A DNA stretch of 64,000 nt from Marisa cornuarietis (Eukaryota > Mollusca > Gastropoda > Architaenioglossa > Ampullariidae), in the NCBI GenBank assembly GCA_004794655.1, contig SMMW01000179.1, positions 573,501 to 637,500 of the forward strand, in the 5' to 3' direction. The notes beneath the pieces are model-generated. The model was not told where the DNA came from. It saw only the letters and a list, made by a program, of their open reading frames with translations, and did no database searches. Below, one piece after another: positions 1 through 64,000 of this stretch (the stretch's first letter is position 1; every line of letters begins with the position of its first letter). The position numbers were made by a program, and so were the translations under genes.

Positions 1-1722
1 CCCAACCCATCTCTATCACAGAAACTCTGTGATACTATGAAAATAATGTTAATATCATTTTCCCACTCTAAAACACTGTTGAGGTAGCATTATTTTTCCA
101 AGACATTACATTGCTCGGATGTGCAAGTCTCCCTTCTGATGAACCTACAGACGTGACCTCTAAATATATTCATCGAAACAGCACTTGGAAATGCAGTTTA
201 AATTTAGAAAAAATTTGACACAACTCTCCTTTAACCCAACAGAGTGCTAACTGGCCCTGAATATTACCTACACAGACTGCTTCCCTTAGGAATAAAAGTA
301 CACATAAAACCCAACATAATCTTACCCATGCCCCATGCTGACATATAAAATAGACATTTTCCTCTAAGAACCAATTCCTAAAACCTAGCCCACTAAACAC
401 ATCATTAAAAATAAAAAACCCTCCTGCCTTAACATTCCACGTTAAATTTTAAGGAGTCACACACATACAAAGTATATAAAGAATTAGGCTCTATCCCATT
501 CATTTTCAAACATGCGTGCACATTTCAAGGACAAATATTTTGTTCACATGGTAACAAAGCTGCCGCCATAATAGGCATACCTCATCTCATGTAGCATCGT
601 GTATGTACATCCACACTAAATGTCTATCTCCTGCTCATTTTGTGGAACAGCTAAAACACTGCTTGTACAGGCAACAAAGTCTTGGTGACCTCTGACAAGA
701 GTGCTCATATGGCCTGCAAACAATCTGATGTTTGTGGGTGGATTCTTCATTTTGTTTTTGCAGGAAAAGCCATGATCATTGGCAAAACTCAAAAGTAACT
801 CTAATATGATGAGCCCAACCTCTCACAACTACCACAACTTCGGGTCTCTAGCCAAGGTACTGAATGACAGCCTCATTACACATGTCTAAACTGACCTGTG
901 TTGTTTGTAGATAAAAGATTATAAAACATAAGTTAATCACCTTTGATGGCAGTCAGCCACTGGTGAGTAATGAGCTGTATTTTTTTATTACAAAGTGATA
1001 ATTATCAAATTTAGAGCACTGATGATGATCAAAACTAATGTTACACATGAATATGACATGTCATTTGTCTCCATTGCATATATACTGAAGTGATTTTCTT
1101 TCCATATTCTGCACTGAAAGGCTGACCACAAAATGTCACATGGCAAGTGACAATGCACACACACACACACACACAAACATACCACACATGCATAAAAGCA
1201 CATTTTCTCATTCTATTATGAAAGGCTGTTTGACAGCACAACTCTATGCTGGAAAAAAAGGTCAGTGGCTTTTGGTGAGGACAGCAATAACATTTTCTGT
1301 TTTAAAAGTTTAAACCATTGTTTGGTTTAATGGCTTAGCTACGTTTGCTTGTAGCATGAGAATGTTCAGTCAATGATGACCCACCAGATATCTGCGTCCA
1401 CATGTAAGGTTTCCATCGTGCAGGCTGACAGCCAAGAACAGCAGCAAAGCTCCCACAGATGTTCTGCACAAAATCTCTGACACATCCTGAAACTGTAAGA
1501 TGATTGGCACAGAACACATTCAGTTGTCCGACTGGTACAGGTCAGTGCCAAACGTGCAAGAGTGGGGCACAGCATGAAAGGGATGTCTATGGCCAAAGTG
1601 TCAAATCCTAGAAGGCTTTTTTTTTCACTCAGTTTAAAGCCCTCTTTCAAAACAAATTATGGATAAAGGGTGAAGATAAGAATCAAGGAAAATGAGTGGG
1701 ACCAAGCAGGTGGGTGGGCAGT
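1..1722. other. 3' flank and probable 3' UTR of ARGLU1
   Basis: This stretch lies downstream of the minus-strand ARGLU1 stop codon, so its right part is expected to be ARGLU1 3' UTR. A TTTATT on the plus strand at about 983-988 reads AATAAA on the minus strand and could be a poly(A) signal, but nothing fixes the transcript end. A short CA repeat lies at about 1157-1174. I see no convincing coding exon; the short open frames here are shadows in AT-rich DNA. Confidence 0.5.
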
Positions 1723-4700
1723 CTATTTTGCATTGAGGCTGAAGGACAATTTGGGTCGGGCATTCTTCTTATTGAGGATGACCTCCTGGTCCCGTTTTAG
1801 ACGCCGCTGCTCTTCCTCTTCTAGCCGCTGCTTCTCCTCCAAAATCTTGCGCTGCTCTTCAACCAGCTTGAGCTGCTCCTCTGCCTAAAGAAACCAAACA
1901 TTCATACCAACTTACACAGTTCCTGAAACAACACGAGGCATAAACCACCAACAAGTGAGGAAGGCACATACAAGCTGACATTAGCAACACATGAGTACAA
2001 AATTCCTTGTCATAAAGATAGCTGCAAAAATGGATTGATGCCGCATTCACCTGTGACCTGGTAATCTTTCAGATGTATTGCGATCTGTTCTATACCAGGC
2101 AAGGCTGTTATTTGTGTACAGGAAAGGCAAGGATGGCTGATATTTGTGCACAGATCAAGCTGTCAAAGGGATGCTACTGTGATCACATGATTTTAAGACT
2201 GTCTTTTTTTAAACAATTTTTTTTTTACGGTTTAGCAAACCAATTGTTTTTCTTGGTATGCAGATATTAGGTGGCAAAAGTCTACAAGACTGAAATTTAA
2301 AAAAAAAAAAAAGCGAACTCACAAGCTTACGCTGGGCTTCTTCAATTTTTTTGTTGTTTTCTTCCATGATAGCCTCCAGTTCTTGGCGTTTCTTTCTTTC
2401 CTCTTCCTGTAGAGAAACAAAGAGCAGGTAATTCAAGGCTAAAGACACAGCTAAAATTGATTATGAAACTAACATGGTAACCTAAACATCTACTGTCTGA
2501 CTCTTAAATGTCTTAATACACCAAAGCAGACAGCATGTCATGATAACATGTCTTCAAAGCATGTGGTAAGCCTTAACTCATAATTATATGTTTAGCCACT
2601 CATTCACAATCAACCTATTTAGGAGGAAAGAAGAGGTGAAAAACTACATCAATTCTGGGAGCTTAATAAACCACATGTACTTCGTGTGCTTAACAATTGA
2701 CACTTGTCTCCAACAGACATACTGCTTAAAATGCTTTAGGGAAAAAAAAACCAAAAACAACATTTATATATGTGAAAGTAACAAACACAGGAGAAGGAAG
2801 GGAGAGAACCCAAACAAGCTGAAAATGTACAGACTGCAATGTGAACAAAGATGATGACACTGAAAAGTGCATTTAACAAACCCACCCAGATACACACACA
2901 CAAAAACAATTATATATATATATATACATATACTTCCAACAGTCATCTACATTGACCTGAAAAGTAATTTTCCCAAAATTAGTTCTGGCCGTTCATTTAT
3001 AATGACTGCTAATTCAGAGTACCTGTCAACAACAATTTTTTTTAAATCGTGGCACCTGCAAAGAACATTTATTTGTTATCAGGACAAACAGGGAAAGCAA
3101 TGCAAACAAGTGTCTAGGTACAAGATGGTAAATGGCATGTGGCAAAAAAATGTTACTATACCTCCTGTGGCATCTTCAGGATTACATACCGTATACTGCG
3201 GTTAACATGGCACTTGCTAGGCGCTCCTGCTGCAAACCTTTTCTTCTTTCCCGCTCTTTGCACACATCCCCACATCCACACTCAACTGGGACAAACACTA
3301 GTTCCCATACATGTTCTCTACAGTCTTCTATGAGAGAACTTCTGATTCTTGAGACTTCATAAGCCTAGGTGTGATTCTTGCATGCGCTTTTCTATCACTA
3401 AGAATGGTGGATGCCATCTAAGCCAACAATGAGTTTTTTTCTAGACCCACTTTAGATTCCCTTCCAAATAAACTGGGTACACATGGCACAAATGAAGAGA
3501 ATGGGTACTTGCTGTTATCGTTTTTTGCATCCTTGGTATTATCTCCTGACCTGTGACTCACTGCAAAATCCTTTACAAAGCCAATACCTACAACAAATTT
3601 TACACAAAAATGATCATAGCTGCACTTGAACGAAAAGTGTCTTTATTCCCCCAGTTTATTCAAGCTTTTTTCCTCTTTTTTATCTTTATTTGTGTTGATT
3701 TTGTTAGTTTTTGCTGCAAATAAAAGGCATTTGAAAAAAGCAACCATTGTCACAGGAACAAGAGGGGGGACAACTGCCGGCATTTTCTACCTACCACATC
3801 TGGATTCTTTTAAGTCCTGGGATTGTTGATCAAGTGAACTGTACGGGTTGATTTTCACGTTTTTATGTGTTTTTCCAAACCCCAGTGAAGCATACAGAAG
3901 ATTTCCCAGGAGTTGGGGAACCAGTAAAAGTCTCTAAAGGACTGGCATAGAAACATACCTACATCACCTTTATTTTTATGCTGCAGATGGCTCCAGCACC
4001 GGAGGGAAATATAAAAAAATTAAGCCTAAAAAAAAATTTATAATCTAGATCCTCTGCGGGTGGGTCTTTTATTTTTAACGAGTTCCTCCCTTTTTAATTG
4101 TTAACATGCCATCCATCCATATCACTAAGCAGCTAATCAGAGCGAGAAGAAAGAACAAGGAGGTAATGAATAAACAAGCACCTCTCATAAATATAAAAGC
4201 AACATTCTTTTATACCAGATTAAAGCCTCAAACTTCTCCAGAAGAGACAATCTCCATGGCTTTAGCAATCCCCGAGTAAAGTAAAAATTTTCTGTGACTA
4301 GCTGAGATCTATAGGTAAGCTCTGCTACACCCCCAGTTTGAGTTAAAACAGATATAGTTCTACATGATCACACTGCCACATGAATGAAGCAAGGAAAGCT
4401 TTAACTCTCCTGGTTAAATCATTAAAAAAAAAAAATCTAGTCCATGTGTGATCATACAATCCCATGCTTCCCTGGTAGTCTCACTTGACAGAAAGAGCAA
4501 CACGGATGTTGCCATAAGAACAAAACCTATCTGTAATCGTCTGAGTACCAACTTCTTTTCCGCCCTTTTTTGTGGTGGCAAGATTGGAAGTGAGACATGC
4601 CAGCGCGTCCCCCAGTGAAATGAAAGGGATGAGTTTACCTCCTTGCGCTTTTGAGCTTCAAGCTCTGCCTGCCGCTGCGACTCTAGTTCATTGAGCATCT

Positions 4701-6349
4701 GAAGTTCCATGATATGCTTGGCCTCTTCAACTCGCCGCAAGACCTCTGCCTCTATCTCTTCCTTTCGCTTTTCCAGTTCCTCCTCAACCCGTTTTGCCAC
4801 CAACTCCTCAACACGCCGGGCAACCTCCTCTTCTATCATCTTCTCTTCCAGCTCCTTCTGTCGCCTGGAGGTATAGCAACAACAGTTTGTCACTTTCTCA
4901 ATCAAACTCATCACTAATTATCTTTTTCAATTCACCTGTTTTATAAATATTATTCCATTCTGTTTACACCTATATTATGTTACTGTCTACATGTTTTCTT
5001 TGTCTTAGTCCGTTACTCTGCATGACTTTCATTCTGCTGTCTGGTGCCGAGTTTTTGCTTACTATCCAGTTTCATGATCAATTTACTTATCTTGTTTTTT
5101 TTTAAAAGCTCAAAAATCAGTAATTTTACATCAATAATATTATATTAATTAATTATATTAATATATTAATATTATGTACTTGTATCATGTGAGTGTTACT
5201 ACACTATACAAGCCTTAACATTAGTTTTATTATTAATATTAAAAGTGCAATCTGTAATGACTGCAGCTCCTAAAGCGACTACGTACAGCCTGATTCCTAC
5301 ACAAAGCCCTTATCCTAAGACTTATGAAGACTTAAACAAGTATGTAATCTATCAATATCTGTATGCAGATCTGTGAAAGTGCATGCTGGGGTAGGGGGTG
5401 CAGGTGAATGGAAACATTATAAGGGAGACTACATCACCACTGGGAAAAAAGGTACATCAGATTTTAATAAACACAATGATGATAGTTAATTTAGTATAAA
5501 CCCTATTTACTGCATTAACTTTTCTTTCTATTCTCAACTTTTACAATCTCTTAAATGCTTAAGTACCTGATGTGTACAGAAGAAATTTTAAGAGAGTAAT
5601 CTTGCTACTTTCTTAAGGAATGTTACAGGATCTGCAACAGACCAAAATGTACAAGAAAAGAGGACTCACAAGAGACGCTGTCTTTCCATTTCTGCCTTCT
5701 TTTCTTCTTCTTCTCTCCGCTTAGCTCGCAAGATAAGGTCATCATCACTACTTGAACTACTTGATGAAAATGAACGTTTCCTTGAGAAATAGGCGAGAAA
5801 ATAAAAAAATTAGAAATTAGCTCCCTCTTTTAAGAAAATCATGTTCATTTTACTGGCAGGAGCTTTCACTGCTAAATCAATCGACAATATAAGCTGTGCT
5901 AGTTACTAGTAACAAATAGTATATGTCAGACTACAACTGAATACTGATGCAGCTAAGCTGAAACTGCGAAATCAACAATAATTATTTTACCTGATACAAA
6001 AACTGCAAATAATCAACTAAGCCTACATGTTATACTGATCGTTGTAAAGGAAGCAATCCAAAGAGGGATGTCAAAATACGATCATATAAAGATTGCAGAA
6101 AAATTGTCTTTCAAAGAAATGTAAGATATAAAACTTATATTTATAATAATTTTGAAAACCCTCAAAAACCTCTGTTACATACCGACTGCCCTTCTTCACG
6201 TCACGCGATCTCGATCGTATACGACTTCCTCTGTCCCGCCGATTTCTATCTCTTGATATTGAGCGTGATTTTGACCTTGCAGTCTTCTTCCGTTTTGATT
6301 TGTGTCTGTGTCTGCTTGAAGATCTGCTTCTGCTTCTAGATCTCCCCAT
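1723..6349 (-). CDS. ARGLU1: ARGLU1, arginine and glutamate-rich protein 1 (5 coding exons, complete)
   Basis: ARGLU1 is a nuclear protein that couples transcription (Mediator/nuclear-receptor coactivation) to pre-mRNA splicing. Coding exons on the minus strand are 6183-6349, 5670-5780, 4639-4864, 2323-2406 and 1723-1884. Every junction has GT donors and AG acceptors, and the phases join to one frame of about 249 residues (human is 273). Exon 1 starts [16 protein letters not shown] and encodes the basic RS-rich N-terminus. Exon 2 gives a serine run and the start of the Glu-rich helix. Exon 3 carries the most conserved block ([20 protein letters not shown]). Exons 4-5 continue the long charged helix and end in [11 protein letters not shown], matching the family's RPKLSFSL terminus. 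The start is the first ATG before the RS repeat. The neighbour ACER3 is divergent. The family call rests on order and motif identity across the whole length. Confidence 0.96.
3453..3523. repeat. 71-bp dispersed repeat, copy 1 (ARGLU1 intron 3)
   Basis: A 71-bp block inside ARGLU1 intron 3 aligns without gaps to 55277-55347, with about nine differences. The shared core includes AACTGGGT, ATGGCACAAAT and AGAGAATGGGTACTTG. Both copies are in the same orientation. The family is not recognised; it is probably part of an interspersed element whose ends I cannot define from two copies. Confidence 0.6.
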
Positions 6350-6841
6350 GTTCGAACGCCAGAGCGCAAATTTAATATGTCAGGACACTAACAGCATATG
6401 TCCTCTTTTTACAAATGGCGACTCAGCGTATGCAGAGCGTGTATGTTTGTCAGAAATATTTCATCAGTTTGATAAGACCTTGCTACTTTTTAAAGTAAAA
6501 TATATTTTATAAAATTAAAATATTAATAAAGATATAGTAAGTATAGAAACGGAAAGTTGCTTTGACACCTACTTAAAACGTACTGAAAAAATTTGTTTGG
6601 AGGCTTTTAAGTAGAGGTCAAGGTCGTCGAGAACCCACCTCTTCTGAAAATAAATGTTTAAATCTTGACTGTTTCTAACTTAAAGAAAAAAAAGCGTGAT
6701 GTAATGGAATAGCATTTACATTTTTTTTATTTTTCGAGTTTATTGCTCGATCGGTGGGGTTTGCAGCATTAATAATGTCTTGAGGACAAAGAGGACGAAT
6801 AAGTTTCTAAGAAAACGTGTCTGGTACTAGCTGTGATCACT
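6350..6841. promoter_or_regulatory. ARGLU1 upstream region
   Basis: This AT-rich stretch lies immediately upstream of the ARGLU1 start codon and must hold its 5' UTR and basal promoter if there is no upstream non-coding exon. No TATA-type or other element stands out that I would defend. It ends where a SINE-like insertion begins. Confidence 0.35.
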
Positions 6842-7052
6842 ATATATAGATGAGCTTTTTGTTGTTGTTGTTGTCTTTGAAAGGGAAAGTGCTTCCACCG
6901 AAAGGCGATTTCGCACTGTGGAGGGGGGGGGCAAGGGGGGAGCAGAGGGGGAAGCTGGAGGTGGTGGTGGTAAGGAAGGGAAGGGACCGGGAGAAGGGTT
7001 GTTGTTCTCTTTCGCGCAGGTGTTGTTTACTGGTGTAATATATAGATGAGCT
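6842..7052 (-). mobile_element. SINE-like retroelement with (CAA)n tail and 15-bp target duplication
   Basis: The insert at 6857-7037 is flanked by perfect 15-bp direct repeats, ATATATAGATGAGCT, at 6842-6856 and 7038-7052: the mark of retrotransposition. Read on the minus strand, the element begins ACACCAGTAAACAACACC, passes through a C-rich stretch and a run of C, and ends in CTTTCAAAGAC followed by (CAA)n. A second, longer copy lies at 40974-41240. No clear pol III A and B boxes were found, so it may instead be a 5'-truncated 3' end of a LINE. The short open frame it contains repeats in the other copy but is proline- and threonine-rich low complexity. Confidence 0.8.
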
Positions 7053-7194
7053 ACCATTTTGATGTCACTTTGTACCCTTCCCTCATCTAGTTTACGACAT
7101 TGCTCTTTTATCAAATGTTCCTTCACTGCCTTATAATTGCTGTTTAATTGCTTCGGGCTTGCTTTTCTTCTCATTCTTCGAGACACTTATCTGG

Positions 7195-7900
7195 TCACAG
7201 ATATATATAAATATATAAGATCATATTCTGATACAGGGTTTCTTTGTCTTCTGCCTCCTTAGCATCCCTCTTATCGGTTGTGGATAGTATAGCACCTTGG
7301 GTCCATGATGCTTCCAGCGAGACAGCCGAGCATGTTGAGGGCAGAGAAGTAGATATATAGTTGCCTCCAGTTTGGGCGAGAGATTTCCGCAACGCTTTAG
7401 TTGGGTTTTGCAGCGTTTTCCAAGTCAAAGCGAATTCAAGGGTTGGATGTGCGGCGTTTCAGCTTCAGTGTCAGCTTTGGGCGTGTCAAGACAGGACTAA
7501 TTACGTGGACGTTGCCTATGCCCGAGCCTGGATATGTCCTCGTTTTAGCTTAATTGTTGATGCTTGATCTGGAATGCCTTTTTTCAGCAGGATATTATAG
7601 TCGATCTGGTTATAAAAACGGACCATCTGGGGAGTGTCAGCCGTCCTCGTCCTTTGTCGTGGTGGAGGGTGTATTGCTCAGGGTGAGCCTGTCGAGACTC
7701 GACCTATGCAAACAAATCTTTATAGATCTATGTCGTTGGTTTCCCCTAGACCGAATTTGCCTTTCGTTCCTGCCCATAGCTGGCGCGCGTTTGCGTCGAT
7801 CTGGGCGTTCTAGTCGCTGAACACGTTAATTCTTTTCCTGTACTGCTTTTGTGATTCTTTCTAGATGTTCATAGAACTTTAAATTCCACTTCGTGCGTGG
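7195..7900 (-). pseudogene. LINE endonuclease-domain remnant
   Basis: Reading the minus strand across frames gives pieces of an APE-type endonuclease of a non-LTR retrotransposon: DWNAQID, LWAGTKGKFGLGETND and NQIDYILLKKGIPDQA, then the post-endonuclease linker with DLEKLQNPTKALRKSLAQTGG-like text. Frames are broken by stops and shifts, so it is dead. The motif order (GDWN-like, GKFG-GETN, NQIDYIL) is that of the RTE-like endonuclease/reverse transcriptases often annotated as craniofacial development protein 2-like. No reverse transcriptase follows in this orientation, so the copy is partial. Confidence 0.6.
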
Positions 7901-8106
7901 AGGTCGAGTACTATACACTTGCATGGTGACATTTTGAGGCCTGGCAGAGATGCTAATGGAACTCAGCCTGCCAGAGCTGGTGTACACTTTTCACTCTCCC
8001 GGCATTCCTGGAGCATGCCGAGGGGGTGCGCGGTCGTTGATGATTTAATAATAATAATAATAATAATAATAATGATGATGATTTCTATAGCACCTTTCTC
8101 CACCAT

Positions 8107-9280
8107 ACGAATCTCAGAGGCAACGGACGCACAACTTAGAGAAGAACAGGCTGGTTTTCGTAGAGGAAGAGGATGCACCGATCAGATATTTGCACTACGC
8201 AACATCATTGAACAGTGTACAGAGTGGCAGAGACAGCTCTACATTAACTTCGTGGATTTCCAGAAGGCATTTGACAGCATCCACAGAGAAAGCCTTTGGC
8301 GCATCCTGAGAGCGTACGGAATACCAATGGAAATTGTGCTGCTGATCAAAAGCTTCTATACGAACTTTTCATGCTGCGTTGGTGACAGTAACATCTGCTT
8401 TGAGGTCGGGACTGGAGTGAGACAAGGCTGCGTGATGTCTTCCCTACTCTTTAACCTTGTCATTGACTGGGTAATGCGCCACACAACGGAGGATGAACCA
8501 AGGGGCATAAGATGGACACTCTCCAAGAACTTAGAAGACCTAGACTTTGCCGACGACCTGGCCTTGCTGTCACACACCCATCGACATATGCAGGAGAAGA
8601 CGACTCGCCTGAACACCTTTGCGAAGCAGGTCGGACTGCACATCAGCCGGACAAAGACAGAAGTGATGACCCTCAACACCACCAATTCAACACCGATCAA
8701 GATCAACATAGAGGGAAAAGACCTGCCGATGGTTGAAAACTTCACATACTTGGGCAGCGTGGTCAAGCAGGATGGAGGAGCAGACCGTGACATCCAGAGC
8801 AGACTGAGCAAGGCCAGGGGCATCTTCTGTAGCCTAAGCAACATCTGGAAGTCAGCCCAGTACAGCACCCATACCAAACTGAGACTATACCAGAGCCTTG
8901 TCCTGTCCACTCTCCTGTACGGCTCGGAGTGCTGGCGAATGATTGACAGCGACCTCAACAAACTGTCAGTCTTCCACACCAAAAGCCTGAGAAGAATCCT
9001 GGGCATCTTCTGGCCAAGAACAATCTCCAACGAAGAGCTACTCGCCCAGTGTGGGCAAGAGAGTATGAACACCATCCTGATGAAGAAACGATGGCGCTGG
9101 ATTGGCCATGTCATCAGAGGCAACTCCATCACAAAAACTGCTTTACACTGGACCCCAGAGGGAAAGCGCAAGCGAGGCCGGCCCAAGAACACCTGGCGGC
9201 GAACCGTGGAGGCAGAAATGAAGACCCTAAATCACAGCTGGGGCACTGTGGGGAAGCTGGCCCAGGACAGACAAAAGTAG
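8107..9280 (+). pseudogene. LINE reverse transcriptase fragment
   Basis: The open frame encodes the reverse-transcriptase fingers and palm: QAGFRRGRGCTDQIF, then INFVDFQKAFDSIHRE (motif A), VGTGVRQGCVMSSLLFN (motif B), LDFADDLALLS (catalytic F-A-D-D) and VENFTYLGSVV. It continues to a C-terminal region with [18 protein letters not shown] and [14 protein letters not shown]. The frame is open from the truncation point (the upstream in-frame codons belong to flanking DNA) until TAG at 9278. There the sister copy at 23 kb has Trp ([20 protein letters not shown]), so this is a nonsense change close to the normal end. The clade is unassigned; it resembles the RTE/CFDP2-like group. Confidence 0.9.
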
Positions 9281-9337
9281 AGGACCTTTGTCGCTGCCCT
9301 ACGTGCCGACAGGCATAACGGGCAGTAAGTAAGTAAG
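8107..9337 (+). mobile_element. 5'-truncated LINE with 12-bp target duplication
   Basis: Direct repeats TTTCTCCACCAT at 8095-8106 and 9338-9349 bound the insert exactly. It is a 5'-truncated non-LTR retrotransposon that starts inside the reverse transcriptase and ends in three copies of GTAA/TAAG. A shorter copy of the same family, in the opposite orientation, is at 23116-23517. The insertion interrupts an older L2-type tail, giving a relative age order. Confidence 0.93.
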
Positions 9338-9420
9338 TTTCTCCACCATTAAGATGAATTCAAAGTGCTTTACACAAAGAACACCACACATACATGATAA
9401 ATGCTAGCGGCCTACAGTCG

Positions 9421-10553
9421 TCAATTCTGGAATCGAGGACGTACGAGGACAAGTGTTTTTAATTCCTATTTTTCAGGCTGATCATGATAACTTACACATT
9501 GAACACATCGCTATTATTTCTTATGAGGCCACCCACCAATGACATGGATGTGCTTACAGTTGCATGGGTTAGTTTTAGAATCATTGAAACAACCGAATTC
9601 TTATAGTACGATCATCAGGTTAGTTTTACAATCTCCATAAAAGCCAGATTCTGTTCAAGAATTTCTGGATTGAACCACAGGAGGCAATCAACAGCATGTT
9701 GGGGGTAGTCATAGTCTTTTCACTTCCACCATTGCAGTTCCATTGGACACGTTTCTGGTAGCGGCTTTTATCAAATCAACGTCTGTTGTCTCCCGTTGAA
9801 AGCACATCGTCATTTAATTATCCGGAAAGCAGTTTCTGATCAAGTTCAGCAGAGCGTCCAGCGATTTGGTGTTCTTAGAGGCGCCACTGCGTGGAATGGT
9901 GTTAATGTCACGTGGGTCTCCGGGATGGATGGACAGGACAAGGATGATGCCAAGAATGACGGCTGACGTACAGCGTTGTGGTTATGTAGTAGATCATGGC
10001 GCCCATCTAAGTCTCGATCGATCCGACATGATAATCTGTTTACACTCCCTATAGTCATGATCTTGACTCTGGACTTGAACACTTGGTGGCGCCCATCTCC
10101 TTTCCAAGTAAGATCACAGCCGATACCTTTCAACCAAAGGGTCATCTTTCGTCCCGAACACTTATGAACACTAATCCCCGGCCCTGCAGCTCATTCATCA
10201 CGGAAAGCTTTCGCCCAGAGATACCATGTTAGCATCCTGATTTGGTTTACTCTACAAAGGATTCTGCAGTGAGTCATAGGTCATAGAAGTATTTGTTTTA
10301 AGTTCAAGTTCAAGTTGTTTATTCATGGGGCAGTATTTGTTTTAATCCCCTATAGTATTAATGGTTCTTTTACTCCCTATGCAAGTCCGTGCTGCAACAG
10401 CATCACCATCGCTCGCTGGTTGCTACAGTTACTCGAAGCGATGCGACAACCTAATAGACGCATGCGCACAGCGACTTCCTGTGAGTTGCAGACGGACGTA
10501 CACATAGTTTGCTGAAGAAATTATCCGTGCTATCGGTTATTTTATTTTATATT
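9421..10553. other. Intergenic DNA upstream of ACER3
   Basis: This is the proximal intergenic region before the ACER3 start codon. It should include the ACER3 promoter and 5' UTR, and the GC content rises in the last 150 bases. Short open frames at 9846-10145 are not supported by any domain. I see no other feature. Confidence 0.3.
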
Positions 10554-13500
10554 ATGGCGCCGACGGACGGCTACTGGGGGAAAGTGACATCAACTATTGA
10601 CTGGTGTGAAGAAAACTACGTTGTCAACAGATATGTTGCGGAATTTTGTAAGTATAATCTGTTGCGGTGCCGACAATCCGTAATCTGATGATCGATGCGG
10701 ATACCTTTTTAAGTTGGGTTTAACTCTTTGACAGATGGGCATATTGGAGGTGTTCCCTCTAAAATGTTCATTCGCTTATTTTGCTACCACAAAGACACAT
10801 TAAACATAAAGCAGAAACATTACATGTGCCACAAAAAGCTTGTAACCTATAGAAGTTGTCACCAAGGACAAACAGCAGATCGACGTACGATCGAGGTTCA
10901 AAGGTGTACAGTTACAATGTTACGCTATTAATGCCGTTAAGTGAGAAGACATTAGCAGTAGCTTACGGTATATGAATATAGATGTATTGTTAGTTGAATG
11001 ATCCATGATCGTTTAAATAAAGTTTTTTTTATGGTAAAATGATAATATGAAGTATAATTCTTCCTGCGTGCTCGATTTTTTTGTCACTATAGTGTGATGA
11101 CCAGCTCCGACACTAGCATTTAAGCCTACCTTTAGACTTATTCATACTCATTCATAAAACTGGAATATGCATAAGTCAAGTATCATGAAAGACATAACAA
11201 TTATATGGTTTATAATACACCAGCTGACGATTTCTGCTGCTACATGTACATCTTAAATCTGCGATTATATTGTCAACTTCTGATCTGTTGGTTTTTTGGA
11301 GTCAAGCCTCATTATGTTCATATGCAGTTGCAGTGTAGCAATATAGCCAAACACATCTCTAATTTGACAGGTTGACTAGTCATATTAGACAGTGTGGGCA
11401 TGAAACATTTGTGAACAGAGATACAAATTGCAGTAGTACCAGTTTCAAAGATCAGCGGTCATTTTGCCCCAGTCATATCACCCCGCAGCTTGAGTCAAAT
11501 TGTACTAATCAAGCATTACCCAAAGAGCCATACGTTGTTTGAACAATATAGATACGCAAGCTCAGTTGCCTATTTTAACTCTCTTGGTTTGAAAGCCCAC
11601 AATTGTGCTTTGCCGGGTAGCACGGGCAAGGCAATTTGTCCTGTCCTGACTATTTCTCTGAACTTCTCATCCCTTACTCTCCGGCCAGACAACTCCGCTC
11701 TTCCTCTGACAACCGTACTCTGACTGTTCCTGTCACCAGAACAACAACATATGGTCACAGGACTTTTGGCTACTGTGCTGCAAAACAATGGAACTCTCTT
11801 CCTTTCCATATCCGCCACCTTCCTACAATTGAATCCTTCAAATCTGCACTGAAAACGCACCTCTTCCTTGAGCACTACTCCTAGTCCACAATGCTAGTCC
11901 TTACCCCCCCCCCCTTCCCTCTTGCTACTTTACCCATCACTATTTTTCTCTGTTCCTGTTACTTGATGCCTTTTTGTTATCTGTTTTTGTCAGTACTGTC
12001 GTTTTCTTTCGTCCCCTGTGTTCTGTATCTACTTAGTCCACGTCTCTTCCCCGTTTTAAGCGCTAAGAGCATACTCTCTACGAGTGTGAATATGCGCTAT
12101 AAAAATCTTCACTATTATTATTATTATTATAATTTTCATTACTTTTTATTGCAAAGTTCAAGTTTTCTCTTTTCCAATAACATATAGTTTCTTTGTCTAA
12201 TGTTTATCTCAGAGCAGCAATAATAAAGAAAAAACTTCACCCACTGTCATCATCGCAGTCTTCAACTATAAGCCAGTCATTGTAATGTTACATTTTTATG
12301 TTGAACTAAGAGGGTTAAACAGAGCCATGCTAATAAGTTTAGGCACCATTTTACTAAACAAAAATGGCCCTTGGCAATGCACATGCAAATATCATATCTT
12401 ACAATGGTGAATAAACATGTTTTTTCTCTTTAAATTATCTCTTAAATTAAAGATTTTCTCATCATTTTATTGTGAACTTTTTTGACTGTTCCGGTACTAA
12501 TTGGTGATCTTTGTCTTTTGGGCCTGGGACAATTTGAGTTTTTGATGTTGGGACAAAATGGTCTTACCTGGAATGAAATGGACATAGCTGTGATAATTTG
12601 AATCAGGCTGGGGAGTGAAATGGTCATGTGGCAAAATGATTGGCCCTGGTTGCAAAACAGCTCATTTGCTTGCTTGCACTGCTCCCATTCTCTCTTTTTT
12701 GTTTGTTTTGTTTTCCTCTGGGTGCCTTCTGAAATTGCAACATTAGCATTTCCTTTGCAAAGTAGATGTAATTAACTCAATGTAGCAGTTTTGTTCTTTA
12801 TTTGGCATCAACAGTACCATTTTAGATCAGAAAAAAATAAACGTGCTCTGGGGCAAATAACACCAACCAAATATAGTCTATGACTGAACCAACGGCAACA
12901 GGAGTGTGCCTTTCAGATTTGATAACATTAGACTGCTTGCAGGTGTTTGCAGACACACAAAACCTCTCATGCATGCATACATATAAACACCTACAATATT
13001 TAAACAAGAGATTAAGATTTAGAGAAAAATGTAACAAACAACCAAATCAAGAAAATCTCTTTACTGTAGAAAGAAAACTTTTGTTTTTAAATTAATACTT
13101 TGATAGAAAAGCTAGAATTTATTTTTATCTCAAACATTGATTAACAAGAGTATAGATGATAGGTTTTTATATTTAAATCTCTTAGTACAATGTGCCATGA
13201 TTTAGGCTTTGCCGGCAGAGTACGATGGGCCATAATCGTGGCTCTGCTCATATGACCCAAGAATAAAAAACTGAATTTTCTTGGATTATTGCTGTCACCA
13301 GAGTGAAAGCAGGCAATTTTCATAAGTTTTATTCCAAAGTTTAAGTTTTCCACTTTCCAAAATTTATTTTTTTTTTTTTTGTCTAATGTTTACCCGAAAG
13401 CAGCAATAATAAAACACAAACTTCACCCACTGATGTCTTCAAAGTCTCAAGAAACATGCCACTGTTTTATTACATAATTTTATTTTTATACAGTGCTAAG

Positions 13501-16500
13501 AGATGAGTGATTGAGTGGACAAAGCACCGACATCGGAAGCCAGACTGTGTTTGCCAGGTTGAGTTAGTTTTAAAAAGTCTGTTTTTATGCTTTTCTCCAG
13601 GGAACACAATCTCAAACAGCATCATGATATTTGCTCCAATGTTTTCTGTTTACTTGGCTGTCAAGCAGAATCTTGAAAAACCTGTGATCTGGTCCAACAT
13701 GAGTGTCATTGGTAAGCAAACACATTTAACAGTTTAATCATATCTGTGCTAAATAATCAGAAATAGCACATTAAGCAGATTTTTGTGTTAGTATCTAAAA
13801 TAGCCAAATTTAGGCATTTTCAACAGACTCCATGTTCTGTAGTCATCATATAGGTAGTGGCTGGTTTTATTCCAGTAAACTATTCTTACAGAATAAGGTT
13901 CAGCATTACTATTATTAAAATGCATTAGTTTATAACACCTAGGAGTTATGTCTTGTTATAGATATCTTTTTCAAAATTAACAGGGCTTCTGCTAAGGCTA
14001 AATTCTTTGGGGTCCCAGGGACCCCTTCTTCAGATTTCTAAGGGGTCCCAGGCTAACTCTAAGGGGTCACTTTACAATGTGAAAAAAAATCACAGGTACT
14101 AGATGGAACAGGGCATGATGTGGGTTCACAATCTTCATAATCTTGCTGTTTGTCTTCACCCTCACTTTCTTTCCGCTTCTGAGACGATGATTTTTACCAC
14201 GCTGTCAACGACATCTTGGAAATAGGTTAATGGAACTCTTTCTGGTAAGGGGAAAAAAAAGCAGACGACAATAGATTGGCATACGATGTCAGACACTACA
14301 TTTACCCAATTTTGTATCTGTTTTTTTGCCCAAATTTGAAGGGGTCCCCTGGGACCCCATTGACGAAAATTGAAGGCGTCCTCCAAACTTTTAATGCGTA
14401 CTGTACGCAATTTTTTTGCGTTAGCAGAAGCCCTGATTAAAGAAAAGATGTTAAACGTTGTGAAACTATGTGCAGCTGTTGTTTTAATTGTTATTAAACA
14501 TGTGAAAATGTGACAAATCTTACATGCATGATAGGCAAACAATTAAAACTACTTGTTATCTAGCTGATATGGCAGTATTCTTTGACGTTCAACTTGTAGA
14601 CATACCTGATATGTCCTGTATACAAATAAATTTAATTTAATTAATTTTATTGTTTGACTTGAATTATTTGTTGAAATGATTTTTGACAATTATTTTAGGA
14701 AAGATTAATGTGCTGATCCAAATTTTCTATCAAGTTATGGGTCTGGAATTAAAATGTCTGACCTTTTTGTTTCATTTTATTTTTCCTAGTGGTTGGTGTT
14801 GGTTCATGGGCCTTCCATATGACACTCCAGTACAGTATGCAAGTTAGTGAAGTTGTAGCTTTATGGTTTACTACCCATTCACATAAATATATTAATTGTT
14901 CTTGTATAAAAGGGGGGTTTTAAAATATAAAGAACATGGTGAAAGTTGTCTAAATAGAATATTAAGGATAAAATAATTGGTCGCAGGTCATATGCATTCA
15001 GGGCCGGTGCTAGGCGCCCCCTACCTCACAAAAAGTGAACCATGTTATATCATTTATTTTGCAATTTATTCAGTCCTGGTCATGAAATTGATGCTTAAAA
15101 CCTCACTTTTCTTGCTTTTGCTGTGCAAAACGAGTTATCAGTTACTTCAGATTTAGTGCATTTGCCAGGTCATGCTCAATAGATATGGTGGCCACCCCAG
15201 TCAGTCTCTCTTGCAACATTGTTGATCTCATATAATTTTTAATTAATTTTAATTTTTAGAAACTCCGTTCTGCACTGGCAACAGAAATTGGAAGGGTCAA
15301 TAAAATTCTGAGAGACACTACAACATTCGGCACAATATCAAATAGTTTATGTTGGATAATGAATGTTAAGACTTCTTTGGGGTTCATTTTACGCTTGGGA
15401 AGCCATCTAGCCACAACTGTAATTCACAACAGAGTTCCTCCGCGTCAATGTCTTTGCTGTCTCTGTGCATTAGCGCCTTTTCCAAGACCTCGCAAGATAG
15501 TAGAATGTCCTTCGTTGGTTTTTCAGAAATGCTTTGGATAGCGTAAAGAAATCCAAATAATGCACTGTGCTCCAGAATCTGTTTAAATCTGTCTTCAATA
15601 GACGCAGTGGCAGTGTCTACGACAGCATAAAAAAAACTGACGGAAATTTTCAGCAGGGTCTTCTATTGTGTCTCGTAGTCAAATTGTCGTTCAGTTCTTC
15701 TTTTTCTTGGTACTTGGTCTTTCTCAAAGCTTGGCTGTATTTCTAACTCACATGCAATCTCTCTTGCATCTGCTAACACTTGCTTGAATCCCTTATCACT
15801 TCTCAGCTTCTTGAGATATTCCAGAGTTTGCTGCATCTGCTTTGTTGCTGTCTTTAAATCAGCTTCTTTGTCTTGAAGACATTTGCTGTTAATATTTACT
15901 TCAAACAAGATGTTATACCATATCACTAGTGCTGCAACAAATCTGAACTGGGAAATCCGATTTGCAGGGGCTTGAGCTTCAGCTCGTGTTAGATTTCCTG
16001 ATGATCCCTGAAAGCTTGCATTCTCAGAAATATCTATGAGAGCATCATAAGTTTTACCAAGCTGGTATCTCAGAGGTTTCAAAGCATCAATTCTACTTTT
16101 CCATCTGGTTTCACTTAGTGGTTTCACTGTGACATCTGGGACATGATTTTTCAGTACTTCCCAACGTCTAGTTGACCCAGAGAAATAATTATAAATTTCT
16201 TGAATTAATCCAAAGAAATTAACAGCTTCTAGAAAACTCTTAGCTGCATCGTTTACTACAAGGTTTAGAGAATGCACACTGCATGGGACAAAAAAAGCAC
16301 GTGGGTTTATATCTATGATCCTTTTTTGTACACCACTGTCTTTGCCTTTCATGTTGCTTCCATTGTCAGAGCCTTGTCCGCGCAGGTTATCTATGTCCAG
16401 TTCCATTTCTTAAAGGTGTTTGAGAAGAACTTCTGTCATAAATGCACTTCCAGTTTCAGACAATGGAACAAATCCTAGGAAATGCTCTTTTATTTCAATG

Positions 16501-19500
16501 TGAGACGTAGAACTTTCAGAAGCAGTGACCACATTAAAAAATGGAACAATCATTGTCATTTGCTCATTGTGACTAACATCTGGTGTGCAGTCCAAGATGA
16601 CAGAATAATACTTAGCATGACTAGCAGCTGTTAAAATCTTCTGCTTTATTGCTTTTGCCAGCAGCTGTATTAATTCATTCTGTATATCTTTTCCAAGATA
16701 GTGTTTCATTGTCTTTAATTCTCCGCAAATGTTCATTCATCACAGATATTTGACAGACTTCAAGAAATTGCCATTTCTTGCACTATGAAGATTGTCATTT
16801 GTACCACGGAGTGCAAGGTTCTGCATTGCTAGTATCCTCGCTAAAGCTATTAGTCCTTTCAGTATTGAACATTGAGTTCAGTTACCTGCCTTTTGTTGCA
16901 AGATCAGGTAGCAGGGTCGTTATAATCCAGCTCTGTTTCTCGTGTTGAAGAATATATTTGTAAAACTTTGTCTGATTTGCAGCTTCTTGATGAACTTCCA
17001 ATGATCTGGGGATCAGCATTTCTAATCTATGGAATGTAAGGCCACACACTTTTATTTATATATTATCTAGCATTTAGTGATATTTAAAAAAAATAAGGTT
17101 ATTGATATTTTTAACATCATTGAGTTTCAGACCTGTGTTAATTGCATTTTATTTTATTTATATATATTAGGGACATCCAAAATGTGTATACATGTGTGCA
17201 AACTTGTCTTATTTGACCATGTGAGCCAGCACAACACTTGACACCATCATTCAGGGTTCCTTTGAGGGAGTATAACAGGTGGACAGAGGAAAAACCAGCT
17301 GGCCATCATAAAGGAATTGACTGACCATACAAACAGGATTTAATTACTTCTAATTAGAAAATGTCTCCATGGCAAGCCTTATCTATTCAGTGCCACTGTT
17401 GACTAGTATGGGCTACCCGACATAGATCAGCTAGTACCAGTCAAGGGAAGGAACAAATGAAAATGAGTGTGTCTACCATGCTACTGAAAATTTTTAGTAT
17501 ATATACCTAGTTTTTATTCAGTTTATGCAGGTGCTGTATTATATACTTATCTGACCTCTGGATTCAGAGGCATAAAATCACAAGGTACATTGCTGTAGAT
17601 GTTCTGCAATTGCAGCTTCAAATGTTCTGTAAGGCAAGTCAGATGTTTACCAGAGTGGCGGTACATGAATTAATTTCTTTCCTTTATCTGCATAGTTAAA
17701 ATTGTTAATGGCTCAAAGAAGAATTGTTAATTGTTAAATTTTGTGAAAATTTGTATATAAAAAAAAACAATGGTAGGAAGATTTGTCACTGTTGCAGTTT
17801 AATGATTGAATCAAAGGAAGGAGAGACAAACAAGCAATTGTTAGCCTTCTTGTTCTGCTATGCAGGTGTTGTAACTGCTGTGAGTAACAATTAATTCCAT
17901 GTCTTGCCGATTAATTCCAAGACCATGTTTTGTGTGGTCACATGTTTCTGACCTTATGAAAATTAGAAGTAAAATGCTACACAGTTATCAATTATTAGTT
18001 TGTTAAGACCACACACAATTTAGTGCTTGAAAATTACCTGTACCTAAGGTATTGAAATTTTGCCCAGTAACCCTTAGATTTTTTAATTCGTTAATGCCAA
18101 ACAAATCTGGCTTTTGATTACAGAGGAGTGAGGAGTTATCATCTACCATAACAGTCCAAATCAAATTATTTTGAATAAGCCTCTAATTTTATCCATGTGC
18201 ATATTCTGCTTTTGTTCCCCTGATATACATGCATGCAGTGTTGAGTGTAACCAATTGATAGGCAGTCATGTATATATTTGTTTCCTCCAGTTATCTGAGA
18301 AATTATTGCCATTTTCATTTCTAGTTTTGCTTTGTGCATCAAGATTTTAAAGTCTAGAATTAGAATGAAATGGAAGGTGTTAGTTTGTTTTGTAGACCAT
18401 CACATTAACTCGTTATCCTAAACATGACCGTGGAAAGATATTCTGCAAAATGATCATCTGATGTAGGATCTTAAAGAGTACAGTAAAAATCTGCAGTACT
18501 ATATTAAATTTATTTTTTATATATATTTTTTTCTTTTAAAAAAAAGCACTGGTTGAAAAGATCTGTTGTTTCTTTTTTATACTTGAAAAATCAGCCTCAG
18601 TATTTCTGTGATATATGGGTCTGTATGTGTGTGTTATGTCTTCTATATCTTCTCTGTCAGTAAGTGAATGCAATTAGTATTATAACTCAAAGTTGTTTTG
18701 TCAATTCTATTCAGGTCTACCTTATAAATAAAAACCCAGTCTTCCATGAGGTGAGTTACTAATTTATAATTTTAACTCCTTTATTCTGTGCTGTTACATG
18801 TGGTGTAGTTTTTAAGAATCAAGTTAAGTATAAGTTAAGATATTCTTAATGAGTAAATGTTTTATCTTATAAAAATATCCCTGTATCAATTACACTGGCT
18901 CTTTCCTTGATGGTGTTACATATTGATGGCTAAATCTCAGGTAAATCCAATATTTACTGGCTGAATTTTCATTGTTGTATTGGTTTTTAATTCTCCCAAC
19001 AGATTGCATATGGTCTTATGGTAGCAACCATGTTTTTTGCATCGATACGAATACTGCTGTGAGTATACTCTGTTCAGTTGTTGTTATTTTTTGGAAAAAA
19101 AGAAAAAGTCACCGTTTTGATTGGTCTCATCGAATGTCCTTGTATGTGTTTATAAGTTTTTGTATTTGTTGTTTGTTGGTTTGTTTGTCATTTGGAGGCT
19201 GATGATGACTATGACATCACAAAAAAATAAATAAAATAAAAAATGTAAGGGGTTAGCCTTGGTGGTGATGGATTCAGAAGTGATGAGGCCAATCGGGTCC
19301 TGGAAGTCTCCATCTGGAGCATACATGAAAGGGTAGGGTACTGGCAGGGGTGGTTATTCTAGCCTTATGTGCTATGTTTGTTTTACTGCCATGACCCATT
19401 TGGCCTCAGCTGTATGGGCTCCCTGGGTGATGCTGCTGCACCAGAATGGTGGGTTAAGGGCCAGTTGGCAGTATTGATGCCAAGGTCTTTGAGGGTGACT

Positions 19501-22500
19501 TTGAGTAGTGCTTATGTGCTTGCTGTGGTGTAGTTCTCTATAGAACAACTGCTTTGGTAGGCAACATGTCCACCCCATCTAGCTTGCAATCTCGGCAAAA
19601 GAGTGTGGATGCTGGGAATACAGCCACACCTCAAGACTTCTGTGTTGGGGATCATATCCTGCTAGCGGATGTGAAACAGATGGCAGAGGCTTATGTGGAA
19701 CTGGTTGAGCTGCTTGGTGTGTCTGGTGTAGACGATCCAGGTCTTTCTGCCATAGAGTAGGGTGGGGAGAACTAATGCAGTGTAAACTTTTAAGCTTAAC
19801 AGAAAGCTTGAGATCACTATGCTCCAATCTTCCTTAGTCAGCACATGCTGTGGCGACTCTGTTGTTGACAGTAGGTCTTGTTTGGACACAATGAGCCTAT
19901 GGCTAGTCCAGCATTTGGCCTCACACATAGCCTTGCCCACACGCACATATTGCTGATCCCTCTTCCATAGTAAGATTCCATAATAGGCAAGAATCACGGG
20001 CCCTGTCAGCTGCCGCCTCTATCCATATGCTCCCCTTGATACTAGTCAAGGGATAACTGACTGACTGACCTTTGTGAACTATCTGCTTTGGTGTGGTCAA
20101 GCAGGGTTCAGACATTCCATAATCTGAGATAAGTGCTGTCATGTGTTCTTTGTTCTTTTTCTTTTTGTTTGGACTGCTGTTTGGGATCCCCATCAGCCAT
20201 GGTATGCTGGCCAGGGTGATGGAAGCAGGCTATGTTCAGGGCACTGTTTCTGTCCCATCCTTCAGTGAACAGAGCAATCCTAAACAGGGCTGCTTATTCA
20301 CTCAGAAGGCTGCCAATCTTCCCTTCTCCAGTACAGAGCGACTCTACTCCCTGTGCTAGACTTGAATTATAATGAAGTAGAGACTTAATGGGTCTAGTGG
20401 CAAGGATAAGTCAAGACAGCTGGAGACAGGTTGGGATGCAGTGGATGGCTAGGGTTTGCTATATGTCTCACCATTCCCTTGGTGTACCCAACAATTCACT
20501 GCTAGGGTCGCCTTCCTGGGACAGTGGACTTCATAGTCTGCTGGCTCTGGTCTTTTGCGTACTAGGGTAGACTGACAAATTTATTCATTGGGGATATGGG
20601 ACCTACCAGTTACCCTCGCCAGGTTTGGCCTGCCTGTCAATGCAGTGTACCACGGTGTACCTGCCGTCACATGCAAACAAATTCTTGGAGGTGATGGTGA
20701 GATTGGGGTAGGAGATGGGGACAAAGGACATGTGAGCTGCCCTCAGAAGACCACCATGGGCTCACACACTCTCTCTGCATAACCTCTGTTAGTTGTATGT
20801 CGACACACTCTTTTGTGCATTGCTCATTTTTGACATAATGTTACCGTCACAGATTTAAAGAATATATAATGCACATTTGACAAACCTGCTATGTAGTTAT
20901 GGAAAGTGGAAGTTGATTGCTATATTAATGATTGATTCAATGAATGTTGTTTTCAGGAAATATAAAGTGAACTCACTTCTTTACCTGATCTCTTCTGGGA
21001 CTTACCTATCCGGCTTTCTGTTGTGGAATGTAGACAATATTTTTTGTCATCAGTTGAGGTATGTAGCAAGAGGTTTCTTATCCTGAAATCAGGAACTGTC
21101 CTCTGTTATGTCATTTTCATTGTATACTGGGGAGGTCAAATTCAAGGTCACTGAATGAGCTTATCACTTTTAATGTTTAAAGCAGTGTCAGACTTTTGTT
21201 TTACATCAGTATACAGTTGCACACATATTTGTGCATACATAAACGTAAAAGTACATACTTCTGTGTGTGTGTGTGTGGCCATGCTGTTTCTTCATGATTC
21301 AGCTATATTATTGTGTATATGTCACAAACACATTGTCGCACACATGCAAACACTGTGTCCAGATGTGTTCTTTCACTCAGTAAATGACATCGGCCTGTAA
21401 ATGGACTTCTCTTACTGTATTATGCTTAGCCCAATCTTAATTTTAGTCCAATGGTAGTTTCTTTTTTGGTTTGTTGTGGGAATATGAGAAAGAAAATAAT
21501 TCAGAACATGGGTTGCTCTAGAGCAACTATTACCCACAGTTATCGGAACTGGATCCAGGATCAGTTCAATGGCAGTACGTTCAATGAAAATGCAGCACTT
21601 AAGTTCTTTTATAGTCCTCACCCTCGAACGCAAAGATGCAACACTGTTATGTTACTCTAAGGTTACTTCCCCTTGAGCTAATGCCACCACACTAAAATTA
21701 GCGCAACACACGGTACACTCATGTTACTCCAAGGTTACTTCCTTTTGCACTAAGGCCATCACACTAAAATTAGCACAACACATGATGATTCAATGCAAGT
21801 GAGACCCCAGACGATAATGGGAAACCTCTCGATCAAAATTCCAAGAATTGTCGACGAGGTTCCATCCAGACACTGCTCAGACTGCGGACCTCATGGGTGG
21901 AAAGATATGCAGCTCCTCCTGTTCTCCACTGGATCTGCAACATGCGTGCCATCTCTGAAATTCTGTCTGGCTCACTGACCGTTTCTCCAAATCCACCATG
22001 AACTTCATGGGAAGATCTGATGTTAAATTGTTTCACTCTCAATTCCCTCACGTAATTCCTGTAACCTTGCAGGTAATACTAAGAATTGACTAACACAAAA
22101 TCCTTAACTTGGTAAAAACATGATATTTTTCTGACAATAAATTCATTTCGACAAGAATCAACAATAGAAAATATAAATACTTCAAAATTCTTTTTACAGA
22201 GCTATTTTGTCTGGGCAAGGAATTACACCATTCCCACTTTCAACTCTCTTCTCCAGGTCATATGTTTATCACCCTTGCTGGCTTCTCAGGGAATAGGCTC
22301 CCCGTGTTCACCAAAAGACAATGATTGTGAACACCTAAGTCACTCGCACGCAGTACTCACTCATTCAGACACAAATACATGTTCAACCACATGTAAGGGA
22401 GATAACTATAAATCACCAGAGCTGCTGAAAAAGCTTTTGGTTTTGGATCATAAATGTGTATATCTCCATTTGGACAACGTATAAAAGGTTAGGATTTATG

Positions 22501-24261
22501 AAGTTTTGTTTAAAGAACATAAATGTAATGAGAAACCAAAATCATATAAAAAGAGGACTTTTGCATCAGATTCATTTTGTTACGAGCATTTTGAGAGATG
22601 TTGAATTCACCTGGGACAATGTAATTTCTTTCCTCTCTTTATGTTGCAGATCTTTAAGACGTGAACAACTCCATAGTGCAGCCACACCATTGTTTGAATG
22701 TCATGCTTGGTGGCATATTTTGGCTGGAACAGGCACCTACCTATCTCTTGTCTTCGTGTGAGTTCACATGGGAAATTATTCTTCAAATGCATTGCTAGAA
22801 AAGACATAGATCCACATCACGCACTTGTATAAGTGAAAATGTGACTTTAAAAGAAATGCCATAACCATCAGCAGATGTGACTTCATTAGCTGTCTCGTTT
22901 ACTTTTGAAAATATACCTATATGCTGATGGGTGTAAGTACAAATAGCAGACTCCTGCCTTTGTGCAGCTTATTTTTGATGTATCCAGTTCAGGTCTTCTT
23001 TTTGCGTTTACTTGCAAAGTCATTCAGAGTTATGATTTCATATAGTTAAAGTTGTGTATGTGAAGTACACGCTTACAAAATGTTTGGTGAGTTCTTATTG
23101 TCAACACATTCTAAACTTACTTACTTACTGCCCGTTATGCCTGTCAGCACGTAGGGCAGCGACAAAGGTCCTCCACTTTTGTCTGTCCTGGGCAAGCCTC
23201 CCCACAGTGCCCCAGCTGTGATTTAGGGTCTTCAGTTCTGCCTCTACAGTTCGCCGCCAGGTGTTCTTGGGCCGGCCTCGCTTGCACTTTCCCTCTGGAG
23301 TCCAGTGTAAGGCAGTTTTAGTGATGGAGTTGCTCTTGCCTCTGATGACATGGCCAATCCAGCGCCATCGTTTCTTCATCAGGATGGTGGTCATACTCTC
23401 TTGCCCACACTGGGCAAGTAGCTCCTCGTTGGAGATTGTCCTTGGCCAGAAGATGCCCAGGATTCTTCTCAGGCTTTTGGTGTGGAAGACTGACAGTTTG
23501 TTGAGGTCGCTGTCAATAACACATTCTAAAGCCAGTATCTTAATGTTCGTGTAGATATGCTGTTGTTTATTAGGTCTGTATTTTGCTTCATGCCATGTCT
23601 TGTGTTATCTTAGTATTCAGGGTTAGAGAATTGGTGGAGTAGGGAGGGGGGTTGATGCTCTGAACCAGCAACTCACATTGAATCAGCTGTCCCTGTATAT
23701 AAACAAGCAAATAAAAAAAATTCACACATCTATCTGCGTATAATTAAAAGCACATTATTATGAATTCATACCAGCACTCTTGTACACTGTATATTTTTTA
23801 GTTATACCACTGTAAATAAATTAATTAAAAAAAAACAAGTTTGTACCATTGCATCGTTTTTGTTCAGGAGTTAAATCCATAGTTCATGCTGCTATAGAAT
23901 GTACACTGAATCCTGATATTGTCTTTGCAGAGCTCATACGCGTTACTTCATACTGGGGAGATCCCCACAGTTGAAGGTAAATGTTGTATTATAATGTCTT
24001 GGATGATCTACATGTATAGATAGATCGAGAGAAAGAGAGAGATATTGTCATATGTGATACTTTTGTCGAATGTAGGAGGTGGTAATATATATATCCACAT
24101 ATCCATAAACATAACTGATTCACCTTAGATTCTTGTTTGACATATATTGAATTTGTTTGGGTATGCAGTCTGCCTAATACAGAATTTTAAATTTGCAGTT
24201 TTTGTTTGGGTTCTGGCCCTATGTGAGTGTACCACTGGCCTGCAAAAAGCTTAAACAATGA
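10554..24261 (+). CDS. ACER3: Alkaline ceramidase 3-like (12 coding exons, complete)
   Basis: This is an integral ER/Golgi membrane amidase that hydrolyses (phyto- and unsaturated) ceramides to sphingosine. Coding exons are 10554-10647, 13601-13711, 14790-14842, 16983-17035, 17531-17584, 17798-17879, 18715-18750, 19003-19058, 20957-21058, 22650-22757, 23931-23976 and 24199-24261. All have GT-AG borders, and the phases join to about 285 residues (human ACER3 is 267). The start [20 protein letters not shown] matches the family. DWCEENY with the following VAEFWN gives the calcium-site residues. GSWAFHMTL (Ser and zinc His), LLDELPM (Asp) and CHAWWHIL (two zinc His) give the active site. [12 protein letters not shown] and the terminal FLFGFWPY are also diagnostic. 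Seven hydrophobic segments are expected. Introns carry several transposons, but no exon is damaged. Confidence 0.97.
11639..12130 (+). mobile_element. L2/CR1-type LINE 3' fragment (ACER3 intron 1)
   Basis: From about 11639 the sequence matches, on the opposite strand, the LINE end at 48421-48930. The open frame to 11881 encodes the extreme C-terminus of the polyprotein: [39 protein letters not shown], and [12 protein letters not shown] 3' UTR and a hairpin-plus-tail end follow: AGCGCTAAGAGCATACTC, then GTGAATATGCGCTATAAAAATC and (ATT)n. It is 5'-truncated. No clear target duplication was found. Confidence 0.85.
13981..14435. mobile_element. 455-bp MITE with perfect 15-bp terminal inverted repeats (ACER3 intron 2)
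   Basis: The left end CAGGGCTTCTGCTAA and the right end TTAGCAGAAGCCCTG are exact inverse complements (17 of 18 bases if extended). Inverted GGGGTCCC-containing segments lie further inside. Immediate flanks show a 5-bp direct repeat, ATTAA, on both sides. The CAGGG...CCCTG termini recall hAT elements, but hAT normally duplicates 8 bp, so the superfamily is left open. No transposase is encoded; it is non-autonomous. Confidence 0.85.
14999..16907 (-). pseudogene. hAT-superfamily transposase remnant (ACER3 intron 3)
   Basis: The minus strand encodes a degenerate DUF4371/ZMYM1-like hAT transposase. From the right: [37 protein letters not shown] (DDE Asp region), [44 protein letters not shown], ending in the hAT dimerisation domain [18 protein letters not shown] and [18 protein letters not shown]. 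It is broken by an in-frame TAA near 16410, frameshifts near 15650 and a TAA inside SFSKLKL (expected Ser) near 15260. CAGGGCCGGTGCTAGGC at 14999 looks like one hAT terminus. The partner terminus on the right is missing, so the 5' portion is lost. It is not a host gene. Confidence 0.85.
19255..20030 (-). pseudogene. Degenerate LINE reverse transcriptase C-terminus (ACER3 intron 8)
   Basis: The minus strand reads [18 protein letters not shown] and [11 protein letters not shown], then [14 protein letters not shown] and DLGINTANW. This is the order found in the C-terminal part of RTE/CFDP2-like LINE reverse transcriptases ([30 protein letters not shown]...W). Stops and frame changes show it is inactive. 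It is a different lineage from the 8.1-kb element. The left and right limits are approximate. Confidence 0.65.
20031..20956. other. Rest of ACER3 intron 8, unassigned
   Basis: This stretch is GC-richer than the surrounding intron and has several short open frames. It may be a further, more decayed part of the LINE at 19255-20030 or another repeat, but I recognise no domain or terminal structure in it. Confidence 0.3.
21650..21787. repeat. Two-copy 72-bp tandem repeat (ACER3 intron 9)
   Basis: Units starting at 21650 and 21722 share TGTTACTC, AAGGTTACTTCC, CACACTAAAATTAGC and CAACACA with scattered substitutions. The function is unknown. The segment GTTACTTCCCCTTG recurs inverted near 29150, so part of it may belong to a dispersed repeat. 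Confidence 0.6.
23103..23530 (-). mobile_element. 5'-truncated LINE fragment with 13-bp target duplication (ACER3 intron 10)
   Basis: Direct repeats AACACATTCTAAA at 23103-23115 and 23518-23530 flank the insert 23116-23517. On the minus strand it encodes [20 protein letters not shown] through [12 protein letters not shown] to [20 protein letters not shown], the C-terminus of the same LINE family as 8107-9337. It ends in the same TAAG repeats. Its reading frame lacks the premature stop seen in the 8.1-kb copy, and this copy carries a 2-codon difference (GKSNSIT against GNSIT). Confidence 0.94.
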
Positions 24262-27200
24262 GGAAGATTTCTGCCTTGGATGAGTCATCATAATCTTTGC
24301 GTTGACTGAGCAAGTGTTGTTATTTGTGACAAATACCTGACCCCATCTGTTGTCTCCTATGTCTGTCATTTCATTGACTGATTGTTGCATTAGAACTCCA
24401 AAACAAGCAAAAAGTGTTGTTCAGCAGGGACTCAGATACATATTAAAAAAATTGATGTTGGGATTATTGAAATGATTTTATTCAAAAAGAGGTCTATTTT
24501 TGCAAAGATTATCTGGTTCAATGTGTAGGTAATCAGTTTATTCCATCTCACATTTTGATGTTGAAATGGAAGCAGTGACCAGCTGTAACTCTCATTTAGA
24601 TAATCTTTTGCAGTAATGTTATTTTTCATTATTTTTTTATTATTTATTTTTTTTATATTTTGTATGTTCATTACGGAAATATTGACTGATAAGCTTAGTC
24701 ATTGTTGCAGTGGCATTGAATATCAATTAACAAAATCATTGAAATATTTTCTCAGTACTTGTAAGAACTTACAAAACAAATTGTTTTCATTAGTTGAAAT
24801 CATGTGTAAAACTGTTTTTTCTCTTTCCCTTTAAAAATTCCTTTCATGAAGAAACAGATTTGCATTTTTTTTTTACCACATGCATTCTGTTCCTTAAACA
24901 ATTGTCATTACTGTAGAATTTTTTTTACGACAAAACCTCCAAATATTAAAATTGATTAAGACTAATAGAAATATGCTCACAAATAATTGACCAAATATCG
25001 TCACTCATGAGCTGTATTCTTTGGGAAATATGTCCAGATTTTCCAAACAAAGGTCTTTGTTCATTATTGTAAAGGAATTACTTAAACTAGATGGTGAAAT
25101 GTATAACTTTCTATGAATGTTTTTCAAGGCCTGGAGCATTAATATAATGCTACTTAAAATCTCAGTTTTAGAACCCCAGGGTGTTGATTGCATGATATTT
25201 TGGGGATGAATCTAAAGTCACCTTATTGGCTGCGGGATAAATGCTCCATTTTATTATTATGTTCTGTGATGCACATGACTTTGCATCATATGAGCAGTGG
25301 AGATAACATCACATATCAAAAATAATGTGATACCCAAGATTAAGGCAGAGCAATTAGATATATGACTGTTGTTGGTGAGATATCTGTGCCTGGTATATTT
25401 TTTCTTGTGATTTGCATGAGAGTTGACAATAGCAGGGTCAACAGTGTGGAAGACATGTCGGAGGTTTGTTGAACCTAGCATCCATAACACTGAAGATATC
25501 GTCCAATATTGATCACGATGAGCAAACATTTTTATGAAAGAAAGTATGTTTGGAAATGGTTGTATTTAGTTCTGCTGATGGGAGTCAGCAAGCCTTATTT
25601 TATAATCAAGCTAAAAGAATGATTAATGAATTGTTTTATCTCATTAGAGATGATTGTGTGTCCTGTTCTTTGATTTTTATTGCTGATTGAACTTTTGTGG
25701 ATGGGAAAGTGATTAATAGTTTTTTAGGTGATGAAAGCACATCAGTTGTTATGTATGTTCTGTGCACTTACTGGCTCTGGCAGATAGTGAAGAATTTTTC
25801 ACATGTTGGCTATAGTCTTTCATTAGGAAGCTATCTTCTGTGCAGATATTTGAAGACTAGATATATTTTGAACTGTTACACATTGCTAGATTGATGTGAC
25901 ACATTAGATGTATTAGAATGATCACTAGTAGAATACAAACGTTATTGTATTTTAGAGAAACTTACATGTGCTTAAGATAAGCAGTATGGCAGTATAAACT
26001 TTTTTTTTTTTTTAACTGTGAAGGGTTTCAGCATGTTTGCCAGATGCATGCATTTGATCTTGAGCACATTGGTAAGGAGGGACTTTCAGCAAAGGTTGGA
26101 TAGCAGGAAAGCATTTTAGTAATTTTTTTTTCCATCAGCAGTATTGTTTGCATGTGAGCACATGTAGCAGACACCAGCTATGTATTGCCAACACTTCTTG
26201 CCTTGGATAAAAGTTGCTTTTGTTTATCATATTTAATCAAATTGATTTTTTTAATTTCTTTTGTTTTTTTACAATATAGTTACAAGGACATCATTTTCTT
26301 TCAGTAATTTTTATGTCTTTCTTGAATATAAGGTGTGAAGAATTGGGTGTGGAACCTTTTTTTCTCTGAGGGCCATGATATTTATAAGATCATCTGTGGG
26401 CAATACATAATTATCAACTGAAAAATTAACCTGCTAGCTGTAGTTTCACTGGCATGGCAGGACCAAATCAAATGAATTCATGGGCCTTATACAGCCCATG
26501 GACTGGATGTTCCTGACTTCCCTGTTGTGAAATGTTACCTGGCTCATTTCTGCATCCACTTCTTACTTTATATGTTGCATCTTACAAAAATAAAAAAAAT
26601 TATAAGCATCTCTCATAATCTAGTCTAGGAAATAGAATAGTAATACAATGATGTTTAACAGGAATTAGACCTGTTCACCCATAGGATGATCAACCTGTAT
26701 CTCCAGAAAAAAAACATGTACTCTGTGGGAAGTCCTGTAACCTTCATTCACTGTGTTTCACAGATATAACAGTTAAACAGCTTGTTGGCCTTAGAATAAT
26801 TCCTGTAATGCTGAGGATTTTCCACAAGGGTAAGCAGGTCTGATAGAAACATTTATCATTTGTGAAATGATTTTAAGGACTGCATTGCAATGCCACTGTT
26901 TGTATATTTTCAAGTACAGAGATTTACCACATAGAATATATGATCTATAATCATAAATGACCACAAACATTTCATTTTAGGATGATTCACATGTTTTTGC
27001 TTTTAAAACTTTCTTTCAAGCTGTAACATATAGATCCTAAGATCTATAAATTAAAAGAATAATCAAGTTTGCAATTTCAAAGTTATGTCCTAGTTTTTAA
27101 ACTTTTCACTATGAACAATGTTTCCGTTTAGTGTGGTTCACATTTTGTTTTCTTTTAAAACAGTTTTTTATGCTTTACATATGTTTGGAACTAACTTTGT

Positions 27201-28304
27201 ACTTGCATTTGTGTAAATATTAATGATCATGTTTATTGAAGCAAGGCTCAGTTTCAGCTCCTCCCCCACCCCCACCTCCATGAGACATATGCTGGTCACC
27301 AAACATGACATACTCCTAGCATAATTCCTTGTGTCTCTATTTCCATGTAATGAGTATAATAGAAAATAGAAAAGTGAAATTTGGACATCATTTCATGTGG
27401 GGAAAAGTGTGTAGGTTCAGCTATCTTACTCTGCATGTGTTACATGTGCATTTGCAGGATTTGAGGAGAAGGAAGAAAGGACGTCAGAAATTCCAGTCTG
27501 CATTCCAAGAGCATACCATGGTCAGCGGTATGTGCAGACATGCGTTGTTTAAAAATGCAATCCTGCTTCTTCAGGTATATTTTTTCCATGCTGTATGTTT
27601 CCAAAATTTTTATGGTATATTCTTGTTTGAAAATTTATTATAAATCTCAGGAGTGCTTTATAAAGGGTTGTTCGATCTAAAGCTTTTTCAGAACCACCGG
27701 TCGAACTTTTGTATCTTTGTAAGAATTTCTTTATGAAGGATGTCTGTGCTTGATGTTTTCACTGACAAATCGATCTCTGAGTCGAAACTGGAAAGGTACG
27801 CAAAGGCTATATATTTTTTCAGAACATATCTTTTCTTACTAGCTGTTATTTTTCTGGAATCTACTTTTTGTTATTTGTTCCACTTACTGTTACATAAAAT
27901 ATGTTTGTGTGAGTTTTGTGGAATGCTGATGCTACTTGAAACACATTTTTCATCCAGTGTTTTGTAACTGAATTGACTAAATGTGGTTCATTAAACTACA
28001 TTTTCAGCAGTGTTGGTGATTTAAAACTAAATTTTATTCTTGCCTTACTCTCCAGCCTTTGGAAACCATGTTCAGTTCTTAGGGTGAATTCACATTCTTA
28101 CAGCTATATAAACAAAAATGCATCTCACATTTTTTTAAACTCTTGAAATGTAAATCCACAACACCTCTGCCCCAATCATTTAAAAAGTTTGCAGCCGTAA
28201 AAATTAAAGGTCATTATTATCAAACTTCTCAGACAATGCATGCTACAATAATCTTGTAGTAGATCAAGATATGTGATGGTCTTGGTTTACATGTAAATTA
28301 CACT
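24262..28304. other. ACER3 3' flank and intergenic DNA
   Basis: AT-rich DNA; the first few hundred bases are probably ACER3 3' UTR. No gene is recognised. A splice-like segment at 27464-27527 (AG acceptor, then codons for LRRRKKGRQKFQ) has no supporting partner exon and is not called. Confidence 0.4.
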
Positions 28305-29012
28305 GAACTTGTCGTCAGGTGTTTTCCCATCTTTGTTCAAAAATGCGCTGGTGAGGCCACTTCTTAAGAAATCCACGCTTGATGTCAATGTGCTAAACAA
28401 CTACCGCCCAGTCTCCAACTCGTCTTTTCTCTCTAAGATCATAGAGAAAATAGTTTTGACACAGCCCTGGGCCTACTTACAAGAGCACCATCTTCTCCCA
28501 CAAGTTCAGTCGGAATATAGACCCTTTCACAGCACTGAGACTACTCTTATTAAGATAACGACAGACATATTATCTGCCCTTGACAGTGGTGTTTCTCTCT
28601 TAACTCTACTGGACCTGTCTGCTGCATTCGACACAATAGACCACTCTCTGCTTCTTCATAGACTCCACACCCTCTACGGAATTTCTGGACCTGCCCTCTC
28701 ATGGTTCAACTCCTATCTCACTGATAGGCCCCAGACTGTGTCAGTTGATGGTCAGACATCTCGCCCTGCTCCACTTCTCTGTGGTGTTCCTCAAGGTTCA
28801 GTACTTGGCCTAGTTCTGTTTATCCTGTACACTAAACCACTTTCATCGTGCATCCGGTCTCACCAGGTTTCTCATCAAGCCTATGCTGACGACACGCAGC
28901 TTTACTGTTCTACTCCACCGGCTGAGTCTCACTCTGCTATTAGCTCTCTAGAAGCTTGTATATTAGCGATGTCAAGGGCTGGATGGTAAAAAACAAGCTT
29001 AAACTTGTAACA
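28305..29012 (+). pseudogene. L2/CR1-type LINE reverse transcriptase fragment
   Basis: The open frame encodes the reverse-transcriptase core: GVFPSLFKNALVRPLLKK, LNNYRPVSNSSFLSKIIEK, LDLSAAFDTIDHSLLLHRL (motif A), GVPQGSVLGLVLFILY (motif B) and HQAYADDTQLYC (catalytic YADD). A frameshift at about 28965 moves the following VKGWMVKNKLKL into another frame. After that the match stops, so the fragment lacks both the endonuclease and the C-terminus. It resembles the LINE whose 3' ends lie at 11.6 and 48.4 kb but does not overlap them. Confidence 0.88.
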
Positions 29013-30033
29013 CCCATTACAATTAGCACAGCTGTCATGTGTATTTACATATTTTTTTATTTTTTCTTTGTTTAGCAATTTTGTATTATTTTATTTTATG
29101 TATAGATTTTAATGTAGTCTCGCTCCACGAGACGAGACTTGAGTTAGGCAAGGGGAAGTAACTCTTTTGGTCCCCCAACGTTCTTTCATTTGTGAGAAAG
29201 ACGTGGTCAGGGTGGGCCGACGGCCTACCCTGCGATGTGTTTGTCCTAAATCAGGGCAACCGTTTTTGTCCAGGTTATGGGTATGGACTGTCTAGGGTAA
29301 GATGAGAGATGTGCATGTTGTTGTTGCCTGGTCGCCCCCAGGTTATGGGTTTGCACCACGGAGGGCAATGGAGAAGTGGGAGTAAGAACCATTTCTAGAA
29401 GGACAACATGAAGTAAGAGACTGGTTAAGGGGGTATTGTGTAGTATTGTTTGTTGTGGCTCTGGCGGGTCCAGTAGATATGTAAATGTTGAGATGAGGAG
29501 CCCTCACGTAGGGTCCAGTTGATGAAGATATTTGATTCAGTGGTAGGAGAGAATTGTTTGTAAGGGTATTTTGTTTGAGTGAAAGATGTTTAGGATAATG
29601 GTTGTATTTTTAGTGGCTGTAAGAGTTGACAATTTCCAGACCTCGAGGTCCAATGGCTGGCTCTAAAAATGGATTAAAGGTCACAATTAACGTTCACCGG
29701 TCAGGCCTAAGCAGTGAGAGAGAAGAGGTCAGCTAAATCACCATTGACGATTGGCTTTGACTTTTGGCTTTGTCATTTGCCACATTTGTGTGAAGGCCAC
29801 CCCCTGAGAATGTGCTTCATGCTGCCGAAACAGGACTTTTGTTGAGAACAGCTCCATCTGAATCAATGATAATAAAAGGTCAACATGCATCTGGGATAAA
29901 AACCGCTAAAAGGAGCATCACTGGTTGTTGGGAGGAGTGCAAGACCCAGATGTTTTGGTGACCTGCAGATTGCGAATCTAAGGGGCCAACGTATCGACGA
30001 CGACCTCTATCTTCACAGAATGAGTAAAAAAAA
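29013..30033. other. Unassigned intergenic block, possibly repeat-derived
   Basis: This block lies between the LINE fragment and the Tigger remnant. It has a clear composition change at about 29110 (a TAGTCTCGCTCCACGAGACG hairpin-like segment, then G-rich text). The part next to 30034 may be the 3' UTR of the Tigger element. I found neither long terminal repeats nor coding domains. Confidence 0.3.
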
Positions 30034-31081
30034 CTAAACAACAGGATGTCCATTTTTAAACAAGAGATACTGCTGTTTGTGGACAAGTTCTCTGCCTATT
30101 TGACTATATGACTGTCTTTTAGGTAGCTTTACCAAGAACTTATCTAGTGACACTTGCTTCTGTCTTCGTTCTAGGATGCCCCTAAAATTAGACATTGCAT
30201 TGTCATTAAGTAAGTTCATGCACTGCTCAGACACTGCTTTAGTAGGATGATGTTTTTCAACAAAATTTTGCACCTTTTTCCACATGATCAAAATTTCTTT
30301 AATCTCAGAGGTTATCCTTCCACATCTCCTCCTCCACTGATGAAAGCTCTTCTGTCACCTTTTGCTGCTGATCCTTATGAAGTTCTAGAAGTGTGTCGAT
30401 CGTAAATTTTTCGTTGTGATCCTGCACTAGCTCCTCCACATCAGTACGATCCACTTCCAGACCCAAAGTTTGCCCAGAGAGACAATTTTATCGAGTAGCT
30501 GCACTATCAGGTCCACAGGTTCAGGGCAGAAACATTCAAAGTCTCAGTCAACGACAGTCTCAGGCCACAGTTTTCGCCATGCAGAATTATGGGTCCTCGC
30601 TGTGACTCCTTCCCTGGCCTATCATTAAGATTTCAACAAATCAGGATATTGAAGTGATCATTCCAAAATTCTTTTAGATTGTTGGTGACGAACGGCCGTA
30701 CACCTTGGCGAGATCAGCCACACGTGGACCTCGCTCATGTTTCAGATGTTTGCCTGTGATCTCCTCCTTCAATTCTGTGAAAATTGTGTCCTTCTTCCTC
30801 TTAGCAGCACTATCCTCAGCAACCATCTTCTTGGGCGATATCGTGGGTTACAAAATTTCTTCACGTAAACCACACAAAAACACTATTAAGCGCAAATGAA
30901 CACAGAGATGCTTCCGCTACGAGGGAAAAACCAACACCGAGAGCGGAACGTAGCGCCCGCAAGCACGTGGCGCAGCCACAGCGTCGCTCGTAACCCGAGT
31001 GAATGCTCGAATACCGAGGCGAATTTTCCGACAGTTTTTTGCTCGTATGGCGAGGCGCTGGTACCTGATGAGGCACGACTG
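30034..31081 (-). pseudogene. Internally deleted pogo/Tigger-type transposon
   Basis: On the minus strand the element opens at 31081 with CAGTCGTGCCTCATCAGG next to a TA dinucleotide (Tc1/mariner-type target). It then has a 5' leader and an ATG at 30826, followed by an N-terminal HTH region with EITGKHLKHERGPRVADLAK. The catalytic DDE region is missing. Reading resumes with VEELVQDHNEKFTIDTLLEL and QQQKVTEELSSVEEE, then VQNFVEKHHPTKAVSEQ and FRGILERRQKQVSLDKFLVK, the characteristic C-terminus of TIGD1-like transposases. Several stops and frame changes separate these parts. It is a dead, non-autonomous copy; the far terminus is not identified. Confidence 0.8.
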
Positions 31082-31351
31082 TAATTGGAAAGTTCCTATA
31101 GGAGACAGATCGAGCATATAAAACTTTTTTTCCAAATGCACAATATTCTGTTTGTGCTCATGCAGAGAAAGTACATTAAGAATAATATCATTACTATTTG
31201 TGCACACATATACCTCCTCCTGATGGAGGTGCTCATGGCACTTAAGTCTACAAACATGCCACACACACAGACATGCTTGCACATCAGCACATGAACAAAT
31301 AATAAACTCACAAGCCCAAAAGGAATTTTATCAGCCAAAGCTTTTTCGATC

Positions 31352-31507
31352 CAGAGGCGTAGGAACCAGGAAGGGGGGGGGGACAAGGGGGACAGTCGCC
31401 CCCCTCAAATAAAGATACGGAGGACGAAAGACTGTGAGCGTCGTTCACTGTCAGCATGGAATTTGCCACCCCCGCCCCCTCAAAGCTGATATCTTCCTAC
31501 GCCACTG
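31352..31507. mobile_element. Short (156-bp) MITE with CAGTGGCGTAGGAA-type ends
   Basis: The left end CAGAGGCGTAGGAA and the right end TTCCTACGCCACTG are inverted repeats with one mismatch. The interior is G/C-run rich (a G run near 31372 and C runs near 31400 and 31470). The flanks share only the palindrome GATC, so no clear target duplication is visible. The termini are of the CAGTGGCG type common to hAT-like MITEs. Confidence 0.65.
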
Positions 31508-33201
31508 GATCATTTGCTCATCCTTTGGAAATCCGTGAAAGGATATGTTGGAGTCGTTGGACATTTGAAGACTGAACTATACACTAAAGTGCACAGCAAT
31601 GTCGATTCTCTATCTCTCTCTCGATCTTTCTTTCTTTCTTTCTTTTGTACCCGGGCCCGATGGTGTGAAAGAGGGCTGGGAAAATAATTCACGATCACAA
31701 TTAATGAATAGTTAATGCAAGGGGCCCAGAAAAGTCTTCTGCCCACAACGTGATTCTGAACTTTTTAAACAAACAGAACTCTCATTTCTATGATGTTGTT
31801 TGATGATTTTAATCAGATAACCCTGACTAGAGTTCAGGGGCCAGTTGCATGATACATTACTAACTTTAAACACTTTTAGGCTTTAACTCTGTTTAGAAAG
31901 GCACAACACATTTTCACTTTTTTAAAAAGAAGAAAACACTTTTTAAACCAGATTTTCGTTTCCGTCAACACATTTTTTGTGCAACGCGTCTAAATGGCAT
32001 ATGAGCGATATTTGAAGAATAAAAAATTTCTAGATTTCCTTCTTTAAAAGTTTTTTCAAGTGTATGAACAATAGCCCCAGCTCTTGTAGCAATAATGAGT
32101 AGACTGATAATGAGTAGCAATAATGAGTAGACAACTCGTGCTCGTACCCATTAAGAGTGTGATGAGAGTAGCCTCCCTTAACAGGATGTGGTGGTATCAT
32201 GTTTATGGCGTCTGCTTTGTTACTAAGAGAGCAGCACCATACAGACGTAGACTCCTACCATGTCAAATGATTGTAAATCGCAAAAATATTGGATGTGAAG
32301 CAAGCATTTGGATTTTTGTCAAACACCATGCGTTAGCTAATGAATGGTTTCGTTGACAGCTATCGTAAGTAAGACAGCGGTAAAAATCTTCTGTCATAGA
32401 TGTTTTCGATCACCACGTTTTATTTGTATCGACGCAGTAAATTTGTATTTACATGTATCGACGCAGTGTAAATGAAAATATTTGCCACCTTATAGTCTGG
32501 CATTTTCATGTTTGTGACTGTCAACATGTATTCGGAATTGTATAACAAAGCACGGCCATTATATACTTTAAAATAGTTTACTATATACGACCAAAAAATA
32601 ATGTAGTCCGTGCATAGTTGTCAGTGTTATAAATTAAATAGTCTTATTTTCATATTTGCAACACATCAGAGGTGATTTGAAGTTCTTAACTGTGATTAGA
32701 GCAACAGACCCATTCAATTCCAGTGTTGTACACCTATCCTCCAGTTGATTCATTTGATTCATTTCACACTGACCCTTATGGTTTTATTAGCTAAATGTCT
32801 AATGCTTATAGGAAAAGTACCATCCTAGCTTGTATCACCTAATGTGAAAAAACAGGTGCCTAATTTAAAATGAAAAAAGCACATTTTTCTGTAGATTTAT
32901 TATGAAAGCAACAGTACAGTTCCAGAGCTCTTAACCATGTTTCAAACTTTAAACATTTTACTGCAAAAAAAAAAAGCATATAGAATGTCCTGTATACTCC
33001 TTATTTTACCTTTAAGCATAGCTTAAGTTGCACTTGGTATTACAGTAATAAAATCGAAGTATGTCTTAATATGCCATATGTAGCATAATAGCTGTAATTG
33101 TTTTGAGGCATACACTGATAATGAAAACATACAGATACTGTTATGAGTGCTTGAAGTCATTATATGTTGTCATGTATAGCTTTGATATGCTCTGTCTCTA
33201 G
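31508..33201. other. Upstream region of the IQ-motif gene
   Basis: AT-rich DNA before the first recognised exon of the IQ-motif gene. A splice acceptor just before 33202 implies that an upstream non-coding exon and promoter lie to the left, but I cannot place them. Short open frames (for example 32123-32356) are unsupported. Confidence 0.3.
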
Positions 33202-34662
33202 GTAATAAAAGGGACAAGAAGTCAGTAAAGAAAAATGAAGCTAGATCAGAAAGAGGTGGATAAATCCTGAAAAGTCTGACATCATCAAGATGGCTTGCAA
33301 TGAATACAGTGGTGCAGAGGTTGACTTCCTTTCTCTTGCCGTTGACCTGAATGATGTCAGGCTTGATGAGCCCAGCTATAGCCAGCTTCGTGATGATCGT
33401 GCTGAGCGTACACGGCAGGCCATGAAGGCAAGTATTCTGTTAGCTTGTAAGGAGGTAATGTTTTGTAATTGTGTGAAATTGCCTTAAACCAGCTTTTCAC
33501 AAGCTATAGTATAGTATCATAACTATATGGTATCCCTCTTTGAAAATCTTTAATCTCTTTACATTCCTTATCTCATGATCTTAGCAAGAAAGAAAAGGTG
33601 ATGTAGACCATGCATACAGACAATAAAACCTGTTTATATATGTTCATATTCATATACAAAATATAAAGTATGATGTTGTTTATTTATATTGCCACATATA
33701 GTGTGATAAATTCAGTTTATCATTAAAAGGCACACAAAATACAACTTTTTTACTAACAAAAGCAGCTGTGATTCTTTTATTGCTCTAATTTGATTGCATG
33801 ATAAACATACACTTTTTGTTTTTGTATGGTAATCAAGACATGCAGCTAAAGAGCAATATACCTTGCTTAAGAACAATATACTGATGGGAAAGTGTGGGGC
33901 TAAACTCTGCTATTATAATTATTAACACTTTTTAACTTTCTTTCTGTAGTAATAGTTCTTTGCGTGAACATTAACTTTTTATTTTTTCTGGTAAATTTTC
34001 AGGCAGCAGATTCTTCTCTTACTTACTGCATTCTGCCACAAGTAAGTTAAGCCAGCTGTACAAAGTTACTACATTAAATCTTACATATGTGTGAAGTTCA
34101 TATCATTATTTGTAATGTGTTCATTTGAGATATGCTTTTGCTATTTATACAATTGCACACCTGTATCCAGATGTGTGTGTGCATGCAAATCAGTATTTTT
34201 ATAATGATTATTCAGTATTATTCAATAGCACATAATCATCCTCACAAAGAAGCATATGCTCTCAGCGCTTAAGAGGAGTAGGATGGTTGGTTGGTTGTGT
34301 TCAATGCCGTGAAGAGGAGTAGGAGACTATGAAGGACAGAAGGAGAAACAACTATGCAGACAAGTAATAAAAGAGAAACATAGAAGACACAAAGAAGAAT
34401 CAGAGAACAAACAGTACTCGATGTTTTAAGTTTCTTATAGAAACAGCTTTAATGAAATGAGTATTTAACAATCTTTATAGGATTTGAAAGTTAGGTCACT
34501 GAGACCAGAGTGAGAGCGAGACGCTAATTTGTGCATTGGGGAGATGCTAGAGCAAAGATCAAATAGCACGAAAGACTTCTAGCTAAGGAGTCTCAGCAAT
34601 GATATGATGGACGTGCAGTTGCCAAGCCATGACGTCCTACAGTGAACCTAATGGGAAGCGGG

Positions 34663-34715
<53 letters not shown>

Positions 34716-37700
34716 TTCGTGTAAAAGAAAAAGTTTCACTTTTTGCATCGCCTTACATCAATGAAAAACTCTTTGACGGCGTTGTAAGTCCCACTCCAGT
34801 AACATAAGCTTGGAAAACACCGAAATGATTGAACATCCACCCATAAGTATCCCCACCTCTACAGTGTGCGACCTCTGATCCCCTTTGAACAGGGGCGTGT
34901 TTTTACAACATTCACCGCCACCTTTATCAAATCTTTACAGTTCAATCTAGAACTCGAATGATTTCGTCAAAGCTAAAAGAAAAGAATGGAGTAAAAGAAA
35001 CATGAAAGCTGAAATTGGAACAGCATAGCATCAAGGCTGACAAGACTTTGCATCGGTCAGTGCCACGATGTATGTGTTCCAGAAAGACCGGAGAGTGTGC
35101 CAAGGACAAAAACGTTGGTGTCAGGTCGTCTGCCTGGCGCAGTTCCAACATTCATCATGTGCTTGTGGCGAAGTGCACGAGATGATGCAGACCCGCACAA
35201 ACACGACGCAATATTAAGACGTCGTTCACATGAAAATATTCGTGTTTGCTGTTTATAGTTTTCCGGGTACAAGCACAGGTAAGGAAGAAACATGGGTGTG
35301 GGTAAGGGTTCGAAATCTGCCACTAACTGAATCCATTGTACCGAGCAGACGAAACTTTCCACCTACAGTCTTTTCAGTGTGTCCGTGTTTCGGATTTTAC
35401 GGGCATGTGGATGTCCTAAAGTGCCTTTCCCTGAGCTGATCTGTGCTCTTCTGACTGCATGGATGCTTCCTTAATTCTTTAATCTTAGAGAGATTGTACG
35501 GTACGCTCAAAGAACTGATAACTCGATGTGTTATTTCCTGTTGAATCGGGTTCCTGGGTGGTTTTCCTCTTTTGTTTTCGAAGGACACAGAGAACATCTT
35601 TCCAACCTCGATCCACAACTTGATTCCCACCCATTTTTATTCGTCTCTTTACTTCTAAGCCCCCTCCCCCTTTTTGTTTTTTTGTTTGAGCAACAGCCTG
35701 AAAAGAATTTGAGCAACGGATCGATTGTCGTGGGTGGCCAGGGGTTCGCGAGGAATCGCCTGGAGGGACATTATAACCTCGTTCTTTAAAAAGCCAACCC
35801 CATATCTCCAACAGTTTTTTTTTTTTTTTAAAACGTTATTTATCGCTTTGCTTTCTTCCCAGCTCTTCTTTTGGTCGGACACGAGCTGATCTCGCTATGA
35901 TAATAGTTGCCTAGCTGGAACCACCGGACCATTTATTTATTTTTTTTTTTGTAATGATGAAGAATATGCTCAAGCCAGTTGAAGTTTGATAGCGTACGTC
36001 ACCATTCTGTCTGGTGAACCACAGAACATAGTTTGGAATACTGACAAGGGGTTCATCTGTGTCGAGGACTGCCTCCCGCCGACGACACCAAGTGATTACG
36101 TCAGCCTTGACTATCGATCTGCAGGGGGACGTCCTCACCCGTCGTCCCCACGCCGTGATCTGAATCACTCAGCAGCGCCGCCGCCGCCGCCATTGTAAGG
36201 AAATAAAGCAGGGGAGGGAAGTGAAAGGAGAGGGAAGGAGTGGAAGTGGGAGGGAGCAGAGAATCAGCCTCCGTGCGCCTCCCTTGGCGCGCATCATCGA
36301 GTCGCGCGCTACAATCCAGCAGCGGTTGTGGTTGCTGTAGTCGCTGGCTGCATGTACTGTTTGCCATTACCACCAGTAGTCTCCCCCTTCTTGCTGCTGG
36401 CTAAAGTCTGCCCCACCGTGACCTCAGTTTGGACCTTCGTGACGGGTTGTTCGTACCTCGACACTCCCTCAAACTTTGAGATGTCGACGCCACGAAGCCG
36501 ATCAGGATAGGCAGGCGCAGCCAGAGGAGAGAAAATGGCGTGAACATTGGCGCCGGAATCTTTGTGGTGAATTGTGCCAGAGTGGCAGCAGTGGTTTGAA
36601 CCTCCTCCACACGCGCGCTAGAGGTGAGCGAGCTTACTGTATCAGTCCGCTTCATGTCAGATTGCATCCCATAATAGGCCGGAGGGTGGCGGAGGGAGGA
36701 GCACACGTCAGGCGAGTGCATTGTGCGTTTGTTGTTGTTTTCAGGTCATGTTTTTTGAGGACACCCAGTGTCCAGGTCTAAGGTTCCATACCCTATTACT
36801 CATTTGGCGCCCTTGCTGGCACAGGTTCGTGGCCAAATCGTAATGTTTATATATATCGAAGTAACAAACTGCGGTCTCACCATTGTATTTACCAATATGG
36901 TATTTTGCTCTTCTGTCTAGACGTACTTTTGTTTTTACACACTTGCATACTGATGTCAGATTAAGTACTGTAGTATGTGGCTGTGTTCCCCACTATCAAA
37001 TGCACATGCATGGGACCATGCTGGCATCGGAATAGGGATTTAAAGGGGACAAAATGGGAGAAGACGTTTTCTGATCCCCGTGGTTGTCACTGCTCCCACA
37101 TTTCAGGAGCTCGAGAAGCTAGACCAATCCTCATCCACCAGGCATTTCATTTTCTCAATCGTCGATGCCTTTCTTTTCCCCGCCCTCATTCACAATCCTT
37201 TCTAATTTCTTCGTCCTGGAGAAAAAAAAACAAGCTTGCAGCGTGTGTACATAAATGCGCGCGTGCTTGTGTGTGCATCTTTCTTGCTTTACGTTTCTCC
37301 CTTTCCTTCCCTACTTTAACGTCTCTCGAGGTCGCATGCATTTTTATGTGCACGTGAACATGACGCATTCATTGCCGCACGTGCCAGAAACTTGAGGAAA
37401 GCCTGGTGCCTAAGCATCTTCAGAGAGATTCGTCATCCATCTTACTTTTAGTTGTTGTTTTTTTTTGCGTTTAAGGGGTTTTGATCGATTATCGGCACAG
37501 CTTGGCAAGTATGAGAGAGCGTTTGGTCTCCTACACGTGACTAAAGGTCTGCTACAGTGCAACTCACATTTGGGGAAATACTACCTTGTATATATAACTT
37601 GTCCCAGGCATTTAACACAAGTTTTGTATTGTAGTAGACCTTTACGAGGGGCATTTCAGTTATTCTTACACTAATATACTCGTCTTGATTTTAACTGGAC

Positions 37701-39952
37701 AGGAATGTTCTTCGCTGAACCGCGGCTTACATTCTGTTTGGGAGTCAGGCTATGTGGGAGCAGGCTGACACATGTAGGATGAAATGCTCATATAAATGTT
37801 GATTTCCATCAGTTACTCCTTAACCACCACACCACGTTACTTCCGTCATCATGTTGTTGCTTGTTGTCGATGTAGTTTTGCCGATGTAATACTTTGTGGT
37901 GTCTACAAAGCTTAGAGATACGCAAGCAAAGAACCTCGGCACTCTTAGCAGCAGAGTTCATCTATGTGTGTGTGTGTGTGCGTGCGTGCGTGTGTATGTG
38001 GCGAGGGGGGAGGTGTGAGTAATGATATATCTTTGGTGCCAAACACACGCATGAGCACAACGTGTGAGCGTGGGTACTTAGGGTGGTGTGTATATGTTGT
38101 GGGAACTGCTGCAAGATCGAATAGCCAGACCTACCAGCGCCCAGTAATTAAGAGCGCTCTCAGCAGCAGATCAAGAAAGCTGCTTTCACACACTGGCTTA
38201 TCACTTCCGCCTCTCGCTGTCTGACAGAAACCCGTAGACTGCAGGGAGAGAAGCTTCCAGCCCCTCTGGCATTAGACCTACAGAGTAGTAGAGCCACAGA
38301 AGGTTGCTGTAGTGGATTAGGTCTTCATTGCGCAAGACTTTCAATGATCCCCTCTTTTCTGTAGTTCATCACACGATGAATGTGTTTCATCGACATGGAA
38401 CACGTGCAGTGCTTGCTGTTTTCTTTAAATTCAAAGGTTTTGGAGGTTTTTTAATTACATGAATGTTAGTGGTAGACTTGTTTCTCTCGTCACTGCGCTT
38501 GGTATAGCTTCTAAGAAAAGCGTCCTTTTTATCTTCAGCAGGCCGATACACAAAGCTATGGCTGTGACATTGTGATCGAAGTACATAACCGTGATCATGG
38601 CACAATCAGTAAAATATGACTATGACCATCATGCAGGCTGTAACATGTTTGTCTGTGATAGAGAAAAGCTATGTGACAAGAAGCGCCTGTGTACCTCGCG
38701 AAAAGCGCGGCCACGAAAGGTCGAAAGGCAGTTAAATTATTAACCGCTTGTCTGTTACTGAATGTAGCAAACATAGTGGTCACATATAGCAACCGCTGTA
38801 GTGATCTTTAGTTGCCGGAAAGGACAGCTATACACCGTGCTTGTCTTGCTTCTGGTAAAGAACGGCTGTCGTATATCATCTTGTTTCTTGAAGGCCTCGC
38901 CAATCAAAGGCATCCTTATACTTATTTATAGTTATATCTCTTTATGTCATAGACCGTCAGAAAAATAATGTTGGAGATGTCTCTATAGACCATTCGCCGT
39001 ACGAATTTATTATTCTTGATGTCTTTATACCCTACAGGCCGCCAGGAACATCTGTTGTTGATAATGTCGTACCCATAGGCATTTGGAAATAACTTTTGAT
39101 GATTTTCTTCAGGATTTAGAGGGTTTCAAAGTATAATTTTATTTGGGATGGTTCTACAATCTAGAGACCGTCAATAAAGCTCCTACATGCCAAGTTTTTT
39201 TTGTCTAGTTTTTCTCAACAGTTACGCTCTCGCGTCTGTCACGTGACTTCTTTCCAAAATATTTACTTCTGTCCTCAGTCACGTGTCTTTCATATTTTGT
39301 TTGAATGTTTCGGGAGACTCTTTTTACCGTGTGTGTTTATTTGCGTGAGAGGCCACAGTTGTGTACGTGTATTTCCCGGGGATGAGGGGGCACGTATATG
39401 TCATGAGGGGGTCATTCACCTGTGTACGTGTGTCAAGAGGGACACTCATATCCAGGTCCGTGTTTTAAGGGGGTCACTTACCTGTAAACCTATCACGAGG
39501 GGACACTGTCACGATGAGTTGCTTACTTGTGTACGTTTCAGGAACGTTGTGCACTCAGCCGTGACGAGGTTGCAGCAGTGTGCTTGCAGAAGCGCTGGCG
39601 TGGCCATCTGGGACGGAAGCGGTACCTGGAGAAATTGCTGGAGAAATTTGAACAGGTGAGCAGCAGGTAGTCATGTTTTCGTCAAATACCGTCTCTGTCT
39701 CTTGCCTATCGCTTGTCTTCGTTTAATCTCATTGTCCCCTCCCCCTTTCTATTCGTTTTTATCAGAAAACTGTGGAATAATAAGACGTTTAGTGGGCTCT
39801 CCAGTTGTTGAAGCTTACCTCGAGATGTAGGCTTAAATCAACCACGTGCACAACACGTCAAGAACGTTTCTAAAAATCTGTCTACTGCCGCGTCCACATG
39901 TGGTTTTAGAATATGTTCAATAGCAGTATAGGCAACCAAAGTTTTCGTTTTT

Positions 39953-40024
<72 letters not shown>

Positions 40025-40783
40025 TAAATAGTTATGATGGACATAACTCTCACTGACGTGTGAACGCATGGCGTTTACCCCCTGTAATGTTTTGTGTGAA
40101 GAGTTCACTTATAAATGGATGCGAGTCTGAATGTACATCTAAATGTAGCTACACTCGCGGCACTCTTCTTTCTTTTTCACACAAAAAGGTCCGGCCAACG
40201 ATTCCAACATTTAATGTTTTAAAAGAAAAGGAGAAGTGAAACGGTAAAAGAAATAACGAAATGTGTAATGCCGGATGGAAAGCTAGTCTCCCCGGCAATG
40301 TCACCAGCTGTCTGCTCTGTCGATTCGACGGTCAGGTAATCCTGCACGAACAGTCAGATGAGATATTGTTCGAGAAACAGGAGTCTGCCCGCACTGTCGT
40401 TCTCCTAGTTGTACCCCATGCAGGTGAATCGTCCGCACAGGAGTTTTCTCGTACTGTTGATCGCCAGGTATATCCAAGGCAGGTGAACAGACCGCATACA
40501 CGTTCACCTGGATTGATGGCCGGCGAACTATATCCAAAACAGGTGTACGATTGCGCAGAAGAACGTCCATCCAAATTCACGAATCAGAACATAAAGATCC
40601 ACGTGGAACACAACAGTAGATCCCGGCTTGAAGATCAGCCGTGCTGTAGGTAATCCTCGGTGTATGACGATTCAGCGCTGCCCTTCGACAGGAGTGTTTC
40701 AGTGTCTGTAGTTACTGCTGTGAAAATCCGTAGAGATCTCAGATGAATTCCATTAGAGTCCTCGACGGATTGCAGTGAGCATC

Positions 40784-40830
<47 letters not shown>

Positions 40831-40973
40831 TCCATTTGTAATGCGCAGGTATCCATTCAGAAGAATGCTGATTGCGCAGCAAAAACAAAATAAATAAAAA
40901 ATAAGAAGAAAAAATAAAGTAAATAGATAAAACACCAGGAAAGTAAAAAAACAAAGACAGAAGTGTTGCTTGG

Positions 40974-41013
<40 letters not shown>

Positions 41014-44000
41014 CTTTGAAAGGGAAAGTGCTTCCACCGAAAGGCGATTTCGCACTGTGGAGGGGGGGGGGCAAGGGGGGAGCAGAGGGGGAAGCTGGAG
41101 GTGATGGTGGTAAGGAAGGAAGGGACCGGGAGAAGGGTTGTCGTTCTCTTTCGCCGCAGGTGTTGTTTACTGGTGTTGGTGCCCTCTGCCATCTGTAGTG
41201 CCGTGCTCTTATGTCCTGTAGGCCTGCCAAGTCCGCAGAGGTGGCGTACTCTCCAGGTTGCCGGATCTCTTAGGTTGCCCTATTTCTATATCCTAGACTT
41301 AGTTTGAGGACTTATTGAGATTTATGCTTGGCCTTTTTTTTTTTTTTTAAAGCTCTGGTTATGAGAGACCATTGTTTCAAGTTGTTTTTATACTGATTTG
41401 AAGAATAATGTTATGCTAGCAAGCTCATTTGTTCAGTTATATCCTAACCTATGGGTTTTTGTTTCAGTTATCAGAGTTTCCCAGGGGGAGGAGCTATTTA
41501 GTCATACCCTTTTATCTGTTTATATGAGCTTAGCATGAGGGTGGCTTGTTACCATTGTTACTACTAATGACAGTATAGTATGCCACTGCTCTTTTGGTGG
41601 GTTAAGACAGTTGTTAATGTTCAGTGCCAGCCTATGTTTATTTAAGACCTGTCTTAATTCTTCTCTTTCTTCTTTGTTTTCATGACACTCCAAAAGCACA
41701 TGTGGGGTGCTAAGCCTGTCCCCACATATGCATGTTATAGGGTCTTTGTATTTAATTAAATATTCTCCACTTAGCCTCATTCTAGTTATCTTAGACTGGC
41801 GGGGCCTACTTGAATTAAAAAAAAGTAGCGTATTACTGGGTTGGTCATCTACCAGTCTCCTAGTTCCTTTCCCTTCAGTTTTATATTTCTCCTGCCATCT
41901 TGTTTGTATTGCTGGTTTTATGGCTATTCTTCTCTCAGTTGGTGAAATAGAGATGTTTAGGGTGGTGACTTTAGGACTGCTACTCTGCTTTACAGCCAGT
42001 TTTGCTAGTTTGTCAGCTTTCTCGTTTCCTTTAATCCCAATATGGGAGGGGATCCAAAGGAACCTGACGTCTCCGTTTTCCTTGTTAATTTTATTTATGA
42101 GGGACAGTATCTCATATACAATGTCTATTCTGTTGGATGATTGGTTTTTAAGTGCCTGGAGTGCTGACAGGGAGTCCGATAGTATAAGGAATTGTCGTTG
42201 TTCAGTGTCTCTCAGTTTGAGTTGTGTCGTCTCAAGAGCTGTCTGTATAGCAGTCATCTCGGCTGTGAAGATTGACGTGTGGGTTGGGAGTTTGATTGAA
42301 AGGGTCATGTTGTCAGGAGAATAGATTCCCAGCCCGGTTGCTTGCGCTTCAGGGTCGTGGGAGCCATCCGTATATATTTGTGTAAAGTCCTTGTAGGTGG
42401 TGCTCAGTTTGAGTTTGATCTCTGAGGTGATTTGGTATTGGTGGCTGCCTTTGTTGTATTTGGTGAGGTCAGTGTCTATTTGTGGTCGCGGAAGTGTCCA
42501 AGGTGGAGTTTGCATGTTGGTGTGTGGGTAGGGTGCTGTAATTGCCGTTTCTGCTCCTTTTGTGTTTTCTATATGTTGGGTGTGTTGTTGAATAGTGGGT
42601 TGTGGGGTGGGGCGGCCTGTTCTGTGTCTGTGGGGTTGTATGTGGATCTGTCGGACTGGGTGGTCGGTAGGGAGACACTGCGTCTTATAGTAGTAGGTGG
42701 CTGTCCTCTCCTTGATAATCAGGTCTATTGGTTTTTGTCCCGTCTCTGCCAATATCGACAGGTTTGGAGTGTGCGAAGGTACACCCAACACTACTTTTAA
42801 TGCTCGGGCCTGGACTGACTGGAGTTTAGCTATGTGGTTTGACCTCAGGTGAACTAGGAGTGGGGCTGCATAAAGCAGCTTTGACATTACATGGGCTTGG
42901 TATAGGTTAAGAAGGGATTTTGGGTGGGTGCCCCAGTTGTTACCACTTACTACTCTCATTAGGTTAATTCCCTTTTTGGCAGCTTTCGTTATTTTATCTA
43001 CATAGGGGGACCAGTTTGTTTTATCCGAGAAAATTACTCCTAAGAATTGTACCTGGGAGCTATAGGTAATGGTTGTTTGGTTTAGTTTTAGTTTGGGATA
43101 TTCCATCTTTTGGTTTGGTTTTTTAAATATTATCGCCTGGGTTTTGGGGGCTGATAATTTAAAGCCATTATATTTTAACCAGTTTGCTACTTCATGGAGG
43201 TCCTCTTGGATCTTGTCAATTCCTATGATTTTAGGTATCTCGGGGTTGTTTGTTTTACGTATTTCTACTTTTCCTAGGAGGGAGGTGTCGTCTGCAAACT
43301 GTTTGACTTTTACGTGCTTTACACATTTGGGGAGGTCTGCGATCATTATGTTAAACAATAATGGACTGAGGACGCTCCCCTGGGGCACTCCATTATCAAG
43401 CAGCACCTCTTTAGACGTCTGGTTTTCCACTCTTATTGCTATTTTCCTGTTTGACAGGAAGGATCGAACTAATTGGACGATTTTGTTTGGAGTGCCTATG
43501 CGGTAGAGTTTCTGGAGCAGACCTTCATGCCAGAGCATGTCGAAGGCTTTCTCAATGTCCAAGAACACTCCACACAGGTTCACTCTTTTTTCGGTATGAG
43601 CGTTAATTATTTCCTGCTGTAAGGCTGTTATATGATCCATCGTACTACGTTTTTCCCTAAACCCACTCTGTTCTGGGGGTAGAATGTTGTTTACTTCGCA
43701 GTAGTAGTTTAATCTGCATTTGATTATTGTTTCAAACGTCTTGCCTAACTGCGAGGTGAGCGCTATTGGTCTGTAGCTAGCAGGGGATGTCTTTTCCTTA
43801 CCTGGTTTGGGGATTGGGACCACTGTAGCCATTTTCCACATGCTGGGGAGTGAGCTTTTATCGAGAATTTCATTAAAAAGCTCTAAAATATGAAGTTTAG
43901 TTTTATGATGACATTTTTGCAGCATTTCGTAGGTGATGAGGTCTGGGCCTGGAGCTGATCCCGGCCTTTTAGTTGTTAGGGCCTGCTCAAGCTCTTCCTG

Positions 44001-47000
44001 AGTTATTTTTTCTGTTAATTTAAAAGGGTCCTGTTGGTTTAAAGGGGGTAGAAAGTCTCGTTCGGCCTGTTCCCTATGTAATTTGAAGTCCGGGTCTAGA
44101 TTATAGTCTGCGCTAGCATCTTGGAATTGTTGCGCTAAGAGGTTAGCTTTTTCTTGGTTTGTTTCATACTTTAAACCATCTTTCAACAAGGTTGGCATTG
44201 TGGACCTGGGGCCCTGATTAAGATATTTTACCTTTTTCCAGCTGTCATTTAGGTTTGAATTTAAATCTAGAGATTCTGTAAACCTATGCCAGTCATCTTT
44301 TTTAGCTTGTAGGATAGTGTTTTTTTGCTAAGGACCGTGACTTTTTGTATTCTAGTCTGTTTTCGATAGTTTTATTTTTCTTCCATATCTTTAGTTTATA
44401 TTTTCTATTTCTAATTACCTTTTCACAGTCTTTATTCCACCATGCTTGGCCAGCATATTTATACTTGCTACCGTTGCCGTTTGGTGTTGCCGATTGGATA
44501 GCTTTCATGATACTGTTTGTCAGTTTGGCTGTCTTCGTATCTATGTCATCATCAGGGAGCCATACCTCACTCAGTAATGTTAGTGACTGGTATAGGTTCC
44601 AGTTAGTTTTTTTAGTATTAATTCTGAAGGTTTGAGGGTTTGGGTGATTTAGTTTGGTTTCTGGCATGGCAATCATGATTGGGAAGTGGTCACTCCCTAG
44701 GGTGTATTCTTCATAAACTTCCCATTTCAAGATATTTGCTAGTTCTGGGGTACATATTGATAGGTCTATGGCTGAGGTTGAGTCTGTAACGCCTTGGCAA
44801 TAAACATGAGTGGGCTGACCATTATTTAATAAACACATATTCGAATTATCCATTGCTTCTTCTAACATTTTGCCTCCTTTGTCTGCTTTTGGTTTATCCC
44901 TATCCCAGAGTGGGTTTTTAGCATTGAAGTCCCCTAGGATTAGAATGGCTGATAGGAAAACATTTGTTAGATCATCTACTGTGATTTTGCTGTATTTGTA
45001 CATGTTAGGGATGTATATGTTGGCTATTTTTAATTTTTTACCTGATGGTAAAGTGATTTCAGCTATGATTATCTCTAGTTCGGGGTTTAGTTGGTGGTTT
45101 ACTTCTGTGACTATTAATTCGGTTTTAACATAGATAGCTACTCCTCCTCCTGTGAGTGGTTTAGGTCTCGACTTGTAGATAGGGGGGAATTTATAGCCTG
45201 GAATTGGAATTGGTTCTCGGGCGAAGTTTACTTCCTGTAGGGCTATTACATCTGGCAAACTATTTTTAATGAAGTTTAATAGCTCGTGTTTGTTACTATT
45301 TAGTGTCCTGCAGTTCCACTGCATAAACTTCACCTGTTTGTTATCCATTTTAATATAGTAGTAAGTTCATCAGTCCTGACAGGGTTTGAAGCATAGTTAT
45401 TAACACTGGCATTTCTTTTTCTTTTAGGTCTTCATTTCTTATAATCTTGCTGCTATATTCATTTATTTTCCCCATTAATGACATGACAACTGCGGAAAGA
45501 TTGTCACAGGTCTCTGTGGTTTTTGTCGGGTCTGTTGTCGTTGGTGGGTGACTGTCTTGATCGGTGGTCATTGTATTTTCCGTTATTGTCTGGTTTTCTA
45601 TGTTGTGGTCATTTACTAGCTCTGACGCGGCTTCTTCTATGGTCTGTGAGGCTGGGACAGGGTTTTCTGACCGGGAAGCTGTCTGAGGGGCCGGTGGAGG
45701 TGGGGTTTGTTGTTCTTTGAGGGGCTCCCTAGTGGGTGCTGTGTCCTTTCTGGACCAGTACTTTTCTTTTGACGTGTTTAGCGCTTCCCTGTATGACATT
45801 TGGCCAGTTGCGCTGATCTGGCTGGCTTGCCTATGAATGACCCTACAAGGGCAGCCTCCATATCGAGCACTGTGGCCAGTGGTGCCACAGTTTATGCAGG
45901 CAAAGTCCTTGTTGTTTTGGATTGTGCACGCTCTGGTGTCATGCCCTTCGCCGCATCGCCCACAAACCGCCTTGAGTTTGCAGTTAGTTGCAACGTGACC
46001 AAAGCCGTTACAGTTGTAACACTGCCGTTCGGTCTGATGAAACTGTTCAACTCTGTAAGTTTGGTAACCTATTTTTACTGATGTAGGCGTCTCGCTGTTT
46101 TGGAATTCGAGGAGGATCGCCTTACTTGGGGCAGATTTGTTGTCTTTGGTTCTAAAACTGAATCTTTTTAGCGCTCTAACTTTGGGGCCTTTGTCGCTCG
46201 CTAATAATTCGTTTATTTCGTCCAGGCTTTCGTCAAGTGGGATATTCTTCACTACACCTAGTCCTTTTTGTTGTCAGACTTTACAGAGATGTTTTGTCCT
46301 GGTTGATAACATGTTATTGCTAGACCTAGGAATATTTTAAGATTTGCTGCCTCTTCCTGTTGGCTTTTATTTGAGCAGCCAATGATTAGTTTGTTGGTCC
46401 TGGGATTTGGCCGTATCTCTGCGACCTCACCTATTTTTCTTTTAACTTCTGTGGTTAACTTGACAGGGCCAGCTGTTACGATTGCCCTGTTTTCTTTTTG
46501 AACTGGGGCAATTACTATGGGAAATCGTAGCTCAGGCACGTTCCCTTGTCCTTTGGGAGATTTTGTGGGAGAAGTTTCCTTCTCCGATTTTTACTTACTA
46601 CGACTTGGAAGTCATCGTCCGAGTCTATATCAATGTGGTTGTCAAGATTTTGTTCGTCAGTCACGGTTGATAGTGAGTCGCTGCTTGTCTCACTGAGTAA
46701 AAAATCGTCTTCAAACTTCATGCTTTTTTTGGACAGGCTTCTGGTAATGATTTTTTCACTAGGTTTAGCTTTCCCTCTTTTGGTTTTCCGAGGGTGGTCC
46801 CCCATTGTGAACGCGTGCTGAGAAACAGCGGTCTTTTGGTTTAAAAAAAAAAAAAAAACTTTTTAGCTTATTTAGTGGAAGAAAAGTTTATCTTTTGGGG
46901 AGTACTATGTATGGAATTTGGCTAAAATTGGAGTTGATTTTACTCTGAAACTTATTTATTTAATTAGTATTTAGTTTTACTCAGAGGTAGTAAATAAAAA

Positions 47001-48022
47001 ATGGTAGGGCAACGATAGAGATCACTTACCGGTTCGTCCGCCACCCGACTGTGCCTTGGAGCCGTCGACTATGGCGGAACAATACCACGTGGCGATAGTT
47101 CACACGTTGCTTTCACCCACGATGCGTACACCTCGCTGGTTGAGCCTCGAATCGTTGGTGTGGTTGCCCACGACGTGTGACTCTCACTCCCTGTCTTTCA
47201 ATCACTTCGTCCAAGATGTCTACGTATACGTATTTTTTCCAATTGCTCCCTACGCACGATATCTAATGCAGAACTGTGATTTAGAATATCCTTGAATATG
47301 CAGTATCCAGTATATATCCAGTATATATCTTGAATCAGCCAAGCAGCGCTTCATGCTCTTGATGCTCAATCAAATGCGATGCTCCTTGTTCAGTGATGAT
47401 CCGAGTCGCTAACGGTTTTCTGTGAATGCCCGTCGTATAGCTCTGTTCGCTCTCAGTGGTTGCCGCAGAATCCTTGAAGTCTTGTTCAAGTGTGATGCCT
47501 TCACCGTAGTCTTGATGAGTATCAATACCCAGTGTTCCTTAAGTCATTTTTCCATTTGCTGCGACTCAAGCGAGTGTTTCGTTTTTATAATTTGGAGACG
47601 CCCGACCACAGGCTCTGCTTGGTTGTTTAAGTTTAAGTCGTCTTAAATAAACAGATAGGTCTTCAGTCTTTTTCGAAACGTGGTTGGTGAGGTGATGGTG
47701 GACAGTGACACCCAGTTCTCGCTGGAAGGTTGCTGCAGGACTGCCTGTCAGAAGTAAGGTCCCTGACGGATTGCTGTGAGCGTCTGGCGTCTCCCTGTCA
47801 CTCACATTCTCGCTGGAAGGTTGCTGTAGAATGGCTTCACAGAAGTAGAGTCCTTGACGGACGCTAGGTTACTCGGTGACTATGGCGATCACCTAGCGAC
47901 ACTATAGCTACGTGGGCTCCACGCCGACTAAATACATTTATTTACCTTGTGGTGTAGTCGGCGTGCATTCTCACCTGAATTAGACCGCGTCGGCCGACAT
48001 TACACCCCGCCATGTGGAATTC

Positions 48023-48063
<41 letters not shown>

Positions 48064-50801
48064 CAGATTAAATCTTGTTTACAAAAGGAGTCTGGAATTC
48101 CCCTATCGCGTCATGGCGTGATGTAATTTTGTGGTTTGCGTCACAGGGTCACGTGGCTTCCCGAGAACGTGCCACTGATCTACCGATGATGATGATGATG
48201 ATGATGTCCATTTGTAATGCACAGGTATCCATTCAGAAGAATGCTCATTGCGCAGCAAAAACAAAATAAAGAAATAGAATTAAAAAAGTAAATAAATAGA
48301 TAAAACACCAGGAAAGTAAAAAATTGAAAAAGAAGTGTTGCTTGATTGTTTAAGTCCGTCTATGCTTTGAACAACTAATAAAATAAAAAGGAGTTTGAGC
48401 CGCGAAACGTTACCCACCCATAATAATAATAATAATAGTGAAGATTTGTATAGCGCATATTCACACTCATAGAGAGCATGCTCTTAGCGCTTAACACGAG
48501 GAAGAGACGTGGACTAAGTAGACACAGAACAAAGGGACGAAAGAAAACGACAGTACTGACGAAACAGAAAACAAAAGGCATCAAGTAACAGGAACAGAGG
48601 AATATAGTGATTCTGCGAGAAAGATGGGTAAAGTAACAAGAGGGAAGGGGGCGGGGTTAAGAAGGACGAGCATTGTGCGGACTGTGTTAGGAGAAATGCT
48701 CAAGGAAGAGGTGCGTTTTCAGTGCAGATTTGAAAGATTCAGTTGTAGGAAGGTGGCGGATATGGAAAGGAAGAGAGTTCCATTGTTTTGCAGCACAGTA
48801 GCCAAAAGTCCTGTGACCATATGTTGTTGTTCTGGTGACAGGAACAGTTAGGATACGGTCGTCAGACGAAGAGCGTAGTTGTCTGGACGGAGAGTAAGGG
48901 ATGAGAAGTTCAGAGAAATAGTCAGGACAGGAGCCAGCAAAGAAATTAAAACACAGCACAGACAGTTTGTACTGAATGCGAGAACGGATGGGTAGCCAGT
49001 GTAGAAAACGAAGGAGAGGAGTGACATGGTCCCGTTTCCTTGCTCTAAGCACCAGACGTGCAGCAGAGTTCTGTACTCTCTGGAGTCTCTGAATGAGGTA
49101 GTCAGGGCAGCCTGCCAGCAAGGAGTTGCAGTAGTCAAGTCGAGAAAGAACAAACGCACAGATAAGAGTGTTGGTAGCGCGTGTAACCCTTCCACCCACC
49201 CACCCCCAAAAATACACATATAAAATTACACATTCAAATGGGTTACGTCTCTGGAAATGTGTACACATACAAAACCTTATGTCACCTCATTCGGGACGTG
49301 GAGCAGTCTGCAAACTACAAAAATATTATTTGCTTGACTGGGAACATAGACGAGAGTTTGCAAACTACCGAATTAAGATTTACCTGACTAGGAACGTGGA
49401 CTAAACTATAGAATTATGATTTAATTTTATTTGTGGACGTGTAGTGTGCAGCATCATGACCAAGAAAGGTCGCACTCTCTGCGCTGACCAGTGATGATAG
49501 AATGAAGACAATGGAAGGTTAGATAGGAAAATGCACACTGAACAGATGCAGTGTGCAGCATTGCCATTACATGGAATCTTCGATAAGTCAATAAAGTTCT
49601 GCATCTGAAAATATCTGAAAGTGTTTATGACATTTGGATGGAAGCTCAACTCCCAATCTTCGATACAGTGGCCCAAATTCCGCAGACATAAATATCGTTC
49701 CATCAACACAACTTTTTGTGAGAGCAACACGCTAACGGTCATTACAAGCTGAGCTTCTTGGACATACATAATGTCAGTCATTGCAGACTTGGCTGTACTG
49801 CACGCAAACTTGCTGGGACAGCTCCACATCAAAGCTCTCTGAAGCAGGTGCACAAACGTAATCAGAGTTTGAAGTCGACACTGACCATCCGCAGAACTAA
49901 CATCTAAGTAGTGGCAAGATGGCGCAGATGTGACAGTAGAAATGAAATGGCCCAGGACAAGATGACAAGTGACGCGCGGATATCGTAACAGATGTACTGA
50001 TGAACATTAGACACAAAACTTCGCGAAAATCAACGGGCAAATATGAAAAGTGAGGGAGAGCAGTCAGCCTCAAGCCAGTTAGACGTGGGCCATGTAGGGA
50101 TGTGGACTAGAGTCAGCAAACTACAGAATTACCATTTGCACGACTGGTAACATGGAGCTGAGTACAAGCAGCATTGGCGTTGGCAGTCTTCCTGTGATGG
50201 TCACAGGTGAACTGTATACATGGATGTACACAGCAGCAGTGTCGAAGCTGTTGGTGAGTGCAGGTGAACGAACTCGGGTAGCAAACGCTGGATGTTACAG
50301 CCGCTTAGCGAACAAAGAGCGAGCCGTAGGTTTGTTTGTGTGTGTGTGGGGGGGGGGGAATGCTAGTGATGCGTCTGTAACTCTAGCTACAGAAAATGGA
50401 CATTGATCTGGTTTGCCAGTCGTAAGTGAAAGACTGGCCTTGCTCTACTTTGCATAGAGAACCAACAGGGGAAAATAACTTTCGCTCACTAACATTAGCA
50501 AGGGAGGGGGAGGGAGGGAGAGAATGAGACTGTGCAGTGACAGTAATGTAGCGATTAGTGATCCTGGCGCAATGTCATTATCCTCCCTGTTGCAGAAGGG
50601 AAATCGACTTGCCATTTTTCTCATCTTTCTTTTGATAGGGAAGGTAGGCGGTGATGACTGGAGGCGAGAGGGATATTCAGTATTCTCCGGTGGAAATAAT
50701 TTTCTGTAGGACTGTGACTGCCTGCTCTGCGTGTGGGCGCGAATATTGTTCATGATGGCTTTAAGTTATCGTGCGGAATAAAGATCCCGCGCGCGCCCAT
50801 C

Positions 50802-50860
<59 letters not shown>

Positions 50861-53800
50861 AGGTGGTGTAGAGAAAATTTTAACGGAAAGCATATTGGAA
50901 ATGACAAAACTCGGTTTCAAAAGTGCTTATGGGAAAGCACTTATCAAAGAAAGTCTGCACGGGACTGTGTTTCTGGCACACCGCCTGTTCCGTTAGCAGT
51001 GTCTTTAGGAACTGTAGGCATGTAGCGAGAATGAATACACACTATGGGGCGTCAGGAAGATTGTAAATTGCAATGCTGTAAGCAGAGTGTGTTCATATTA
51101 TGATGGCGATTAAAGCACTTTAGTGTCTTTATTATGTAATTACCCTCAGTGAATAACACTCAGACTAGGTCTTCACAATCGACGGGACTAGTGCACACCG
51201 AGGAGTATCGAGTGAAATGCGAAGTACGTATTTGTGAGGTCAAAGTGTCAGTTGTTGGCAGTACACTATCGTTAAAGTAGCGATGCTGACGATAGAATAT
51301 CTTTAGACTAGTGATGCTGACACTACAATATCCGCAGAGTAGCAATGCTGGAAGTAACAATCTCTTAGGCTGCTTATTTTGACAATAAGATAATGTTAGA
51401 ATCCCAGCATTAAAGACTGCTATTTTTAGTTTCCCGTCAACCGAAGAGCATCATTTTTAATTATTTTTTTTACCGATTATTTAAGAGGGTATGAGAGTAG
51501 AAGAAGACGACACGAAAAAAGTGAGGGTTGGAACTGTTCTGAGGCTAAAGAGAAGGTTGTGGTTATTCTTAGTCAAGTCATTGGCTGTCGGGTTCACAGA
51601 CTTGCAGGAAATTGATTCTTGGCGGCGGGTTTGTGGGTAAAGAGAGTAGTGATTGGACAGGTGTGGCTCTGGCGCCGGTAGGACGTGCACACAATAAGTG
51701 GAGATCGAAAATCGCGCATACAGCGGCACAAAGAATTGTGAGGGAAGGTTTCACAGCGTCCAAAAGTTGTGAGGGAAGGTTCCACAGCGACAGAAAGAGT
51801 TGTGAGGGAAGGTTCCACAGCGACAGAGTTGTGAGGGAAGGTTCCACAGCGACAGAAAGAGTTGTGAGGGAAGGTTCCACAGCGACAAAAAGAGTTGTGA
51901 GGGAAGGTTCCACAGAGTCGCAAAGAGTTGTGAGCGAAGGTTCCACGGAGTCACAAAGAGTTGTGAGGGAAGGTTCCACAGAGTCACAAAGAGTTGTGAG
52001 GGAAGGTTCCACAGAGTCACAAAGAGTTGTGAGGGAAGGTTCCACAGAGTCACAAAGAGTTGTGAGGGAAGGTTCCACAGCGACAAAAAGAGTTGTGAGG
52101 GAAGGTTCCACAGAGTCGCAAAGAGTTGTGAGCGAAGGTTCCACAGAGTCACAAAGAGTTGTGAGGGAAGGTTCCACAGAGTCACAAAGAGTTGCAAGGG
52201 AAGGTTCCACAGTGGCTTGAAGCGTTGTGAGGAACAGTTATCATAGTACCAAGATTGGTGAGAGACGATTTCACGACGGAAGAAACTTTTCTGAAAACGT
52301 TGAAGACAAATTGCGGGATATAGTGGTTGTAAGAACTTTTTCTCAATTTACCCACAGAAATCTCAACCTACAAAAACCAAACATTATGTTGGAGTAAGAG
52401 TGATTGAAGTAAGTAAATGAAATTGACTGCCTGAAACAGTTGTTAATGTAGACTAGCCATTGTACACCCTGAAACAGTTGTTAATGTAGACTAGCCATTG
52501 TACACCCTGAAACAGTTGTTAATGTAGACTGGCCGTTGTACACCCTGAAACAGTTGTTAATGTAGACTAGCCATTGTACACCCTGAAACAGTTGTTAAAG
52601 TAGACTAGCCATAGTACACCCTGAAACAGTTGTTAATGTAGACTAGCCATTGTACACCCTGAAACAGTTGTTAATGTAGACTGGCCGTTGTACACCCTGA
52701 AACAATTGTTAATGTAGACTGGCCGTTGTACACCCTGAAACAATTGTTAATGTAGACTGGCCGTTGTACACCCTGAAACAGTTGTTAATGTAGACTAGCC
52801 ATTGTACACCCTGAAACAGTTGTTAATGTAGACTAGCCATTGTACACCCTGAAACAGTTGTTAATGTAGACTAGCCATTGTACACCCTGAAACAGTTGTT
52901 AATGTAGACTAGCCATTGTACACCCTGAAACAGTTAATGTAGACTGGCCGTTGTACACCCTGAAACAGTTGTTAATGTAGACTAGCCATTGTACACCCTG
53001 AAACAGTTGTTAATGTAGACTAGCCATTGTACACCCTGAAACAGTTGTTAATGTAGACTAGCCATTGTACACCCTGAAACAGTTAATGTAGACTAGCCGT
53101 TGTACACCCTGAAACAGTTGTTAATGTAGACTGGCCGTTGTACACCCTGAACAATTGTTAATGTAGACTAGCCGTTGTACACCCTGAAACAGTTGTTAAT
53201 GTAGGCTAGCCGTTGTACACCCTGAACAATTGTTAATGTAGACTAGCCATTGTACACCCTGAAACAGTTGTTAATGTAGACTAGCCATTGTACACCCTGA
53301 AACAGTTGTTAATGTAGACTAGCCGTTGTACACCCTGAAACAGTTGTTAATGTAGACTGGCCGTTGTACACCCTGAACAATTGTTAATGTAGACTAGCCG
53401 TTGTACACCCTGAAACAGTTGTTAATGTAGGCTAGCCGTTGTACACCCTGAACAATTGTTAATGTAGACTAGCCATTGTACACCCTGAAACAATTGTTAA
53501 TGTAGACTAGCCATTGTACACCCTGAAACAGTTGTTAATGTAGACTAGCCATTGTACACCCTGAAACAGTTGTTAATGTAGACTAGCCATTGTACACCCT
53601 GAAACAGTTAATGTAGACTAGCCATTGTACACCCTGAAACAATTGTTAATGTAGACTAGCCGTTGTACACCCTGAAACAGTTGTTAATGTAGACTGGCCG
53701 TTGTACACCCTGAACAATTGTTAATGTAGACTAGCCGTTGTACACCCTGAAACAGTTGTTAATGTAGGCTAGCCGTTGTACACCCTGAACAATTGTTAAT

Positions 53801-54071
53801 GTAGACTAGCCATTGGACGGCTTCGCATGCGGGTATTGTAATAACTGTTCCCGTAGAGTTAAGACTGGAGCAAGACTCTTTCGGTTTAAAATTGAAAAAA
53901 ATAAAAAATTGATAACCTTAAATCTGAGTTAAACACATTTCATAAACTTTTCTTTCTAACATTATGTCCCAGTGTGCGTAACTTGTGTACATTGTTTGGT
54001 GTGCAGGAAGAAAGGTTGCGACTCGAGAAGATGCAGCAGCAGGTAGAGGAGGGCGAGCTGCTTGTGGACAA
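33202..54071 (+). CDS. IQ-motif/coiled-coil protein, 5' part (4 exons seen)
   Basis: Four exons join in one frame: 33202-33427 (start ATG at 33290, 5' UTR before it), 34003-34041, 39542-39655 and 54007-54071. The predicted protein starts MACNEYSGAEVDFLSLAVD. Exon 3 gives EVAAVCLQKRWRGHLGRKRY, whose LQKRWRGHLGRK core fits the calmodulin-binding IQ pattern. Exons 3-4 then form a charged helix (LEKLLEKFEQ, EERLRLEKMQQQVEEGELLV), likely a coiled coil. Intron 1 uses a GC donor (AAG|GCAAGT), an allowed minor class; the others are GT-AG. Exon 4 ends in phase 2, so more exons must follow; I could not find them. The family is not recognised. IQ-plus-coil proteins such as the IQCJ-SCHIP1 group are possible but unproven. 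Intron 3 is over 14 kb and full of mobile elements. Confidence 0.72.
34665..34712. repeat. (GT)24 microsatellite
   Basis: An uninterrupted dinucleotide TG/GT tract of about 48 bp in intron 2 of the IQ-motif gene. Confidence 0.98.
36100..36720. promoter_or_regulatory. CpG-rich, promoter-like block with a possible first-exon donor
   Basis: Within an AT-rich intron this block is strongly enriched in CpG (CCGCCGCCGCCGCC near 36177, GCGCGC near 36306 and 36612). It contains a consensus splice donor, GAG|GTGAGC, at 36624. It lies inside intron 2 of the IQ-motif gene on the sense strand, so an alternative promoter with a 5' exon ending at 36623 is a reasonable guess. No protein is assigned. It could equally serve an antisense transcript. 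Confidence 0.35.
36721..39339. other. Intron 2 sequence of the IQ gene, unassigned
   Basis: Mixed composition with a short GT/GC alternating tract near 37963-37997. No exon, transposon terminus or RNA gene is recognised. Confidence 0.3.
39360..39541 (+). repeat. Degenerate ~32-bp minisatellite abutting an exon
   Basis: Imperfect repeats of roughly 31-44 bp share CGTGTGTCAAGAGGGACAC- or AAGGGGGTCACTTACCTGT-like text. The last unit runs straight into the acceptor (TGTGTACGTTTCAG) of the IQ-encoding exon at 39542, so the repeat supplies the branch and acceptor region. Confidence 0.55.
39953..40024. repeat. (TCA)24 microsatellite
   Basis: An uninterrupted trinucleotide run of about 72 bp, shortly after the IQ exon. 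It gives artificial poly-Met and poly-Asp open frames on the minus strand. Similar CAT runs elsewhere in the window terminate L2-type LINE ends, so it may be such a tail. Confidence 0.97.
40338..40580 (+). repeat. 60-bp tandem repeat within an open frame
   Basis: Units at about 40349, 40409, 40469 and 40529 are 60 bp apart and share (G/T)TATATCCAAGGCAGGTGAA- and CCGCAC-like parts. Because 60 is a multiple of three, they fall in frame in an open frame at 40261-40653 and give 20-residue repeats (VYPRQVNRP and LYPKQVYDC in neighbouring units). No promoter, splice or homology evidence supports a gene. Confidence 0.5.
40784..40973 (-). mobile_element. L2-type LINE/SINE 3' end with (CAT)n tail, copy 1
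   Basis: On the minus strand it reads TGCGCAATCAGCATTCTTC, GGATACCTGCGCATTACAAA, then TGGACATCATCAT. The paired GCGCA and TGCGC arms before a short-repeat tail follow the L2 hairpin-tail layout. A second copy is at 48184-48350. The 5' side is cut by a SINE-like insertion beginning at about 40974. Confidence 0.6.
40974..41240 (-). mobile_element. SINE-like (CAA)n-tailed element, second and longer copy
   Basis: This is nearly identical to 6857-7037, with a longer (TTG)13 tail at its left end and about 70 more bases on its 5' side. Shared landmarks are GTCTTTGAAAGGGAAAGTG, CACCGAAAGGCGATTTCGCA, a G run, and GGTGTTGTTTACTGGTGT. Its right-hand border is uncertain and no convincing target duplication was found. 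It lies inside or next to the L2-type tail at 40784-40973. Confidence 0.7.
41520..45348 (-). CDS. LINE ORF2: endonuclease, reverse transcriptase, RNase H (one frameshift)
   Basis: The first part (45348-44302) begins MDNKQVKFMQWNCRTLNSNK and carries endonuclease motifs ALQEVNF, LGDFNAKNPLWD and GSDHFPIMI. A run of seven A (44320-44326 as T) gives a one-base shift; six A would keep the frame. The second part (from about 44310 to 41520) has FREKRSTMDHI, VFLDIEKAFDML (motif A), GVPQGSVLSPLLFNI (motif B) and KQFADDTSLLG (catalytic FADD). RNase H follows with IYTDGSHDPEA, FTAEMTAIQTALE, ILSDSLSALQAL and WIPSHIGIKGNEKADKLAKL, so all four acidic/His positions are present. A terminal CICGDRLSTPHVLLECH zinc-finger-like motif closes it. 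Confidence 0.93.
45350..46805 (-). CDS. LINE ORF1: gag-like RNA-binding protein with CCHC knuckles (two frameshifts)
   Basis: ORF1 starts MGDHPRKTKRGKAKPSEK, with a basic then acidic N-terminus. A middle part, PNPRTNKLIIGCSNKSQQEE, is of RRM-like type. Three CCHC zinc knuckles follow (CYNCNGFGHVATNC, CGRCGEGHDTRAC, CINCGTTGHSARYGGC), then a Pro/Thr-rich C-terminus. The frame is interrupted at a GGG run (46543-46545 as C) and an AAAAA run (46265-46269 as T); one extra base in each would keep it open. ORF1 of this type coats the element's RNA. Confidence 0.88.
46860..47919. other. Intron sequence with fragments of dispersed repeats
   Basis: The segment ACGGATTGCTGTGAGCGTCT near 47767 recurs (as ACGGATTGCAGTGAGCATCT) near 40765, and GCTTGGTTGTTTAAGT near 47617 recurs near 48344. 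The pieces therefore belong to one or more dispersed repeats that the LINE and others have broken up. No coding domain is seen. Confidence 0.4.
47920..47965. repeat. Perfect 11-bp inverted repeat (hairpin)
   Basis: CACGCCGACTA at 47920-47930 is the exact inverse complement of TAGTCGGCGTG at 47955-47965, with a 24-base loop. A related palindrome, GTCGGCCGAC, lies about 25 bases further on. They may be terminal or subterminal parts of a small element. Confidence 0.7.
48015..48100 (-). mobile_element. Minimal retroelement end with (ATT)n tail and 8-bp flanking repeat
   Basis: TGGAATTC occurs at 48015-48022 and 48093-48100. Between them is, on the minus strand, a 35-bp stub (GACTCCTTTTGTAAACAAG and more) followed by about 13 AAT units. 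The layout fits a severely 5'-truncated LINE or SINE insertion, although an 8-bp repeat can occur by chance. Confidence 0.5.
48184..48350 (-). mobile_element. L2-type LINE/SINE 3' end with (CAT)n tail, copy 2
   Basis: This matches 40784-40973 closely: TCCATTTGTAATGC, GCAGGTATCCATTCAGAAGA, TTGCGCAGCAAAAACAAAAT, AGATAAAACACCAGGAAAGT and GAAGTGTTGCTTG. It starts at a (GAT)n run and continues past the site where copy 1 is interrupted, so it shows the undisturbed order (GCTTGATTGTTTAAGT). Confidence 0.65.
48421..49193 (-). mobile_element. L2/CR1-type LINE 3' end with probable target duplication
   Basis: On the minus strand this encodes RVTRATNTLICAFVLSRLDY, CNSLLAGCPDYLIQRLQRVQ, HWLPIRSRIQYKL and [14 protein letters not shown], the C-terminal part of an L2/CR1-group polyprotein, open to its natural stop near 48687. 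The 3' UTR ends in AGCGCTAAGAGCATGCTC, then GTGAATATGCGCTATACAAATC and (ATT)n at 48421. The repeat ACCCACCCA at 48412-48420 and 49194-49202 may be the target duplication. It is the same family as 11639-12130. The frame is open, so the insertion is probably not very old. Confidence 0.85.
49294..50155. repeat. Dispersed copies of a ~50-bp unit
   Basis: Units with GTGGA, TTGCAAACTAC, GAATTA.GATTT and CTGACT.GGAAC recur at about 49294, 49345, 49394 (partial) and 50105. The first three are near-tandem with a period of about 51 bp. The 450-base open frame on the minus strand between them has no recognised domain. Confidence 0.45.
50801..50860. repeat. (GT)n(GA)n compound microsatellite with G run
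   Basis: About ten GT units pass directly into about fifteen GA units and then GGGGGG. It lies in intron 3 of the IQ-motif gene. Confidence 0.95.
51735..52225. repeat. 33-bp minisatellite, about 15 copies
   Basis: Most units are 33 bp, for example GTTGTGAGGGAAGGTTCCAC followed by AGAGTCACAAAGA; the first few are 30-32 bp. Two main variants (GAGTCACAAAG and GCGACAAAAAG in the same slot) recur in a repeated order. Because 33 is a multiple of three, the array stays open on both strands, giving an 11-residue RVVREGSTESQ repeat on the plus strand (51612-52220) and a Leu/Pro-rich repeat on the minus strand. I do not treat either as a gene. Confidence 0.95.
52430..53816. repeat. 38-bp minisatellite, about 37 copies, with higher-order structure
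   Basis: The unit is CCTGAAACAGTTGTTAATG followed by TAGACTAGCCATTGTACAC. Variants are a 3-base-shorter form (CAGTTAATG), a 1-base-shorter form (CTGAACAATTG) and GGCCGTTG in place of AGCCATTG. A fixed succession of four variants (GGCCG; GAACAATTG; TAGGCTAGCCG; GAACAATTG) appears three times, starting near 53119, 53342 and 53680. This shows amplification of multi-unit blocks. It lies in intron 3 of the IQ-motif gene, about 200 bp upstream of exon 4. Confidence 0.97.
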
Positions 54072-54608
54072 GTGAGTATATGTCATAATATTACATCAGT
54101 ACTTACTAGATCAGTACTCAGTCACTGAACCCCAGGTCTTCTTAGATACTGCACTAGTCGGTCTGGTGTGAAGACAAATGCCCTCGCTACAGGTCTAGTC
54201 GATCTTGCTCAACGACAATTTCTCTTGTTGCAGCTCCAGTCGATCTAGCCTGGAGACAGCGATTTTGTTCTTGTTTTTTTTTCCCCTGACAGCAGCACGA
54301 GGTTACCCAGTTTTAGACAGTCTTCCATCTCACAACATCTTCAGATCTGATTTTACGAAGTTCTGCAGACATAGGATTTTATCTCCCACATGCCTGCATA
54401 TTATATGTGCGTAGAAAAGGCCCCCTGCCCTCCCGGCAGGCCTTAGCAGAAGTGAGAACATTATTTATCAGGCAAGGCAGAGGGAGCGGAAGAACATAGT
54501 AAGGCTCCATTTTGTAGATATGGTGTCCTGAACACGTTAAACCACTTTATATTCACTTCCCCTACGTTCACGATACACACACACACTCACTCACTCACAC
54601 ACATGAAA

Positions 54609-54611
<3 letters not shown>

Positions 54612-54651
<40 letters not shown>
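54612..54651. repeat. (AC)20 microsatellite
   Basis: A dinucleotide tract in intron sequence after the last recognised IQ-gene exon, with more CA-rich text on both sides. Confidence 0.97.
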
Positions 54652-54652
<1 letters not shown>

Positions 54653-54656
<4 letters not shown>

Positions 54657-55940
54657 ACGCATATATATCTATATACATACACGTTATCAGTTTATTTACT
54701 TTATTCAAAGCCAGAATATCCTTTGAATTTCACGATTATGTGCATTTCTGGGCGGAGCGTGCGTCTATGAAACAATCACTGTTTATAAAAAAAAAAAACA
54801 ACTTCCAAGACAGCAATTACAGAAGTTTATTTTCCATCGACATGTTCCCACAATTGGCAGGAGCAGACATGCACGTGCAGAGAGAAATGTTTGCACAAAC
54901 TAGTTTCATTATAAGTCACCTGGTGAGAGGCTATCGCCCACGTCTAGGGTAGCCTGCTAGCATCTTGCACAGGTCGACTTGTATCGTAACATGGAGTCTG
55001 TGGCCGCTTCTTTCTCAGCAAGGCTTTGTTGGTCTAAGGGACGCAACTCATAGCAGTATGGTTAGTTCCCCTACCTGTCCTGCTTGGTGCAGTTCTTGAA
55101 TGTACCAGTTCTTTGATATACGCCATTTCCCTTGCGTACGTTTTGAAACACCGGTACACACAGAAACATATTTTCACACTATAATGTGTGAATAATGTGT
55201 GACACATCATTGTGTGTGATTCTTGATTACATCACTTGCCTAAGCCAATACCGAGTTATGTTTTTCAGACCGAGTGTAGATAATCTTCCAAACAAACTGG
55301 GTGCAAATGGCACAAATAAAGAGAATGGGTACTTGTTGGTATCGTTTCCCCCACTCCTCTCTCCTTGCTATGTTTCAATCATTAACGTCTTTCCCCTTCT
55401 TACGGCGAAGCTGCTTGCTGGTAACACCCACCATGTTCACCCTGGGTGCAGTCTCAGTATACCCTGCCTTATCTGTGACTTCTTGTCAACGTCATCAGTT
55501 AACAGCATTTTGCGCGGAAAGACACGGTCGTATCTTTGCGAACACACAAACGAATTTCAGGCTAAGAACAGGATAATGAGCACACGTGCAGGCACACACC
55601 TGGGTCTGGTACTCTACCGACGCGCGTGTTGAACAAGAATACCAGACTAAACGACACGATAACGTTGCACGTGTAAAACAGTTCGACACATTTCTGAGAG
55701 AAAGGGAATCTGCAATTGCGATTCAGCATCAATAGATGACACCAATCACAGAAACCACGATTTTAAAACTGGATGAGAGTTTTGACAGAATGTCTTTTAG
55801 GAAATATGGAAGAAACTAAATATGCATTAATCTTAGTTACCTCTGTCATGGCTTTGCTTTTCTGTGGAGAAAATCATCTTGTTCTTCATACTTCCTTTAA
55901 AATCACGTTTCCACAAAAGCGGAAAAAACTGCTTCCGCCA
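54653..55940. other. Unassigned sequence after exon 4 of the IQ gene
   Basis: Apart from the 71-bp dispersed repeat at 55277-55347, no feature is recognised. An acceptor-like TTTTTCAG at 55260-55267 is followed by the dispersed repeat, so an exon there is unlikely. No continuation of the IQ coding frame was found. Confidence 0.3.
55277..55347. repeat. 71-bp dispersed repeat, copy 2
   Basis: An ungapped match to 3453-3523 with about nine differences in 71 positions, on the same strand. It is not coding in a shared frame. Confidence 0.6.
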
Positions 55941-56330
55941 GTAAAGGGTACCTGGCATAGCCTTCATAGTGGTACCCGGTGTGAACAGTTTCGTAGAGGC
56001 GGGTAAAGGGTACGTGGCATAGCCTTCATAGTGGTACCCGGTGTGAACAGTTCCATAGAGGCGGATGAAAAGCTTGTATGAGATCCGGAGCAGCCTCCTC
56101 AGACACTTGTTCTCGAATGCCTGGATTCTAATTTCCGTTTGGGCGAGCAGAGTCCACGTGTCGCATCCGTATGTGATCTTGTGGCTATGCCAGATCCTAT
56201 CTAGATAGTCTAGCCATTGCTGCTGCTGCTGTTGCGATCCTGATGTGGATATCTTGCGTTGAGCTGCTGTCCTTGGAGAGGGTGGCTCTCAGGTATTTGA
56301 AGCTGCTCACCTTCAAGGGTTGGGGCTGAG
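55941..56330 (-). pseudogene. LINE reverse transcriptase C-terminal remnant with internal 62-bp duplication
   Basis: On the minus strand: LKVSSFKYLRATLSKDSSST, QDIHIRIATAAAAMARL, RIWHSHKITYGCDTW and LAQTEIRIQAFENKCLRRLL, the C-terminal region of a LINE reverse transcriptase. The usual FKYLGATLSKDGSS has become FKYLRATLSKDSSS, and a deletion has removed the segment between KIT and YGCDTW. The left part is a direct tandem duplication of 62 bp (55941-56002 and 56003-56064). It is inactive. Confidence 0.75.
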
Positions 56331-56331
56331 C

Positions 56332-56386
56332 TAGGATTAGGGTTAGTGTTAGGGTGGGTTGGGGTAGGGTTTCGGTAGAAAATTGT
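56332..56386. repeat. Degenerate telomere-like TTAGGG tract
   Basis: The text contains TAGGATTAGGGTTAGTGTTA and GGGTGGGTTGGGGTAGGG, that is, TTAGGG and close variants over about 50 bp. It directly follows the 5' end of the LINE remnant on the minus strand. It may be an interstitial telomeric-type tract or plain G-rich simple sequence. Confidence 0.45.
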
Positions 56387-59000
56387 GGGTGTTTATCGTA
56401 AAACCTGGCTATTTTTGGTGATTTTTTGCGGATATTTTTGTCGGTGACAGATGATAATGGAGATAATTTATGGATCATTTTAAAGAAACGGGTACATGTG
56501 AGACGGGGAGCTGTCCCCATGTGTGGAAGAGAGTGTGTGGCTGTGCGCACACGTGTGTGTGTGTGTGTTTTGAATGGTCATCGACTGGTAACAAGGAAGA
56601 AAGAGAGATTACAGACATGGCTTTGTGTCGATAAGCTTTACAGTCATTTACACTACACAGCCCGTTGCTGTTTTTGTCTGGGATTTTCCACTCGCACACC
56701 GGGCTCTGCGCTTCTAAGAAACGGAAAAGGCAATTGAGTGGAAAGACATCCAAGTAAGGATCAATACCGCCGCTGCCATGCACTGTATCCTGTCTTGTTC
56801 CCTCCCCTCCCCCTCCAGCAGTACAGTGCTGGGCCCGCTGCAATCATCTTGCTCGGCTATCGAACTGCAGTTCCCAGGGGAGTCTGCTGGCGACAAGCTT
56901 TAGCACATTTCAATGCTTTAGTTTATTTATTTATGAAGATCATTTTTTTAATTCTGCCTGATGGTACTAAAACATGGCAACCTGCAGACAGTAGGCGTGT
57001 GAATAATCTCTTCTGTGGAGTAGCACGGCGAGGGTTACTTCCGCTTGTCTAACAACATTCGTTCACTCTTTTGCTTGTGAAGGTCCAGGTGGATGGACAG
57101 TACAGTGAGAATAGGGTTTAGGGTGGAATACATTTAGGATCAAGGAGCTTCTCAATGAGATATATATTGTCAAATGATTAATTGGCAAATATAAAAGTGC
57201 CGAATATATAATCACATAAACAGTCTACAATGTGTGTCCGGGTAGCAGACTTGATCCGGTTATCGACTGTCGTCATCATGTTATGATAACTGTCTATGGA
57301 CGCGGTTAATATAGACACTCAAGATTTGTTCTTTATTTTATATATTTGTGCTTTGCTACCCTATCAGGGAAATGAGAATGCAATAAAATTTACATGAACA
57401 GCACAATGCCACATCAAGTATTTGTAATCATTCTCTCTCTCTCACTCTCTCTTTTCTTATATGATTATTAGTCACAATCGCCATCGTTAATGATTATCAT
57501 GTCAGTTTCATACCTTTTATCATCACAATCAAGTCTAACTCATTTCCTCTTTCTTTCCATCTCTTTTTTTCTCCCTTTCATTGTCAGCTTGTTCTCATCA
57601 TCCTCAACCAACATTAGTTATTATCTTCACGTCAGTATCATTATCTGCTGTTACATTAATACACACTCGCTCATTTCCTCTCTCTTTCTCCCTACTCTTC
57701 ATTTTTCATTCACGTTTAATAGTATTTTTCATCTGTAAAAACTATAGTGACATCACAATGTCCTTTCTCACTGTTCAGCCTCTCTTTTTCTTCTCTCTAG
57801 CTCATACGTAGTTGGTTCCTCTCTCTGCTCTAATTTTACATCACTACCCATCGTAAACATGACTAAAGTAGACAATACTTTACTTGTTGACTTAGTTGTC
57901 TTCGTACCTAAGGTGGAGCATAAGGCATCCACTAGAGACCTCCATTTTTGTCTAACAACCGGTTTAGCCATGCTGTTACAGGAGAGTTTATGGTCCTTTA
58001 GCTCTCTCTTTACTGACCTTCGCCATGTTTCTTTTTGGCCGACCACGCTTTCTTTTGCAATAGACAATTCACATAACATATATTTATTTATATGACAAAT
58101 AAAAATGCTGCATATTGTCAGGAAGCCCCGTTCAGACATGCGAGTGCCCGCCTCTCGTAACCTGTGGTTTCTCTGGCCATGGAGCTGTTGTCTGGCACCA
58201 CCGATCGCCGACTGTCTATAACTTGTGTGTCTGTGGCTGACAAAGATATCTGGTGAGATCGATATTCTTCATATCTCTCTGTCACAGTTGTTGTTTTCTC
58301 ACTCAGACCCTCTCCTTCACTGATCTTGCATTTTGGCCAAAGATACCTGACCACGTGACGGCGTAGTATGCTGTGGCTGCGGAACTGAAAGAAAACAATA
58401 GAATGTGTGTGAGTGTGTGTGCGTGTGTTTGCATGCGCGTGCTAGTGTCCGTGACACAAAGAGTTAAGACAGTGTCACGTACATCAATACTTGCACACAC
58501 TCACACACACACACACACACACAACCATTCACTCACTCTCTCAGTCTCACACACACTCTCACACTCTCACGCTCTATCACTCTTTCTTACTCTCCTCATA
58601 CTCCTGTACATGCGCGCGCGCACTCTCTCTCTCTCTCTCACTGTTACACACACAAAAACACACGCTCTCCTTTTCTCTCACTCTGTTCCTCGCTATGGAG
58701 TTGCCATGTGAGGAAAACAGCTTCCTCGACAGACCTCGGGTGTTGGGTTCAGATCTCGTATCTGGCCCCACTGTTCTTCCTGTACCTGTGGCACCTGTTT
58801 ACAGTTCTGTCTTTTTTGTGACATATCCTTACTTGCTGACTCGGTGTAAAACACTAGTAATTCACCCCACTCCCGTTCCTCATCAACCAGTCTAACCTCT
58901 CAACAGAGTACCAGCAGACTGCTCCACACCTCGGCACACAGGGTTTTAGCTTCGAAATATGTGTGTGTTGCACAGATTTGCATGATGTGTTGTAGATGAG
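56387..59000. other. Non-coding, simple-sequence-rich region
   Basis: This region contains a TC-rich stretch at about 57435-57790 and several CA/TC tracts at 58490-58680. Short open frames follow these tracts and carry no domain signal. No gene is recognised. Confidence 0.4.
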
Positions 59001-59009
59001 AAGCGAAGA

Positions 59010-59165
59010 TATAAGATATCAGAAGTAAAGATATAAGATTACCGAGGTGATCAGAAGTAAAGATATAAGATTACCGAGGCGATCAGGAGAGGTAAAGATA
59101 TATAATTACCGAGGTGATCAGGAGAAGTAAAGATATAAAATTACTGACGGCGATCAGGAGAGAAG
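59010..59165. repeat. ~35-bp minisatellite, 4-5 copies
   Basis: Imperfect units contain AGAAGTAAAGATATAAGATT followed by ACCGAGG.GATCAG. The array decays at its right end into a CGGCGATCAGGAGAGAAGTA variant. Confidence 0.8.
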
Positions 59166-60442
59166 TAGCAGAATGGATGTGTTTGCCTACATGCGCGGAT
59201 TGCTAGCACCAACTCCAAGCGAAGACAGCAGGCGGGTGGGACTAACGTTCGTTTGTTGTTCACCCTTGTTGTTGTGAACAGTGGCGTCCAATGACAGCGA
59301 TTATCCATGATGAAGATTTGTTCCTGTGGGTTTTCCCCTTTCTTTTGGCCCTCTCTACCCTTCACTCTTGAACTCCACCTTCACCTTCCTACACAGAATC
59401 TGAGCTTATCTCCATTCCTCGTGGAAGATGCCTTGGCGTGTGGTCAGTAGTATTACTGGACTACTGGTGCATTGAGTAGCAAGGGAGTCAGGTTTTGTCT
59501 CTCTTTATTTGTCACCTCCTTTTCTGCTAAGTGGTGTCTCTTTCTGTGTTTATTTTTTTTCCCCTTTTTTATATTTTATTTTTGTTTGTTTCTGAATGTC
59601 TTTTATCTCTGGTTTATTTTTCATACTGCTTTACTGTGTGGTTGCATCTTCATTTTTATCAGTTTTATTTTGTTTTTGTCTCTGTGTTGCTATGTTATTG
59701 TGTTGGTCTCATCTCAGCTTGTTATATGACTTGTCCTGTTTGTGTCTGTCTCTCTGTGGCTGTGTTGGTCTCGTGTCACCTGCTACCATCATGTCGCCTT
59801 TATCACATGTCATTAGGTCTTACTGTTTATTCTTTATATATCTGTCTGTACTGTACGGTCTTTTCTAAATATTGGCTGGGTCACTGGGTGGTGGTCTCCT
59901 ACCATCCATGTCATCTGCAAGTCAGAACAGGCAACGCCCGTGCTTGCCACTGCCTCCCAAAATGCTACTGCTACCTCTCCCCCACCACACAGCCTATAAT
60001 TAGAACTGTCAACACGGTAGGAGGGGGGAACAAGTATAGTGCCAAGTGGAGTAACAAGGGCTTGGCACCAGTGTAGACTGTAGATATCAGACCTGAGAAA
60101 CAGACCTTTCCATTGTCTGCCGAGGGTGAAGTGGGTATGGCGGGAGGATGCAGAGAGAAAACAAAGAGAGGGCGTTTAGGGCACTAAATTAGAGTAAGGT
60201 AAAGCCGAACAGTGAGTAACACACACGAGTGGTTTCATTCTGACCATGTTTGCTGTCCTGCTAGTGCACATAGGCTCCTCACACACACACACACACACAT
60301 CGCAGATGGTTGAAAGAAAACTGTGACTTCTGCCACTTGTTTGTTTTGTTTTAAAATAAAATTCGTTGTGAGATCAGTGCCATCCGCCAAATTCTCTCTT
60401 GTTACCCCATTCATATTTGTGTTTTTTATATTTGTCTTTTGA
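59166..60442. other. Unassigned T-rich and mixed sequence
   Basis: A T-rich stretch at 59500-59860 gives hydrophobic open frames that I treat as compositional. A short CA run lies at about 60279-60298. No gene or element is recognised. Confidence 0.35.
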
Positions 60443-60526
60443 TTAAAATTAAAAGGAAGTTTGTCCTATTACACATGCGCTCACGTGAGCGCATGTGTAA
60501 TAGGACAAACTTCCTTTTAATTTTAA
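60443..60526. repeat. 84-bp perfect palindrome with no spacer
   Basis: Every base of the left arm 60443-60484 pairs with the right arm 60485-60526, giving 42-bp arms meeting at the central CACGTG. The ends are TTAAAATT and AATTTTAA. It can extrude as a cruciform or fold as a 42-bp stem. Possible origins are a palindromic MITE, a fold-back repair product or an assembly artefact. Confidence 0.97.
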
Positions 60527-61317
60527 AGCTTCCCTGACTCAGTGATTATTCTATGAATGTGGATATACGCCTTAATGAGCTCAGCTGTACTGCTTGGTAT
60601 TGTGCATTCATAGTTCACTCCAGATTCCCACCAGTCCGTCCTTTGCAGCCACCGTCAAGCCCACGATAAGTTCAGCCACCCAAACTATTCCTGTCACCCT
60701 GTTCACCCTCGACACCCTGTCATGCTGACTGTTAGACTTTCAGCCACCCCAGTGTACTCAAGCTGCTCATTACAGCCATCATTCAACAATCCCGTTGTTT
60801 GTCATTACCATTGTCAGACATCTCATCTCTTCCAGTCTACTCACGCATTTGAATCAGGCAGATAATGTTTATGATTAGTTTGGTCATGTTTCTAGATTGT
60901 TCGTTTCTGAAAACAGAGATACGCTTGAGTTGGTTTGAGTTGATTTGTAGGCTGGCTTTGCTTTCTGATGTGTACAGCAGGTTTAAGGGGGTGTCATAAA
61001 TTTTCTTTTTTGAGTCTGATGAGTAATATTTTTTGTACGACACTTCATTTCCCTAGGATAATATTGCAATATCTTCTCTTCAAAATATTGCAATACTATC
61101 CAATGGAAATATTATTTCTGGAATTGGTTCTTCCATTGCGGATGCCGTTGTAAAGGGATACATCTTGTAATAACTAACAAACAATAGTTCACGCGGTTGC
61201 ATCAGCGTGTCATCAATCCACAGCACGACCGGTAGGTTACACACATACAGACAGTTCATGCTTCTGAATATATGCGTGAATGCGCGAGGGTGACCACGCC
61301 TGTTGGTTCAAATAGAC

Positions 61318-61756
61318 ACGTACGTGTGTGTGTGTGTGTGTGTGTTTGTACGTGTGTGTGTGTGTGTGTTTGTACGTGTGCGTGTGTGTGTTTGTACGTG
61401 TGTGTGTGTGTGTTTGTACGTGTGCGTGTGTGTACGTGTGTGTGTGTTTGTACGTGTGTGTGTGTGTGTGTGTTCACGTGTGTGTGTGTTTTTACGTGTG
61501 TGTGTGTGTTTGTACGTGTGCGTGTGTGTTTGTACGTGTGTGTGTACGTGTGTGTGTGTGTTTGTACGTGTGTGTGTGTTTGTACGTGTGCGTGTGTGTG
61601 TACGTGTGTGTGTTTGTACGTGTGCGTGTGTGTGTACGTGTGTGTGTTTGTACGTGTGCGTGTGTGTGTACGTGTGTGTGTGTTTGTACGTGTGCGTGTG
61701 TGTGTGTACGTGTGCGTGTGTGTGTGTGTTTGTGCGTGTGTGTGTGTGTGTGTGCA
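61318..61756. repeat. 440-bp GT-rich array with ACGTGTG and TTTGTACGTG units
   Basis: Runs of GT alternate with TTTGTACGTGTG and TGTACGTGTG on a semi-regular spacing of about 18-40 bp, making a compound minisatellite. Most of it is alternating purine-pyrimidine, the sequence type that favours Z-DNA. Long open frames in five of the six frames (Cys/Val-rich or Thr/His-rich) are products of the repeat, not genes. Confidence 0.95.
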
Positions 61757-63049
61757 GAGTCAGGCTTTGCTCATCACGACCCCAACATAGCATCTGAAAG
61801 CGCCTTCTCATAAAACAACATGACAGTGAGTGGTCAGTCTGTCCGTTTTCAAAACTGTTCCTGAGGCAGATATTATGTAATAGTGATTGTGTTATTGTCC
61901 TTTTTTAATCAGTCATTCTCACGCTAATATAAAGTTAACCTGTTTATTCCTATTTGAGATACACACTTTACACCCATGATACTCACATTCTTCCTCCGCG
62001 TAGAATTAGTGTGGAGGATGTCTAGTATAAGCCACACGTACATCATCGTGTGTTTTGTTGTTTGTCAACATGGGGCTGAGCTACGAGTCCAATCCTTTTG
62101 ACTGAACCCTTCTGACCTGTGTGTGGTTTACACAAACAACCCTCAACCCTTGCAGACTTTTGGTGCCAGCTTCAGCAGTCGGGGCCATCATCACGTGACT
62201 AAATCTCCAAAATGGCTGTCTGAAGATGTACACACTTCGTGGCACGAGGCGGGTTGAGCGAGGGCCTCCACGGCACTTCGCCTTCGGCTTCAAAGGAAAG
62301 TCTGATAAGCTTGGCGGGAAAAATTAAATATTGATTTGGAAAGCCGCTTTGTTCCCAAAAACCTAACGTTTTGCGTCTCCTATCGACACGACATTTATGA
62401 GTACTAATAGGATTGAAGGGGGTGGGTGGTGGTAATCACGCAGAGAACAAGTTACATTTTCGCACATTTTTTCTTTCTTTTCTTCTTCCTTTTTTTTCTT
62501 TGGTATCTGCTTAAAACGTTAAATTGCGTGTCATAGGATCTGATTTTACGTTTTGCAGCTTCAGAGGGTGGGTAAACAGTACTTCTTGATTCTTTGTTTG
62601 TTTGTTTTGTTTTTATCTTGTTCCTCTCTTTATTCTATCTAGAGTTAGAAAGGGCATCAGCTCAAGATTCCGATGAATATCACTTAATTTTGTGATAAAA
62701 GGGTGATAGTTTACGAGTTGTTTAAAGCAATATAAGACATTTCATTACCGGGATTTGGTTCAGGACGATAATTTTATATTTGAGTGACGCTGCCGATAAT
62801 AGGAGGGTTATATCAACAATATCGTTGAGCTTTACAAATGGCGTAGCTGGGTGAGTGACGCTGCCCATAAAATCAATTACAAGATTTTACTTACATCAGC
62901 AAAATATGTTTGCGGGATCGGTTAAAAAGAATTCCTCTAGCACCGAAGAGACATTACCAGTGGCTCTGAAACATCGTCGGTAAGTACTCACCGGTGTCTC
63001 CATCGACTTTACGGCAATTGGGCATCATCGGATGTCTGATGATACCTCA
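61757..63049. other. Unassigned intergenic or intron sequence
   Basis: No coding exon, transposon end or RNA gene is recognised. The composition becomes GC-richer towards the right-hand CpG-rich block. Confidence 0.3.
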
Positions 63050-63780
63050 TATTCCTCCCCCCCCCCCTCTTTCCAGTCCCAGCTTTGACGACTCGCCTCG
63101 CGCGATCGAAGCCTTCCTTCCCAGACTTACCCCCAACCCCTCGCCCTCGCCACCTTCTCTTATTTCCCCACATCCCGCCATCTCGATGTGCCTGAATAGA
63201 GAGCACGCTGCGCGTTTGGTCTGGGAGGCTGCTAAAACGTGTCATTGCTGGTCAAAGGTCGATAGTTTGTGCGGACAGCCGCCCGCCGCAGTCATCATTC
63301 GATCGAGAACGAAGTCACGTGGTCCCCGGGAACAACTGTGGCAGCGGCGAAACCTTCTGCCCTCGTCTGACAGTGGAGGCTGACGTAGTGAATGGACCTC
63401 TGACTAGATTGCGTCACTGTACGCTGGGCATGCGCGTGCGCCTTCCCCTTCCCCACCCTCCTCTCTGCGCGTGGCTGGCGGGCGGTTGAATGCACGCGCG
63501 GTGCTGCGGCTCCCGGTGCTGCTGGTGCAGCGAGACAGAGAGAGAGAGGGGGGGAGAGGGAGTCTCTCTGGTCTCACAGCCGGTCGCCGTGGCAAGGTTC
63601 TGGAGAGACGGAGTGTTTCTTGCGCCGGTGCGCCAGCAACGTGTGCTGTGTGTGTGTGTGTGCGCGCGCCAGCCCTTGTTTGCCCGTGATTGATTCCGAA
63701 GGGGGAGTGTGCCTGTTATCGCCGGCTCCCAGTCGAAGGCGGAAGCAGGACTGCGACGACACCAACAGGCAAGTAAGAGA
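63050..63780. promoter_or_regulatory. CpG-rich, promoter-like block
   Basis: This block is strongly enriched in CpG (CTCGCCTCGCGCGATCGAAG near 63090, GCGCGGTGCTGCGGC near 63496, TGCGCGCGCC near 63661), in contrast to the AT-rich window. A donor-like CAGGCAA|GTAAGA ends it near 63773. It may be a first exon and promoter of a gene that continues beyond the window, or an alternative promoter of the IQ-motif gene. The open frames inside are Pro/Arg/Ser-rich and not recognised. Confidence 0.4.
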
Positions 63781-64000
63781 CGATATGGGTGATGTGTCAA
63801 GTTACTACACAATAGATACTCTAGGGCTCCACTACACTGCAACAGGTCAGGTGACACTGCAGACCGGAAGTCGCTTCAGGCTTGCGCATAACTTGTCTAT
63901 ATTATATTGAATTCTATATTAGTAGACATTATCATATCACGAGTGGTGGTGCAACACGTCGTGTATGTTTGAGTTACTTATACCGGCCATCGCGTGAGGC

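Follow-up and report, generated by a model that had tools for sequence, protein, structure and literature searches.

At positions 60443-60526, the window (the whole 64-kb stretch of animal DNA that was analysed, positions 573501-637500 of a 1,198,745-base contig) contains a palindrome with the following parts:

60443-60526: palindrome, 84 bp, perfect, with 42-nt arms and a 0-nt spacer
60443..60484, plus strand: left arm, 42 nt, exact reverse complement of the right arm
60485..60526, plus strand: right arm, 42 nt, 100% complementary to the left arm
60480..60489, no strand: centre, CTCACGTGAG, holding CACGTG (from the sequence and the minimum free energy folds as DNA and RNA)
60443..60446, no strand: left-end TTAA, a candidate copy of a target site
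60523..60526, no strand: TTAA at the right end, mirror of the left TTAA and hence not independent of it

The preliminary description had reported a perfect, spacerless 84-bp palindrome with two 42-bp arms and a CACGTG centre, which was confirmed exactly. TTAA was likewise present at both ends as described; lying within the palindrome, it represents one coincidence and not two. Beyond the ends, 5 of 30 flanking positions mirror each other, i.e. the symmetry stops abruptly. None of the listed open reading frames (ORFs) of at least 60 aa overlaps the palindrome, and Pfam returned no match for any of the 10 ORFs between 59144 and 63907, a result that leaves room for small exons nearby. The locus looks intergenic or intronic and apparently non-coding. 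An array of the GTACGTGTGT type with a period of ~18-34 bp (61320-61754) starts ~800 bp downstream of the palindrome.

Elsewhere in the window, ARGLU1 was the only host-type gene recognised among 20 ORFs scanned, through an exon at 4414-4914 (minus strand; Pfam PF15346, E 6.6e-19). Several reverse-transcriptase elements are present. One is a non-LTR retroelement with long open frames (41520-46273, minus strand), which consists of:

45353-46273, minus strand: zinc-knuckle ORF
44305-45366, minus strand: endonuclease
41523-44327, minus strand: reverse transcriptase and RNase H

Neighbouring ORFs of this element overlap by ~15-25 bases, and its reverse transcriptase gave 46% identity over the whole query, the best among the 120 of 2110 matches listed; the open frames suggest that the element may have been active recently. 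A reverse-transcriptase-type retroelement is present in two copies of opposite orientation (7883-9280 and 23125-23604; 95% alike over ~400 bp). An inverted pair of ~500 bp (11639-12130 and 48420-48932; 90% alike, 36 kb apart) probably belongs to a dispersed repeat family; pieces of both members recur in a sampled stretch of the assembly (L004) at 86-90% identity. Two tandem arrays adjoin each other, one with a 38-bp unit (52430-53815; ~37 copies, 94% matches) and one with a 33-bp unit (51720-52212; ~15 copies), the latter open in several frames.

The length of the palindrome was compared with what occurs by chance and elsewhere in the assembly. No second spacerless perfect palindrome with arms of at least 10 nt was found in the 64-kb window, where the runner-up among perfect inverted repeats (spacer up to 60) has 12-nt arms. 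In five first-order Markov sequences, each of window length, the longest spacerless arm was 12 nt (one sequence), 8 nt (three sequences) or below 8 nt (one sequence). A sample of the assembly (17 stretches, 162,000 bases; arms of at least 10, spacers up to 20; L013-L015 excluded as containing the palindrome) yielded 19 rows of perfect inverted repeats, 9 of which were overlapping rows from one TA microsatellite in stretch L009; this TA repeat also held the longest arm of the sample (14 nt). The palindrome is an outlier, far beyond chance. Spacerless perfect palindromes are enriched in eukaryotes and tend to be AT-rich (extracts of PMC13155455).

Copy number was determined in the assembly (534,278,870 bases, 534 Mb; 572 contigs). 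With the full 84 bp as query on both strands, the only match was the palindrome itself; this search scores the best candidates only and skips very common words, and alone is no proof of rarity. A separate pattern search with a 27-mer of the arm, allowing up to 3 mismatches, returned the two arms only, and the reversed control gave 0 matches; within the window, no further arm copy occurred within 3 mismatches of the 27-mer. A blastn-short search of the window gave, in its best 25 rows, no match longer than 14 nt apart from the two arms. Positions 60301-60700 as query gave, besides themselves, weak matches only; the best of these (E 0.006) covered 37 bp of the T-rich left flank at 81%. Searches of viral contigs and prokaryote genomes (exact pattern) and of plasmids (blastn) returned nothing, which is no surprise for an animal locus and hardly informative on an animal repeat. 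In the literature text searched, none of six pieces of the sequence occurred. As for a larger inverted element around the palindrome, 60000-61000 holds one other inverted pair (19 nt, 84%, 559 nt between the arms), which was taken as chance. At the sensitivity of the two assembly searches the palindrome is single-copy, and very diverged copies are possible.

The TTAA ends had earlier been read as fitting a palindromic MITE inserted at a TTAA site, with a genome search for the arm proposed as a check; that search, now run, gave one locus and points away from a MITE. The 84-bp palindrome is short and non-coding with terminal inverted repeats, as in MITEs, but where a MITE has several to many copies, one locus was found in the 534-Mb assembly. 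A multicopy MITE family is thus strongly disfavoured, although the ends would fit. Because the palindrome was found once in the genome, a copying accident of replication is the probable source rather than a jumping-gene family.

A MITE-like transposon insertion that consists of ends only, and that is present once or has relatives which diverged too far to be found, is unlikely on balance. If 4 bases are stripped from each end, TTAA is left on both sides of an element with AA..TT ends (76 bp, Kolobok-like); if 3 are stripped, TA is left (78 bp, Tc1/mariner-like). Kolobok elements duplicate TTAA and have RR..YY ends (extracts of PMC9587614), with which the letters of the palindrome agree. Mobile DNA is also common in the window, retroelement ORFs making up 5 of 10 in one scan. 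The strongest counterpoint is that neither the full-length nor the 27-mer search recovered a second copy. Moreover, the candidate target duplications (TA for the 78-bp element, TTAA for the 76-bp element, and the inner AT, AATT, TA and TTAA) all fall within the symmetry, and direct repeats of 2-12 nt are absent outside the palindrome. Since a duplication that is itself palindromic looks the same as palindrome arm, TTAA is no independent evidence of a target-site duplication. TTAA occurs in the window at a frequency of 0.0065, which makes it mildly surprising at the palindrome end; several other end sequences would equally have been called suggestive. Until copies are counted, TTAA at the ends of a palindrome says little in favour of a transposon. 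The ends are also unlike the starts of piggyBac elements, which are mostly CCC.. and in some cases CACTA according to extracts of PMC10813416; piggyBac was rejected by this rule of C-rich termini, as AATTAAAAGG stands inside the outer TTAA.

A narrower form of the transposon explanation is a founder insertion. The palindrome would then be a brand-new spacerless ends-only element of a TTAA- or TA-targeting superfamily, seen as one copy before multiplying and possibly born when a fold-back switch duplicated the end of a parent element. We regard such a founder as very improbable.

Exact perfection and a single copy are also what a sequencing or assembly artefact (fold-back read, hairpin adapter or wrong inverted join) could leave. 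A read that folds back is expected to carry the mirror image of its entire insert, and joining contigs the wrong way round produces mirroring over long stretches. Here, however, the symmetry ends after 42 nt and both flanks continue unmirrored, inside a contig of 1,198,745 bases. Given 42-bp arms between non-mirrored flanks on both sides, a fold-back read is unlikely, and artefacts of all three kinds together are considered clearly improbable.

The perfection of the arms limits the age of the palindrome loosely. Assuming independent substitutions only, 84 unchanged sites have a probability of 50% at a divergence of 0.8% per site and of 5% at 3.6%. The preliminary description had concluded that a perfect inverted repeat must be very young, gene-converted or artificial; a very young age is not forced, since 3.6% divergence would still leave perfection with a probability of 5%.

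Folding was predicted for the palindrome and its surroundings. As single-stranded DNA, 60403-60566 folds with z = -14.1, and both the DNA and the RNA fold give a predicted hairpin of ~40 pairs with a 4-nt ACGT loop and CTC/GAG as the first stem pairs; by these models, the palindrome can form a hairpin or cruciform. If transcribed, it would give a very stable predicted RNA hairpin (z -13.5). This stability, together with the central CACGTG, a canonical E-box motif, would suit a functional hairpin, i.e. a recently arisen microRNA or hairpin-RNA gene, or an E-box whose symmetry is maintained by selection or by conversion between the arms. At 60300-60700 (401 bases), 30 Rfam matches had an E of up to 1, the lowest (2.4e-9) being to MIR2630, a long-hairpin microRNA family. 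All 30 were below the gathering score (best scores 51.8 bits vs 140 and 51.2 vs 144), and these matches were taken as reflecting stem shape. At the gathering score Rfam found nothing across the window, including any known microRNA precursor family, and no tRNAs were found. Predictions resembling bacterial terminators were set aside, being mostly the same hairpin seen again and inapplicable to animal DNA. A protein dimer site, for its part, requires far less than 84 bp. A functional hairpin of this kind is highly improbable, and the palindrome is most likely without function itself.

The best explanation, which we consider somewhat probable, is that a local fold-back template switch produced the palindrome or, in a variant, removed the mismatches from an inverted repeat that already existed in imperfect form. 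The nascent strand, in replication or in repair synthesis, would double back at the centre, probably near CTCACGTGAG, and prime itself at the ACGT loop and CTC-GAG stem; up to ~40 nt of the just-made arm would be copied before the strand returned to its normal template. The outcome would be a perfect spacerless inverted duplication at a single locus. The copying event is inferred, as are its direction and age. Abrupt ends, perfect arms and presence at one locus agree with the prediction of a template switch, and a perfect reverse-complement copy of the adjacent sequence was found at one locus. The closed 4-nt loop with CTC/GAG in the folded strand makes a fold-back primer physically possible; the palindromic centre as such is no independent evidence of self-priming, because every spacerless palindrome has one.

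Precedents exist for such events. In great apes, short-range template switches often leave perfect inverted repeats, the majority of the rearrangement patterns yield single inverted repeats, and the copied length has a median of 12 and a maximum of 128 (extracts of PMC7954356). One switch can make a perfect hairpin stem; in RNA genes, the largest switch-like pattern, of up to 59 bp, failed the quality control of that study (extracts of PMC8794818). Against a template switch, a copied length of ~40 nt is well above the median of 12 in apes (extracts of PMC7954356), the pattern of up to 59 bp did not pass quality control (extracts of PMC8794818), and the TTAA ends would be a coincidence.

If the palindrome arose by template switching, it is a clean example of a single replication error that gave animal DNA a long perfect hairpin; such hairpins could be the starting point of hairpin RNAs or of transposons made of ends only. 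It is striking in sequence and of modest interest.

Among known systems, the mitochondrial genes of Nematomorpha also contain long perfect palindromes in animal DNA for which template switching has been proposed; there, however, 110 repeats lie within genes of four mitochondrial genomes, whereas the palindrome is one locus in no recognised gene, on a contig that carries ARGLU1 and retroelements (extracts of PMC6649704). Kolobok elements resemble it in the TTAA at the ends and the adjoining RR..YY, here AA..TT (extracts of PMC9587614). The palindrome differs from them in having no further copy found and in holding the TTAA inside its own symmetry. Made1 elements have many genomic copies. The human Made1 element, a mariner-derived MITE, is a near-palindrome of 80 bp with two 37-bp ends and 6 bp between them, a close architectural match to the 76-84 bp of the palindrome in that almost all of it is inverted ends; it differs in its 6-bp middle, the palindrome having no middle and one copy found (extracts of PMC1784062). 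Compared with template-switch mutations under the four-point model, the palindrome is longer than the typical event and has no spacer, but it resembles them in being a single-locus perfect inverted repeat with abrupt ends and a length within the maximum of 128 (extracts of PMC7954356 and PMC8794818).
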